DNA from: Branchiostoma lanceolatum
Taxonomy: Eukaryota > Chordata > Leptocardii > Amphioxiformes > Branchiostomatidae
Reading direction: 5' to 3'
Assembly: GCF_035083965.1 (NCBI RefSeq)
Contig: NC_089724.1
Location: 12,394,910 to 12,458,909 of the forward strand
DNA length: 64,000 nucleotides
The translations under genes and the position numbers were made by a program. The notes below the pieces were generated by a model. The model ran no database searches. It saw only the letters and a list, made by a program, of their open reading frames with translations, and had not been told where the DNA came from. This document shows positions 1 through 64,000 of this stretch, one piece after another. The first letter of the stretch is position 1, and every line of letters starts with the position of its first letter.

Positions 1-640
1 CTTCAGAATGGACAGGGCTTTTTTTCTGTCCGGACTGGACAGGATTTTCCACCAACACGAGAAACATTTTTGTTGTTGTTGAAGAAAGCAGAAGAACTAT
101 CGAGAAGGGGATGTGGTGTGCTGTATACATGTACATTGGTTACCTTCACATGTATGATCTCCTTGATGTTGAATTTAGTCAAGGGGCTTATGTTTTCACA
201 GTTAGTCTAATCTTGATTGATTTTATGATGCATTAGAAAAAGTGCATCACTTTATTATTGGATAATCATATGAAGTGTAACCTGCTACAAAAAAACGTTA
301 TTCTTCCTCCTAAGTCTGATCTTATTAGGTCGCCTGCTTGACCTGGTATTTAATGAATAATTCACATCCATACATACTGATTATAGTGATAGTATCTTTT
401 AAAAGTCGGCAAATATTGTCAGAAAGCTATAAACTTAACCTAAACATGATCCAGTCCCACAGTAGTAAGTCCATGATGCAATTGGCCTTCTGACCCACAA
501 AGCACAGCACTGTTTCATCCTGAAGTCAGGAAAACATTATTAAGTTAATTGCTTCTGGCTCTAAGAACTCAAATCAGTGTTGTTCTATATCTGACTTCAA
601 AATTTCAAACAAGTAATTCATCAAATAAAGTACAATAAAA
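1..640. other. Intergenic, no gene seen
   Basis: AT-rich sequence with stop codons in all frames and no recognisable domain or structural RNA. I see nothing in it that I can name. Confidence 0.5.
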
Positions 641-660
641 GGTTATATTCCTTTTTCTGA

Positions 661-865
661 TACAGTCAAACCTGCCTCTTCAACCCGACCACCTGGCCAT
701 GGCGACCGTTTTTTCTTGGTCCCAAAAATTTGCCCCATAGGCACAAGCATTAAGCGCCCTGCCCAAGGCGACCACCTGTCCAACGCGACTGCCACGAATT
801 GGGACCGCACAGAGCACAATCCCTGGCCATGGCGACCGCATTTTTCCAGCGTGTGGTGACATCGA
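661..865 (+). repeat. Dispersed repeat beginning ACAGTCAAACCTG
   Basis: This starts with ACAGTCAAACCTG and carries alternating phrases such as GGCGACCACCTG and TGGTCCC. Related sequence occurs near 42,155-42,345 (plus) and 48,050-48,130 (minus). Two reading frames are open here but encode nothing recognisable; the frames follow the repeat. I read it as an old interspersed repeat of unknown class. Confidence 0.6.
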
Positions 866-1148
866 ATTTCGCTGTCGGATTTCACAGAAATGTTTGACGG
901 ACAAAAATATATGAATAGCATTGATTTCTTCATGAAGTGTTTTAATAAAACGTTCCCATTATAAACATTGTAAATACAAAGGATTGTTGTATCCAATTTT
1001 TAGTGCACCACCCACTGTTTCAAGCCCTATATAGCCATAGGCAGTATAGTGGAATACTAGTAGCTTCTCCTGTATCCATCATCACATGATGAGAACTCTA
1101 ACAGAATGCTATTCCCTTTTTATACAAATGTAGTTAGAATTGTAGGAA

Positions 1149-1202
1149 TGTGTGCGTGTGTGTGTGTGTGTGTGAGTTTGTGTGTGTGTGTGTGTGTGTG
1201 AG

Positions 1203-1249
<47 letters not shown>
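1149..1249. repeat. (GT)n microsatellite
   Basis: About 100 bp of nearly uninterrupted TG dinucleotides with two GAGTTTG/GAGTTTTTG breaks. Confidence 0.95.
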
Positions 1250-1252
<3 letters not shown>

Positions 1253-1423
1253 TGCTGACATATTTAGATCAGAGTTTCTGATGAGTGAGGAGTCCTAGGG
1301 ACATGTGTCAAAAACTTAATTTATGACTGCTTAGACTACACTCTGTAGTGTATTAGGTATTTATTGTTGTCACCAGACATTATATACTTATCCTATGTAT
1401 TTTTGTACATACTATAAGCACTA

Positions 1424-1585
1424 TAGCCTCCGGTGCAGACTGCTCCCGGCTGTTTTCTTTTTCAAGTTACAGTTTTTATACTATTACATTTTTTTTCTGA
1501 AAAAAATGTAATAGTATAAAAACTGTAACTTGAGAAAAAGAAAGAGAAAAAGAAAACAGCCGGGAGGAGTCTGCACCGGAGGCTA
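1424..1585. mobile_element. Foldback (hairpin) element with 7-8 bp flanking duplication
   Basis: The two halves are reverse complements over almost the whole 162 bp. The left end reads TAGCCTCCGGTGCAGACT and the right end is its inverse, with a poly-T/poly-A centre near 1,490-1,505. The right arm carries a roughly 12-bp extra AAAGAGAAAAAG stretch. AGCACTA lies directly outside both ends (AAGCACTA if the last base is assigned asymmetrically). An insertion duplication of 7-8 bp would fit a hAT-like or foldback element. No coding capacity. Confidence 0.85.
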
Positions 1586-1599
1586 AGCACTAGAAAAAA

Positions 1600-3002
1600 G
1601 ACAATGCATTGTCTTTATTAACCCAACCTTTTTTTTCTCGTTGTTTCTATAGGGGCTGACAATATTCAACCCAGACAGAGCATCAATGCCCTGTCCTCAT
1701 GAGATGACAGTGAGAGAGAAGCTGACAATGCAACAATGGATTACCTGCATCTGCATGGAGGAGTCATGTATCAACACCAACCCAAGTCCTAGTTTTTTTA
1801 GAATGCATTGAGTCTGTAAAAGCTAGTAAAAGTTTACACATGTATGAATCCTTCCTGCAATTTCAATTCCCATTGCACTGTAGACATGTATGTAATTATT
1901 ACAATGGCAATGACTCTGATCCGCATGCTTTGAAAATCACACCTCAATCCAAAAAACCTCATTAGATTAAAAATGTAGTAGAAAATGCCCCCGGTTTGCA
2001 TGTCTCTTATATGTAACTAATACATATACTGTCAGTAAGTCTAATTGACCACGTCTTTGACAGTTGTTTGTGCCCATGCATGTATTTCTATATGCAATAA
2101 TACAGTATATAACCAATTTGAATTGCATTGAATTGTTGTTTTCCTCTTTAGTCTTTGTTTGACTGTTATCATAACACATATTGTTATATTCCAAAGTCAA
2201 TCCATACATGGAGGGTGACCCAGGAAAAAGCATGTCAGTGGCACCTCAGGCATGACTGATTAAACGGAAGCCACGCTCTCTGTTGTTTTCTATATTCTGT
2301 CAAATATTCCATTGAACAGCTTCAGAATGTAAGGTAGCTGCAGGGGAGTTAGGATAAATTGTGTGTTTTAGATGCTCTGTTGAACATGTATAGGTATCTG
2401 AGCAGTTCCTGATTAATTGATTTCAAGCTGTGTGCATTTTGTGATCTATTCACCTCTAACTGATGTGGTCATTGCCAATGTCAGATGTATATGCTGAGAC
2501 CTAATGCAGTCTGCCTAATGTGAGTCTTGCCTTGCAATACCGACTCATATGTATTTATTTTTACTGAAACAAGTACATGATGAGGGTAACAAGATGTTGA
2601 TATGATCTGGATAATCTAGATTTCTTAATCTTTCCATATCAGTTTATTACAAAGTGTTATGCATGAGTCTAAGTTACCCTTGTTATGCACATGTACATAA
2701 ATCAAAAAGTCCAAACACAAACACTTTTGTATGTAAAAAGTTGTTGATATGGGATTCAATTTTTGTTGCTTTATTCTATATCTACTGCAGTGAAGTCAGC
2801 ATAAAATAAACTGTGGTCTTCGAACATAACACGTGCTTCTGGAGTTCAAGTCAATAAAGCCATCAGGATTTTAGAGACGATTCAGGTGTTTTTATCTTTT
2901 CATGTAATCTATAGTTATCTACAATACTCAAAACAAAGCCACAATATGCATATATATATATATATATATATTGAAGTTGTAATGTTTTTGGATAAGTCAT
3001 AC
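1600..3002. other. Intergenic, no gene seen
   Basis: AT-rich sequence with only short reading frames and no domain. It contains an (AT)n run at about 2,949-2,971. Nothing else recognised. Confidence 0.5.
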
Positions 3003-3006
3003 TTAA

Positions 3007-3778
3007 AGGAGTCCTAAACTCTAGAAGGGAGTGTTATTTTCCACTAGATTATGTATCAATGAATACATAATCAGCCGACTTTGTACAGAATTCAGACCCT
3101 ACCCATGGATTCCCTATACGTATTCCCACTTCCTTCATGGTGAATATTTTAGTATAAATTAGGGGGACTAAGCACAATCAGAAGGCCAGTTGTTAATAAG
3201 ATATAAAGGAACATATAACAAGACATTTCTTAGCCCCCCTGAGATTCTTTTGTCACGCCATGAATGTACATTGTATCAAGAAAGGTCATAAAAAGAATGG
3301 CAGAGGAAGTGGAAAAAATCTAGCTTCTGGCCATGGTTATGGATCAAAAGGAGAGGAAAAGCCTGGGGGAAGAAGGAGACAGCATAAGTGTAACAACGAA
3401 GAGAAAAATGATAAAAAAATCAGAGTCTCATGCTGGGGACGGCCTACCCGCAGGAAGTGAGCAGCAGTGAAGCAGGGTGGAGACGTCCTCCCTGTCATCC
3501 CCTCATCCTAAGGGCGTACCAGGGTACGAGGGGGATATAACCTCCTTGGAGGGACGAAACGTGAACGGGCCTCTGGCTGAAGATCACAGCTGACTCCTTA
3601 GTGCTGAAAAGTACGTCAAGTGGCACGAGCTACCTGGCAGGTGAGAATCAAATCACCCTGTACTTCCAGTGAAAAGAAAACAGAGGATCATCTGGGGAAT
3701 TTAGTAGAATACTGAATGCTTTTTTACTTCGAAAAATTATCATCTATTGGTATCATCTATCTGGAATTTAGGACTCCT
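3007..3778. mobile_element. TTAA-flanked non-autonomous DNA transposon, Kolobok/T2-like
   Basis: The ends are perfect 12-bp inverted repeats, AGGAGTCCTAAA at 3,007-3,018 and its reverse complement at 3,767-3,778. Each is flanked by TTAA (3,003-3,006 and 3,779-3,782). TTAA target duplications are known for piggyBac and Kolobok. The start TTAAAGGA resembles the TTAAAGG ends of Kolobok/T2 elements better than the CCC ends of piggyBac. The 772-bp body has no transposase; the basic 66-codon frame at 3,260-3,460 is not convincing. Confidence 0.8.
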
Positions 3779-4290
3779 TTAATCTTTTGACATTGTACAG
3801 AGCTTGAAAGCGTTGCTTGTTGTATCTCGCCTATAGAACAAAAATGATTTCTTTCAAATTCGGCTGGCATATTTCTATATGCTCATGCTAATTTTGTACC
3901 TGAGATCATATTTCGTTAATGAAATTCTTAAAACATATTTCATGTAAGCGTCCAGAAAGTGATACAACATGAAAGGTTGTTTTGCAGACTCCCATGGAAA
4001 ATTATGTCTATGCACTACAAGTACTGTACATTGAAATCTATAGTTCTGGACTGAAAAGATGAATCGTCGGTTGTTTGTAAATATATGCAGTCAAACGCAC
4101 TTAAAAGGATATTGGACGAATGATATATCGAAAGACATTTTTTTACTATTGTTTTACTTTTTTGGGAAGGTTATCTGACGAATGAAAGGTTTTTAACTCG
4201 GCAGAAGACGACAAAAACACTTTCCGTCGGGTTCATTTTTGCAGTTCTTACGTTTGTCGCTAGGATGAAATAAATCAGTTTGTTTGGCCA

Positions 4291-5230
4291 ATATCTTCAA
4301 GCAGAAAAACGGAACAACAAAACTACTGACAGCACAGATAGATCAGCATATCAACTTACTTTTGTGAAAGTTTCATGGAAAAATATTATTTCTTTCTTGT
4401 TTTATAAAGGAAAACGCACTTCGGCGAGTTGCGGTAGAAAATCAAGCTAGAAAGTCCGCCCGGAAGATAGCAGGTGGCACGCGGCCTAGCTTTGCGCGAG
4501 ACTGGAACATCTAGCTAGGATTTAATATCTCACTTAGAATACAACGGATTTCTTTCAAATTTGGATGACGTATTCATGAAAGCTTACTTAGGCATTGTAT
4601 GGATTCCAAAGCGATGAGTACAATTGGTTATGGAGTAATAAACAGTTGAAATTTTGACCATAGATCATATATTCCTGTCACAAATGCCAAATAAAACTTC
4701 GCATTTCTCCTGAAGAATTGAGTGCAAACACTCAGCAAGGTAGTGCTAATACCATCGAAATGTCCTTGACAGAGTTATATGGATAATATGTCTATTGCAT
4801 GATGTAAATCCCTAACGCTACATCATTTTTCCAATATGCCGCACTTTTTAGAGTGGGAATTTTGACCGTGCCCCAAAATGATAGATTCATGGCCTATATC
4901 TTCAAGCAGAAAAGCGGAACAACAAAACTACTGACAGCACAGATAGATCAGCATATCAACTTACTTTTGTGAAAGTTTCATGGAAAAATATTATTTCTTT
5001 CTTGTTTTATAAAGGAAAACGCACTTCGGCGAATTGCGGTAGAAAATCAAGCTAGAAAGTCCGCCCGGAAGATAGCAGGTGGCACGCGGCCTAGCTTTGC
5101 GCGAGACTGGAACATCTAGGATTTAATATCTCACTTAGAATACAACGGATTTCTTTCAAATTTGGATGACGTATTCATGAAAGCTTACTTAGGCATTGTA
5201 TGGATTCCCAACGGATGACCACAGTTGGTT
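4291..5230. repeat. Direct duplication, two copies about 600 bp apart
   Basis: About 320 bp starting ATATCTTCAAGCAGAAAA at 4,291 is repeated almost base for base from 4,896. The copies end near 4,608 and 5,209. They differ by a few substitutions and by a 4-bp indel: copy 1 has CTAGCTAGG where copy 2 has CTAGG. The intervening sequence also looks related at lower identity. The block abuts the 135-bp satellite that follows, so both may be parts of one repeat unit. Confidence 0.85.
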
Positions 5231-5370
5231 ATGTAGTAACTAGCAGTTAAATTTCCGATAAAAAATCATACATTTCTAGCAGAAATAACAAATAAAACAC
5301 ATTTCTCCTGTAGGATTTCATGTATCTCGCCTTGAACAAAATCTACGTTCAGGGCGGCCCCTACCTCCTG

Positions 5371-6790
5371 TTTATTTCATTAAAATGTACATTTCTGTGA
5401 CCGGTATGTCTGGACAGACTCAATGACACCTTTATTGGGCGAATTCGTTAACGTCTTCGAAATTCACAAAAATCTAATTTTTCATTCAGGGGGGCCCCCC
5501 TAGAGTTTATTTCATTAAAATGTACATTTCTGTGACCGGTATGTCTGGACAGACTCAATGACACCTTTATTGGGCGAATTCGTTAACGTCTTCGAAATTC
5601 ACAAAAATCTAATTTTTCATTCAGGGGGGCCCCCCTAGAGTTAATTCTATCAAACTGTACATTTCTGTGACCGGTATGTCTGGACAGACTCAATGACACC
5701 TTTATTGGGCGAATTCGTTAACGTCTTCGAAATTCACAAAAATCTAATTTTTCATTCAGGGGGGCCCCCCTAGAGTTTATTTCATTAAACTGTACATTTC
5801 TGTGACCGGTATGTCTGGACAGACTCAATGACACCTTTATTGGGCGAATTCGTTAACGTCTTCGAAATTCACAAAAATCTAATTTTTCATTCAGGGGGGC
5901 CCCCCTAGAGTTAATTTTATCAAAATGTACATTTCTGTGACCGGTATGTCTGGACAGACTCAATGACACCTTTATTGGGCGAATTCGTTAACGTCTTCGA
6001 AATTCACAAAAATCTAATTTTTCATTCAGGGGGGCCCCCCTAGAGTTTATTTCATTAAACTGTACATTTCTGTGACCGGTATGTCTGGACAGACTCAATG
6101 ACACCTTTATTGGGCGAATTCGTTAACGTCTTCGAAATTCACAAAAATCTAATTTTCCATTCAGGGGGGCCCCCCTAGAGTTTATTTTATCAAAATGTAC
6201 ATTTCTGTGACCGGTATGTCTGGACAGACTCAATGACACCTTTATTGGGCGAATTCGTTAACGTCTTCGAAATTCACAAAAATCTAATTTTTCATTCAGG
6301 GGGGCCCCCCTAGAGTTTATTTCATTAAACTGTACATTTCTGTGACCGGTATGTCTGGACAGACTCAATGACACCTTTATTGGGCAAATTCGTTGACGTC
6401 TTCGAAATTCACAAAAATCTAATTTTTCATTCAGGGGGGCCCCCCTAGAGTTAATTCTATCAAACTGTACATTTCTGTGACCGGTATGTCTGGACAGACT
6501 CAATGACACCTTTATTGGGCAAATTCGTTAACGTCTTCGAAATTCACAAAAATCTAATTTTTCATTCAGGGGGGCCCCCCTAGAGTTTATTTTATTAAAA
6601 TGTACATTTCTGTGACCGGCATGTCTGGACAGACTCAATGACGCCTTTTTGGGGCAGATTCGTTAACGTCTTCGAAACTCACAAAAATCTAATTTTCATT
6701 CAGGGCCCCCCTATAGAGTGTATTTCATTGAGATGTACATTTTTGAGATCGGCATGTCTGGACAGACTCAATGACATCTTTGTTGGGTAG
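5371..6790. repeat. 135-bp satellite array, about 11 units, with a 270-bp higher-order pattern
   Basis: TGTACATTTCTGTGACCGG recurs at 5,386, 5,521, 5,656, 5,791, 5,926, 6,061, 6,196, 6,331, 6,466 and 6,601, exactly 135 bp apart. A decayed last unit starts at 6,734. Each unit contains the palindrome GGGGGGCCCCCC, a GTTAAC and a TTCGAA. From the third unit the spacer alternates between a TTAATTNTATCAAA-like and a TTTATTTCATTAAA form, so many units expanded as dimers. The period is divisible by three, but GTTAAC puts a stop in the longest minus-strand frame of most units, so it is not coding. Confidence 0.95.
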
Positions 6791-7997
6791 CATAGTTGAT
6801 ATATAAAACTATGTACAATGCACACACAAGACATTAGAAAAGACGATGGAAACAACATAGCAAATGGGTGCAGCTTTAATGAGAAATGCATTGTGGTATA
6901 TGTAACATAATATATCATGGAGATACATTCTTGGAAGAAGAGTACCTAAAGTATATGTATTTGATGTAGTACCAGCAGAATTGTACATGGTCTCCAGACT
7001 CCAGAGCCATGCAAACATTACTTGTGCCCTCACATGGTCTCTGTATCAAAGAGAGGGGGTATATTCTACCAGTGCTGCATGGAGCCCTACCTAGTGCCTC
7101 AGTAGCATGGTATATTTCCTGGTCATGTGTCCTATATGCTGTAGGAGGCACACCAACATTACATATTCTTCTGCACAGTAGTAAGAGAAAATAAAGATAA
7201 AGCCTGTGCTTACCCATTTACACAACTGGTGTGCTATATCTAAACCGGTATAGTACATGTACATTACCGATGCTCTTAGAGCCATACCAGCATTACCTGT
7301 TAGGTGTTGTTGAGTCCCAAGAGCCACACCAATATAATCTGGAAGTTGCCATACCTGTTCCCCAGATCTAAGAACCATGCAAATCTTACCTGGGATACAT
7401 CAGCCAGGCTATAGACATGATAGAACCTAGAGTCAAACAAATAGTAAAAAGCTGTCCTTGACAGTAACTGTTAACTAGCCATTTAATAGAAAAATCATGT
7501 TAGATTCACACTCATAACTCAAATATCTATTCACATGACCTTAAATTCTACATGTAAAAACTAAAATGTTTTAAAAGTTTAAGACTACTGGTAGCATTTT
7601 TGGCTATATTGTCAGAACCAAGTAATAGAAGTACCCAACCTTCTGGGACATTTTTATATAAAATGTCACACTATATGTATATGTCTATTATCAAAGTGTA
7701 TAGGACCATTTGAACTAGAATGTCATAAATGGGTAGGGTTGTAACGAAAATCAACAAATATTTGACCATCTGTTGTGCATGTTGTTACTTTCAAAACAAG
7801 TATCCAATATGGGTCCAGACCAGCTATTAAAGCTCAGTTTTACAGCTTATATACTTCTCTATTCACAGAGTGTATGTATACATGTGGGGAAGTGTTTGTC
7901 CATTGAAAGTTCTTGGAGGAGGTGACATTTTCTTTAAAAAGATGCCAGAATTAAACGTTGCCCATCGGGAGGCAATATACATTAGCTATATGTCACA
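6791..7997. other. Degenerate low-copy repeat, no gene
   Basis: Between about 7,000 and 7,390 a phrase like AGAGCCATGCAAACATTACCTG recurs imperfectly (near 7,003, 7,140, 7,276, 7,320 and 7,370), suggesting an eroded minisatellite or repeat remnant. The rest is AT-rich and unassigned. Several overlapping short frames on both strands follow this repeat and have no domain. Confidence 0.4.
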
Positions 7998-8877
7998 GTA
8001 GAGAGTGCAATCCTGGACAATCGGCGACTGTCCTAGGACAGATTGGGATCGGAGTCTGTCCTAGAACCTACGATTATACTACCAGCAGTAAAGATAGCGA
8101 TCACAATCTGTCCTGGGACAAACAGTGATTCTACTTGGAGAAATTCTGAAAACCATTAGATCAAAATGCTTTGGAAAATATAATTAATCATTGCACAACA
8201 TTTCAATCAGTTTTAGCACACTACCTACAATCACAATTACTATTTTAGGTGAATAAGTTCATATTTCATAACGGATAAATTCCATGTATGTTTTCTGAAA
8301 GAAATTTCTCATCAAGTTATAACAAGGTTAATAATCGGTGAAAGATATCAATTGGATGGTGATCAAATAAAGCAAATTTTGAGGTCTCAAGATGTTACTC
8401 AGTGTCTCACCTTTTCAGTACATTTTACTAGTCATTTGCCAAATCTATTCTCCACACAAATATAGACTATTCCAAAATCATCCCATTGCAAAAATGGACT
8501 ATTCCCAATCACAACATGTGCAAACTTCAAGGGGTATGTACAGGGGGGATAGACTCCGATGATCGCCCGATTCTGTGATTTTTGTGCTAAGATAGACCAT
8601 CTCCATATTTTGCAAAGTTGGTATTAATATCCCCCCTACCTTCAGTGTAGTTGGTAATAAGTGATACATGTAGTATATGCAGTTTTTTTTAGCAAAGCTA
8701 AATAAAATCATGGTTGAAAGAATACTGCTGTTTCCTTTATCTTAGCACTTTTTGAGTTTGAATTAGAGTTTGTCCTAGGGCAGATTTACCGGTAGAATTG
8801 CTGATTGTCCTAGTACAGATCCCGATTGCAATCTGTCCTTGGTAGGATCACCGATTGTCCTGAATCGCAATGTCTAC
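7998..8877. mobile_element. TIR element with subterminal TGTCCTAGGACA repeats
   Basis: The left end (GTAGAGAGTGCAATCCTG, then GACAATCGG) is mirrored at the right end, where CCGATTGTCC is followed by GAATCGCAATGTCTAC. Inside both ends the motif CTGTCCTAGGACAGAT and its variants recur four to six times in both orientations. About 600 bp of unrelated AT-rich sequence lies between. There is no transposase, so it is likely a non-autonomous DNA transposon of unknown superfamily. I could not define a target duplication. Confidence 0.65.
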
Positions 8878-8964
8878 TCCTACAAATGTGGTTTTTGTAG
8901 AGTATCTCTACAGGGGCTGGCTGTAGATTCTGGCCAGCTGGATATGATATTGACCCCATACATA

Positions 8965-8984
8965 GAGATCTGCTTGGAGGTAAT
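8965..8984 (-). mobile_element. Solitary end of the CTCCAAGCAGA family
   Basis: GATCTGCTTGGAGGTAATC here matches the right end of the element at 21,945-22,082 (GATCTGCTTGGAGGTTA). No matching left end is found within several hundred bases upstream, so this is either a truncated copy or chance similarity. Confidence 0.4.
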
Positions 8985-9136
8985 CTACAATATAGCATGG
9001 GGTGTCCTTTAACCTATGTACAGCCTAATACACAGATGTATGGGTGTCCTGGTTAAGAAGCAAGAATAGCACCCAGGCTAACAGCAGTATGCTGTCCACC
9101 AGTTTCTGTAGAATATATACTCCACTACTGTATATA

Positions 9137-9375
9137 GTGGTGCGATGACCTAATGGTAGAGTGTTCACCTTGCACACAGTAGGTGTTGAGTACAATCACC
9201 GGCCGTAACATACTGCTTTTTCAGCTTAGCACTCAGCAACTGGGTATGGAAGTTAAACACACAACATCACTAACAGCGGACTAGTCCCCGCTGCAGAGAC
9301 TTGCACAAAGTTGTGTGGCCCAAGGACTGCGAATCGGAGAGGCGTGGGAGGACTGTAACTTTAACTAACTGTAAA
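9137..9375 (+). mobile_element. tRNA-derived SINE (probable)
   Basis: The head resembles a tRNA. GCGATGACCTAATGGTAGAG matches a pol III A box, and GGTGTTGAGTACAATCACC resembles a T arm with a degenerate B box. The body includes a GC-rich segment (GACTAGTCCCCGCTGCAG, then TTGTGTGGCCCAAGG) unlike the AT-rich surroundings. The anticodon stem does not pair properly, so it is not a functional tRNA gene. No target duplication was found. Confidence 0.55.
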
Positions 9376-12071
9376 GCTTGAATTCAATGGGGGAGGGGGG
9401 CAGTTATAGCCGACAATAGCTGCCTGTAAGTAACTACATACATACTACAATTGTTGCAGTTGGAATCACAGGCTGTAGCTAATTGCCCTTCTGAGAACAA
9501 GGTCAACATTTCAAGTTGACCAGCAATTGAGCCGCAAATATCATCTTGCAACATAATGATTATAATGTTAACTAGTGGTACATGTACTTCCGTAACCGAC
9601 GGCACAATTGTCTTCATAGGGGCCTACAATCCACCTCACCTCCCAGCCTAGCTGTGGAGATTGTTTTCAGCCTGTAGCATTGTGCACACGACCTCTGTTA
9701 TAGAGCAGCTACTCTGAAGACAATGGATATTCAACAGGGGCACTGGACAAAAATCCAGTGAAGTGTTCTGTATGCAGAAATATTACCGTTGGTTTTATGC
9801 TCGTGGTTTTTGCAGTGGCTGCTTCACTGCGAACATTTCTGTCTTCTGCTGACCTACCCCTTGTCTTAGTGGTACATGTATGTACTAGTATTATACATTG
9901 TAGATGTTTTTGAGGCACCAGTTAACAAGGCACAAATAGAACACAGACCCGATCTTCGAACATTGAATACAGATTTATTAAGAATATCAAGCCAAGTCAA
10001 AGGCTTAATTTACAGTAATATTCCTTGACAGCTTTTTCGTGTGCAATGATCACACAAGCACTGCCAAAAGCAACTGTCTATCTGTAGCATCCTTGTCTTG
10101 TTATGGTTTCCGACTGGCTGTCTTTAAAGGCGCCAATACTAGTGTTTTAGTGTTACTTTACAGTATCTGTATGCGACTGCATACATGTATACTGAGTAGC
10201 GCCATTGCGAAATCAAAACCGCCGCTAACACTCCATTTTCTACCTACCACAAAAATCAAATCACCGCAAACTTAAGTCCATTTACAGTAGTATTTCTGAT
10301 CTGTCTGTGATTCTACATGTGGCGTCTAGTTGCAGCAGTTGTCCTTTTGATGTACTTCTCAGGCCTCTTGGTATATCCCTTTTCCATGAAGCTGCAAGAT
10401 AGAACAAATATAACTTGTAAGTTAAAACTAGATAGCAGTAGATACATAAATCAAATTGCAAGGTACTGGTCTAGGACAACAGGCGTGAATACATGTACAT
10501 GTACAAATACATTGTTAAATAAATGTACTGGAATAGCAAACAGACAAATGAATGAAGGAGACTCTGCACATAAACTTCCCATGATCAGAAATGATCCCCA
10601 AATTATGCTGTTGCAATGCACTTCGAATGAACCTCCAAAATCTTGAGTATCATGAGTAAAACATCAGGGCAGGCCCCCAGGGACACGAATGGGTCCAATA
10701 TTTTCAAAATTGGAAAGAATTCAAGAATGCAGTCAGAAGCTCTAGCATGTAATTAATGCTCTAGCATGTAAACTGATCATGTACATATATAAGTTAGTAC
10801 TAGTACTACGGGTTTACGGAAAAGGCAGTGCAGTCTACCACTCCATCTTTTCTGGCACTTAGAGTTAGATGTACTGTATACAAGTGTACCATGAGTAGTG
10901 CATTTACACATGGAATGCTTTAAAACTATTTGAGTGCACCCACATTAAAAATTAGTGCACAGCGATATGGGGAGCATAAAGTGTGTGTGCATCCAGTACT
11001 AAGTATTTCGAGCCCTGGTGTGTGTGTGTGTGTCAGTGTATGTGTGTGTGTTTGTACAATGTATATAGCTGACAGGCAGTACTAGTACAGCCTACTACCT
11101 ACCTACCTACCTAGTCCCTTGACCTCCGGGTCGTTGGGGGGACAAGGTAGCAGTGAAGATGGAGATCTGTCTAGTATAGCCACAGGGAAGAATACAATTT
11201 ATGAGCTATTCCAAGATCAGGGTATGCCAATAGCTTGCTGCGTCATTATAGCATTCTTACATCACATCTGTAACAACTAACATTCTGTTGATATTTACTA
11301 TGGTGAATGTGAACAGGGCAACAGTTTATCTATAACTTAGTACAAGCATAAGGTGTTGTCTGTACCCCCGGCCCCCATGCATGGAGGCCCCATTGATGGC
11401 AATAGCTACATATCATATACATTTTCATTCAAAGCAAGGTTATAGGCAGCCTATACTGCAATTCGTTTCTTTTACTTTTACTGTAACTTTATGTTCACTA
11501 TTTCAACGATTATCACTCAATGTACAGTGAACTTATCATCACCGTGAAAAAAACTTGTTGTAATCATTTATGATTCCTTCACACATCCTCTCTGTAAAAC
11601 ACTTGCCACGTGCACCACCGTGAAGTTAAAGTTAAAGTTAAAGTGAAAATGTCTATTTTCCTTACCCTGAAAGATTCTGCTACCATGAAGTTGATTGAAT
11701 ATAAAGTGAATTAATATTATAGTAACTTCCTTGTTCAAAGCAAATTCATCCACATTTGAATGTACAGTACATCATGAAAGTGCTGCCCCTTCCTTGAGAT
11801 TCTTAAAAGAGAAGCTTTTTTAATCATTAATTATCACCATTCTCAAGTTCAGCAACATACATCAATAGGTGATTGATTGAATTTTATCACAAACCTGTCA
11901 AAAGTGTCATAAGGCTGAATAACTTTCTTGTTTCGTATCTGAGATGGTCTCCACCGGAGACCATAGTTGTTGCTTTTACTTCCAATTTCCTATTGAGGCC
12001 TTCCTAACGTAGCTATAGGCTGTAACTTGAAATTGCCAAAAGATTCCTTGCCAAATACTACTGCAACATTC
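9376..12071. other. Intergenic region with repeat fragments
   Basis: No gene is supported. It contains a fragment ending ATTTACAGTA near 10,289 that matches the CTGTAAATGC repeat family (best copy 62,929-63,123), TG dinucleotide runs near 11,020-11,052, an (ACCT)n run near 11,094-11,113 and a GTTAAA triplication near 11,625-11,642. A 109-codon frame at 10,317-10,646 starts with a hydrophobic stretch but has no domain and no splice context. Confidence 0.45.
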
Positions 12072-13066
12072 GCAGAAAAAGGCAGGCTAGCCTGCCAGGC
12101 CAGGCTACCCTGCCAGACTACCGGTACCCTTTCTGGACCTTAACGCTCTGCATGGGAATTTTCCGAATAGTAGAATTTTCAAAAGGAAAACCTGGGTCAA
12201 TAGCATCCCCAGCTGAGGGTGAATTGGACGAAAGGCAACAGCGTATGATATTGCTGTTTGGTGGGGGGGGGGGGGGATGTGGTGCTGAAGGAAAAGCCAA
12301 TAGTGAATACTGAGTCAATTGAAACAAATTCGAATACAATACTCTACTCTACACTACTCTACTCTAATCAGTGAACACTTTCAAAAACAGACTTGGTAAA
12401 CACATGCTCATCCCAGTAGTCTACAAATACAAAGCACTAGACTGCCCTCACAAGCCTGGAATCATGATCCAGTAAAGGGATGAGCGGCCTAAATTGGAAT
12501 ATGACCTTCCTACCTGGCCGAAAGGATCTACTCTACTGTACTCTACAATAGAATATACCGGTCAACAAATATCAAGATTGAAGGGGAGGACCTTTGTTTA
12601 CCAAAACATCAAATTCAAAACATGCATATGGGTTTGTATATTTCTCTGTGGGTTAGCATGTGTGAATGTGTTTGCACAATGTAAACATAGTGTTATTTGT
12701 GCTGTTATTTGCTTTCATTGCTCTCTCATCCCATTTTTCTGCATTTATAAATATATAAAATTGATAAGCCCATTCACGGTTCCAACTACACATGTGCAGT
12801 GTCAAAGGTGAAGACCCCTGGCTTGTAAACAGTCCTCCTCTCCACATTGTCTAGATTTGCATAACAACGCCCAGAGGGTTTTGTTTACGTCTCAGGGGAC
12901 TTCACCTTTGACATTGCACATGTGTAGTCGCAACCATGAATGGGCTTATTGACACATTTTTCCTCTAGGAAATTCCATTACAGGCCAAGCCCCTATGCAT
13001 ACCCCTGGGGGCCCAGAAAGGGTAACATACTAAGCCTGGTAGGGTAGCCAGCCTGGCCAGCCTTTT
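12072..13066. mobile_element. About 1-kb TIR element hosting a MITE
   Basis: The left end (CGCAGAAAAAGGCAGGC, then CCAGGCTACCCTGCCAG and CCCTTTCTGG) is echoed inverted at the right end (CCAGAAAGGGTAACATAC, then GGTAGGGTAGCCAG and CCTTTTCCGCG). Identity is moderate, so this is an old element. It includes a poly-G tract near 12,260, short CTACT repeats, and the 186-bp MITE at 12,764-12,949. No transposase is seen. Confidence 0.55.
12764..12949. mobile_element. 186-bp MITE (uninterrupted copy), TA-flanked
   Basis: The inverted ends are about 50 bp long. The left begins ATAAGCCCATTCACGGTT, followed by ACATGTGCA and TCAAAGGTGAAG; the right end is its inverse. The termini can be read as TA plus AGCCC, as expected of a Tc1/mariner-type insertion, though TA alone is weak evidence. 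A second copy at 35,468-35,944 is split by another element, and this copy supplies the matching empty site. Confidence 0.85.
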
Positions 13067-13677
13067 CCGCGAACCCATGTGTCGATTCGACTAGTCTTCT
13101 TTACGTACTCCAGTTAGAATATTACAAACCATACCTTTTGTGTTTTGATACATGTATGATCTGGATGAACGTGGCCAAATTATGAATGAGGCCAGTAACA
13201 ACAGCAGTGGGCTAAAAAGACCCCCCTCCCTCTTCACACGCACCGGGCATGGTTCGAGCTAGTTAATAGTTGCAGATTATTTAACGAGGATCTGTGCCTA
13301 TTCAATACAAAAATAATCGGTACATTGTATAAATGAACCAAAGTTGCTCACCTCACCAGGCCATGGAACAGGCAGAGTTTTGCTGCTGGACGACCAACGA
13401 CGATATATGGATCCGGGCGTCCCCCGATGCGGACCTAAAAATTCACCGTTCTGTACTGCTCTCGTGCACTCACGCACCATGCAGATCTCACGAGCTTTCA
13501 GTCCTACAGTCCTGTATCTGTGGTGTCGTTCCATGCCCGGAGAGCCACCTCCCGTCCAGAGCCTACTGGTAACCAATGTCTCTCAAGAGCCAGGAGACGT
13601 CTCCTGGCCCAGTTATAACTGGCTAACGGTGGTCACCGTTAACCACTTATAACTGTAAACGGTACTTGTAACGGGTG

Positions 13678-13889
13678 GGCACGCTGGCAGCGTCGCTGCG
13701 TCCTAAACTGGATTTGTTTATAATGGGAATATCTCCTTGACTTCAAAATGGGAATATCATTCAAAACGTACAAGTATGGCCAAAAAGACAACAAAACACA
13801 CAAAGCTTGAAAATATTGCTTTTTTGTCGATGAAATTCGTTGAGTGCTTTGTCAATTCGACCGGCCGCAGCGACGCCGCCAGCGTGCCG
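13678..13889. mobile_element. Short TIR element 3' of the FN2 gene's last resolved exon
   Basis: GGCACGCTGGCAGCGTCGCTGCG at the left is matched inverted at 13,866-13,888 with one mismatch. The interior is AT-rich. Just left of it (about 13,609-13,665) lies a cluster of perfect palindromes built from AGTTATAACT and TAACGGTGGTCACCGTTA. Confidence 0.6.
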
Positions 13890-13916
13890 CGGGTCCAGTG
13901 AGAGGGGGGGACTTAC

Positions 13917-15910
13917 CTTCCGTACACCAGGCCCAGTCGCCGTCAAACACTTGGTCCAGCGAGCACCAGGGGTCGCTGCTGTCTGCCATGGTGCAGGTGG
14001 TGTGGGTCACACCGTTGTACTCAAACGGAAAGTGGCATCCGGCTTTCGGAATAAACAGTGAGCAAAATTAAACAAACAGTTTTCTATCCAAACTGACATG
14101 TTTGATATATCCAAAAACATAATGTCCTTGATTTATCAAAATCAATAACCGCATTATGATCAAAGGTAATGGTAGATGTCGATGTCAGTCAGTAATATAT
14201 CTCCTGTAATAGTGGACGTTGCAAATAAGAAACCTTCAAATTAATGTCGACGAGACTACTTCGGTCTTTTAAGTTAAATCCGTGAGCTGGCAACAAAGTC
14301 AGTTTTCTGTGTTTGTTGACGAAACGCAACACAAACCTGGTTTGTCAACTTCTGCGTCCACGCTAAGCACGGCTGAAACAAACAAACAAAAGATGATAAA
14401 TCAACTCCGGTAAACAGATAAGGTGACTATTGCATGAAAATTAGAACTTTATAGACTTCGCTAATCTGCAGTACCGAGACTGACCTGCGCCGTCGCTGCA
14501 GTACACGTGGTCTGACCCGTACTGCGGTGAGATGGAACACCAGGGGCGGTCGTCGTCATACATGGTGCAGGTCGTGAACGTCATCCCGTGGTACGTGAAC
14601 GGGAACGTACAGTAGCCTGACGAAACAACTTGTAAACTTAACATACGTGCTGGTGAGGTTGATGGGAAATTAATACGTGACAGTGGTCTGGTAGAACATT
14701 TTTCACTGCCTTACAGTGTATTTTCTGCAGCAATGAAACATTCTTTAACCTGGCGTTTTTGATGGGGTAAGGTAAAGACTGAAGTTGATGCATATGCATT
14801 CTTGACAGAAAAATGTACCTCGACAAAGACCGTCTGAAAATTCCTCTTCTGCTAAGGATGTAAGACAAAGTCAAAACAGCTTGAAATTTTTCTTAAGTCT
14901 CCCTGATTTTAACAGCCATTGATACTCACGTTCGTCGCAGTCGACGTAGTTTCCGATGTACACGGCGTCTGTTGAGCACCACGCAACATCCGAGTCAACA
15001 GAGGTGCAGCTGTTGAAGGTGCCGCCATGATAGGTGAACGGGAAGACGCAACTTTGCCCTGAGGAAATAAGCGCCAAACGCAGGTATCAATCGCATGAAT
15101 CTCAGTACGACTCCTCTAAATTTGTGTGAAGTCTCGTGTTTACGGCTCCCCGTTTGAGACGGGAGCGTATGACTCATATGGTAAGGTTTAGAAGTTATCA
15201 CGTCGGCCGCTGTACACTGCACTAGTGCGTCTCAGCGTCTGTAGGTCTAGAGTCTTTCACTGAGAGCTAGCGAAGGAATCATAAGTACTCCCCCAACTTC
15301 CCAAGTATGCAAAAATTATAAAAGCTGGGGGTCAACTTCAGGCCATGAACCTCCATGTACATTTCAAGATGTGACTTACGTCAAGACACGACTTTCGTGG
15401 TGGGCTTACGATTGCATTGCTAAGCATATTTTTCATTGTTTTTCCAACTGTTTCCAAATTTAACCCACCATCGCTTCCCTTGCGCATTTGCTACCCCGGA
15501 GACAACAAAACAATGATAAATGAAATATAAAAGGATTGTCGTGGCAGCTATGTCTCTCTCTTCGCAAAGTTGAAAAATGCAAATCACATATGTTACGAAA
15601 CACGGCAGTCAACAGCAAACATTCAGTTAATGAAAACATTTCACAAAGATATATAAGACTATTAAGAGTCAGTTCTTAGAAAAGATGGAAACCTTTCGTG
15701 TCTTGTTGTGGGATTCCTTAACTGAAACACCCAAGTGTCCTAGTCCCAACCAGCATTTTTCCCCGTAGGACACCCTTAACCTAAGCTGCCTGCTGTACTA
15801 GTCAGACGACAAGCGAAATAAGTAACGTGGTACCACAGAATCCACCAATGTCACACACCTTGAGCCGCTGCCACAGTGGCAAACACGGCGAGAAGTGTCC
15901 GGAACACCAT
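13917..15910 (-). CDS. Secreted protein with three fibronectin type II domains (3' end unresolved)
   Basis: Five exons can be joined on the minus strand: 15,859-15,910, 14,930-15,058, 14,485-14,616, 14,337-14,372 and 13,917-14,042. All internal junctions are phase 1. Exon 1 encodes a signal peptide (MVFRTLLAVFATVAAAQ). Exons 2, 3 and 5 each encode one FN2 domain of about 42-44 residues with the diagnostic C..PF.Y.G..(Y/F)..C ... WC ... C pattern. Exon 4 is a 36-bp linker ending EVDKPG. FN2 modules in other proteins bind collagen or phosphorylcholine; the ligand here is unknown. The last resolved exon ends in a GTAAGT donor, so more sequence follows. A 78-bp phase 1-1 open segment at 13,357-13,434 is possible but has no recognisable domain. 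The gene is clearly paralogous to the FN2-CUB gene at 22.3-27.5 kb. Confidence 0.85.
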
Positions 15911-15983
15911 GGTGCTAACTTTGCAGGTCTCTTCCGTCCAGCCAGCCGCAGGAGCGAAGATGCAGCTCGAACCGCTGGGCACA

Positions 15984-15992
15984 ATATATATA
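15984..15992 (-). promoter_or_regulatory. TATA box of the three-FN2 gene
   Basis: On the minus strand TATATATAT lies about 75 nt upstream of the ATG at 15,910. That leaves room for a roughly 45-nt 5' untranslated region. Confidence 0.6.
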
Positions 15993-16453
15993 GCTAATCA
16001 TGAGGTCAGCCTCAAGGACGTGACCCCATTTCTGACGCACGGGATATTACATGGATCGATTGATGAATCGAAGCATTAGACGACACCGATACAATTCGTT
16101 GGATCTCTTGATTTTATTCTAAAAAAAATGCAAGACCAACAGAGCAAACCAACGGGGAGGCAAGGTTTTAGGCATCAAAATCCTGGAGTCCGAGAAAAGC
16201 TGAAAAGCAATTGTACTTTCATACCCTGCTTCATTTATTTCAAAGTTTTGTTCAGACAACTCAGTCAGGAACATTTGATGATCTTTTTCAGTGCTGCTTT
16301 CCTCTCACTTCGCTCATAAGATACATATTTGTTAACCCACCTTCTTTCTTCCTATCGATTTTGGACAAGTGAACTACAAAACAATATTGTCGGTGATGAA
16401 TCTATGTGCAAAAGTTGACAAATTACTCACAATACAGTTTATACATCTTCTTA

Positions 16454-16805
16454 AGCCCCCGTCACAAATAAGAAATTCAGCTCGGCCGACGTGCTGGCGA
16501 GCTTCAAATGTGAATTTTCGGCCGAAGTTCGGCCGACGTCCTGTCGATTACGCGGGCTTCTGGTGATTTTTAGAAATAAAAATTGATCCAAATATTGGCC
16601 TTTTACCAGGTTAGTCGATTCTGACTTCGTCCATGTCTAAGAGATGGTACCATGTCATGGGGGATTTTCAGTTTTTAGGGTTCGACGGACGTCGCCCGAG
16701 ATTTTCATTGGGAAATACGGTCGACGCTCGGGCGATTTTGAAATTCGGCGAGCTTCGGGCGATCTACAAAGTCGGCCGACGATCGCATGAATTGTGACGC
16801 CGGCT
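16454..16805. mobile_element. AGCC...GTCACA TIR element, copy 1
   Basis: The left end AGCCCCCGTCACAA is inverted at the right end (TTGTGACGCCGGCT). The interior is rich in TCGGCCGACG and GGCGAGCTTCGGGCG phrases, unlike the AT-rich flanks. It is related to 28,449-28,705 and shares AGCC ends with the larger element at 34,557-35,428. No transposase. Confidence 0.7.
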
Positions 16806-17940
16806 CTACGACGGCGAGGAACTAGCTCTCATTTCATACATTCACCACATCTTCTACCCACCCAGGGCATTCGGTATGTCAAAAGGGCCAAACTAAAATT
16901 TGTTACTTCCCCCCTACTTAACGTTAGTACCTACGGTTAACGTTACCTATGTGGCCCGCGACAACTTGAAATACAACGAACTATTTATATCACTCTTGCT
17001 TCAGCGAAACCTGTAGATTTGGTATTAGATACTGTGTAGTGTAGAGTAATTCATAGTGCTAGTGATACAATGCAAGAGAGATATTGAAGTGTTACGTATG
17101 TCTTTAATCAGTCCAAGGGCGTGGAAGAAATGCAGATGTTATTATGGCTGCAGTGCAGAGGGTAGTTCATGTGTTCATAACCGACTGAGCATATTTGTCT
17201 ACCGTTCTTGTATCTCGTGAACTGTCATATTTGGTGCTATATTTATATGTACCTTCCGTTGCTTTTTCTGATAAGAACTAGTAACTGTTCCGTTACTTTT
17301 GTACATATTGTAAAGCCTCCGTAAGATCATAGAATGTACGTAATAAGTCACAAACTTAGGGCAGCTAATACAGAACGTGTATACATTGTCAAATTTAGCA
17401 GGAAAGTTCATCTGAGTTGGTAAATTATATAATGAGAAATAAACCTATCTTCAACTCAATGAATTTTACACACCGGAATTTTCTGACCCAAGCGCTGTGG
17501 TCACCCTCGTTAAACCAGGACCCCATATCGCTACATCGGTCGCGAAAGGCCTTCTGATAGCTGAGGAAGACCAAGTCAACCTCCTTGGGAAGACCGAGTG
17601 ATTCAGCCGACAATTCCGGCGAATAAAATTCCTTGAGTCGGAGATCTGTCTATTTCTCATTACAATGTAAAATCTGTTTTAGTTTCGCGGTCGTAAAGAC
17701 GAAATGGATTTCCATACTCAAAAGGAGTCCTTTTGAACAGACCAGTTTCTGAAGATCGAATTCAGCGTTCACGTATGTTACACTTACACGTACACTGTTA
17801 CTATGTTATCTAGATATCTATGGCTGTAAAAGTTTGCAGCCTCATGATTTTGAACCATCTAACCGGTGAGGTGGTGTTACCGGTGAACCGAGAACGCAGT
17901 CTCACACCGTACGTATTGAGAAATCTATGACGTAATACAT
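16806..17940. other. Intergenic between the FN2 gene and TMX2
   Basis: No gene recognised. Frames of 60-70 codons on the minus strand (17,199-17,660) show no domain or splice logic. The last part presumably contains the TMX2 promoter; no TATA box is evident. Confidence 0.45.
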
Positions 17941-17990
17941 GGTTGGTGTATCAGGCTTTAGTTCAAAGGTCACGACCTGCGGCAACCATC

Positions 17991-19946
17991 ATGGCGGCGT
18001 ACATGGAAAAGATGGAGGGCGTGATACAAGTCGTTCGCGAAGCCATAAGGCAACTTTTTGTGCCTTACAACCTCTCTAATATCCTACTAGGCGTGTCGTT
18101 TCTGGTGATTAAGACTGTTCCACCTATATGCACCTGGCTGTTCCCTGCCCGTGACGATCTGGGGCCGTGCGAGCTGGACTGGCGAGAGCAGGAGATCCTG
18201 ATGTTTTTGCTGCTCGCTATCTTTGCCAAGACCCGCCGTGCTACTAGCATGCACCAGTACGCAAGCACAACCTATCTGTTCTCCAAGGCGGCTAACTTTA
18301 TCTTATTTATGCGTGTAGACCCGCGGTTTGGCGCGATCTTCGCCATTCTGTGTCTGGTAATTTTCCTGATTTTCCCCAAACCCGCCTATACTGGGGAGGA
18401 TACCATCAAGTTTTACTCCCCTGATAGCCTGGAGGAAGCACTTGCCTTGGCCAAGGGGAAGCGTCACGCCACCTACCTGCTGATGGAGTACTACACCGCG
18501 TGGTCCCCGGACTGCCAGAGTCTTGCACCTGTCTTTGCAGACATCTCGAACAGGTGAGTACGTGTTTACTGCATACCTTCACTACTTGAAATTTGAATCT
18601 ACTCTCTCCAGCACAACGGCCAAGGAGAGAGCCTACATGGCTCTTGTAAGACCTGTCCTTGAGTATGGCTGTTGTGTTTGGGATCCCCACACCAGGGAAC
18701 AGGTGAGGAGTGTTGAGATGGTTCAGCGAAGAGCAGCCCGCTACGTGTGTAATGATTATAGACGCACCAGTTCAGTCACTGCTATGCTGCAAAACTTGGG
18801 CTGGGAAACACTAGAACTGCGCAGAAAGATTGTCCGCCAAGTCACCCTGTATAAGATCATCCATAGTACTGTTTATGTTCCACACACGACCATAATTGTC
18901 CCGGTGGCTCGATGCTCCCACCGCACCAATCACTCCCAAACATTGCAGGCCATCGCATGAAGGAATAATTACTATAGGCTCTCGTTCTTCCCTCGGACCA
19001 TCAACGAGTGGAACGAACTTGAACCTGGTGTGGCAGAGGCTCAAAACCGAACTGGGGAAGACCCTGCTGCATGATTAAGCCACCCCAACACGTATATAAT
19101 GTAAATATATGTATTACTAACTCACTAAATTCACTTGTGCTGTCCTCTGCACACACAAATTCAGTTGTTTATGTTCCTTAGCGTCTTTCCTTTATTTTCC
19201 CTTTGTTTTATTTGTACCGGGCACTTGTGTTGTATCTAACCCATGCGCAACTGCTGATAGTCTCAGATATCAGGCTAAGCAGTAAAGAAGAAGAAGAATC
19301 AAATTTGAAAAGGATACTCAGGTTTCACACTGATGCAGATGAATTTGTGTTAGTGGTGGATTCAAGCTTGCGGTTGAAACTGCTATGCAGGGTTTTGCTG
19401 CAAAAGTGAAAAAGTTTGCAGTGATTTTACATTCGCAGTGAAGCGGTGACAGCGAAAATGCGAGAATTAAATCACCTCGAACATTTCCCCTTTTAGTACA
19501 TGTATTTACAGTATTCTTCTAACATAGGGAGTAGTGAATTTTTGGTCATACTTGAATGTACATCTGCTCCTTAGCTCTTCCTTTCAATCTTACAAGTTAC
19601 CTGCTTCTTTTCCAGGTTCAACACTAAGAGTCTGCAGTTTGGGAAGATGGACCTGGGCAGGTATCCAGCCCTGGGCAACAAGTACAAGATCGACACTGGA
19701 GGCATGAGCAAGGAGCTGCCCACCCTGATCCTGTATGAGCACGGTCGGGAGAAGATGCGGCGACCCGGCCACGACGTGAAAGGCAAAGTGGTGAAGTATT
19801 CCTTCTCTGACAATGACATTGTGCGTGATTTCGACCTTCGAGACATCTACGATCGTTCCAGGGGAAAGGTCAAGGAAGCAAAGGTGGAGAAGACTACAGA
19901 TGGGGTAGAAGAAGTCACAGACACAACCAAGGACAAAACAGAGTGA
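17991..19946 (+). CDS. TMX2: Thioredoxin-related transmembrane protein 2
   Basis: Two exons, 17,991-18,553 and 19,616-19,946, join in phase 2 to give 297 residues, essentially the length of vertebrate TMX2. TMX2 is an ER-membrane member of the protein disulfide isomerase family. Visible features are hydrophobic segments near residues 31-50, 68-80, 97-107 and 112-128, the conserved DWRE..EILMFL stretch, and a thioredoxin-like lumenal or cytosolic domain. Its redox motif is SPDC at 172-175, where the human protein has SNDC. KVDVGRY-like (KMDLGRYPALG), LPTLILYEHG and MRRPG match the family. I chose the ATG in CATCATGGCGG because it matches the family N-terminus; an in-frame ATG 48 nt upstream would add 16 unlikely residues. 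The C-terminus ends KDKTE, not a clean KKXX signal. The intron holds a LINE fragment starting 44 bp after the donor. An AATAAA lies at 20,628-20,633. Confidence 0.95.
18598..19300 (+). mobile_element. 5'-truncated CR1/L2-type LINE, decayed
   Basis: This encodes the C-terminal part of a non-LTR reverse transcriptase: LVRPVLEYGCCVWDPHT, VQRRAARYV, LGWETLELRR, then FFPRTINEWNEL. An in-frame TGA at 18,958-18,960 separates the last two blocks, so it is dead. It ends in (AAG)n. AAATTTGAA flanks it directly on both sides (18,589-18,597 and 19,301-19,309), a target-site duplication that fixes the boundaries. It lies wholly within the TMX2 intron. Confidence 0.9.
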
Positions 19947-20627
19947 AGAATGTCAAGAAAGGATTAGAAAATGACTGGAAAGAATTGCAAATGCATTGCT
20001 TAGGTATATATGGCTGGCATGATTGTCTCCAAACTTAGATTTAGGAACAGTGAGGTCTTGTTTGTTACCTGTCCTGAATGGAGCTGCGAGAGTTAAATGT
20101 TGAACACTGTTTAATGCTCCTGATCAAGATAACTGAGCCATTTCCACTACAATACAGGTCTAAAGGTAACCTTAAATGTAACTAGTAGCAAAGTCATAGT
20201 GTGTACTTTTGTACTATTTAGTTATTTGTTACAGTGATCTATTTGTTCACATGCAGAGCAGTTTTGATAACTTTTGTTAATTTTTTGTAACCTTTATTGT
20301 ATGAACCTGAAGTGTATTATTGGGAGGTGTGGAGCTATCCATAGCATGCTATAGTGAATATATTGAATGTTATCAGCCAGGCGTAGCTAAACTGTGTGTA
20401 TTAAATTGTTTGACATCACGCTTCTGGTGATATTCCTACTTTATATCAATGCCCCTTTCATGTACATGTTTGAGCATTAGAAGTCATTCACTTCAGTTGC
20501 TGTTGACTATTGAAAAGTGACTGATACTTCCTTGAACTAAGCAGTGCTGTTAGTTATAACCATGGGTGATTAGTCCCTTGATCGAAAATGCAGAAGAAAC
20601 AGTAAGTATTACAATGTAAGTCAAATC

Positions 20628-20633
20628 AATAAA
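20628..20633 (+). other. Polyadenylation signal AATAAA, probable TMX2 3' end
   Basis: AATAAA in TCAATAAAGAG about 680 nt after the TMX2 stop. No earlier canonical AATAAA is seen in the 3' region. Confidence 0.55.
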
Positions 20634-20649
20634 GAGAATATGACAAGCA

Positions 20650-21944
20650 AACAAAGGAAAAAAAACTATTAGAGACATTATTTTGTTTCAAATTATTTGC
20701 ATTCCCTTTTTGATTTAAAGTTTTCAATCTGCTCCCAGCGTGGGACGAGTACAGATGTTGTTATTATGAGGCACAGGGTGTTTGAGCCTGTTGTTTGTAT
20801 GGTATATACATTTCTAAATTCGGCTCTCTTATCTGACCTTCTGTTACCATTTGTCTACTTCTTGTGTATACAACAGTGACATTAAGATAACAAAGGTTGT
20901 AGATAAGGTAAGGAATGATGCAAGAAAATGGTAGGTGCAAAACATACCACATGATGTTGGCATACTGCCTAGTACAAACTTGTTTAGATCTTAATGAAAA
21001 TGGCTGTGGTATTCCCTTCTCTGTTAGGATGCACTTCTTGTAGGAACAGCAGGCAAGTGCTGCTGCAAGAAGATTGTGGTCGGTTTGTGTGTGTGTGTGT
21101 GTGTGGGGGGGGATTTGGTAGCGGATATCTCCTGTGAGAAATTTTTGTTTTGTTTCTACTTTGTTCTCATTCTATCAGGACAGGTATGGAATCCAGCTCG
21201 GACCCTGGTCCTGCAACAATACAGTATACTTTCAGGTTTTTAGTACCCCTCTGTGTTACAGCTATCGTTCGTGCTTGGAAGGACGGAAGGGTGGCGCGTG
21301 GTGCTTGATGATTGACACGCAATGTTACCTGCTTACGGTACAGAAATGCACACCTGTTTAAGGTAGAAAAACATCTAGTATTCAGTTTATTGAAAATCAA
21401 CTAGCATGACATAACACATGTACATGAAATACACATAATCTAAGACACAGGCACCGCCGTTTTCATCCTGAATTAGCACGACAGGGGGGAAAGGTGTGTC
21501 AGTGGAAGGGTTATCACACAGTGCACTTCTAACTCAAAACATGACAGAGAATGCGTGCTTTATATGTGTATCATGATTCATATTTCGTCGAGGTTGGAGT
21601 ACACGGAGGTTCAGACGTTGAATGCAGTGTTCGTTTGTTCAGAGAAGACTGGTGTCTTAAGGAAGGACCCCGCTGCCTTCGCCACTGCCAGCCACGTCTG
21701 AAAAACACGGTTTATATACAGAAATGTTGCATTTGGCGGCTTTGCTACGTTACAAACGCATTCGCACGGTAAAGGCGCCGTACCCACCATATCGCATATA
21801 CTAGTACTTCGTGACATTTTCAACGAAACTGTGACATGCTGGTTCCGTCACAAACTGGCGACACATCCAAGCTTCTTCCAAAGATATGCCCTCAAGTTAT
21901 TGTCGTAAGCCTGTTATGCGATGTATACGACAGGTTGTTCAGGG
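20650..21944. other. Region between TMX2 and the FN2-CUB gene, no gene
   Basis: Contains a (GT)n run with a poly-G tail at about 21,084-21,112. Short open frames on both strands lack domains. Nothing else recognised. Confidence 0.45.
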
Positions 21945-22082
21945 TAATCTCCAAGCATATCTAACGGTTGCAAATACCGTATCCAACTGGCAAAAGGAGT
22001 TTTTATTGCAAGCGGTTGCAATAAAGACTCCTTTTGCCGGTTGGATACGGTCTTTGCAACCGTTAGATCTGCTTGGAGGTTA
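21945..22082. mobile_element. Foldback element of the CTCCAAGCAGA family, 138 bp
   Basis: The left end TAATCTCCAAGCATATC and the right end GATCTGCTTGGAGGTTA are inverted copies. The arms continue (CTAACGGTTGCAAA, then CCGTATCCAACTGGCAAAAGG) to a short loop near 22,000-22,012. GTTCAGGG directly flanks both sides (21,937-21,944 and 22,083-22,090; nine bases with one mismatch). It lies just downstream of the FN2-CUB gene. Confidence 0.85.
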
Positions 22083-22281
22083 GTTCAGGGGTAAAGGACA
22101 GGGACCGAAAAGATACGGAGACGGATTCATAGGGTGTTTTTTTTACGTCTTGGCGTGCATGTGAGATATACGAATACAAATATGTTGCTAAGCTGGCAAC
22201 GTGGTTTGTGAAAAGATGGTTATGAAAGCAATGGCGTTTTGAGCGTGAAGGAATAAAACAAAAGTTCAACAGATACTTTCG

Positions 22282-23109
22282 TCATGTTCGTGATCCTGCG
22301 CAATCGGTACGAATTGACCTCGGATGTTGGATTATACTAGACAGATTGTAATGAATAACAAACGTCTCGTCCCTTACCAGGGTCATGCCAGCTGAAGCGG
22401 AAGCCGCGGTCCACCGTGTCCGCGTCCGTCTTGAACCTGACGGTGACATCCTGGAAGTACGTCTCAGTAGGAGGAGCGGTGTCACCACAGAAACGCCCTA
22501 TCATACGGGACAACCACGAGTTGGTCAAAATTCACAGAAAGAGTCTAGAAAATATATAGAACGGACCGGAAAGGCTCGTAGGTAGGGTATGTGTTCAAAT
22601 ATCGAAAGCTGCTCGGGAAGGATATTTATGTTTATACCGTCGATGTCATGTTAACTCCGTGCACCTGTTCGCCATCGCCATACCTAAGTAATGGCCATTC
22701 ATCTGTGCTTGTTTGCTCTTGTACTGATTGACTGATCGGTTGGTTAGGTCACTCACTTTGTTACAGACATTGGGTTCCTGCCAATTAACCTGTTTACACT
22801 GCTAGCGCTAGTATATTACAAAAGACTGTTTCATGCAGTCATAAACGTACCAACACGTTCGTTGCCCTTGAAAATTTCGACGTAGTCGTACGAACACCCT
22901 TGGTATAAGCTCGGCTTCTCAAGGGCAAAGTCGTGGAATTCCAAGACCGTTCCATGGCTCTTCCCAGACAGCGTCCAAGCGCAGTCGACGTTGTTCTCAT
23001 AGGCGATAGGGAAGCTGCGTTGGGCATATGACAAGAATGACTGCGTAACATACCCTTCCACTTCAACAAGTACAGGCTTTGGATGATAGAAATAGCACAC
23101 ACACACAAA

Positions 23110-23155
<46 letters not shown>

Positions 23156-26100
23156 TACACAAGCAAGCAAGCAAGCAAGCAAGCACACACGCATGCACAC
23201 ACACGCACACTAACACACACAGCTTACCCAGGAGACATTATTTCTCCATCATGTCCGTGCAGCGCATCTCCGCAGTAGTCCTCATGCCCGGGCCCGAACT
23301 CGTGGTGGTTGCTTCCCTCCACCTTGTACTTGATCTTGAAGCCGGTGCTGGTAATGCTGGAGTCCGAGACCAGGTGTATCGTAACGTCATCGTGGAACAC
23401 GCCTTCCCCGGGATGTGAGGTACCGCACCAACGTCCTGAAGACATGTACAGAATTGATAAACATCTGTTACAGCGGCATTTGCATTTTGATTGAAATGAG
23501 TACACTAACAGTTATATATGCAATATACAGGATGTCCATGTGGCTTAACTGGTAGCAGCCTCACAGTCACGGTTCAGATCCTACTTCCAATTAGTTGGTA
23601 ACTGGGAGACCCTGGTTCAATCGTGGGTCGGGGACATCTACGTTAGGGCTGCAGTCGCTGCACCCGTCTTTCGGAAGGGATGTACATGTAAAATGGGGGT
23701 CACGTGTTCGAGGAGGTACATCGAGCTCCTCGAGTACGTTAAAGGGAAAGGGTCAGCAGCCGAACGAACAAACGAACGAATATGCAATATAACGTTACAT
23801 TGGTCAATACAGCGAAAGTTGACGAAAACTTTTTTGTACTGAAAACACCGCCGTCTTGATCGTTAAGCGCCCTACCACCCTGTGGGCGTACGTATGTGGT
23901 ACGAATTGGACTGACTCACCAAGAGAATTGGTCCCAGAAAATATCTCCATGTAATCATTTTCACAGGTTCCAAAGATAGGGTCTCCAGGTTGTAGACTGA
24001 AGTCCTGGAAAGATATGGTGATGACACCGCCATGGGCCTGGACGGTCCAGAAGCAGTCCAAGTTGTTATCGTACGGTGTCGGGTAGTCGGGAGTGTTGAA
24101 ATGGCCGCTGTCGTGGCTGAGGACTCCGCCACAGTCTGAAGTAGCAGAAAACAGTCATCTTCAGAGTGTGTTTCCGTCGGCCCAACAGGTGAAGTACGCA
24201 CACACACACACACACACACACACATGTATCACAGACTTACCCCCTCAGAAGCATAGAAGCTCTCTAACAGAACACAGTGATTATAGTGACTACAGTAGAA
24301 ACAGAAACACACACATACACAGATACACACACACATGTAGATGTTGAGTAGATAATGGCACTAGCTAGGAGAGCAAGGAATGAGGTCTTGACTCAGTGCT
24401 TGCCTGTGAGAAGTGATCTGGACAGACGGGTGTCTGTCTGGTGTATTGATACCAATCGGTTACAGATGTCAGACTGGTGTCTCTCCGGACCCCCAGCGGA
24501 TAGATCTTCCTATGGTTATTACTAAAACATCTTGCTACATAACACTGGTATCCCCTCAAACAGGATTCGTCTCGAATCCTTTAAAATATCTTATTACATG
24601 TACTAATAATAGGCACCAAGTATGATCTGAGTATAACGGTTGAACACAGAGAGGTCCGATACAGTAATATAAACAGAGATGGTAGGATAAACATTGCAAG
24701 ACCATAAACGGGCACGGGTGTGACAAGCAATTGACTTCTTCCGGATGATTACAAAGCCTCACAGACGGACTGCTGCTGCGATGATAGAGACAGAGGCGTC
24801 TGGGTACTTATTTCAAAGCACGAACATAAAACAACAAACATAAACAAGCAAACTTTGAACAGTACGAGCAAGTTCTACGTTACCGCAGCATGGTCAACGC
24901 AGTATCCGACATTACCCAGCTTCAGGGTGGTCGGCAAATATCAACTCATAATGTCACATCTAGCATAGACTGTCCCGTAGGCAAATCAGTTCTATCTAGG
25001 GAAGGCATCATGCAGTCTCAATACAAAACAATACAATATAGCGTCCACAAGGTGGATCCGTTTCCCGTAGGCTTACGAATAGTCCACCTGGCGGGTCCGT
25101 CACCCGTAGGCTCACGAACATACAAGAATACAAGACATCGTGCAATAATGGTACCTAGCTACAAGTAAACCACAAAAGTTCGAGATGTTGCACAAAGTTC
25201 AGTGGTCCGGCAGGATACGCGGAGAAGTACTTTTTCACAGTTCGGCTAGTTTTCACGGTAGAAGGTCACGCTGGTTATCACGGATGGGCAGCGACGGGTT
25301 CCGTCGTAGGGGTAGTCGGACTGGGTCGCGATCAAGTCGGCATGGTGGGTCAGGAAGACGGCAGCGTAGTCGGCAGGACAGCGCTCACGGGGTCTTGCGC
25401 ACGTGGTCGGCGGCGGGTGGCATCAGGACATCGGCGGCGTGCTCTGGTCTGAGCGACGGCGAGCAAGGAGTCCGGACGCCTGGGCACGTGGCAGACGTGG
25501 TCGGCTGGCAGGCTGGCTTGGTTAGATGGAGACACGTCGGGCGAGCTGGGTCGGTGTGGTACGGCGGCAGGCTGGTTAAGCGGACGGCGTGATAGCGTGG
25601 TAGGCCGAGGCTGGCTGTCGACGTGGCACGATGGCAGGCATAGCATCGCAGCACGGACGGATGCTTGGGTAGCCGCTGATCTCGCTACCGGGCGACTCGG
25701 GCGGCATGGTAGCTGGCCAAGGCTTGCGTCGAGGCGGGTCCGGCCGTTCGAAAACGGCAACCACCGCTATGCCACCAGTGTTGAGTAGATAAAGGCACTA
25801 GCTAGGAGAGCAAGGAATGAGGTCTTGACTCAGTGCTTGCCTGTGAGAAGTGATCTGGACAGACGGGTATCTGTCTGGTTTATTGATACCAATCGGTTAC
25901 AGATGTCAGACTGGTGTCTCTCCGGACCCCCAGCGGATAGATCTTCCTATGGTTATTACTAAAACATCTTGCTACATAACATAGATATCACACACATGAC
26001 ACAAACAAATGTAAAGCTTAAAAAGTTGGTTAAAGCAAGGAGGTCCTTGGTAAAAGTAAGTAGAAGAAAAGAAAGCTGCCACATATAAACAGAAAAATAC

Positions 26101-27425
26101 ATTCGCACAGCTAGATAAAAACGTCTTCGATTTACTGAAAAAAATAAGCGTTAACTTACGTTTACCACATTGTGCCGAGTTCCCCACATAGACTGGGTCC
26201 AGGGAGCACCAGCCGCCGTCCCCGTTATGGTCCGCGCCCACACACGTGTCCCAGTCATGGTTGTCGTAGTTGAACGGATAGATACACTCCTCTGCCACCA
26301 AGGATGGAAACCGAAGGTTCAGTCATATCAAATATTCTTCAATCAATTCACAAGAGGAGAGGGATCTTCAAAGAACTCTTCGTTCGTATCAATGAACAAA
26401 ATCTTAATTCAATCTACAGCACTGGATTACAATATGAAAATATCAGACTTTCAGATTCGCAATATTTCATCAGTGATGGAAAATAATGAATGAAATCTTG
26501 TATAGTTTTGTATTGTATTGTATAGTTGTCTATTAAAGCTTCATCAACATGACGAATGTAGAGAGACTTATCAATGGCGACTTGCACCCTAGCAAAAGAA
26601 TAGACAGAAGAAAGCTAACCCTCGCCACATTCCTTCCAGTTGCCCACGTACACGGCGTCCAGTGAACACCACAGGGCGCCCAAGTCATTCCGTATGCAGC
26701 CGGTGTACGTCACGTTCTCATATTCAAACGGGAAATGGCACGCTTCTATATGTGAAAAATACACGAACAAGACATACATGACTGATATGAATTGTGAACA
26801 AACCAGTCGAAGGAAGATGCAATGCATGTTGTTCTAGGAAGAACCGAGTGACAACTTTTAGTCAAGTGCTGTTAAACAATGTCTGTACGCTTTTATGGTG
26901 AGACCCTGGGTCTCACTATCACCCATATGTCGATTGCAAAGTTTTTTAAACTGAGAAATAAAGTGAAGACGACGTACGTACCTGGCTTGTCGCCGTCGGT
27001 AACCACTGAGAAAGGACATGAAAACACGGTTTCAAACATCAATTGTTATGATAGAGGTGAATTGGGACATTATACACTATGCTTTCTGATAGACGACGAC
27101 CCCTAGGCCCCACACCACCCCACCCCCAACACACACACACATTTTCCTGAATGTTTACAGTTTACTCCTGTTCGGTTCAGCTTTACTCAAATGGGAAGAT
27201 ATCGATGTCACATATTGAATCAATGTTTTCAGGGGCCGTTTTCACCTACTTACACTTTTTCAAGGGATCGGAATGCTTCGGCTAACACTCGTCCATAAAA
27301 TTCGAAGAGAGAGAGGGATGAGAGAGGGAGAGAGAGAGCCTGAGAGATAAAGATAGATAGAGAGATAGAGAGAGATAAAGAGAGAGGGGGACTGGGATAG
27401 ATATATAGATAAATAGCGCGCGCGC

Positions 27426-27459
<34 letters not shown>

Positions 27460-27520
27460 CAGCTCATTTACCTTGAGCAGAAGCCGCTACTGTGAGCACA
27501 GCGAAGATGAACAGCATCAT
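22282..27520 (-). CDS. Secreted protein: signal peptide, two fibronectin type II domains, two CUB domains
   Basis: Exons on the minus strand: 27,472-27,520 (signal peptide, MMLFIFAVLTVAASAQ), 26,982-27,005 (linker VVTDGDKPG), 26,620-26,745 and 26,160-26,291 (one FN2 each), 23,920-24,135 plus 23,228-23,435 (CUB1, the latter running into the start of CUB2), and 22,851-23,014 plus 22,378-22,497 (rest of CUB2). Every junction keeps frame. CUB signatures are CGGVLSHDSGHF, DCFWTV, SFQDFSL, YMEIFSG for domain 1 and CGDALHG, SPGFPIAYENNVDCAW, YDYVEIFKG, RFCG for domain 2. A 14-nt final coding piece (22,282-22,295) after a 3' splice site gives GSRT and a stop, about 350 residues in all; this last exon is tentative. 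CUB and FN2 modules mediate extracellular binding; there is no protease domain. It is a paralogue of the three-FN2 gene on the same strand. Confidence 0.88.
23096..23150. repeat. (CA)n microsatellite in the CUB2 intron
   Basis: Nearly pure CA repeat followed by AAGC repeats (about 23,159-23,184). It occupies most of the intron between 23,015 and 23,227 and creates spurious valine/cysteine-rich frames on the minus strand. Confidence 0.95.
23528..23779 (+). mobile_element. tRNA-derived SINE with 12-bp target duplication
   Basis: The head has a pol III A box (TGTGGCTTAACTGGTAGCAG) and a B box (GGTTCAATC). The region around the B box seems partly duplicated (GGTTCAGATCC about 40 bp earlier). A body (CACCCGTCTTTCGGAAGGGA, then GAGGTACATCGAGCTCCTCG and AAAGGGAAAGGGTCAGC) leads to an ACGA-repeat tail. 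ATATGCAATATA flanks both ends (23,516-23,527 and 23,780-23,791). It sits in the intron inside CUB1, antisense to the gene. Confidence 0.9.
24198..24223. repeat. (CA)n microsatellite
   Basis: Short CA run in the intron upstream of CUB1; related CA-rich sequence continues near 24,303-24,334. Confidence 0.85.
24342..24544. repeat. Left LTR (203 bp)
   Basis: TGTTGAGTAGATAATGG ... GCTACATAACA. Three differences from the right LTR. Confidence 0.9.
25779..25981. repeat. Right LTR (203 bp)
   Basis: TGTTGAGTAGATAAAGG ... GCTACATAACA, same length as the left LTR. Confidence 0.9.
27305..27452. repeat. (AG)n-rich microsatellite
   Basis: Interrupted GAGA repeat with ATAG variants in the first intron of the FN2-CUB gene. 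It creates a spurious serine/leucine-rich minus-strand frame. Confidence 0.9.
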
Positions 27521-27570
27521 ATCTGGTACCGCCTGTAAAAGGTTCTGAATGTTGGATGCTGTGTGACTCT

Positions 27571-27579
27571 TTTTATATA
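27571..27579 (-). promoter_or_regulatory. TATA box of the FN2-CUB gene
   Basis: TATATAAAA on the minus strand, about 50 nt upstream of the ATG at 27,520. This implies a very short 5' untranslated region. Confidence 0.7.
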
Positions 27580-28448
27580 CAATGTGTAGGGGTATACTAC
27601 TGCTGCTCGTGCCATCATGTTAGATGTACACAGGAAGGGCCTTGGATTGATTTGAGGGGTGCTAATTTTGAACATAAACAAAATACGAAAGAAATGTCAA
27701 GACCTTAAACGGATCTTACTGATAAAGATAACTTTTTACTGACGAAGTGTCGTCCTATTTTCCTAAATTTGTATGTTCCTTTGGGCATCAGTTGTCGGAG
27801 ACATTTTAAGAAATATGTTGACCCCTCCCATCGTCATTTCCACATTTCAAGGATAACGAGTAGTCAGTTACTTTATGTCTTTGTTTTAACAGACTTTAAT
27901 TGGTGTCGGAAGTTTCCAAGTGCCAGTTCGTCTACCTTTCATCGATTTTATGTGGGAGGCTGACAGGTGTACAAGACGACGTAACTAGCATATCCCGTTT
28001 GCCGGGTTCACACTCCCTGTAGGAAAACAAAATTATTATTTTTGTCTCGATACAAGTATGGCCTTCAACCTCCGGTTCGTCGTGACAGAAATAGACACAG
28101 TGGAGGTGTTGTCGTATGTTTTACAACGATTGTATCTCAATTGGATTATTTATAATTGACGTGCCGTCCTTGACATGTACTTAAATGTCACTGACGAACT
28201 TCGGAGAGGTGCTTATTATCGACCATTTGATTCGAAAACACACACACACAGATAAAGGCAGGCCCAACAATCAACTAAGGTCGGTTTAAGAAGTTAAACC
28301 TCTTTAAACCAACTTGGGAGGCTATTGGATCTCTTAATGAAGTATCTGCCTGGAGCTTACAGGCATGTCATGATATACGCATGTAGTTGGTAAGAATTAG
28401 CTTTCGAAAAGAATCCCTTAAATACTCAATAATCTCTTCCATTCATTA
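27580..28448. other. Intergenic between divergent genes, no gene
   Basis: About 1.35 kb separates the FN2-CUB promoter (minus) from the fibrinogen-like gene promoter (plus). Apart from a short CA run near 28,240 and the TIR element at 28,449-28,705, nothing is recognised. The two genes could share regulation. Confidence 0.45.
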
Positions 28449-28705
28449 AGCCGGCGTCACACAACACCGGACGAGTCTGCGAGCTCTAAAGGGACATTTT
28501 TGGTAGCAATACGGCCGGAGTCCTCTAGATCACTGCGCGATATTTAGCATTCGGCTGACGTTCGCAGGTCACCGAGACCCGTCCATTATGACAGGGTAAA
28601 TTTTCAGGGGAAACATTCGCTCGATTCTCTGGCGATTTTGAAATTCAATGAACTTCTGGCGATCAACGAATTCGACAGAAGGTCGTTGACAGCGGGACGC
28701 CAGCT
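28449..28705. mobile_element. AGCC...GTCACA TIR element, copy 2
   Basis: The left end AGCCGGCGTCACAC and the right end GGGACGCCAGCT are imperfect inverse copies. TTA flanks both sides (28,446-28,448 and 28,706-28,708), a 3-bp duplication. Interior phrases (GGCGATTTTGAAATTC, GAACTTCTGGCGATC) match the copy at 16,454-16,805. Confidence 0.7.
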
Positions 28706-28924
28706 TTAACTTAAATACCTTTGACATTTCTTAAATGTGACGTATTCTGTCAGCAATACGTGTACGGTTGCTCTTAAGTCTGCCCGTGAACAGAAGCCAA
28801 TCTTGCGCCATATCAATTTTCTCTACTGCGTGGTCTTGACAAGTTTGATAAGTTCCTGATGTGGTTTTCGTGGAAAGTGCTGACGCTACGTGTTCAGACT
28901 GGCTTACGTGCTTACGATCATGGC

Positions 28925-28930
28925 TATATA
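28925..28930 (+). promoter_or_regulatory. TATA box of the fibrinogen-like gene
   Basis: GGCTATATAGTC about 40-45 nt upstream of the first in-frame ATG (28,970). Initiation about 30 nt downstream would leave a very short leader before 28,970 or a slightly longer one before 28,997 or 29,009. Confidence 0.65.
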
Positions 28931-28969
28931 GTCACTGACTACCTTGTTGGAAATCGGGACTATAGCTGA

Positions 28970-31900
28970 ATGCCAATAACAGCACACTTTGGTACTATGG
29001 TTGGAATCATGTCGATGTGTCGTTCGTCTTGCAAATCTCTTGCGCTTTTCGCATTACACCTAATCTTACGTTTAACTCTTGCTGAAGATGCGGGCACCTC
29101 ATCGACAACTTGTAACGGCTCCCCCGGCCCAGCACCAGACACCCAAGGCTGCAGCGTCACCGGGAACTTTGTCTTTCACAGTGGGAACTGTGCGGACAAG
29201 AGCGAGCTGAAGGAGATCAAGACAAGGCTTCAGGAACTTTCGGGTAAGATTTTGGTACACTTCTAAGGTACTAGTAATATTGTTGTACTACTATTATTGG
29301 ACATTTTAAGCTTTGGTTAACGGAAGGGACAGGGGCAACGAGGCCAACCATAAGAGGACGGGGGCAGGGAGGAGGCTTTCAGTGACAATAATGGCGACAC
29401 AGGGTAGTTACTGCTCAAAGCAATCGAGATGACATAGTTTTTCTATTACATTGCATCTTCTCGGCATATTAGTCTGAATAGGGACACGTTTGAAGGTTGA
29501 TTCGCGACTTTTATCTATAGATGAAGGTATCATATAAAGGGCAATGATATCACGGCCAATCTTACTCCAGCGGATACTTAGCATTTCCCCCTCGCAGCAG
29601 AATGTGGTCTATGTTATACCTGCTCCGACTTGCCATGGGGCCATGGAATATTGTTTTGGTCGCTTATAACCGACAGGGTTCTGGCAAGCCTCTCTCGCCG
29701 CACAGCTGATCCCAATTTGAGAAACATATCATGTTTGCAATGAACTATTACTGAAGGTCAATGTTTATCTTATTCTCGTTGGCACAAACAGAGTTCAGGG
29801 TCCCGGATGTGGAAGGGAAAACTTGCATCTCTGAACAGGCCGGCGCGCTGAGGTACAACAGAGCCACCACACAGCTCCAGGTTTGCGACGGAAAGGTGCC
29901 CTCTCATTCCTCCCCAAACTCTGTACTTCTGTTAACGTTATGGCTTTAACAGCTTGGTCAAATTGCATAGACAAAGCTAAGCTGTCCTTGCTACTTAAGC
30001 TAGTTACAATGGGCAGAAATGATTTACTAATGTGCTGTCATTCTTTATTTAACGTTACATACGCTACAAAACCAACAGCTCCATTCATCCTTCGTTCATC
30101 ACATCTTATACACGATGAATGATACTCAGATTCAGACTTTATTTTCCAATGACATAGCAGGTAGATCAATAAAATCAATATTGCCGGAGGATTACGTCAT
30201 TGATTACAGCATTGTTGACGACTTCACTCGGCTTCATACGTGTTTGCTTATGCAAATAGTTTCACAAACGATTTAATGGTATCATTTGCACACTTCATTG
30301 AAGAAGAATAATTTCTTCACATTGAAATTATGTTTTCTAACTAAATTATACATGTAAATAAAGGCGGTTTTATTGCTGCTTTCCTCCCCACGGTGCAAAA
30401 GCAATGTATGGAAGATTCTGATTATAGTGTGCTCAAGTCAAGCTAAAGTCCAACGATCGGTTAAAGACGTTCCCATTGATGTTATTTGTAGAGCTGGCAA
30501 AATGCTGCAGGAGAGGCCGTCTCAAGGAGAGGGGGATCTGAGGGAAACCCTGCGATGTCCTGCCGTGAGATCTTCACGTCTGGGTTCTATAGAAGTGGGC
30601 TCTACTGGATACGGCTCTCTGCACGGGACGAGGGGGCAGTACAGGTATCATGGCAGATGTACAGATGACATGAAACTCTTGCTTTATGCTCTTAATAATA
30701 TCAGAATATGTATATCCTTATACTTCCAGGTGTTTCCTCAGCATAGCACTCCAGCAGAACCACATAAAACATTATTCGTGGCTCTTTTACAGGTTTGGTG
30801 CGAAATGGGTTTCAAAGATGGCGGCTGGCTCAGGGTCTTTAACATGATGGCCAAGGGAGCCACTAAAGACGAAGCTGCTGCCATGTACAACATCATCAAA
30901 GGGTAAGAAAAAAATGCTGATTTTGACCCCGACACTAAACAGGTCTGCCGAGTCCCTCAACCTCACAATATGGATACTGCTGATTAGATTTCAAATTTTA
31001 TTCTTAGGTGTGTATTATGTACACATCCAGTAAAAGCACCCAGGAAGGGCAAGAAATATCTGTAGTACTCATTTCATCGTGTAGACTTGACGAAATCAAC
31101 AGCAAATATCATAACAGCCGAGCCCTGCAGTTCAACCCAAGCCACAATACCCCACACACTACCGAAAATGTAACTTTCTCGGCGAAGAAATTTTAATTTT
31201 AAAAAAGCTGCCATCTTATTTTCAGGAACGGACCGATCCAGGCAGTTCTCCCTAACACCACCAGCGGCGCTATTTACACCCAGGGTCTGGACCTGGGGAT
31301 GTACCATGAGGTAAGGACCAATCAAAGTTACCTGAGTAAACAGGCTTTTAACATCTGCTAACTTACTTTTTACTTTTCCCCAAAAAGACAATGGTGGGGA
31401 TATTATCACTTCACAGCATCTCATCATCCGTCAACAAACAAACAAACAAACAAACAAACAAACAAACAAACAAACAAGCAAACACAACATAAATGCTGTA
31501 CCCTGCAGGTTGTGTACGGTTGGGCGAAGTCGTCTGATGACGTGGTGTCGCACTACGGCTACTACCGTGACGACCTGGGCCTGAAGGGACATTGTTACAT
31601 CGACGGCTACTGTGGGGACAACACGGTGGTGGCTACCATGACCAGTAGCGTCACAAGAGAGAAGAAAGAGATCAAGGTGATGATAGCATCGTGTTTGGGG
31701 AGAGTTTGCTCCGTATGTTAAGTGGAGGAGGTGGTGTACGTTTACCATCTCTGGAAAGTCTGGCTTATTTGAACTGTTCAAGAAGTGGGTTTTCTCAACT
31801 TGTACTCTGTTGGTCTGATCACAGAACATGATAAAGCTATTTTTCTTGATTCAACGTCTACTGAAAATCTATGTCATGAACGTCCATGTTTGTTTATGGG

Positions 31901-32330
31901 AAAATGTTACTTTCTTCCCTTTTACAGTACAAGAGCCTGTCAAATTCAAAACCATCATAAAAGTGTCATAGAACACAATTAAAGTGATACTACTATGTAG
32001 CGAGGAAAATGTTTTACTGGAGAAGGCTTCTTTCAGATATCAGGTGTCTCTAAAGTTTTAGGTACATTCTTGTGCAGCATTCACTGCCTACATGCACCAC
32101 AGCACCAAAATGTACTTTATCTATTGTTTCTTTAGACTGGAAGTGACCCCACGTACCCTCACGTGGGGCTGGGCTGGTCGACCCAGCAGATCACGTGGGG
32201 TTACGACCTGAACACATCTCCTCACGGCCACTGGGCGAACTGGTACACCAGCTCCTGCTGTTTGACCGGAAATACCGCCGACATCCGGGATGCTGGGAGC
32301 AACTGGCGCTACTCCATCCTCATCCGCTAG
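28970..32330 (+). CDS. Secreted protein with a fibrinogen-domain-like start and an unfamiliar C-terminal half
   Basis: Seven exons keep frame: 28,970-29,243, 29,792-29,895, 30,492-30,644, 30,793-30,902, 31,226-31,310, 31,509-31,676 and 32,136-32,330. They give up to 362 residues. The true ATG may be 28,997 or 29,009, which put a hydrophobic signal peptide (LALFALHLILRLTLA) nearer the N-terminus. Exon 2 carries CISEQAGALRYNRATTQLQV then CDGKSWQN, a short module seen before extracellular domains. Exons 3-4 read SCREIFTSGFYRSGLYWI and AVQVWCEMGFKDGGWLRVF, which is how fibrinogen-related domains begin. The remainder (DGYCGDN, HVGLGW, SPHGHWANWYTSSCC, WRYSILIR) does not follow the classical fibrinogen fold sequence and I do not recognise it. 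Extracellular location is inferred. The exon 2 donor (GTGCCC) and exon 3 donor (GTATCA) are weak but give the only consistent frame. Confidence 0.85.
31433..31482. repeat. (AAAC)n microsatellite
   Basis: About twelve tandem AACA repeats just upstream of the exon at 31,509. Confidence 0.95.
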
Positions 32331-33689
32331 AGAAAGGAAATGTGAGGACGTCATCATCAGGACATCATCACCATCGTGATGTAGGCCAGGACAACATAAA
32401 ACAGTTCACCAATGTTATACCAAAGGCAACGATATTGTTTATCATGACTAAGTAGCAATGTGTCCCATCATTTTCTAGCTATATAACACTATATGCGACG
32501 GACTAGTGTAACAGAACAGAGCTTCACGTCTCGGTATTTTCAGCTTCAAGCAGTTGCAGTGCGCTAGTGATCTGGTAGACGGCGTAGCAAACTATACCTG
32601 TTCGTGCGACTGCTTGTTGTGACATAAACCTATCGTATGTACAGAATGTTGTCATTATCATCAAAGCGTATTTTCTTATATCAAAGACAGAAACATGAAA
32701 AACATCTGTCGTCAGTATCAGCATTTCAGATTCTTCCCTTTCATTTCAAATTTCAAACTCTTTGAAAGATCGAACAGATATTTTGCTTATTCTACGAAGA
32801 GACATAATTCCAGCAATTTGTACTTAAAAGTCATATGATTTATGTCAGCAAGTTTGATTATAATTCTTGGGGGCATTTTTGTTGCCTTTGACTTACCTCT
32901 TGAATTGGAACGTTTGCATAAGTGTTCTTCATGGTTCAACTTAGCCAGTGTCTCTTATTTCTGAGTTGAAATAACCGTTCATTATACGTAATCATAAGCC
33001 AGTCCAAAGAGTTGTTCCTGGACTTTTTAAATGGTATGGATTCGGCCAGCTGTTATCCTTCCAGAGGCGTGGTAGTACATACGTGTTTCTCGGCAGAGGT
33101 CATAAGCGGTCAAAAACATGTACAAGAAAAAGACTGGTAAACGCTGGGGATATAAACTCATGCAGTCACGTTTGGGATCATATTCTAAGTCACACAGTGC
33201 AGCAGCGACACCTAACTGCAGTGTGAAATAAAACCAGTCAAGATCGCCATGATATGAAGAAAGGTGACAGGCAGTCACCGAAATGTAGGCTTCGGTTAAA
33301 ACACTTCATTCTGTGTATAGAACGTTGTTATCCGCTGGTTAGCGTCCATAAATCACATCAGGCAATGGCACCTCGTACTGATCGAAGTGAAAGCCCCCGG
33401 AAATCCAGGGTAACATCAAAGTAACCACAGATAAATGAATCAAGCACTTTGACGTCATCAAGGTAAATGAACAAATATCCATGTTTTATGTGCAACTTCA
33501 AAAATACATATGACGCGGACTGTTTCCTTTCATTTAAAGCAAGAGGAAGTGTCAGTAAGCATGTAGCCCTCACAATTACATCTCAGGAGAAGAATTTTAC
33601 CAAAGGTCTCCTCAGTTACAGGGATGATAGACATGGTATGCAGAATTTCCGAACGGTCTGCGTCATTTGGAACAGAGGTTATGACTAGT
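32331..33689. other. 3' region of the fibrinogen-like gene and intergenic DNA
   Basis: No gene recognised. The gene's 3' end is unclear; ATAAAA near 32,394 is the nearest weak polyadenylation-like signal. Short open frames on either strand have no domain. Confidence 0.4.
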
Positions 33690-33967
33690 GGGCTGATAAC
33701 ACTAGACGGCGATCGCTGAGTGATCATTTAGTGACCAAAATTGTATTTGTGTGACCCTTAATTCATAATTGTATTTAAATTAAAATTTAAATTATAATTG
33801 TAACATGATACACGATATAAAAGTGTGGTTAAAAGTACAAAAGAAAATTACAAAGCGTGAAACGATCCGTTCACTCTCTATCTAGATCTGTGAAATCCGT
33901 TGTTTGGTCAAATGTTTGGTCGCCCAACGATCGCTCAGGGGTCGCAGCCTCTGGTGGAAAGGGGGTG
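33690..33967. mobile_element. CACTAGACGG TIR element, eroded copy
   Basis: ACTAGACGGCGATCGCTGAG on the left faces CGATCGCTCAGGGGTCGCAG and CTCTGGTGGAAAGGGGG on the right. The same ends occur at 59,870-60,060. The left terminal bases (CCCCTTTCC) are lost here. An AT-rich interior has a TTTAAATT palindrome run. Non-autonomous. Confidence 0.6.
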
Positions 33968-34556
33968 TAACATATATACGTCCATAAACGAAGGCAATCA
34001 TAACGTTTTCCCGTGGCTATTCCACGAAATATATTCGTTTTGAAAGGTGTGCTCCAGGCAAGGCCTCGGAATTTTATCTCATGTTAGTCGAGTCCTTGGT
34101 AGCGTCTCCTGATTGCACCTACTACTTCATTAAGCAGATTTAGATCGAAGCGGGCCGCTTGAGAGGCTGGGGCTTGAAGTGTATTGAGTGGGTAGTTATC
34201 GGACTTTGTGCAATTAAGCTACCTGCTCGACCTAAAATAAAACAAAAGCCAATATGGTGCTAAGAACAGACTACATAATTATACATCGTGGTACAGCCAT
34301 GTTGCTGGTAAAGTTAGAGTCATCTCGGGGAACGGGCCCTCGTGATTATAGGCAACATTTCCATGGCCATGCCTTCAGAGAGTTAGCAATTACCTTGTAG
34401 GTGAGAAGTGAGAATATGAGGTGCAATCAAATTCTTGGTCCGAATCCTCGTTATTTGTATTGTTTGTATTAAGAGTAAAAGTCCAATATTCAAGGTAAAG
34501 GTTTGGTAACATATGTGTACCCTGCCGTTTTGGCAACCCTGTGCGAATGTATCAGA
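33968..34556. other. Intergenic, nothing recognised
   Basis: No domain, splice structure or repeat that I can assign. Confidence 0.4.
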
Positions 34557-35428
34557 AGCCTAGGTTACACATAGCCGAACATGGCTCCCGAACGCTAGCC
34601 GACTCAGGTCGGCGGTAGTTCGGGAGCATTCTGACCAGTTTTTGGGCCACGCCTATCTTTGGCGCCGAACATGCGCCGAAGATGCGCCGATCATCTCCTA
34701 ACCAGTACATGACTTACTCCCGAATGGGCCCCGAATGCTTTCTAGCTTACTCCCAACCATCCCGACCTCTAGCCGCAGACTGCCGAATCTCTCCTGACTA
34801 AACCCCGACCGATTGCAGACCCTCTCACGAATTTAAATGGACATATTCAGCGACTTTCAAAAGAGGGGTCATTTTCGGTTTTAATCAAAATAATCCATTC
34901 TATTATGTTGTTAACATCACCGAGAGATCGAATTCGGATCATTGCTAGCTTTAATACTGCTTTTAGTGTTCTTCTTCGTTTTTGGTCGTGTGAAGGTCGG
35001 GGGTGATTCGCCCACGTTCCGATAGTAGTCACTTGGTTGAGAATTAGTTAGCAGAGTTTTGTCTACGGCCTTGGGGTGAGTTATGGGTAGGTTGGAAACT
35101 AGTTGGGAGTAAGTCAGTAGTGTTTCTGGCGTGGTTAAGGTTCTAATTTTACTACTGACTCAATCCCGAATACCAGCCGAGCACTAGCCGACCGCGCCGA
35201 ACACCAGCCGAACACCAGCCGACCCATTTCAGACCCTCCGTCCAGAGCCGAATGTTTTGAAATTTTCAAAACATTCGGCTGGCGCAGCCGAACACCAGCC
35301 GACTCAGCCGAACGCCAGCCGACTCGGCCGAACGCCAACCGAGCTAGCTCCCGAATCACTCCCGAATCACTCCAACCATGGTCGGGGGAGAGTCGGGAGG
35401 CCATGTTCGGCTATGTGTAACCTAGGCT
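34557..35428. mobile_element. 872-bp TIR element packed with GCCGAACACCAGCC repeats
   Basis: AGCCTAGGTTACACATAGCC at the left end is matched perfectly inverted at the right end (35,409-35,428), and the match extends through CGAACATGGC and CTCCCGA. AGA flanks both sides (34,554-34,556 and 35,429-35,431), a 3-bp duplication. Near both ends short GC-rich repeats (GCCGAACACCAGCCGAC and variants) are stacked in both orientations around an AT-rich core. No transposase. The AGCC end, internal GGCCGA repeats and 3-bp duplication resemble 16,454-16,805 and 28,449-28,705. Confidence 0.85.
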
Positions 35429-35467
35429 AGAGGCTGCCAGCCATTCATTTACCAACAGCCTTGTCCG

Positions 35468-35944
35468 ATAAGCCCATTCGCGGTTCCAACTACGCATGTG
35501 TCAAAGGTAAAGGTCCCTGAGACGTAAACAAATCCCGTCTGGGCGTTGTAATGCAAATCTACTCTCCAAGCAGAGCTAGGGTTTCGGCTGGTTTCTAACG
35601 TGTTTTTAGGCGTTTTTGTCATGCCTTCTACTTTGTCATCGTTTTTGTTGTGCTGCGACACAACAAAAACGATGACAAAGTAGAAGGCATGACAAAAACG
35701 CCTAAAAACACGTTAAAAACCAGCCGAAACCCTAATCTTGGGTTTGCAGCACAACAAAAACGATGACAAAGTAGAAGGCATGACAAAAACGCCTAAAAAC
35801 ACGTTAAAAACCAGCCGAAACCCTAGCTCTGCTTGGAGAGTAATGCAAATCTAGACAATGTGAAGACGAGAACTTTTTACAAGCCAGGGGCCTTCACCTT
35901 TATTGACACTGCACATGCGTAATCGGAACCGCGAATTGGCTTAT
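35468..35944. mobile_element. MITE (second copy), split by a foldback element
   Basis: The ends ATAAGCCCATTCGCGGTT and its inverse match those of the 186-bp MITE at 12,764-12,949 (here in the opposite orientation internally). The central part is interrupted at 35,560-35,842. Removing the insert and one duplicated flank restores GTCTGGGCGTTG, then ATGCAAATCTAGACAATGTG as in the other copy. Confidence 0.9.
35560..35842. mobile_element. Foldback element of the CTCCAAGCAGA family nested in a MITE, 283 bp
   Basis: The ends are TACTCTCCAAGCAGAG and its exact inverse. ATGCAAATC flanks both sides (35,551-35,559 and 35,843-35,851). The comparison copy of the MITE has this 9-mer once, which confirms it as the target duplication. 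The left arm (CTAGGGTTTCGGCTGGTTT, continuing through CGATGACAAAGTAGAAGGC in inverse) is present once, and the right arm twice in tandem, so the hairpin has three arms. Non-coding. The 9-bp duplication is compatible with Mutator-like or Foldback elements. Confidence 0.93.
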
Positions 35945-36289
35945 ACGTATGACATATGCAACATATGCATATGAGATAAACACCAAGGCAGAAATACTTA
36001 GTCACGATTACTGGCAGTTCCTTGCATCCGATAATACTACAAATTGCCTGTGTGTTTTGTAAATTCTAAATATTTTCAAATATAACGTTAACATTGCTAA
36101 TGTGTGGATCGATTCTCCCATCTACAAAAATACAAACCATCTGCGAAGGTCGACATGAACTCCACGTATATATTCATAAATGATGGACATGAGACAAGCC
36201 GCGATCCGAGCTCCACCTGTTTACACACCTGTTGACTTTACCTGTCAAACAGGACTTTGTCCTCGCACAGCATGTCGGGATTTGTTGTT

Positions 36290-36454
36290 TCTCCTGCACA
36301 TTCCCAACATGGCCGCCTGAGCTGCAGAGGTTGACCATTCGGCACTTCACCCCCATTCTGGCCCCACAACGCGCCACAGAACCCACACATTCACCAATTA
36401 ACGACGCCAAGAGAAACGTCTTGATATTCTGAGGAGAAGAGACGTGATTTGCAG
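36290..36454 (+). promoter_or_regulatory. Probable promoter and first untranslated exon of the RNF24/122-like gene
   Basis: CAACATGGCCGCC resembles a YY1 initiator element common at TATA-less promoters; that ATG is followed immediately by a stop. The presumed exon ends TTTGCAG/GTGAGA (donor at 36,455). The next acceptor that fits is at 38,815. The link between the two is inference. Confidence 0.45.
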
Positions 36455-38815
36455 GTGAGATAATTTTGTTTTCCCTGTTGGATTCCGCCGGAGATTCGGG
36501 GTGTTTTCGGAAATGACGGTGCCAGGCACCTAATTATATAAATCCACAAATGTAAACAAATATTCCACAATCAACTTGCGAATAACATTACCATCAACGG
36601 AGACATGTGTTGGTAAATGCAATACCTTCATCTTAATGTCGGTATGCTCGGTATGCTGTCACATATATTTATTCTTCTGCAGTGGAGGAATTTGCACGAT
36701 TAGTTTTAACACGACCCATGTCATGGTCAATGGTGTGTCATGGCTGGCGTCTCAGAATGTGGGTCAGCACCAAGGCCACAAACTAAATAATTCACCCAAA
36801 TGTATTTGCATCACTGCTCTGAAGACAGTAGACAACGTTTGAAATCATCAATAATTACATGTTAGAGTCCAAGACGTCAGGAAACGTCACACAGCGGCTA
36901 CGTGCTGCACATGTTAGTGTAACGTTATTTGATGTACTTTTTCAGAATATAACGTTAAATTCAGAACGAAAACATGTTGTATCGAAAGGAGGAAGATGGG
37001 TCTAGGAGTACAAGTTCAGAATATAGTTATTCTTTTCAAATCAATATCTTGGATTCTGAATTCTAATTGTGATTGACAGCTTAATTTTGTTGTCCTTTAC
37101 CAGGGCCATGCCCTTATCCTCAACCAGTGTCACCGGAAACTGACGTACCTGACGTCAGGAAACTGACGTACCTGATGTCAGGGTCAGAATTTTTATAATT
37201 AGATCAATTTACCATCATTACTTAAGATGCTCAAAATTAATCTACTTTATTTGCTCATGTATTTAATTTGTCATGGAGTCCATACACCCTTGTCAGAGAT
37301 TATAAGAAGCTACAGGTTTATTGTTTTCGAGCGTCTAGAATATGAAACATTTACAATAATCAATATGTCTATGTGAAAATAGCTAACGTTGCATATCTCA
37401 GAAAGATATTCTTATTCCTCAGGGCCAAAATGCTGTATTTTCCCTATACTGTGAAAGTTTGCATCTCGATTAAACACTAAATGTAAGTTTGCACCCCCGA
37501 TTCAGCTCAGGTTGTGGACCAGAGTCTGAAATATTTACATCTTGAAGATGTTTTGCACATGACGAATTCTTGTGCTGTTAGCTATGTGGTTGAGTAGAAC
37601 TTTCCATGTTTTGGTCATCGTTGATATGGTTTCTCCACCCGCTCCGAAGAGTAACATAAGGTAAGGGTAGCAAAATCTACAGCATCACATGCAGCAAGGA
37701 ATAAAGGTTTGTGATATTAGTATAGATTAGAAGAAAAAAATTTATAGATGTAGGATCACAATCTTAAATCTGCATATTAATTATATAGTGTTTTGACCGT
37801 CAGTTGTTTCTGCATGCTTCTCATGCCTTCAGATGTAGATCTTTTGGTGCACAGGTGTACATAGGAATATATGACTGACATGCCCTCTTCAAAGTCATTT
37901 TTCAGAGGCTAGCATAGCTGTAATTAAAAGTCAGACCATTTGCTGTGGTACAATATGTATTTTGAAGTTGATATTGCTAGGTAGTCAATCATATCTAGTA
38001 CGATTTATGCAAGAAATATGTTACCTTACTGAAGTGCAGTATCATCTTGTGTGCAAATTTTTATTACATGTAAACATTTCATGAATCAATTCTTATTGTA
38101 TCATACAGTATATTCTATACATTTGTATTGTATATGACAATAGATTGTACTTTTTGCAAAATGTAACATTAATTTCAGAACAAAAGCAGGTTGTATATTG
38201 ATAGGAGGGGGAAGGGTCTAAGAGTCCAGAATATAGCTATCATTTTCAAACCAATGTCTTGGATTCTTATGTAAAGAGTTCTAATTGTATTATATATAAT
38301 AAGTTATGTTATAAATGAATAAATACATTTTATATACATTTGTATTTATCATATTTGCCAGGGTACCTGGCCAGTTGGAGATTCAATGCTGATTTTTTCC
38401 CAGAAAGAATCTTGAATAAAGTTTGCGCCCCAACTTTGAAGCTGGGATGCCTCACCTGCTTAGAAACAAAACACAGCTTTAACCAAGAGAATTTAGTTCT
38501 TTTCCTGCAATACCAGCATGTAACATTGATAAGTCAATGGTGAAACAACAATGCTCCTCAACTACATGATGGACATTCTTGTAGAAGGCCTGTCAGAACA
38601 CAATCATATAACATTATCTAGACAGAGGAGAGGAGCAGAGGAGAGGTTTCCAGAGGATTAGGTATGGAATAATGGCTGACCATTAAGAAATCTCACTGTC
38701 ATTTATTGTACTGTATGTGGGTCTCCTCATTTGTTGATCTAAATCACATCCAGATGTGCAGATGTTTGGCAAATTCCTATAGCTACTTCCTCTAATCTAT
38801 TTTGTGTTGTTGCAG
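36455..38815. other. First intron (presumed) of the RNF24/122-like gene
   Basis: AT-rich. It contains a small tandem repeat near 37,133-37,182 (AACTGACGTACCTGACGTCA-like, twice), each unit holding a TGACGTCA-type palindrome. No other gene seen. Confidence 0.4.
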
Positions 38816-38831
38816 TCTTGCCAGATTCTAC

Positions 38832-41800
38832 ATGTACCTGACACCAACATACATGATGTCATCGGACATGCTCCTGCACTTCCGTGTGTCTCTGCCTATG
38901 ATCAGCGTAGGCCTCTTCATCTTTGTGTTGAGCCTCATATTCTGCTGTTACCTTGTCAGGTAAGTGTGCAAAAACAATGTAGTTTTACATGTATGTATAC
39001 ATGTATGTTATCCAGGGCATTTGTTTTGTCAGTATTCTTGAAGGTTAGATGTATGTATTTTCGGATCAATATATTGACTTGAAGCTTGGGATTCATAAAT
39101 GGGAGACCACCACAAATATAATTCCAGTGAAAAGAAATTGAGGTTCATGGATCTTCGACTTCCCAGAGCCGATAATCCTGGATTATTATATTATTCAACT
39201 AAAGGTGAAGAAAAAAAAAGAATTCTTTGAAACTTTCAGTAAGAGACATGAAGACACACTGGTTACAATGTATTGGGAATTATAAACATGTAATTCAGCC
39301 AGTTTCAAGTAGCACTTGATTTTGACAGGTTGCAGGACATCATTTGCATATAGTTAGTGTGCAAATTTTATGATTCCTTTGTCTTGAATGTTCCAATGAC
39401 ATGTAATTCCTTTGGTACCAATGAATATTGTGACATTCAAATCATGTAACACAAGACATAACATTTGCATAACTGATGAGCATATTATCATTGCTTTTAG
39501 TTGAATGATGAGGATTCTTTTATTTGTACCTGTTCCATATATAACCCTTCTATGCATTACCTGGACAGTCTAATTTCAAGCAAATAAATTTTCCAAGACT
39601 CATACAATGTATGTCAGCAGTTGTGGAACTCCAGATGTGACGGGTTTTTCATAATCTTAATTATCAATATGTATGAAGGATAGATGTGCATGAAGTACAT
39701 GTTCATGAATATTCATGGTATAGTCTTCAACCTAGTCGAACCAGAAAAATATCAGCAGGACACAGTGTTGATGATTGTACAAAATGAATTGGAATTCTTT
39801 CTGTTTCATTTCCTTATGGCATTCTTTTACTTACTGTCCATCATTCTTGTGTGTCCATTTCTTTCTGTGTCTCTTTGTGCAGATGTATTCTTTCTGAACT
39901 ACCAAACCTAGAAAATGTGTAAGTTCATTACATTCCTCTATAGTGATACAATGTACATTGTATATATGATTAAGCATATGCTTTGATTTATTATATGTTT
40001 GTGTGTAAAAAGATAGGTTGGCGTGCCTTTGATGACTTCTATCTTGTGTGTCTGAACAGTGGTGTTTTTACAAGATACATGTACATGTAGAGTATTGGTA
40101 TGTGCACCAAAACATCTCTGAGTTGTCATTTGTGCCTTGTGGTAAGAAAATAGCTCAACATAGTCCAATGATATGTTGCAAACAAAAACAACATTGTAAT
40201 GCAGATTTCTTCTCAAGACAAGATACCTTCCGTACAGTTTTTATCAGATTAGAGAATATCATCTAGTAAACAGTAATTGCCATGATGCCATATATGCCTC
40301 ATGATACTGTATATATAATTATGATAATATTTGGTACGGTAACCAGAAGCTTTTCCATCAGAAATGCAAAATGCAGAATGTTGCTTCATAGTGCTTTCCA
40401 ACATATAAAGGTATCAAATAAGAAGACTCTTTGTACACAACCAATTGCAAGTGTTCTGCTCTACTGATATTTCGGTGACTGGTTCACAATTGCACTGCAG
40501 CATAGGTGTCATGCTTACAGATGTGGTCCCAAAAGTCTTACAGGACCACGTCTGTAAGCAGTGACACCTAAGTACTGCAGTGCAATGTGTGCAAAGAGTC
40601 CTTTTATTCAGTGACTTACCAACCTGATGAAACGATTCATGAATACAAATGTATCATTTTGAAGCTCAAGGATTTCTTTTGAATGTAAACCAGAATTTTT
40701 ATGTGTAATATAATAAGGAATGACACTTTTTATGATTTCTATAGGATTGCACAGTCTGTGTAATCTTCATGAAAATTTTGCTGGGGAATAAAAAGCTGTG
40801 AAGTTGCTTTGTTAAGTTTAAGTTTAAGTTTTGTTTGAGAGGTAATTACTAGAGTTTGCTTTTGCAAATAGTGGAATTGTCAAATTTCCAATGTAATTGC
40901 CAGGATAACAAGGTTGCCTTTAATTATTGGATTATCCTCTTGTAAAATGGTTGAGGTGATGTTAAGGTGTTGACCTCCCTTGGCTAAAAACTCGCCTTTT
41001 AATAAAGTTTTATCCCTTTTAAGACTGTGGCGCCATCGTGTGAAAGTGATGGGAAACCCGAAGTAGGAGCAAAATTGGGAAGGTTAAGAGGAATGATGAA
41101 ATACAACGGAGGCTGCGTTTCGTGCCTCTTCTAGTCTTCATTTAGTTGGTGTGCTGGCAAGGAAGCCAGGTGTGATATTTTTTGAGGGAGAATGTATAGC
41201 AAAGGAAGCTCAGCATTGCCAAGTGCATACCAAGGTTGAAATTTAAGCCTTCTCATTAGTTATGCTGTTTGCCTGGCTTGAAGGGGGCCTAGCTCATCTA
41301 TTATTTTTACCAGTGACATTCCGATCAATAGCCCATGTCAAACTAGAGGTAAAACCAATCTACTTTCCATATAAATCACCTTGCAGGTAAGACTTCGGTT
41401 CCACTCCAGGAAGACTCACTGTGCACTGTGCACACTGGACTTGTACATGTGTGCTGTCCTTGAGATATCTTGTCCAGGTTTATAACAATTGCTGAAACTT
41501 GATTTTGTTGATGAATGAATGACATGTGACGTATTTCAGCTGATGGGTAACAATGCTTGAACCTGATTACATGTAAAGGGTTTAAAATTATTATTACGAA
41601 TGTATTTTATTCATTGTTTACGAATGTATATTTGTTAGCTTTATGTCAAGTATTTTTCTTTTGCATCCTGATTTGTTATGATTTTGTAAAAGGCTGCCTT
41701 GGTAATCAGTTATTGTAATTGAAAGTATTAGCCTTGAGATTTATAAATAACTGAATAGACAACAACTGATGCAGAAAGCTTTGCTGCTGATGGGGAAATT

Positions 41801-44800
41801 GCTGTGAAGTCTTCAGAAAGCTGTCGCAAAATGCGAATATGTCATGCATGGTTGTGAATATCTTAAGAAATGAGCACAATTACACATGTTATGAAAAAAC
41901 TCTTATTGCTGAACACGTGCTGTGTGTTGGCTTTGTGGCCTGTAGCAGAATATTTGGTAAGGCCTAGGAAAAAACATGTTGTGTTTCTGGTTAATACCTG
42001 ATTGACCCTAGCAATTTAGACCTGCAAAAACGTAGCTTTTTTTAGTCTGTATGATTACAATATGATGTTGAAAATACCAGTGCCAGATTCATTTCAGTTT
42101 TACATTGCTAAACTGTATCTTTTTAATCACTTCATCTGAAATCTAGAAAAAAATACAGTCAAACCTGTACAACTTAATACAATATAAGGATCACCTGGCC
42201 AATGTGACCACTTTTTGTTGGTCCCTTAAAATTTTTTTCCCATGATTGTTTGACAAGCATTAAGAATTGTGTCCATAGTGAATACCTGTCCACATAGGCC
42301 AGATTTTATCAGTCTTCCGAGTGGTCTTCTTGGGCAGTTTTGACTTTAAGAGAATCCCTACCCTACCTACCGACCCTAATTTTCTCTGGACCAAAACCAG
42401 AAGCACAGCATTTTTGTTTGTTTGGCCCAAGTACTAATTCAAAGGAGCCACCAAACTCGATGAGAAGAGTAGGGGTGACCCGGTTAATGCTTGGCCAAAT
42501 TGAGGGCATTATCGGCTCAAGTCATCTTTACCTTCACATGATGACCAACAACCTATGATGTAAACAAATTATCCCTTTTCATATAACTTTGGTTTGGTAT
42601 CTGGATTCTGCATCTTATACATTTTATTGGAAACCAGCATGCATCCCCCAAAATAATTGATTTACAATAAACTACTCCTAGCATCATCACCCAGCCTGAT
42701 TCCCGTAATAGGCACAAACCACGAACAAACACGCAGTCTGACCAATTTTGACTAATGGCCAATTAGTAGACATCCCAGCTGATGATGTGGTTCATCATCA
42801 CCAGATGTCACAATCAATTCAGGGATAACATGATGACCTGGGCAACTGTAACAGATTTTTTTCCAATAACACTGATATAAATGTACAGATTTTCCCCCCA
42901 ATAATACCTGTACACATCTACATGTACAATTGTATTTAGTCTGTTCAAGGAGGTTGAAATGATATCTTTATAAAGAGGTCTTGGGCTGTTCTTGGAATTG
43001 AATTGGGGAGCAGCACCATAGTCAGATGTTCATTCAACAAAATAGATAAAAACATCTGACCCCAAGGCAAAGATTTAGGAGTATTATTAGGAGTATTACT
43101 AGTGCAAGACCATTGTAGCCACATAATAAGGAGGGCCTGCATGCCCCTTTTACGTAGAGCGTAATCAGCCGTTTTAATTTTACGTAGTGTTGCCAACCAC
43201 TCCATAATTTAGCGTAGAGCGTAGGGAGGCTTTTCTGAATTCAGCATAGAGCGTAGGTACTAGGTAGGCTTTCTGAATTTAGCGTATTACGTGGCCGGCC
43301 CTCCGAATTTAGCGTAGAGCATTGTCGGGACCCCCTGGCAGGCCCTCAATAAGTACATGTACATATCAGACAGTCATTCAATAAACTATTTTTGCATGAA
43401 CATTCTGAAACTGCTGGGGCTTTCTCAGAGCTTGATGTATTTTTCTCTCTTACACTCCATGGTTTCTGTCTGGTGCCACTTTCTTTCACAAAAGGTTATA
43501 TCAACCCTCAGTTTGCCTGAAAATACAGCATCCAAACTGAGAGAACCAGAAAGGAATCATATTCAATTACCATAAAACTGCAGACGGCTGCCTCCACATT
43601 GCTTATTACCTTGGCCTTCAGGAGTACTGAATTATATCTTCATGTCATAACATAACTTAAGACTGTTAGGCAGGTTCATGCCCATTGAAATAATAAGGGC
43701 TGCATGGCAATAACACCTATCCATCAGACTGCATAAATCCTGTACTCTTGCCTGTGAATCCCATGTTGCAGAATGAACCTGAGCGTCTGTGTGTGATGTG
43801 AATAGAATGCTCCAAGCAGATCAGGAGACTTGGCACAATTAACACACAACCCCCGGCATATTGAAAATCAATCAGAACCCAACACATATCTCCAGAGCTG
43901 ATCTTAAATGGGAATTTCTTAGTGGCTTACCATTAGAACTTTTTGTGGTCAGTGTTGCATGGCCTCATGATGCCCCTGCACTAATCATAATAAAACAACC
44001 TTTTCACTGTAAATTATGTATTCCATTCATAACATTAGCATGGATGTGCCATGAGGTCTGGGTGAAATGCTACTGTGCATATACGATCCACATGATTTTT
44101 ATTTCACATTAATATATGTGTGAACATGAGGTGGTGGCATGGTCTATATTGGCTTTGTCATATAAATTTGGAGATAGACAATCCGTAACTCTCCGCAGAT
44201 TATCAGACTGTCGGCCCGCTGTTATGCCGCTTTAATTGTTGCCCATCTCAGAAGCAGATAAGCAATTTGCTGGCGTTCCCAGGAGGCCTTAAGTATAACA
44301 GGAAGCTCTGCCAGCCATGGAGGAGGCTGTGGATGGTGATATTGCAATGGTTGGACTTGCCGTTTTCTCCTGTTATATGTGTCTAGTGCTGGTAGCACTG
44401 TGTATGTGCTGTTACCTCTGTCATAGCAGGTAGGTTGGAGATCTTATACCTGATCCACTGGGGAGAGGAGGGGGTTGCTTTAATTGATTTTTCAATGAGC
44501 TAGCCTACGTAATGCTGGTGTGCGGTATACTATACATGATATAGATAATGTTATATGGAGGTGGTGTAGAATGGTGATTTTAATGTAATTTGTAATTGCA
44601 GTATCAGAAACCATGGATTGTGTTATGTAAATTAGTATTTGACAAAAAGCAAAGGTGTGATCTGTGTTCCATTGGCAAATGGCGCATGGAGGGATTCCAT
44701 GAATAGTGTATGATGACCTTCATGATACAGCCTGGTAGATAAACCACAGTGTAGTGACGTTGCAGAGTCAACCATTTTCTGTCACTGGTGACGTAATCAA

Positions 44801-47800
44801 CCAAAAATGTGGATACTGTTGCTGCATTTCAGGCAGCAGAATTATTGAATATTGTTATTTCAAAGCGCTCTTCCCGGCAGCACGGCTCATGTTATGGGCC
44901 ATACGCACGCACACGCACCTCCATCTTTTTTCTCTCTACATCAAAGATGAAAAGAAACATGCACTGCTGTTCATCACAACCAAGAAAAGAAAGAAATTGT
45001 TTTCAGAAGGAAATGTCAAATGTGTGATGCCATGAATTCATATATCTTGACAGGAAGCCGTGACTGATATGAAATTTTGCCCTATGGCCATATTTGCCAT
45101 ATACATATGTTAGAGCAACACTGTTGTAAATTCTACGTCAGATATTTTAATTGGTAGGCTATCTTCCATCTTGTAGCAAAGCTCCTCAGACCTCTTTGTT
45201 TCATTAAGAATATAGAGGTTAGAGAATAGAGCAGAATAAACTTGGATGGAAAATGACTTGTACGTGTATGAGTGTGTATTGATAAAACATTACCCCTGCA
45301 ATATGGTGTTTGTCAACAATTACAACATGTACTACAATGTTTTGCCATCATTATACTAGTAATCATTCTTCTCTTCCAGTGGTCATTCTGTATATGAATT
45401 GTCTTTTTTACTTTACCCCAGGGGAGTGAAGTATTGTTTTTGGCGTGTCTCACAGTCTGTGTGTATGTGTGCGTGTGTATATCATGTTCTGCCATCTGCA
45501 ATACAATACCCAATGCATCCTTACCATACATCCTCAGTGCTGCTATTTTGTATCACGGGGTTTGAAGGGTCACAAAGCAGAATGAGTTCTGTCTACCAAT
45601 TGTTGTTCTGATAGTCACTCTGATCTGTCCTTGGGACCGTTTATACAAAATGATGAATAATTTTTTTCTGTGACATACCAGACAATTTAGGATCAACTTT
45701 TTAATCATTGAAAAGCCATTGTAAAGCACAGGTCATGGTGAACATTTCTACAATGTACAACAACTCCATAGCCATTATGTTCTGCCATCTAATGACAATC
45801 TGGTGCACAGTTGACCTGCAGTAGGGGCAAACATGTTTACACTAAATTACAGCATTAACCTATTACATGCCCTATGGTGCTGTTGTCCAAAAGAAAAATT
45901 TGAATGTTGTGAGTTGTTTTAGCTTCCTAAGAGATGGCATGGCATGTGGATTTACATGTATGAGCCCAGGGTTTTAGGTTAGTATTATGAAGTCATAAAC
46001 CTCTATACCATACCACCAACTTTCCCCTCACTTTCTAACAATAGGCTCATTGTTTCCACTTGTTGAAAGTATAAGACTATGAATTATTGATAAATGTATT
46101 TTTTAATGGGTATTGCATTTTGCTGTTAACATTTCTACCAGGGTCAGTTTATAAACATGGTATAGAACTTACATGTAATAGACACTGTTTACCTTCTTAT
46201 CCATCTTTCATAATTTCATAGTCTGCTTGATATGTAAACTTCATATTTTATAAGTTTCATACCGATCTAAACATGAAATGGAAACAATGTGGATCTGAAA
46301 ACACTGACTAGCTAAACTTGCTTGACATGACATTGTATTAATTGGAAACTTTGATGTCAACCGTTACATGTTGATGTACAAATGTAGGTTGTTTGCTGTA
46401 CTAATATTACATGACTTGATTACGATCGCTTCAGGACTTGTGACAGTTCGTTGCACAATGTAAGTGGCTCAGGCACAAGGGGAGAGTGACGTGTGCACAA
46501 ACAAACAGGTCTAACAACTAGGTTGGGAACATGTCAAAACTTCTGCGTTTATCTTGTTAGCAGAATTGTTATTGTCTTCGGTAAACAAGTTTAAGTAATG
46601 TGATGCTAAAGTCTTGTCATTCTGTTGGATTTCAAAGTACTTTTGAGTGTAAGAAATGGGCATCTGAAACATTGGAGAGGGCATTGGTAGCATCCAGGAG
46701 TTCTTTTGTGGGTTGTTCAAAACTTCAGGCATTATCCCTTGTTTATTGTTTCGTGCAAGAATTCTTGTTAGAATGTTAGCTGCATCATAAGCTGGTGTCC
46801 ACCACGTAGTCCTTTGACGTCACTTGTGCAACTGCTACTCAAAATGGTGGAACTTGTAGCATAATACCATTGTTTTTTAGCTGCTTCAAGATGTAATTTG
46901 GGAGCTTGACCATGCTATTTCTGGACGAGAACACCCCAATGTGATCTTTTGGGCAACTTGTACAATCGCAGTATGACTGATCATGATGTTCCCTACGACA
47001 TTGGATATAGTGTCATACTACCACTGGCTCCCAGTATTGCCATTGTTAGTGTCTTCCTCTGTTGGTGCTGTACTTGTTGTTACTGTCACATCAAGCGAGA
47101 GGCAAGGTGGGCAATTATGTGATCTTGTTTAATTAAGATTTGGTGGTTAAAGGTGTGTGTAGCTTGATGACTTTCAGTGGGATGGCGCGCTTTGCCCATT
47201 GTGATGACATAAAGGTGGCCCGGCACTTTTGCTGAAACACATTGGTAGTAAAACGTCACCACGTTTGACACCTTAAACCACAGATGGTCTTTTCTGACAT
47301 GTTAGGGCTATCTTTTGCTTGAGGCATATTTCCAGCCCTCCTAATGAACAATTTAACTGCCGTTACAGCAGTAAATGAACAAATTAACATCCTTTGCACA
47401 ACTAAAGCTACTGCAACTGTCCTATCTTCTTCCTCAGTAGTACAAACTGAAGAAAGTTGGCTACAATTAGTACAAATGACAATGCTATCTATTTTCAAAG
47501 CACTTGTTTTGATTCCCTCAGGGAATTTGGATCTTTGTCTGCATTTCTGTGTGCAAACAAGCATGTAACTATTTCTTTCTCAAAACAAGCTGAAATGCAG
47601 GACTTATGCTGGCAGTAAGCTATTTTCCATTTTGTAATCACTGTGTTAATAATTTACCGTAAACATTGTATAGCCCCATGTTTTAGTCTGTAAGTGGAAT
47701 GTGATTCTTAGGTGTGTGACTATAGCGCTGCCGTAAACTTAAAACCACCGCGGACATTCCATTTTCGCCTTATCGTGAAATAAAAACCACACGAACTGAA

Positions 47801-50800
47801 ATGCATTTTCAGTATGTGGATCGTGAGAGGCAGACATTGCTATTTTATACTATAGTCAATGACGGAAATTTGTACACGATGACGGAAACAAATAATTCTT
47901 TGTAGGCTCTTTCCGTCAATTCAACTTGCTGGAAGTTGTGCTGTCTAAAATCACATCGTTATCGATCCATCTATGTAATACTTTACAATATTTGACATTA
48001 AAACACCCCGTTTTGAGAACCATTATTTCTTGGTCATGTTGTGAGTAGATCCTCTTCAAGCCAACCACTTGTCCAAGATGACCTTTTTTGTCCGGTCCCC
48101 TGAGTGGTCGTCTTGAGCAGGTTTGACTGTATATTGATGATATTTTTTTGGCTCTCAATAGAAAGGGTATTGATATGGTATCACTTAATATAGTTTCTTA
48201 ACTTCCTTTTCTTGGACCTTTCTGCATACATTATAATATCATACTCATCTCTTTCACATACCTGTCAATAAATACCTCACCAGGAACATCAACACAACAA
48301 TAGGGCAGTCCCCTTACATAATACACGACTTTCACCTGCAGGACAGATACATACAGAGCCAGCATTTTCCCAGGCAGAGTAATTGATCGGAATAATCTAC
48401 CCACACGTCACATCGCCAACAGTGGACAGCCTGAATTTGGGGTTGGCTTCCTGGGTTGGCTCAGTTCAAGGGCCTCCCCAACCCCAATTGTGAATCAGGT
48501 GATATATTAGTTATAGTGCAGCCTTGTGAACATTTCACAGTACTGAATTTTGTTTTGTTTTGAGCACCTTTTTCATTATGTGCTACCAACCCCACAGGCA
48601 GCACTTAAAGCTGTGTACCCAGGGCATGTTGTCCCAACTGGGGGCTTTGCCCTGAGTACAAAATAGATGTGCATATACATGTACATGTAAATACAGTTGT
48701 ACTATTTCTTACTGTATAATGTTACATGTAGGTCTGGACCTGAACCTGATAATGTTTAACGCATTATGGGTATATCATGATCATGTAAACACCCAGGTAA
48801 ACAGCAGTCCAGTTCAGTTCCAGCCTAGTCTGTATGTCAGTTACTAGTATTCTCCAAGCAGAGGTTTTGGTCGGGGGGGGGGGGGTAGTAGTGGCCGGGT
48901 TTTTTTAACATTGCCTCCCGGAACCTCTGCTACAGAACGCATAAGGGCGGGGCTGTTCTTTCAGAATCGGTGTTGCTGCCCCTCCCTGTGTACCATTAAT
49001 TTATCATTAGGCAAAGAGTTTTTGCTGCCGGGGGATTAGCGCGGCCTCCGGTAACTTGGGGGAGTGTGCAGCCAGCCGGCCGGCACCCCGCGGTCTCCCC
49101 CACAATCACTTTGAATGGCTCCCGCCAGATTGAAATCATCATAACATAAAGTAAACTTTCCCCACATTATGATAAATGCCTTTTTAAGAAATCAAAGATA
49201 TAAATAAGATAGAGTAGTTCTATACGAGCACTTTCTTTTCCCAAACGTATGTACAGTGGTTTACTGCGTTCCTGGTCCGGCAGACCGGAAACACCCGTGG
49301 CGCGAGGACAGAAACACTAGACTCCCTTGGCAGACTTAGCACCTACTTTCAAAATGGCCTTTATGTGACAAAGTGATTAGATTTAAAAGCCTTGATCGGT
49401 TCCGACATCTCGCAGAGGTTACGGGAGGCAATGTTAAAAAAACCCGGCCACTACTACCCCCCCCCCGACCAAAACCTCTGCTTGGAGAATAAGTTACTAG
49501 GTCAACTCCTGTCTAAACTAACCTGCATCTAGGGCATGTGTCCCAAGGGAACATTATCAAACTGTGGCAAAAATAGAACCCAGAAGGGAGGGAAATCTGG
49601 TTTGATTTAGTCTTTGTTTATGTTGGATTAACCAGTTAGTAGTGTTTGTTCTGGTAATCAGGTCCACTGAGGTTTAGGTGGTTAATAGATTCCAGGTTAG
49701 TACTGGTACAGGGTGCTGGACAGGTGCCCACCCACTGACAGACATCATTGACATTACAACCCTGCTACATTAATATATAGTCTTTCTATATTGACCACAG
49801 ATTGAGATCATCTTTGCAGCATCAAAATGTGACTGTTTATAAGATTGTTGTTTTTCTTACAATGTCCTTAAACTGTCTTTTGTGTTACAGGTTGAGAAGA
49901 GAAGCAAGGCTGGAAAGGGGATACAAAAAGGTATGTGCTGGTTTTACTGTGATATTACTAGGGTGTTGTGTCTCAAAAGTCAAAGTTTATATTACAAGAT
50001 TAATGAAGCTTCCATGTGAAATAATCAAAATAGACTGGTAGAATCAGTAGAATGTAGAATGCTGTACATTATAGTACTTCACCCACCATGCACACATATC
50101 GATGCATGTTTTATTTATTGGCTGTTAAAAGTTGATTAAAAGTTGTGTACCATGATTTCACATGGTACATGAAATTCATTCCATTCTTAGGCCACGCCAA
50201 TTTAATTTGTTGCTTCTCGGAATAGCCTCGAAAAAAAAAATTGGGTCACTATTCCCATTCACAAATTATAACTCCCAATTTTACTATCTGTTCAGTTGTA
50301 AAACTCAATAGCCGCCAAAAAAAGATTATTAAGGCCTGCGCATACCTAAAAAGTGTGGTCACATTGATCATAAGTTTTTCATTTATGAAATCTATTTCTC
50401 AATATCATGGCAAAAGGTAATTTTGTTACTGAAATTTATAGTACTAGATCAAAGAAAGGGGTGCATTTGCATAAAATGAGCCATACAATTGCAAAGCTGA
50501 AACTTGAATAATCCTCTACATATTATTTTGTCACAATATTTTTTTTTTCGCCCTGTCGCTTCAATTTTTTTCAGAAAAAATCCGAGAAGCAACAAATTAA
50601 ATTGGTGTGGCCTTATGACGTCAATATGTGTACTTGATGAGCAGGTGGCATGATTGGAATCTTTTTGTCTGAAAAGTGATCAGAATGAACCAAAACAATC
50701 ATGGTTGGTTTTCATTATGTAGCAATGAGCACTTTTATCAGTGCCATATATGGAAGATTTTTACAGGTACCTTGCTTGAAATTTGCGTTTGTCTGAGCCA

Positions 50801-53800
50801 TTTGGGAAAGTCAAAATTTACTGTGTAGCCTGAAGCAACTGATGAAACTTAACTTGTTGCTGTAGCACAGAAACCACGCAACAAGAGATAGATTGCTGTG
50901 AAATGCATCTCACTTAGGGAAAAGCAATTACTTGCTCTATTATAGACTCTATTATAGACCTATACACGTCATAGCTTCATAAGGGTAGGGTGGCAATGAC
51001 GTGAGCAAATTACTTGTCCCATACTGAGGCATTAGCATTTGATATGCATACTAGTACATGTGTATTACAATGTCGTTCACCCAGAGAACATGTACAACAT
51101 AAACAATGTTATGTCATTTATTATACCTTGCAAGTTTCATTGTAGACTTCATTGTAGAAAATTGTGAAGTATGAAGTAAGATTTTCTTCAGCTGTTGGTA
51201 TATGTACTTTGATGCCCTTCATGCAATGATATTGCAGAATTATTACAGTAGAAAATTGTTTTGTTTTGATTTCATGCACACTTATCTGATAATACTAGTC
51301 ACCTCATCTTATCTTCAAGACAGTGTACTGAGTACTTACCAGATAATAATATCTAGCATAGTAACTCATCCAACCTACAATTGTTTTAGAGCATGACCTA
51401 CCTTGGGCAAAGTTTTACAAATGAGACATTCAAGCGAACTGAAGGACATGTATTAATGTACATTTAGACATCTTGGACTTATTGTGATCATCATTTTCTT
51501 GATCTATGATTTACAATAGCTGGAAACCTTGTATGTTGTGGTGCTCTAAGTTGCCAAAATTAGAAAACTATTTCTGTAGCGTGGAAAAGTTGCATGAGGA
51601 CACTAAACTCCATAGCAGAGGACAGGAGAAGACAAATTACCATCAAATTGACATTTCAGGCAAAAGCAGCAGGCAGCCCAAAGTGTAGGTCTTTACAAAT
51701 TGGTCTCTGGAGAAAGTCATGCTTTGCTTTTGTCAGACAATCAGATATATTGTCCTGCTGTCAGGCAAATGCCCAAAGAAACACACAGAGCACACGCATA
51801 CATACAGCTTCTTTACAGCAGCTTCAAACTAATTGGCATTCCCACAGCAACTATGAAAGAGTTAGGGATGAAGTTGTTGGACTCAAGTTGTTGGAGACAG
51901 CAAGACAGGCTGTCCTGTTTAACTGATGCGGGTAGAACACTTCCACATATATGCAGAAACATATCCTTCCACCTGTTTCATTTAAAAACGTATATTGTGA
52001 CCACCACTATCTGACTCACACGGATGGCTTATTATAATACCTGTGTAGTATGTCATACCCACAAAAGATTATCTAGCTGCTTCTGGATTGGTCCTACAGA
52101 ATTGTTGATATTGTTTGGTGTTCCTCTTGGTTGACAGAAAGATCCTACTGGCATTTACAGTACCCTAAATGGTAATGCTACAGAATCCAACATGGCAGAC
52201 CCTGATGCTCTGATAGTTACTTCTTGACCAACTGTCTAACCTAATGGAATCATACAGACTTCAGATTCTCTTCAGTGTCAAGATTACTTTGAGGTTCTGC
52301 CCCTCTCTCGCATTTCAGGGTTGGTTTGGACCAAAGTTCTTGGCAGACTATTTTGTATTGGAGCAATATCGCCAGGGGTGCCTTAAACCATGCAAACAGA
52401 GTTCATAAAATCTGTACAAAGATGATGAAAAATGCAACAGGTGCTATGCAAAAATGCATGAAGCACTATGTGAAAACATACAAACCTTATGAAAAACAGA
52501 GTTTGACGGTTTGTCAAAACTGCACATGTTGTCTAAGCTGGCCAACCGCTACCTGGATCATGTGACCAAATGTCATCATAAATGTCATCAGACGATGCGG
52601 CGTCAAGAGAATAAGGTGTCACTGTGACGCGTCGAAATGAAGCAAAAGAGTAGTTCACAGTGTATCAAATGTGTCTTTGTGATAGTATAAGCCCATTTAA
52701 TGCTTTAAAGTCAATATCATAGGTGGAAACCCTAAGCAACATATACCCTCTCCCAATGCAGCAGTTGGCCGTTTTTTCTTAAGATTTGTACATTTCACAT
52801 AGTGCTTCGTCATTACCTTCGCCGAGAAGGTTATGCAGAGGGTAGCGTTTGTCTGTCTGTCTGTTTGTTTGTTTGTTTGTAGTGGCACAGAATAACTCGA
52901 GAATGCCTTGATGGATTGTCTTGGTATTTGGTATGTTGGTAGGTTTTGATGAGACCTAAAAACGATTAGATTTTGGGCCCCCTAGCGGCTTCTTATGGTA
53001 CTGCAGCGGAACTTCCTGTTTTGATATCTCGTGTTCTGGACATGTTATGGAACTGATTTTTGAGTGGTAGATAGATCTTTGGACAGAGAGTAAGTGGTGT
53101 GGGTTTGGGCCCCCTAGCGGCTTTTTTGGAACTGCAGGAGCAGGTTTTGCGTCTGACTTTGAAAGGGAATAACTCAAGAAGGGCTTGATGGATGGTTATG
53201 ATTTTTGGTAGGTAAATAGCTTGAGTGATGATGTACATGATTAGACACTTCTTATGCAAATCAGTGTCTAATTTGCATAATTAATGAGGAAAGTTTATCC
53301 ATCCGCCAAATTCCATGATAGGACTCTGAAACAAGTGACATATGTAACTGAGGAAGAGAGAAATATTAATTGAAATGAACTATGCAAATGAAGACCTCAT
53401 TTGCATAATTAATGAGAAAATACTATAACATGATGGCCTTGATGGATGGTCATGATTTTTGGTATGTGGATAGCTTGTGTGATGCTTAGTATGATTGGAC
53501 GATAATTATGCAAATCAGATTCCAATTTGCATAATTAATGAGGCAACTATAAAAATCCGCTTTGTTCCATGACATGACCATTCAAATTGTAACTGAGGAA
53601 GAGAGGACTGTTAATAGATAGAAAATATGCAAATGTGGGCCTTATTTGCATACTTAATGAGTAACTTCTATTATTCCTCACTGGCAAATGACGGCAATTT
53701 CATACATTTAATCCTTTTTTGTGGCATCGGGACGTTATGTGAATGTGAGCATCGTTGAATCAAATTATGCTAATAAGGGCCTCCTTTGCATAATTGATGA

Positions 53801-56800
53801 TAAATATTAGCATAATCTTCTTTGTTAAGCTCATACTTTGGACATGTTATATTTTAAGACAATCAACTGGTATGATTTATGATTGATGAGAAAAACTCCT
53901 AATACGTCAGTCATAAAGGTTAAAATCATTTGGCGAAGGTATGAGGTCGTGGAACTCTAGTTTTACATACAATCCACACGTTTTCGTGTAGTGCCTCATG
54001 CATTTTTCATAAGATTCATATGTTTTTGCAAAGTGCTTTGCATGCTTTTCATAAAATTCGTACAAATTTGATGAAATTCGTACATATGCTTAGGCACCCC
54101 TGGTGCTTCAGACATGCGTACATGTACGGGATCGTGGAGACAGATGTTTTTTTTCCAGTCATGATGAATACTGGAGCAGGAACATGAATAGGTTTACATG
54201 AATAGGGTCTACTAATGTACGGAATGAAAAGACAGATTCTGTAGCCCACCCACTTCTGTCAAAATGTATGAAATGCAAAATAAAACATGAAAATACAAAT
54301 AATTGATGGACATGCTGCTACGCTTTCATTGGTCGAGCCGCTAATTGTGATGGGCAGTCAGGACTGGTCTATAAGAAAAAGGTGCTTTTATTGGCCAGTA
54401 CAACATGTACATGGTGAAAGTACATTTTTGTAAATGGACACAGTTTCCATTGCATTGTTGTCACCCTGTATACAAATGTACTATAGAAAAGATCAGCTTC
54501 TTTCTCAACAGCTACATCTTCTATCAGTGATATTTAGGTGGGGAAGGTTACATGCATGTAGTGCATACAAATTTAATATACATGTACAATGTATTGCATG
54601 CTATTGTTCTGGTGCTAGGTTACACAATTCAAATAGAAAATAAAGCAGTTAACTGTAGGTTGACTGGTTTTACTCTAATTTTCTTGAATTTGTGTTTAAG
54701 GATTGGGGTTAAGTGAAAGTTTACAAAACCTTGCAATGAAAGAGGGCCTTTTTAGTCTTCGTAATCCGTAGGCAGCCACCCAAAATCAACCTTATCCGTA
54801 TGTCGGCCGCAATGCGTAATTGGTCGCTTTCATTCTACGTAAAACGTAGGCAATTACGTTTCTGCAGCGTAAAACCTAATCTATGAATTACTAGTAAAGC
54901 GGCTGATTTCCAGCAAAGTCTCTCAGCAAAATTGCACCTCGAAACCAAGGAAATAGCGTTTCAGAGGGTCAAGATTTTATAATTTTCCCTGAGGAGCATT
55001 CCCCCGGACGCATTTAGCACCCTCCACGTGGTCAACATAAGGTCAGCAATATCTTGCACCTCCCCTCCTATACAAAATGTCCTGTCGCCGCCACGGCTAC
55101 TCATTATTGATTATAACGTTTAGTGTGGTTATAAACAGATTCATCGTCACCCCCCAATCAACATAAAGTAAATAGTTTTGACGAAGAACAAGATAGTTGA
55201 ATTAAAATTGTTACAGTCGGTTGGGAAGCCTCATGATTTAACGTAATCCGTTATCAGCTCTGAGAATTTAACGTAATTTGTAATCACTCACCCCCCCACC
55301 CCCCACCCCATGCAGGCCCTCATGAAATGCATAATGTTTTATAACCATATAGGATAAAAGAACTGAAAATGGTAGATGTTATGGTTGCCAATTATGCTAC
55401 AGGCTTACAAATTGGTCCCAATTGAATATTATCTTTAGTTTTCTGAACTAACAGCAATCCAGTATTTGTATAATTTTCAAAAGTGCTGCTGACAGGTCAC
55501 ACTATACCTCTGCATCATTGGTCACTTCATTTAAACTTGAAAATTGTGTATATTTCACTCAAGCAACTTTACTGAAGTACAGTATGTCTTTTAATTATGT
55601 TCTCTTGATGCTAATCAGTATGTTTATCAATATTATTTGTTTTAATGCCTACACGGCATTGACACTGCTTAGAAATATCAAAGACCTGTTATCCATACAT
55701 GGCTGCTAAGAGTAATTCTGTTCTAGATACTGTATACTAGTATCTGTATAGATCTGTAGCAGTTTTCTATTGCTCTATTTCAGATCACATACAAGAAAAA
55801 GAAATGTTCCTCAAATGAGGTAAGTGAAATGTTATGTTTTCATCATCAGAACGAAAGCTGTTTAACCTTCGAATCTCCCTGCTACCTAACCATTGACCAA
55901 TTCAGAATGGGTAACCAAACGGCTACAAACGAATGCTGAATTAACGACTCATAGAGCTGTCATTCTATCGTCTCATACCCTGGTAATACTTTCATAATTC
56001 AGACCAACAAGGTATGATTGGGATATGTCACTGAGAGATTTGTCATAAGTCCCATGTATCAATGGCTCTTTGAGGCTTGCATGTTCCATGCAGTCACCAA
56101 TGAAATTACCTTCTGTTCACATAGTCTTATCTCCTTCCTCCTGATTGCTTATTGCGCTAAATTTCATGGGAACCAGTGTCCTTGAAATTGGGCCATCTAG
56201 ATCTATCATGAGATATCACCCAGTGACACATACAATCACATATCATTGCCTTGATAATCTATGTATCTGCACTAATGCCTACATGCCTCTATGCCTTATC
56301 TTCTGTATCCTACTACTGATTATAGCTGGACTTCCTCTCGGACAAGGTAGGGGTGACTATTTTCATCTGAGAGAACATTTTCTCACTTCCCTTACGCTTC
56401 TGTCATTACAAATATTGGGTGTAGAAATACAAATGTATAGTGTGAATGTGGCTAGCAGTAAATATTTTCTTAGTATACATATATTGTGGAGATTACAAAC
56501 ATTCATGTACATGGTATCATTTTCTTTGCTGTTGTCATAATGTTTTATGTAACAACCCGAATAATCGTTGTATTCATGCATGCATGCATGTAGTTAATTT
56601 TAGATGGGTACTGCTTCTGTATATCTGTCTGTATTATTGTGGTCAACTCCAAGGCACATAGAATCTGCAATCTCTCGTTAAAATTGTTACAATTAGATAT
56701 GACTATTCTGAAACAGTTGCATTGTGTTTCCAGTGTCTGAAAGAAATAGTTTTCTATATGTAAACTTGTAGCCATACTGTCATGTGTGGACATTTTGACC

Positions 56801-57733
56801 AATTAATTTCTTCAGGCTCTACATTTGTATGTAAACAAGATTATGTGCAAAATGATCATCTCATCATGATGTACAAAAATGGGGACATTATCTTTGTCTG
56901 GCTATCTTTGATTTGATTTTGTGGCTATGCACCATTGATGAATGTGTTCAACTGGATGCCCTCTGTGTCCTCTGCAGACCTGTGCGGTGTGTTTAGAAGA
57001 CTTCAAGCTGATGGAGGAGATTGGACTCTGTCCTTGTGGACATGCCTTCCATAGAAAGTGAGCATCTTACACATGTGCTGATAGCCTGAGTGTCATCCTG
57101 TTTCAGTTCAAGGCTCTGCCTTCACTTTCTTTCAAACAGAAGGGGAAGGCAGAGCCTGGAACTGAAACAAGATGACACTCAGGCTAATGGGCTGATAGCA
57201 ACTGAGCAAAATCATTCCCACTTCAATCCATTTCTGTTGGGGTAAATCGTGTTGTTGATGAGCTCCCTAGCCTGAGGTGATTTTGGCAAATTGACATGAT
57301 TTGATACTGATTTCTTTCCTTGTAGCACTAGATTTAAGTCATACCTATCCTGACTATTGTTCACATAAGCATGTTACCAGAATATAGTCAAGAAAGAATT
57401 GATCAAAACTCTGCTTTACTGCCGATGACTTCACATTTACTGTACTTATACATGTAGCCTACAGATTACTTCTAGTTTAGAGTACTTTTTCTCAGTACAT
57501 TTTAACAATACTCATTGTTTCTCTTCTATATTCACTCTTCTTACATGAAGAAACATGACAATAAATTTTGATAGTTTTTATGCTTTGATATGTTTCTTGT
57601 ATTTTACAGATGTATTTCCAAGTGGCTGGAAATCAGGAACACCTGTCCCATGTGTAACTCCCAAGTCAAACAGCAGGCCAGCGAGAGGTCCACCCTGGTC
57701 AGGACAGTGGACCTCCCTGTCACAAGAGTATGA
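38832..57733 (+). CDS. RNF24/RNF122: RING-H2 membrane E3 ligase like RNF24/RNF122 (isoform A)
   Basis: Coding exons: A 38,832-38,959 (exon begins 38,816), D 49,891-49,930, E 55,784-55,819, F 56,978-57,057 and G 57,610-57,733, in frame to a 135-residue protein. Exon A encodes the transmembrane helix [20 protein letters not shown], close to the vertebrate RNF24/RNF122 helix. Exon D gives [13 protein letters not shown]. Exons F-G encode a complete RING-H2: Cys70, Cys73, Cys88, His90, His93, Cys96, Cys107 and Cys110 ([25 protein letters not shown]). The RING would recruit an E2 and place ubiquitin on targets at Golgi or endosomal membranes (family knowledge). Features are split between RNF24 (CPC) and RNF122 (TCAVC, CPMC), as expected of a single pre-duplication gene. 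Introns are long and repeat-filled. Two more candidate first exons and one candidate last exon are listed separately. Confidence 0.92.
40485..40592. mobile_element. Foldback hairpin in the RNF24/122-like gene
   Basis: TTGCACTGCAG, AGGTGTCA and GCTTACAGATGTGGTCC on the left are mirrored as GGACCACGTCTGTAAGC, TGACACCT and CTGCAGTGCAA on the right, with a loop of about 15 bases. Arms are about 45 bp with several mismatches. Probably a small inverted-repeat element; no clear target duplication. Confidence 0.65.
42155..42345 (+). repeat. Dispersed repeat beginning ACAGTCAAACCTG, copy 2
   Basis: Starts ACAGTCAAACCTGTACAA and continues GGATCACCTGGCCAATG then GACCACTTTTTG and TTGGTCCC, parallel to 661-865. 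Confidence 0.6.
43131..43347. mobile_element. GAGGGCC TIR element with 6-bp duplication, 217 bp
   Basis: GAGGGCCTGCATGC at the left and GGCAGGCCCTC at the right are inverted. AATAAG flanks both sides (43,125-43,130 and 43,348-43,353). The interior is a run of imperfect TTTAGCGTAGAGCGTA repeats. Same family as 54,742-55,321. No transposase. Confidence 0.85.
43808..43819 (+). mobile_element. Solitary CTCCAAGCAGA end
   Basis: GCTCCAAGCAGATC matches the left end consensus of the foldback family; no inverse partner was found nearby, so it may be a fragment or chance. Confidence 0.35.
44317..44429 (+). CDS. RNF24/RNF122: Alternative first coding exon B of the RNF24/122-like gene
   Basis: An ATG in GCCAGCCATGG opens 37 codons plus two bases, ending CATAGCAG/GTAGGT. 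The product starts [17 protein letters not shown] and contains a transmembrane stretch (about residues 10-33) ending [10 protein letters not shown]. It stops in phase 2, exactly like exon A, and would splice onto exon D (49,891) to give a 130-residue RING protein with a different membrane anchor. The cysteine cluster next to the helix is a possible S-palmitoylation site. Exon use is inferred; I see no transcript evidence. Confidence 0.6.
46973..47106 (+). CDS. RNF24/RNF122: Alternative first coding exon C of the RNF24/122-like gene
   Basis: An ATG three bases after a possible acceptor (CAATCGCAG) opens 44 codons plus two bases, ending GAGGCAAG/GTGGGC, again phase 2. The product starts [13 protein letters not shown] and has a hydrophobic helix ([15 protein letters not shown]) followed by [16 protein letters not shown]. 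Joined to exon D it gives a 137-residue protein in which KREAR is followed by LRREARLER. The acceptor just before the ATG leaves open whether it is a true first exon or follows a leader exon. Confidence 0.6.
47735..47815. repeat. Fragment of the CTGTAAATGC / cGCGGTGGTTTT repeat family
   Basis: CCGTAAACTTAAAACCACCG, ATTCCATTTTCGCC and AAATAAAAACCAC match the inverted interior of the copy at 62,929-63,123. Confidence 0.5.
48050..48130 (-). repeat. Dispersed repeat beginning ACAGTCAAACCTG, copy 3
   Basis: On the minus strand it reads ACAGTCAAACCTGCTCAAG, then GACCACTCAGGGGACCGG and so on, as in 661-865. Confidence 0.6.
48848..49491. mobile_element. Foldback-family element with CTCCAAGCAGA ends, 644 bp
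   Basis: TATTCTCCAAGCAGAGG at the left is exactly inverted at the right end (49,475-49,491). The inverted arms run about 70 bp through a poly-G/poly-C tract, TAGTAGTGGCCGGGTTT and AACATTGCCTCCCG. AGTTACTAG flanks both sides (48,839-48,847 and 49,492-49,500), a 9-bp duplication. The unique interior (about 500 bp, GC-rich on its left) has no transposase. It lies about 400 bp before exon D of the RNF24/122-like gene. Confidence 0.92.
50190..50612. mobile_element. PIF/Harbinger-like MITE, 423 bp
   Basis: GGCCACGCCAATTTAATTTG and the following CTTCTCGGA are inverted at the right end, about 32 bp in all with one mismatch. TTA flanks both sides (50,187-50,189 and 50,613-50,615). GG-starting inverted ends with a 3-bp TWA-type duplication are typical of PIF/Harbinger. 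No coding capacity. Confidence 0.8.
52138..52227 (+). CDS. Possible alternative last exon giving a RING-less isoform
   Basis: After TTCCTCTTGGTTGACAG, 29 codons are open before TGA at 52,225-52,227. The entry is phase 0, which matches the phase 0 end of exon D (49,930). The tail would read [12 protein letters not shown] and end DALIVTS. YSTL fits a YxxPhi sorting or tyrosine-phosphorylation motif. Joined to exons A/B/C and D, this gives small membrane proteins of roughly 80-90 residues lacking the RING. Protein-like composition and correct phase argue for it, but an open run of 30 codons can occur by chance and I see no nearby polyadenylation signal. Confidence 0.4.
   Translation, partial: KDPTGIYSTLNGNATESNMADPDALIVTS
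52813..53942. mobile_element. Repeat element with an array of paired ATGCAAAT/ATTTGCAT motifs
   Basis: The unit begins ACCTTCGCCGAGAAGG and ends TTTGGCGAAGGT (short inverted ends), and carries (TCTG)n and (TTTG)n near 52,851-52,880. GCCCCCTAGCGGCTT appears twice, with phrases such as CTTGATGGATGGTNATGATT at 53,185 and 53,437. Five blocks of ATGCAAAT ... ATTTGCATAATTAATGAG (near 53,254, 53,384, 53,509, 53,626 and a decayed one at 53,767) are spaced about 115-140 bp. Non-coding; class unknown. Confidence 0.65.
54742..55321. mobile_element. GAGGGCC TIR element with 6-bp duplication, 580 bp
   Basis: GAGGGCC at the left and GGCCCTC at 55,315-55,321 on the right (the latter preceded by CATGCA, matching the start of the copy at 43,131). 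ATGAAA flanks both sides (54,736-54,741 and 55,322-55,327). Both ends carry ACGTAATCCGTA-type repeats. The interior is unrelated and non-coding. It lies in the intron before exon E of the RNF24/122-like gene. Confidence 0.82.
57084..57190. mobile_element. Foldback hairpin between the two RING exons
   Basis: AGCCTGAGTGTCATCCTG, TTTCAGTTC and GGCTCTGCCTTC are mirrored by GAAGGCAGAGCC, GAACTGAAA and CAAGATGACACTCAGGCT around a loop of about 20 bases. GCTGATAG occurs just outside both ends (57,078-57,085 and 57,191-57,198), with an extra AATGG on the right. It lies only about 25 bp after the donor of exon F. Confidence 0.75.
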
Positions 57734-58239
57734 TGGACCCTTCCAATCACACACCATGGGTAGTTGGAAAGGTCCATTAGTGAGACAGGTAGGAGAGCTG
57801 GTTTAGAAAGTTAACATTACGTAGACTCAAAGTCATTTCCTTGTTTTATATATAGTCTTTTTATACGTGGAGGATTATTAAAATGACAATAAATTAGTAA
57901 CAGCCTATTTTATCCAACAACCCGAATACTTCTATGTATCACAAAACTCCTTTCCTTCCCTTGTACTTCAAAGAGATATGTAGAAGGTATTTATCAATAT
58001 GAATATGACTAAAATTGTGGTAAGTAATGCTAAGGTTTTATGTCAGCTGTTAAGTGTTAAGCTGGAAGCTTTAAAAAATTGGAAAGCAATTTGTAATAGT
58101 GAATGTGTATATAGTTGTATCAATTTTTGCAATCATGGTATTCTGGTCTTTCTTTTAAATATCAGTGTAGCCAAATGTTAAACCAAACTGGCAACATGGA
58201 CTTAAGCAGAACTTGAAGATCTTATGTCTAGGAAGCTAA
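57734..58239 (+). other. 3' region of the RNF24/122-like gene
   Basis: Follows the TGA at 57,731-57,733. AATAAA at 57,888-57,893 is a reasonable polyadenylation signal. No further gene seen. Confidence 0.5.
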
Positions 58240-58303
58240 TACTGTAAATTTGCTTACTTTTGCAGTGGTTTTATTTTGCTTCAAGATTTTAGTATTTACA
58301 GTA
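58240..58303. mobile_element. Short CTGTAAAT element, 64 bp
   Basis: TACTGTAAATTTGC at the left and AGTATTTACAGTA at the right are inverted. The core GCAGTGGTTTTATTTTGC belongs to the family seen at 62,929-63,123. Confidence 0.65.
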
Positions 58304-59869
58304 AGCACTTCCCTTTTTAGTCATCCTGAGCAAAATACCTGAATGGCTACAAATTTGCAAAAGTAGTAATCCTGATTGTGATCAGCACCCAGTACCAACT
58401 CACAACCTCCCTGAAATCCAGCATGACTCATCAGCTGTCTGCAGAAGTGACTTGTATGAAAAAGAAGCTTTTCATTTTATGGAGACATTTGATCACTAAA
58501 GGGTAAAAGAGTAAAACAAACACAATCAACACGACTGTTACTTGCTCCTCACTAAACTTTAGAACAATTTTGGCACATTTGTCCAAAAATGGCCTCTGAA
58601 AGCAATACAGGGTAGATGAAGGCAGGGAACAGAGTTGTAGATGCTTTTCCAAAGACGAGAAAGACCAAGTAAAATTGAACAGGGAGATAACAGTGGTACA
58701 TGTACAATATAAATCATTGAACTTGCAGGAAAGAAAGACTAAATAATCAATGGAGTGAAAAAAAATCAAAAGTAGCACCACTGCAATGACATTCTCCTTG
58801 TCTACTCACAAGTTGGGAAAAGTTATTCGGTAGCAGATGTGTTTCTGCCAGGTTTCATACTCACTATGTATACCTGCCAAAATTAGATCAAGAAATGGCT
58901 GAAATATCTTTAATACAATTTAGCAAACTAACATTTCTAAGACTGTTGGCCTAAAACTGGGGGTGTGCATGGCAGCTGATGTTACAATTATCAGGATTGT
59001 AGACCCCCCTTTTGTCAACATGATATCAGTGTAGGTCCATGAATAACAAAAATGGATACAGTATCACAGATTAGAATATTGTGCCATTGTGCTGGAAACA
59101 TATGACATTCACTTTGTGGAAAAAACACACGAAATGAGCAAATTTTGTCCATTTTGTACCGTGAGTGCCATAGTAATAGTGCTACGTGTTCATAGTAATG
59201 TGTGTAACTGTAATAAAGGTACTGTTGTAAACTTACCTCTACTGCTATATATAATTGTATACTATAGAATGATGTGAACAAGCTCTCTACTGTTCGACAA
59301 TTTAAACTATATTTCATGCAAGGATGGAGATATTTTAGTATGATGTACTCTAGAATTGGATAAGGTATCTTGTTGTGATATGTACATTTGAAGAAGTTAG
59401 TGTATATGGCTGTATGTAAGGTATCTTGTGTAAGGGATGGACCAGAGAAGATTGTGAGGGGGTTTTAGTGAGAAAATGGCAGGAAAGAATGTCACTTGGA
59501 ACTATGAAAATTTGCCCAGGAACATAGATTTAATGAAAACACCAGAAAAGGTTCATAAACCACTGAGACGAAAATAAAACCTTAACACTAACATTTCCAC
59601 ATGAATGGCTCCCACTCATTCTTATCCTGGTCCATCCCTGGTAGTTTTTGAAATGCTTGACAATTATAAGGCACCTGTAAAAGATCTACTTGTTTATTTG
59701 TACACATTTGAAGGACTGCCTTTTGTGGGCAGGCTCCATTGTATATATATGGTATATTGAAAATGTCATAATTGAGTTTCTGATGTTGGGATTAGATCAG
59801 CTTAACTTACAGTTGGGAAGCATACTTGTAACCACCTGTCAGAAGTGATGGGAACCCACATACTGTTCA
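58304..59869. other. Intergenic, no gene seen
   Basis: AT-rich; minus-strand open frames at 58,431-58,781 and 59,015-59,317 are rich in hydrophobic residues but lack domains and splice context. Confidence 0.4.
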
Positions 59870-60060
59870 GCCCCCTTTCCACTAGACGGTGATTGCTGGG
59901 AGACCTTTTGAGCAACCAAGACTGGATTTGTGTGATGGCGTGACCCTTGAATCTGAATATGATGCTCGATTTTAAGGTATGGTTTTAAAAAACAAACACA
60001 AAAAAACGTAGAAGAATTTTTGGTTGCTCATTGGTTGCAGCTTCTAGTGGAAAAAGGGTG
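59870..60060. mobile_element. CACTAGACGG TIR element, about 190 bp
   Basis: CCCCCTTTCCACTAGACGG on the left is inverted on the right as CTTCTAGTGGAAAAAGGG. Subterminal GGTTGCTCATTGGTTGCAG matches the inverse of the left subterminal region. Same family as 33,690-33,967. Non-coding. Confidence 0.75.
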
Positions 60061-62278
60061 TTAAGATTGGGGGTGGGTCTTATTCTTGGATAGCAAAGTT
60101 ACAAATGTAGCAAATTCAAACAAATATACATGTATATTACAACACTAGTTATAGTAGCCATCTTTCATTGCCAATCAGAAGTGCCACCTATCAGATATAG
60201 GTAGTACTGCAACACAGTTGAGTCTGGATTTTATGATAAGGCACAGCCCAGACCAACCATCACAGTGCTGCTTATAGAGACATAGCCCAGTGCACTTTGA
60301 AGATAGATCAAGAAGATGACGAAGGCATGTAGACAAGATAGATATCAAATTGTATTTTATATTAAGTTGGTAGTAGCTATATTGCTACCTCAGCAAATAC
60401 AGACATGTATAAGTTGCCAGTACAATGTACATGTATCTAGCAACCACAGTTATGTATTAATCAAGCAGTAAGCAAGCATGGTGACTAGTGCTGCTTATAC
60501 ACGTATTACCGCTTGGAAATCATATGGATAATATATCTAGTTCACTCCATATGCTAACTGCCTTTTTTCAATGAATAGACCATTCCAGCCAGAGTGTCTG
60601 CATGTAGACCTGATGTTAAATATCACCCACATTTTAATACGGTAGCATACATTTCTGTCATTTTTAACCCAGTGTGACATATTGAATGGGCAAGTAGATA
60701 TACAGTGTAATGTAACCTCAATTTGCAGTTACAAGTCTATATAGTAGTTTATTAGGAAACTAATGTCTATTAAAGAATGTACATATACAGGCAAACTGAA
60801 ACAGATCTAATGTATCTTGAAGTAATGTAAATGTTGTGGTGCATTGATTTGTAAAATATATAGAAGGAAATTGGCTAAAATGAGTCGAGTGTTCTTTCTT
60901 TCTTTATTCTTGCAACTGAGGGTTTAGTATGGGCTAGCACAAGCTCAGAATTGATTGCTCATCAGTAAGTGTGGAGAGTTCTTTAACCACTCATGCAGGG
61001 TGTTGCTGTCCTTATAAACTCTTTCATTTCCCTTAACTAGTAATACTGCACATCATTTGACATACAAGAAAATAGCAATCCATCAAATGAAAGAAACAGT
61101 ACTTTTGAAAGATTGGTCTCCTTGTCTTTATGTAGCTGACCAAATGCAGTTCAATAATTTGGCCCATTGAAAAAGCAATACTGGACAAAATAGAATCATT
61201 CTTAAAGTGGTCACTAATTGTCTTGTGACAATATTGCAGCACAGCCACCATTCAGAAATGAATAACAGCATTTGAATTGCTAGTAGACTTTAACTAGACG
61301 AACACAATCTGTTATTGAAACACTTCACTGTACATTTAGTATATCTAGGTTGAGCCAGTCAGGCTTCTTTGACATTAAGCCAAAAACTTGACTTAAGTCT
61401 TCAAATTACATTATGTTTACTTTAAACTAGTGTGAATATAAGAGATTCAATGTGCTCTGATATCTTTGGTACATACATGATTTGCAGTCAATTCCTACAA
61501 AGTATGGTAAGGCCAATGTATGGTCAACATTACATGAGCCCATTTCACTTCTTCAATTGCATAAATATGCATAATTAAGGCAAAGTCAACACTTTTGTAA
61601 CTACTAATAAATATTGCATTGATGGATTTTCAGAGAATATCTACATTACGACTGCAGCTCATACTACCTTTTGAATCCAAATTAAAGATGTGATCATTGC
61701 CAGCCCTCTTTCTCACAATATCAGTATCATATGCATATTATCTAACAGTAACACACACCTACGTCCAGTCACAGTGGTTATTGCACCATAGTGTCCTCAG
61801 AAACACACGACTCATATGCAACAAGCAAGGTTATGAAAATAATCTTAGATCAAAATAAAAAGATGCTGAAAGGAATCTGCACCTCTCAGCTTACCATTGT
61901 GTGATACAAAAGCTAATCAAGCAAGAAGCCAATAAAATAAAGGCTATTATTGGCTCTTTCTTTATAGTGCCATACAGCTCTATTCATTGCTGGAGCTGAC
62001 ATCATTGTCACAGCTTCATGTCAAAAGACTTAACTTTTTCCTTGAATGACATGAAGAACACACCTTTCCGAAGTGATTATGAGTTTTCAAAAGAAAATTC
62101 TTAGACATCAACCAATTAGATATCTATACCTCAAGTTTTGGTGAACTATTTGTACAAAATTGCAAACCAATATACAAAAGAAGTCATGAACTGAAGTTAT
62201 TGCATCTTTTACTGACTTCTGGATCATTTAGATCTTCAATATCAAAGCTGCTTTTTATGTTCACAAAAGCTGAAGTGT
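60061..62278. other. Intergenic and 3' region of the four-pass protein gene
   Basis: No gene recognised. The right part presumably includes the 3' untranslated region of the minus-strand gene ending at 62,279; TTTATT at about 60,901-60,906 (AATAAA on the minus strand) is too distant to assign with confidence. Confidence 0.4.
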
Positions 62279-63346
62279 TTAGAAGTCACCGTAGTTAAGA
62301 CTGGCATGGTACATCAGCAACTGAGAATTAGAGTATTCCAGCCAGTCAGACGAACGGCGCTGCACACTTTCCACACCACTCAGCACCGTGGCTGTGAAAG
62401 ACAGCAGAGTGCCAAGACAAAGCAGGGCAAACCAGATGTGATACATCTTGGCAAGGATCTTGTCTGTAAGTCGCTGTTTACTGACTTCATCTGCGAAGCT
62501 GAAAACCAACATCAGAACAACAAAAGCAGCCAGGAGGAGGAATGTCATTAGGTTGCCGACAAAGGCAGAAAACTGGAACAGGTAACGTAGGCAGGGGCGG
62601 CGGGACACGCCTTGGTAGCAGTCACAGCACCGCCGAGCCAGGTTGGACAGTATCGAGCACAGAAGGACGGTCCCACTGATCACAACTGCAGCGAACAGGA
62701 AGGAGAAGGGGCATCTGCCATCTTGATCCAGCTCCATGTTCCAGTTCCAACATACTGACACCTCTTTTGTAGAGTTTTCCTGCAACACAGGTACCATTCA
62801 ATCTGATTTCCCTTTGATGGGTACTCCTTCCCACTAAGAATCACAGGCCATACTGAGAGCTGTACCAAGTACTTGCAATTGTTTATTCCTATTACGATAT
62901 TCTTGAGTAAAATATTAAGAGTTAAAGGTACTGTAAATGCAGAAATGTTTGCGGGGATTTAATTTTGTGGTAGGGAGAAAATGGGAGTGTTTGCGGTGGT
63001 TTTGAGTTCACGTTTGAAACAATAGTAGCGCTACAGTCACACATTGGAGCGGCTTTTCGCAGTGGTTTAAGTTCCCGGTAAAGAGCTCACCGCAAAACCG
63101 CAAACATGTCTGCATTTACAGTACATGTATATGTCCCATTGTTAAGAGAATCATTTTCAATCTGACCGAGGTCTGATCATGACAGAGACTTACCGGTACA
63201 CCTGAAGGAGAGATGGTGGCTATTGGCACAGAGAGGGAGTCATCTGATACATCCAGGAACACAGGCAAGATACTGCCCAATGTCAGGAACGTGCATATGA
63301 AGGACACCACTCTCAGGGTGGTGGGGTGGCACCCTTTCAGGGCCAT
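62279..63346 (-). CDS. Four-pass transmembrane protein, 217 residues, unidentified
   Basis: Two coding exons, 63,194-63,346 and 62,279-62,779, join in phase 0. The ATG follows an acceptor at 63,355 by eight bases, so the leader is in an upstream exon (about 63,814-63,880). Hydrophobic segments lie near residues 11-32, 76-98, 121-146 and 164-186. The loop between helices 1 and 2 has an NST glycosylation site and the paired-cysteine stretch VCWNWN...DGRCPF. Cysteines cluster after helix 2 (RRCCDCYQ). The C-terminus ends SLNYGDF. Size and topology resemble TMEM179-type or other tetraspan proteins, but I cannot assign a family from sequence alone. Confidence 0.8.
62929..63123. mobile_element. TA-flanked CTGTAAATGCAG MITE in the four-pass gene's intron
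   Basis: CTGTAAATGCAGAAATGTTT at the left is matched inverted at 63,100-63,121, with TA on each side. Subterminal TGCGGTGGTTTT / AAAACCGCAAA repeats face each other. It is the cleanest copy of a family whose fragments lie near 10,200-10,289, 19,320-19,460, 47,735-47,815 and 58,240-58,303. Confidence 0.8.
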
Positions 63347-63813
63347 GCCTGCTTCTGTCAGGGAAAACAACAAATTATGTACGTCAGGGAAACCATACTA
63401 GCAGTTTATCTCTTCAACTATTATTTAGTCCTCAACATTTTGGCCCATTTTAGAAGGGGGCGAAGTAGACTAAAATTATGACAAATACATATCCTTACTC
63501 AAGCCTCCTTTTACATTAGTGACGTTTACTACTTTTAAAGATAGTGAGGGTCACTTTCCATGACCACTAATTACCCCATAATTTACAGGAAGTGTCGTCA
63601 CACTGTCAAGTCATGATGACCATGAACACAAGTAAATCGCAATATATTGAATATAACAGCAACAACAACAACCATGCAGCAAAAAAGCAATGCAAATCGA
63701 CTCCAGAGGTTGTTACATACCTGGTGCGTGAGAAGACGACAGTTGACAGTGCTGAAATCTGTAGTTTCACACCAAACAAAAATGAGCAAATTTCCTCGTG
63801 ACTCCTGCCTTAC

Positions 63814-63880
63814 CCGGGGGCAAAGGTCAGGGATTTGTCCCGCCATGCACCGCGGTATTTAGACATGTTGTGACAACATG
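63814..63880 (-). other. Probable 5' untranslated exon of the four-pass protein gene
   Basis: On the minus strand this ends CCCCGG/GTAAGG, a strong donor, and is GC-richer than its surroundings. The 5' boundary is a guess. It would splice to the acceptor at 63,355. Confidence 0.55.
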
Positions 63881-63905
63881 GCGGAAAGATCCTGACCGCC
63901 AAATT
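63845..63905. promoter_or_regulatory. Likely bidirectional promoter
   Basis: A TATA-less stretch between two outward-pointing first exons. It contains CACCGCGG and ACAACATGGCGGAAAG, a good YY1-type element. TGTTGTGACAACA lies in the centre as a near-palindrome (ACATGTTGTGACAACATG). Confidence 0.5.
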
Positions 63906-63948
63906 TGTCAGACTTCGAGACGCTCCACAGCAAGTTTCTTCTCGTTTG
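63885..63948 (+). other. Probable first exon of a plus-strand gene leaving the window
   Basis: GC-richer sequence ends CTCGTTTG/GTAAGTGTG, a strong donor at 63,949. The ATG in AACATGGCGGAAAG is followed by TGA after five codons, so the visible part is probably untranslated. Nothing can be said about the product. Confidence 0.5.
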
Positions 63949-64000
63949 GTAAGTGTGTGTCCTGCTTGTATGCTTCCTGTAAGAGGTTGTTCTGTTGGAG

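Follow-up and report, generated by a model that had tools for sequence, protein, structure and literature searches.

Can a single RING ligase gene be provided with several membrane anchors by choosing among alternative exons? This question is raised by a window of 64 kb of Branchiostoma lanceolatum DNA (NC_089724.1, GCF_035083965.1; all positions are counted within this window), for which an earlier note had proposed that three alternative anchor exons, A, B and C, serve one RING-H2 ligase through a common exon D. The proposal stands as the best-supported reading of the DNA, with family-specific features shared by exons A, B, C and D. On balance, we favour the view that B and C arose by copying of the anchor exon and have since diverged, and that they would be spliced to D as alternative anchors. 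The exons downstream of the anchors are as follows:

Exon D: 49891..49930, + strand; shared exon of 40 nt, encoding (R) and 13 residues; acceptor in the top 1.6% of AGs
Exon between D and F: 55784..55819, + strand; encodes a 13-residue peptide
Exon F: 56326..56346, + strand; 21-nt microexon encoding LDFLSDK; weak acceptor (-0.62)
Exon G: 56978..57057, + strand; encodes 26 residues and a split (K), which open the RING-H2 domain (first half)
Exon H: 57610..57733, + strand; completes the RING (second half) and adds the C-terminal tail, which ends in PVTRV and the stop codon

The acceptor scores of exons D-H range from -0.6 to 7.4. Among solved structures, the RING was matched best by RNF24 (2ep4; E=1.1e-21, 80.6 bits), and the next distinct chain within the same set of solved structures followed at E=1.3e-12 (51.3 bits); the match to Pfam zf-RING_2 (E=8.4e-15) was over the family cut-off. 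The RING-H2 domain is nearest to RNF24, and exon A encodes a single N-terminal helix with an FCCY end followed by a basic stretch, both being marks of the RNF24/RNF122 family; judged from its sequence, the gene is RNF24/RNF122-like. A six-frame motif scan with four RING patterns found one RING in the window, and a second RING available to B or C was rejected. So was another exon of D type that these two might use: the best other ungapped matches to the 13-residue peptide of D were at chance level, scoring 23 on the + strand and 22 on the - strand (D itself scores 65). Neither Rfam at gathering thresholds nor ARAGORN found anything, and the search for viral-contig relatives gave 14 pattern matches, of which 0 were confirmed.

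The conserved anchor and its putative upstream exon are located as follows:

Candidate non-coding exon 1: 36300..36454, + strand; donor TTGCAG/GTGAGAT after 36454; start guessed
Exon A: 38816..38959, + strand; conserved RNF24-type anchor; acceptor before 38816, donor after 38959

The earlier note had read A as a first exon spanning 38832-38959 and starting at ATG 38832. Over that extent (128 nt, 2 mod 3) the frame is open from the ATG, encodes one hydrophobic segment (best 19-residue Kyte-Doolittle mean, KD, 2.71) and ends at a donor, CAG/GTAAGT, that agrees with MAG/GTRAGT at 9/9 positions. Its status as a first exon was not borne out. The acceptor just 5' of 38816 is strong (top 1.3% of 3846 AGs), so that A is probably exon 2, the first coding exon but not the first exon; the preferred start is the internal ATG at 38856 (MSSD), which agrees with what we take to be the start of human RNF24 and gives a protein of 134 aa. 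To yield the conserved protein, exon A would probably be joined to a non-coding exon at about 36.4 kb. We infer 36300..36454 to be this exon: the donor after 36454 scores 7.0 and is among three donors above 5 within 34500-38800, that at 37660 being slightly higher (7.2), and CpG o/e in this region is still about 0.9, whereas from 37.5 kb onward it is about 0.3 or lower.

The claimed resemblance of A to the RNF24/RNF122 helix held up well. Against the presumed human letters, A scored 81 with RNF24 (class-shuffle mean 31.2) and 78 with RNF122 (class-shuffle mean 30.2), and 0/2000 class shuffles were as high in either comparison. The lengths of these human sequences, 148 and 155, agree with those given in PMC10357820, and the RNF24 RING agrees with the structure match. 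Table 1 of that paper gives human RNF24 (Q9Y225, 148 aa) as a single-pass RING ligase, while its running text gives two predicted helices. The amphioxus protein shares with RNF24 the RING-H2 spacing and sequence (2ep4), the anchor LSLxFCCYL (RNF24 letters presumed), the order of helix, basic stretch and RING, and a comparable length (134 aa vs 148), but differs in its C-terminal tail and in the two extra candidate anchor exons in the A-D intron. With RNF122 (human Q9H9V4, 155 aa; sequence presumed) it shares the anchor LSLIFCCY, the basic stretch and the RING-H2, whereas RNF122 has a longer N-terminus and the two extra candidate anchor exons are found here in amphioxus.

These two candidates lie within the 10.9-kb intron between A and D:

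Exon B: 44317..44429, + strand; candidate alternative anchor, 37 residues and a split (R); phase-2 donor, 8/9
Exon C: 46973..47106, + strand; candidate alternative anchor, 44 residues and a split (R); phase-2 donor, 7/9

As had been claimed, each is open from its ATG through one hydrophobic segment to a GT donor, and the lengths of A, B and C (128, 113 and 134 nt) leave all three in phase 2, the phase in which D opens. Exon B (2 mod 3) has the donor CAG/GTAGGT (8/9 to MAG/GTRAGT), a KD of 2.55, and an ATG with a purine at -3 and G at +4. Exon C (2 mod 3) has the donor AAG/GTGGGC (7/9) and a KD of 2.27. On an approximate biological scale in which position effects are ignored, the best segment of C sums to -0.18, that of A to -3.15 and that of B to -2.59.

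Accidental open frames within intron DNA would be an improbable origin for B and C. Loose candidates (donor 6/9, KD 1.6, any phase) number 49 across both strands of the window, and 33% of shuffled introns hold at least one loose phase-2 candidate, as that explanation would have it. Against it stand the stringent candidates (donor at least 7/9, KD at least 2.2; these thresholds, like the looser ones, were set after the exons were seen). There are six of these on both strands of the 64 kb, and the only ones in phase 2 are A, B and C; at least two stringent phase-2 frames were held by 0/400 shuffled A-D introns and, in a second run, by 2/6000. With looser thresholds (donor 6/9, KD 1.8) the real intron has three phase-2 frames and at least three were reached in 74/6000 shuffles (1.2%); thus the excess is weaker, but still present. 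The placement of CCY and the end of C, both rare among the controls, also argue against accident. CCY falls in the last 14 residues of 17/7401 shuffled loose candidates, and of the 12 TGYTGYTAY sites (CCY codons) on both strands only those of A, B and C are followed by an open frame up to a phase-2 donor, also with donors of 6/9 admitted. The IKREAR end of C scores 23 against LRREAR of D, while the runner-up, out of 968 donor ends that are real and in phase 2, reaches 19, and 0/28,228 shuffled donor ends score 23. As a pair, B and C exceed chance and are unlikely to be accidental frames.

Two further sites in the intron were considered and rejected as anchors. An open frame at 46459 (donor 8/9, KD 2.02) has a biological-scale sum of +2.4 and is without the CC motif; counting it, the intron has three phase-2 frames at KD 2.0, a number attained in 0/6000 shuffles. 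Between A and B there is a strong donor at 41386; it has no long open helix-coding frame ahead of it and could close a non-coding exon.

The three exons were also compared with one another. Plain shuffles equalled the peptide similarity of A and B in 0.05% of cases and hydropathy-class shuffles in 1.35%; for B and C the values were 0.3% and 3.5%, respectively, and the similarity of A and C was non-significant in class shuffling (0.19). At the DNA level, A and B have TGCTGTTACCT-TGTCA in common on the side of the donor (0.2% of shuffles), and comparison of A with C and of B with C found nothing. In an ungapped search of the + strand with the tail of A, B (score 33) ranked third: A came first or second, together with a site at 53821 that is unrelated (34). 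Among the repeats of at least 28 nt listed in 38000-58000, none lies over A, B or C. The claim that B and C are unlike RNF24 is only partly right, with all human letters here presumed: both retain the juxtamembrane CCY motif, and B is matched by 0.55% of class-preserving shuffles against the RNF24 anchor and 4.35% against that of RNF122, while C, with 14.3% and 7.95%, is not clearly above class shuffles. A very unlikely alternative is that one real exon exists out of the two, B being the likelier for its donor (8/9), start context, helix (KD 2.55) and similarity to A and to the presumed RNF24 letters, C being weaker on donor, helix and similarity alike; it has to contend with the likeness of C's end to exon D and with the CCY of C, in frame ahead of a phase-2 donor. 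Hemotin/stannin (PF21944) gave E=0.032 with B and E=0.018 with C, at 14-15 bits, which is below the cut-off of 27. Kinship with this family was rejected because a shuffled control scored equally well against another membrane family (1/8 controls, E=0.019).

B and C might instead be relics, i.e., diverged anchor copies that are no longer or hardly spliced to D, which we consider rather unlikely. Their GC3 is low (0.46 in B and 0.41 in C, compared with 0.74 in A and 0.55-0.80 in seven reference coding stretches), and codon bias is weak. Among intron frames their synonymous-codon scores rank in the top 9.6% (B) and 5.3% (C); these are ambiguous, but their likeness to the score of the gene's D-H tail (7.4%) counts in favour of use. 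CpG islands that might mark promoters of B and C were sought and none was detected: CpG o/e immediately upstream is 0.55 and 0.44, not island-like, and none of the 250-nt windows with CpG o/e of at least 0.7 in the gene body lies over B or C. The weaker donor and marginal helix of C also fit a relic, as does the doubling of REAR upon joining C to D. Nonetheless, 37 and 44 codons without a stop, intact from ATG to donor, with both donors in phase 2, speak against decay. The doubled KREARLRREAR looks odd in itself; an acceptor inside D that would skip it was rejected, the AG before 49909 scoring -16.9. Two CpG-rich patches of the gene body overlap inverted repeats.

As alternative anchors spliced to D, B and C would each have their own start codon and probably their own internal promoter. 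Two weak promoter leads are present:

TATAAA: 44161..44166, + strand; begins 156 nt 5' of the ATG of B; the hexamer occurs 35 times on the window's + strand
Palindromic CRE TGACGTCA: 46815..46822, + strand; begins 158 nt 5' of the ATG of C; one of 4 in the window

The lack of a strong acceptor right at the ATGs of B and C leans toward true first exons. For B, the fairest acceptor within 44180-44317 lies 34 nt 5' of the ATG (score 3.3, top 2.4%) and surpasses the acceptor of microexon F, so that B is not necessarily a first exon. For C, the best within 46800-46974 lies 82 nt 5' of the ATG (score 1.4, top 5.8%), and that adjoining the ATG scores -4.7, a value matched or exceeded by 36% of the AGs in the window. 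The latter would be required if C were a cassette or mutually exclusive internal exon between A and D: the AG before 46972 would define 46972-47106, 135 nt with phase 2 at both ends, compatible in frame with the donor of A and the acceptor of D. With so poor an acceptor, when those of D-H score -0.6 to 7.4, this is the least probable reading.

How would the exchange affect the protein? In our proposal, the membrane-anchor exon of an RNF24/RNF122-type gene was copied at least once. In the A form, a short N-terminus would lie in the lumen, and a single helix with an FCCYL end would lead to a basic stretch in the cytosol and the RING-H2 ligase. Products of B and C, if transcribed and spliced onto the common D, would still carry CCY and span the membrane N-out, with the ligase in the cytosol. 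The N side has a net charge of 0 in A, -4 in B and -3 in C, and the C side one of +5, +2 and +3; cysteines number 2, 6 and 6. The B and C products would thus be more acidic at the N-terminus and have six cysteines rather than two; most likely, S-acylation of the juxtamembrane cysteines, together with helix length, would alter their membrane residence. That one ligase gene swaps its whole anchor by promoter choice, with cysteines and acidity acting through palmitoylation and helix length to send the ligase to three membranes, is a tentative extension.

If true, three forms differing only in the anchor would be a natural experiment in which the catalytic part is constant, showing in what way membrane residence and substrates depend on the anchor alone, and anchor-dependent substrate choice could be tested within a single gene. 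A literature search pairing RNF24 with amphioxus brought up a single paper, which deals with GnRH synteny. Isoforms of RNF128/GRAIL differ upstream of a common helix, whereas the amphioxus gene would exchange the helix itself. GRAIL is a RING ligase with isoforms 1 and 2, and a shift between them in disease is described in PMC10920915. In PMC6669922 and PMC10357820, RNF24 and RNF122 are presented as poorly characterised, with reported locations at the ER and Golgi, and as candidates to fill, in part, the place of Tul1, a Golgi ligase of fungi.

The earlier note had placed three candidate membrane-anchor exons, A, B and C (each with an ATG, one hydrophobic segment and a GT donor), in one RING-H2 ligase gene, and their coordinates and frames were borne out by the window sequence. 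The exons measured 128, 113 and 134 nt, respectively, each ended in phase 2, and their donors matched MAG|GTRAGT at 9/9, 8/9 and 7/9 positions. Judged from sequence, B and C may well be alternative anchors in use.

Exons of the gene model
38832-38959, plus strand: exon A, anchor
44317-44429, plus strand: exon B, candidate anchor
46973-47106, plus strand: exon C, candidate anchor
49891-49930, plus strand: exon D, frame continued as (R) and 13 residues
55784-55819, plus strand: exon E, downstream coding exon
56326-56346, plus strand: exon F, 21-nt coding microexon (LDFLSDK) directly before the RING exon, weak acceptor
56978-57057, plus strand: exon G; with the end at 57057 the tail frame stays open
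57610-57733, plus strand: exon H, carrying the stop

The A form has 134 residues counted from the MSSD start, the preferred internal ATG at 38856. Among solved structures the RING matched RNF24 best (2ep4, E=1.1e-21; next chain 1.3e-12). A viral contig collection yielded no relative. Against human RNF24 and RNF122 sequence letters, the exon A peptide scored 81 and 78, values reached by 0/2000 class-preserving shuffles. Backing for those letters is limited to the lengths in Table 1 of PMC10357820 (RNF24, 148 residues; RNF122, 155) and the RNF24 RING segment of the 2ep4 match. An inverted repeat (57082-57186; 49 bp, 92% complementary, 7 nt between arms) begins 25 nt past the end of exon G, and MITE-like inverted-repeat elements, locally CpG-rich in a CpG-poor gene body, flank exon D (48848-49491 and 50189-50613).

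A stringent scan, its thresholds (like the looser ones below) chosen after the exons had been seen, covered ATG-to-donor frames on both strands (28 to 65 codons, donor at least 7/9, 19-residue hydropathy at least 2.2, any phase). It returned six candidates, four on the plus and two on the minus strand, of which the phase-2 members were exactly A, B and C; of the remaining three, one lay over exon F, one fell in the minus-strand membrane gene and one was a CA repeat. When the A-D intron (39000-49880) was dinucleotide-shuffled, at least two stringent phase-2 candidates occurred in 0/400 and, in a second run, 2/6000. With a hydropathy cut-off of 2.0, the real intron had three phase-2 frames (B, C and 46459); at least two arose in 7/6000 shuffles and three in 0/6000. 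When donors of 6/9 and hydropathy of 1.8 were allowed, the real intron again had three, and at least three arose in 74/6000 shuffles (1.2%).

A second, less tunable chance test used CCY, the juxtamembrane motif of the RNF24/RNF122 family. TGYTGYTAY occurs at 12 sites in the window (8 plus, 4 minus), and an open path to a phase-2 donor within 45 nt, with 6/9 donors allowed, was found at three: A, B and C. Three other sites reach a 6/9 donor, but in a different phase. At loose settings (donor 6/9, hydropathy 1.6, both strands in any phase) the real window yielded 49 candidates, and CC fell within the last 14 residues of four of them: A, B, C and, in phase 0, a weak frame at 41956. CCY within the last 14 residues was seen in 17/7401 loose shuffled candidates of all phases. 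We regard it as improbable that B and C are chance frames. Codon usage was weak evidence either way. GC3 was 0.74 in A, 0.46 in B and 0.41 in C, compared with 0.61 in D-H and 0.55-0.80 in six further coding stretches elsewhere in the window. When 1272 overlapping stop-free intron frames were ranked by synonymous-codon score, B came out in the top 9.6%, C in the top 5.3%; A exceeded all 1272, and the D-H tail, excluded from its own training, stood at 7.4%.

Likeness among the three exons bears on whether they are copies of a single one. Peptide scores were 44 for A-B (plain shuffles reached this in 0.05% of cases, hydropathy-class shuffles in 1.35%), 47 for B-C (0.3% and 3.5%) and 29 for A-C (4.75% and 19.1%). 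Adjacent to the donor, A and B have TGCTGTTACCT-TGTCA in common (0.2% of 500 shuffles); pairwise exon comparison found no DNA-level likeness for A-C or B-C. Against copying, an ungapped plus-strand search with A's tail ranked B third, behind A itself and one point under an unrelated site. That B and C are relics, diverged copies of the anchor exon whose splicing to D has ceased or nearly ceased, is a lesser possibility, and it is very unlikely that just one of B and C is genuine.

The end of C, IKREA(R) (47090-47106), scored 23 (BLOSUM) against the start of D, LRREAR (49892-49909). The next-best phase-2 donor end scored 19 among 968 real ends in the window (donor at least 6/9, last six codons open; 507 plus, 461 minus, C included), and 0/28,228 shuffled donor ends reached 23. 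Since the match was unequalled in these controls, a separate version of D's start seems to be present in C itself. It is as if C had been copied from a piece already holding both, or predating the intron. C joined to D would give a 15-residue stretch holding both; neither a second D-like exon in the window nor a usable acceptor inside D was found.

If B and C are alternative anchors, their acceptor scores lean, without proof, to own promoters: the best acceptor for B (34 nt upstream of its ATG) scored 3.3 and the best in the stretch examined for C (82 nt upstream) 1.4, against 4.0 to 7.4 for D, E, G and H, although microexon F, at -0.6, tempers the comparison. The acceptor adjoining the ATG of C scored -4.7, which 36% of AGs equal or beat; that C is a cassette exon is most improbable. 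Promoter marks were weak. TATAAA, a hexamer present 35 times on the plus strand, starts 156 nt upstream of the ATG of B; TGACGTCA starts 158 nt upstream of that of C (one of four in the window), and CpG o/e is 0.55 just upstream of B and 0.44 just upstream of C.

Exon A had also been proposed as a first exon, a role it probably does not have, because the acceptor preceding it is strong: with a score of 4.17 it ranks in the top 1.3% among 3846 AGs. A donor at 36454 (score 7.0), in sequence whose CpG o/e has not yet fallen from about 0.9, likely ends a candidate non-coding first exon; a second donor, at 37660, scores 7.2. Across 36000-37800 CpG o/e drops sharply from about 0.9, and from 37.5 kb onward it lies at about 0.3 or lower; such a mosaic is what a methylated gene body would be expected to show.

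Under the positive-inside rule, the basic flank of a helix lies on the cytosolic side. Net charge was 0, -4 and -3 on the N side of A, B and C, and +5, +2 and +3 on the C side; with this neutral or acidic N side and basic C side, the RING would face the cytosol with each anchor. Juxtamembrane cysteines are common S-acylation sites, and B and C have six cysteines each, A two; the B and C anchors may thus alter membrane residence. PMC6669922 and PMC10357820 report ER and Golgi localisation for RNF24 and RNF122.

Elsewhere in the window, a TMX2-like gene (17931-19946, plus strand; two pieces, guessed junction) matches 9kcm_T at E=3e-70. Minus-strand open frames within 23804-26322 encode two domains, CUB at 23804-24154 and fibronectin type II at 25972-26322. 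A gene for a multi-helix protein, for which no Pfam match was found, occupies 62279-63397 (minus strand), and a 135-bp unit is repeated 10.5 times, with 95% match, at 5370-6787.
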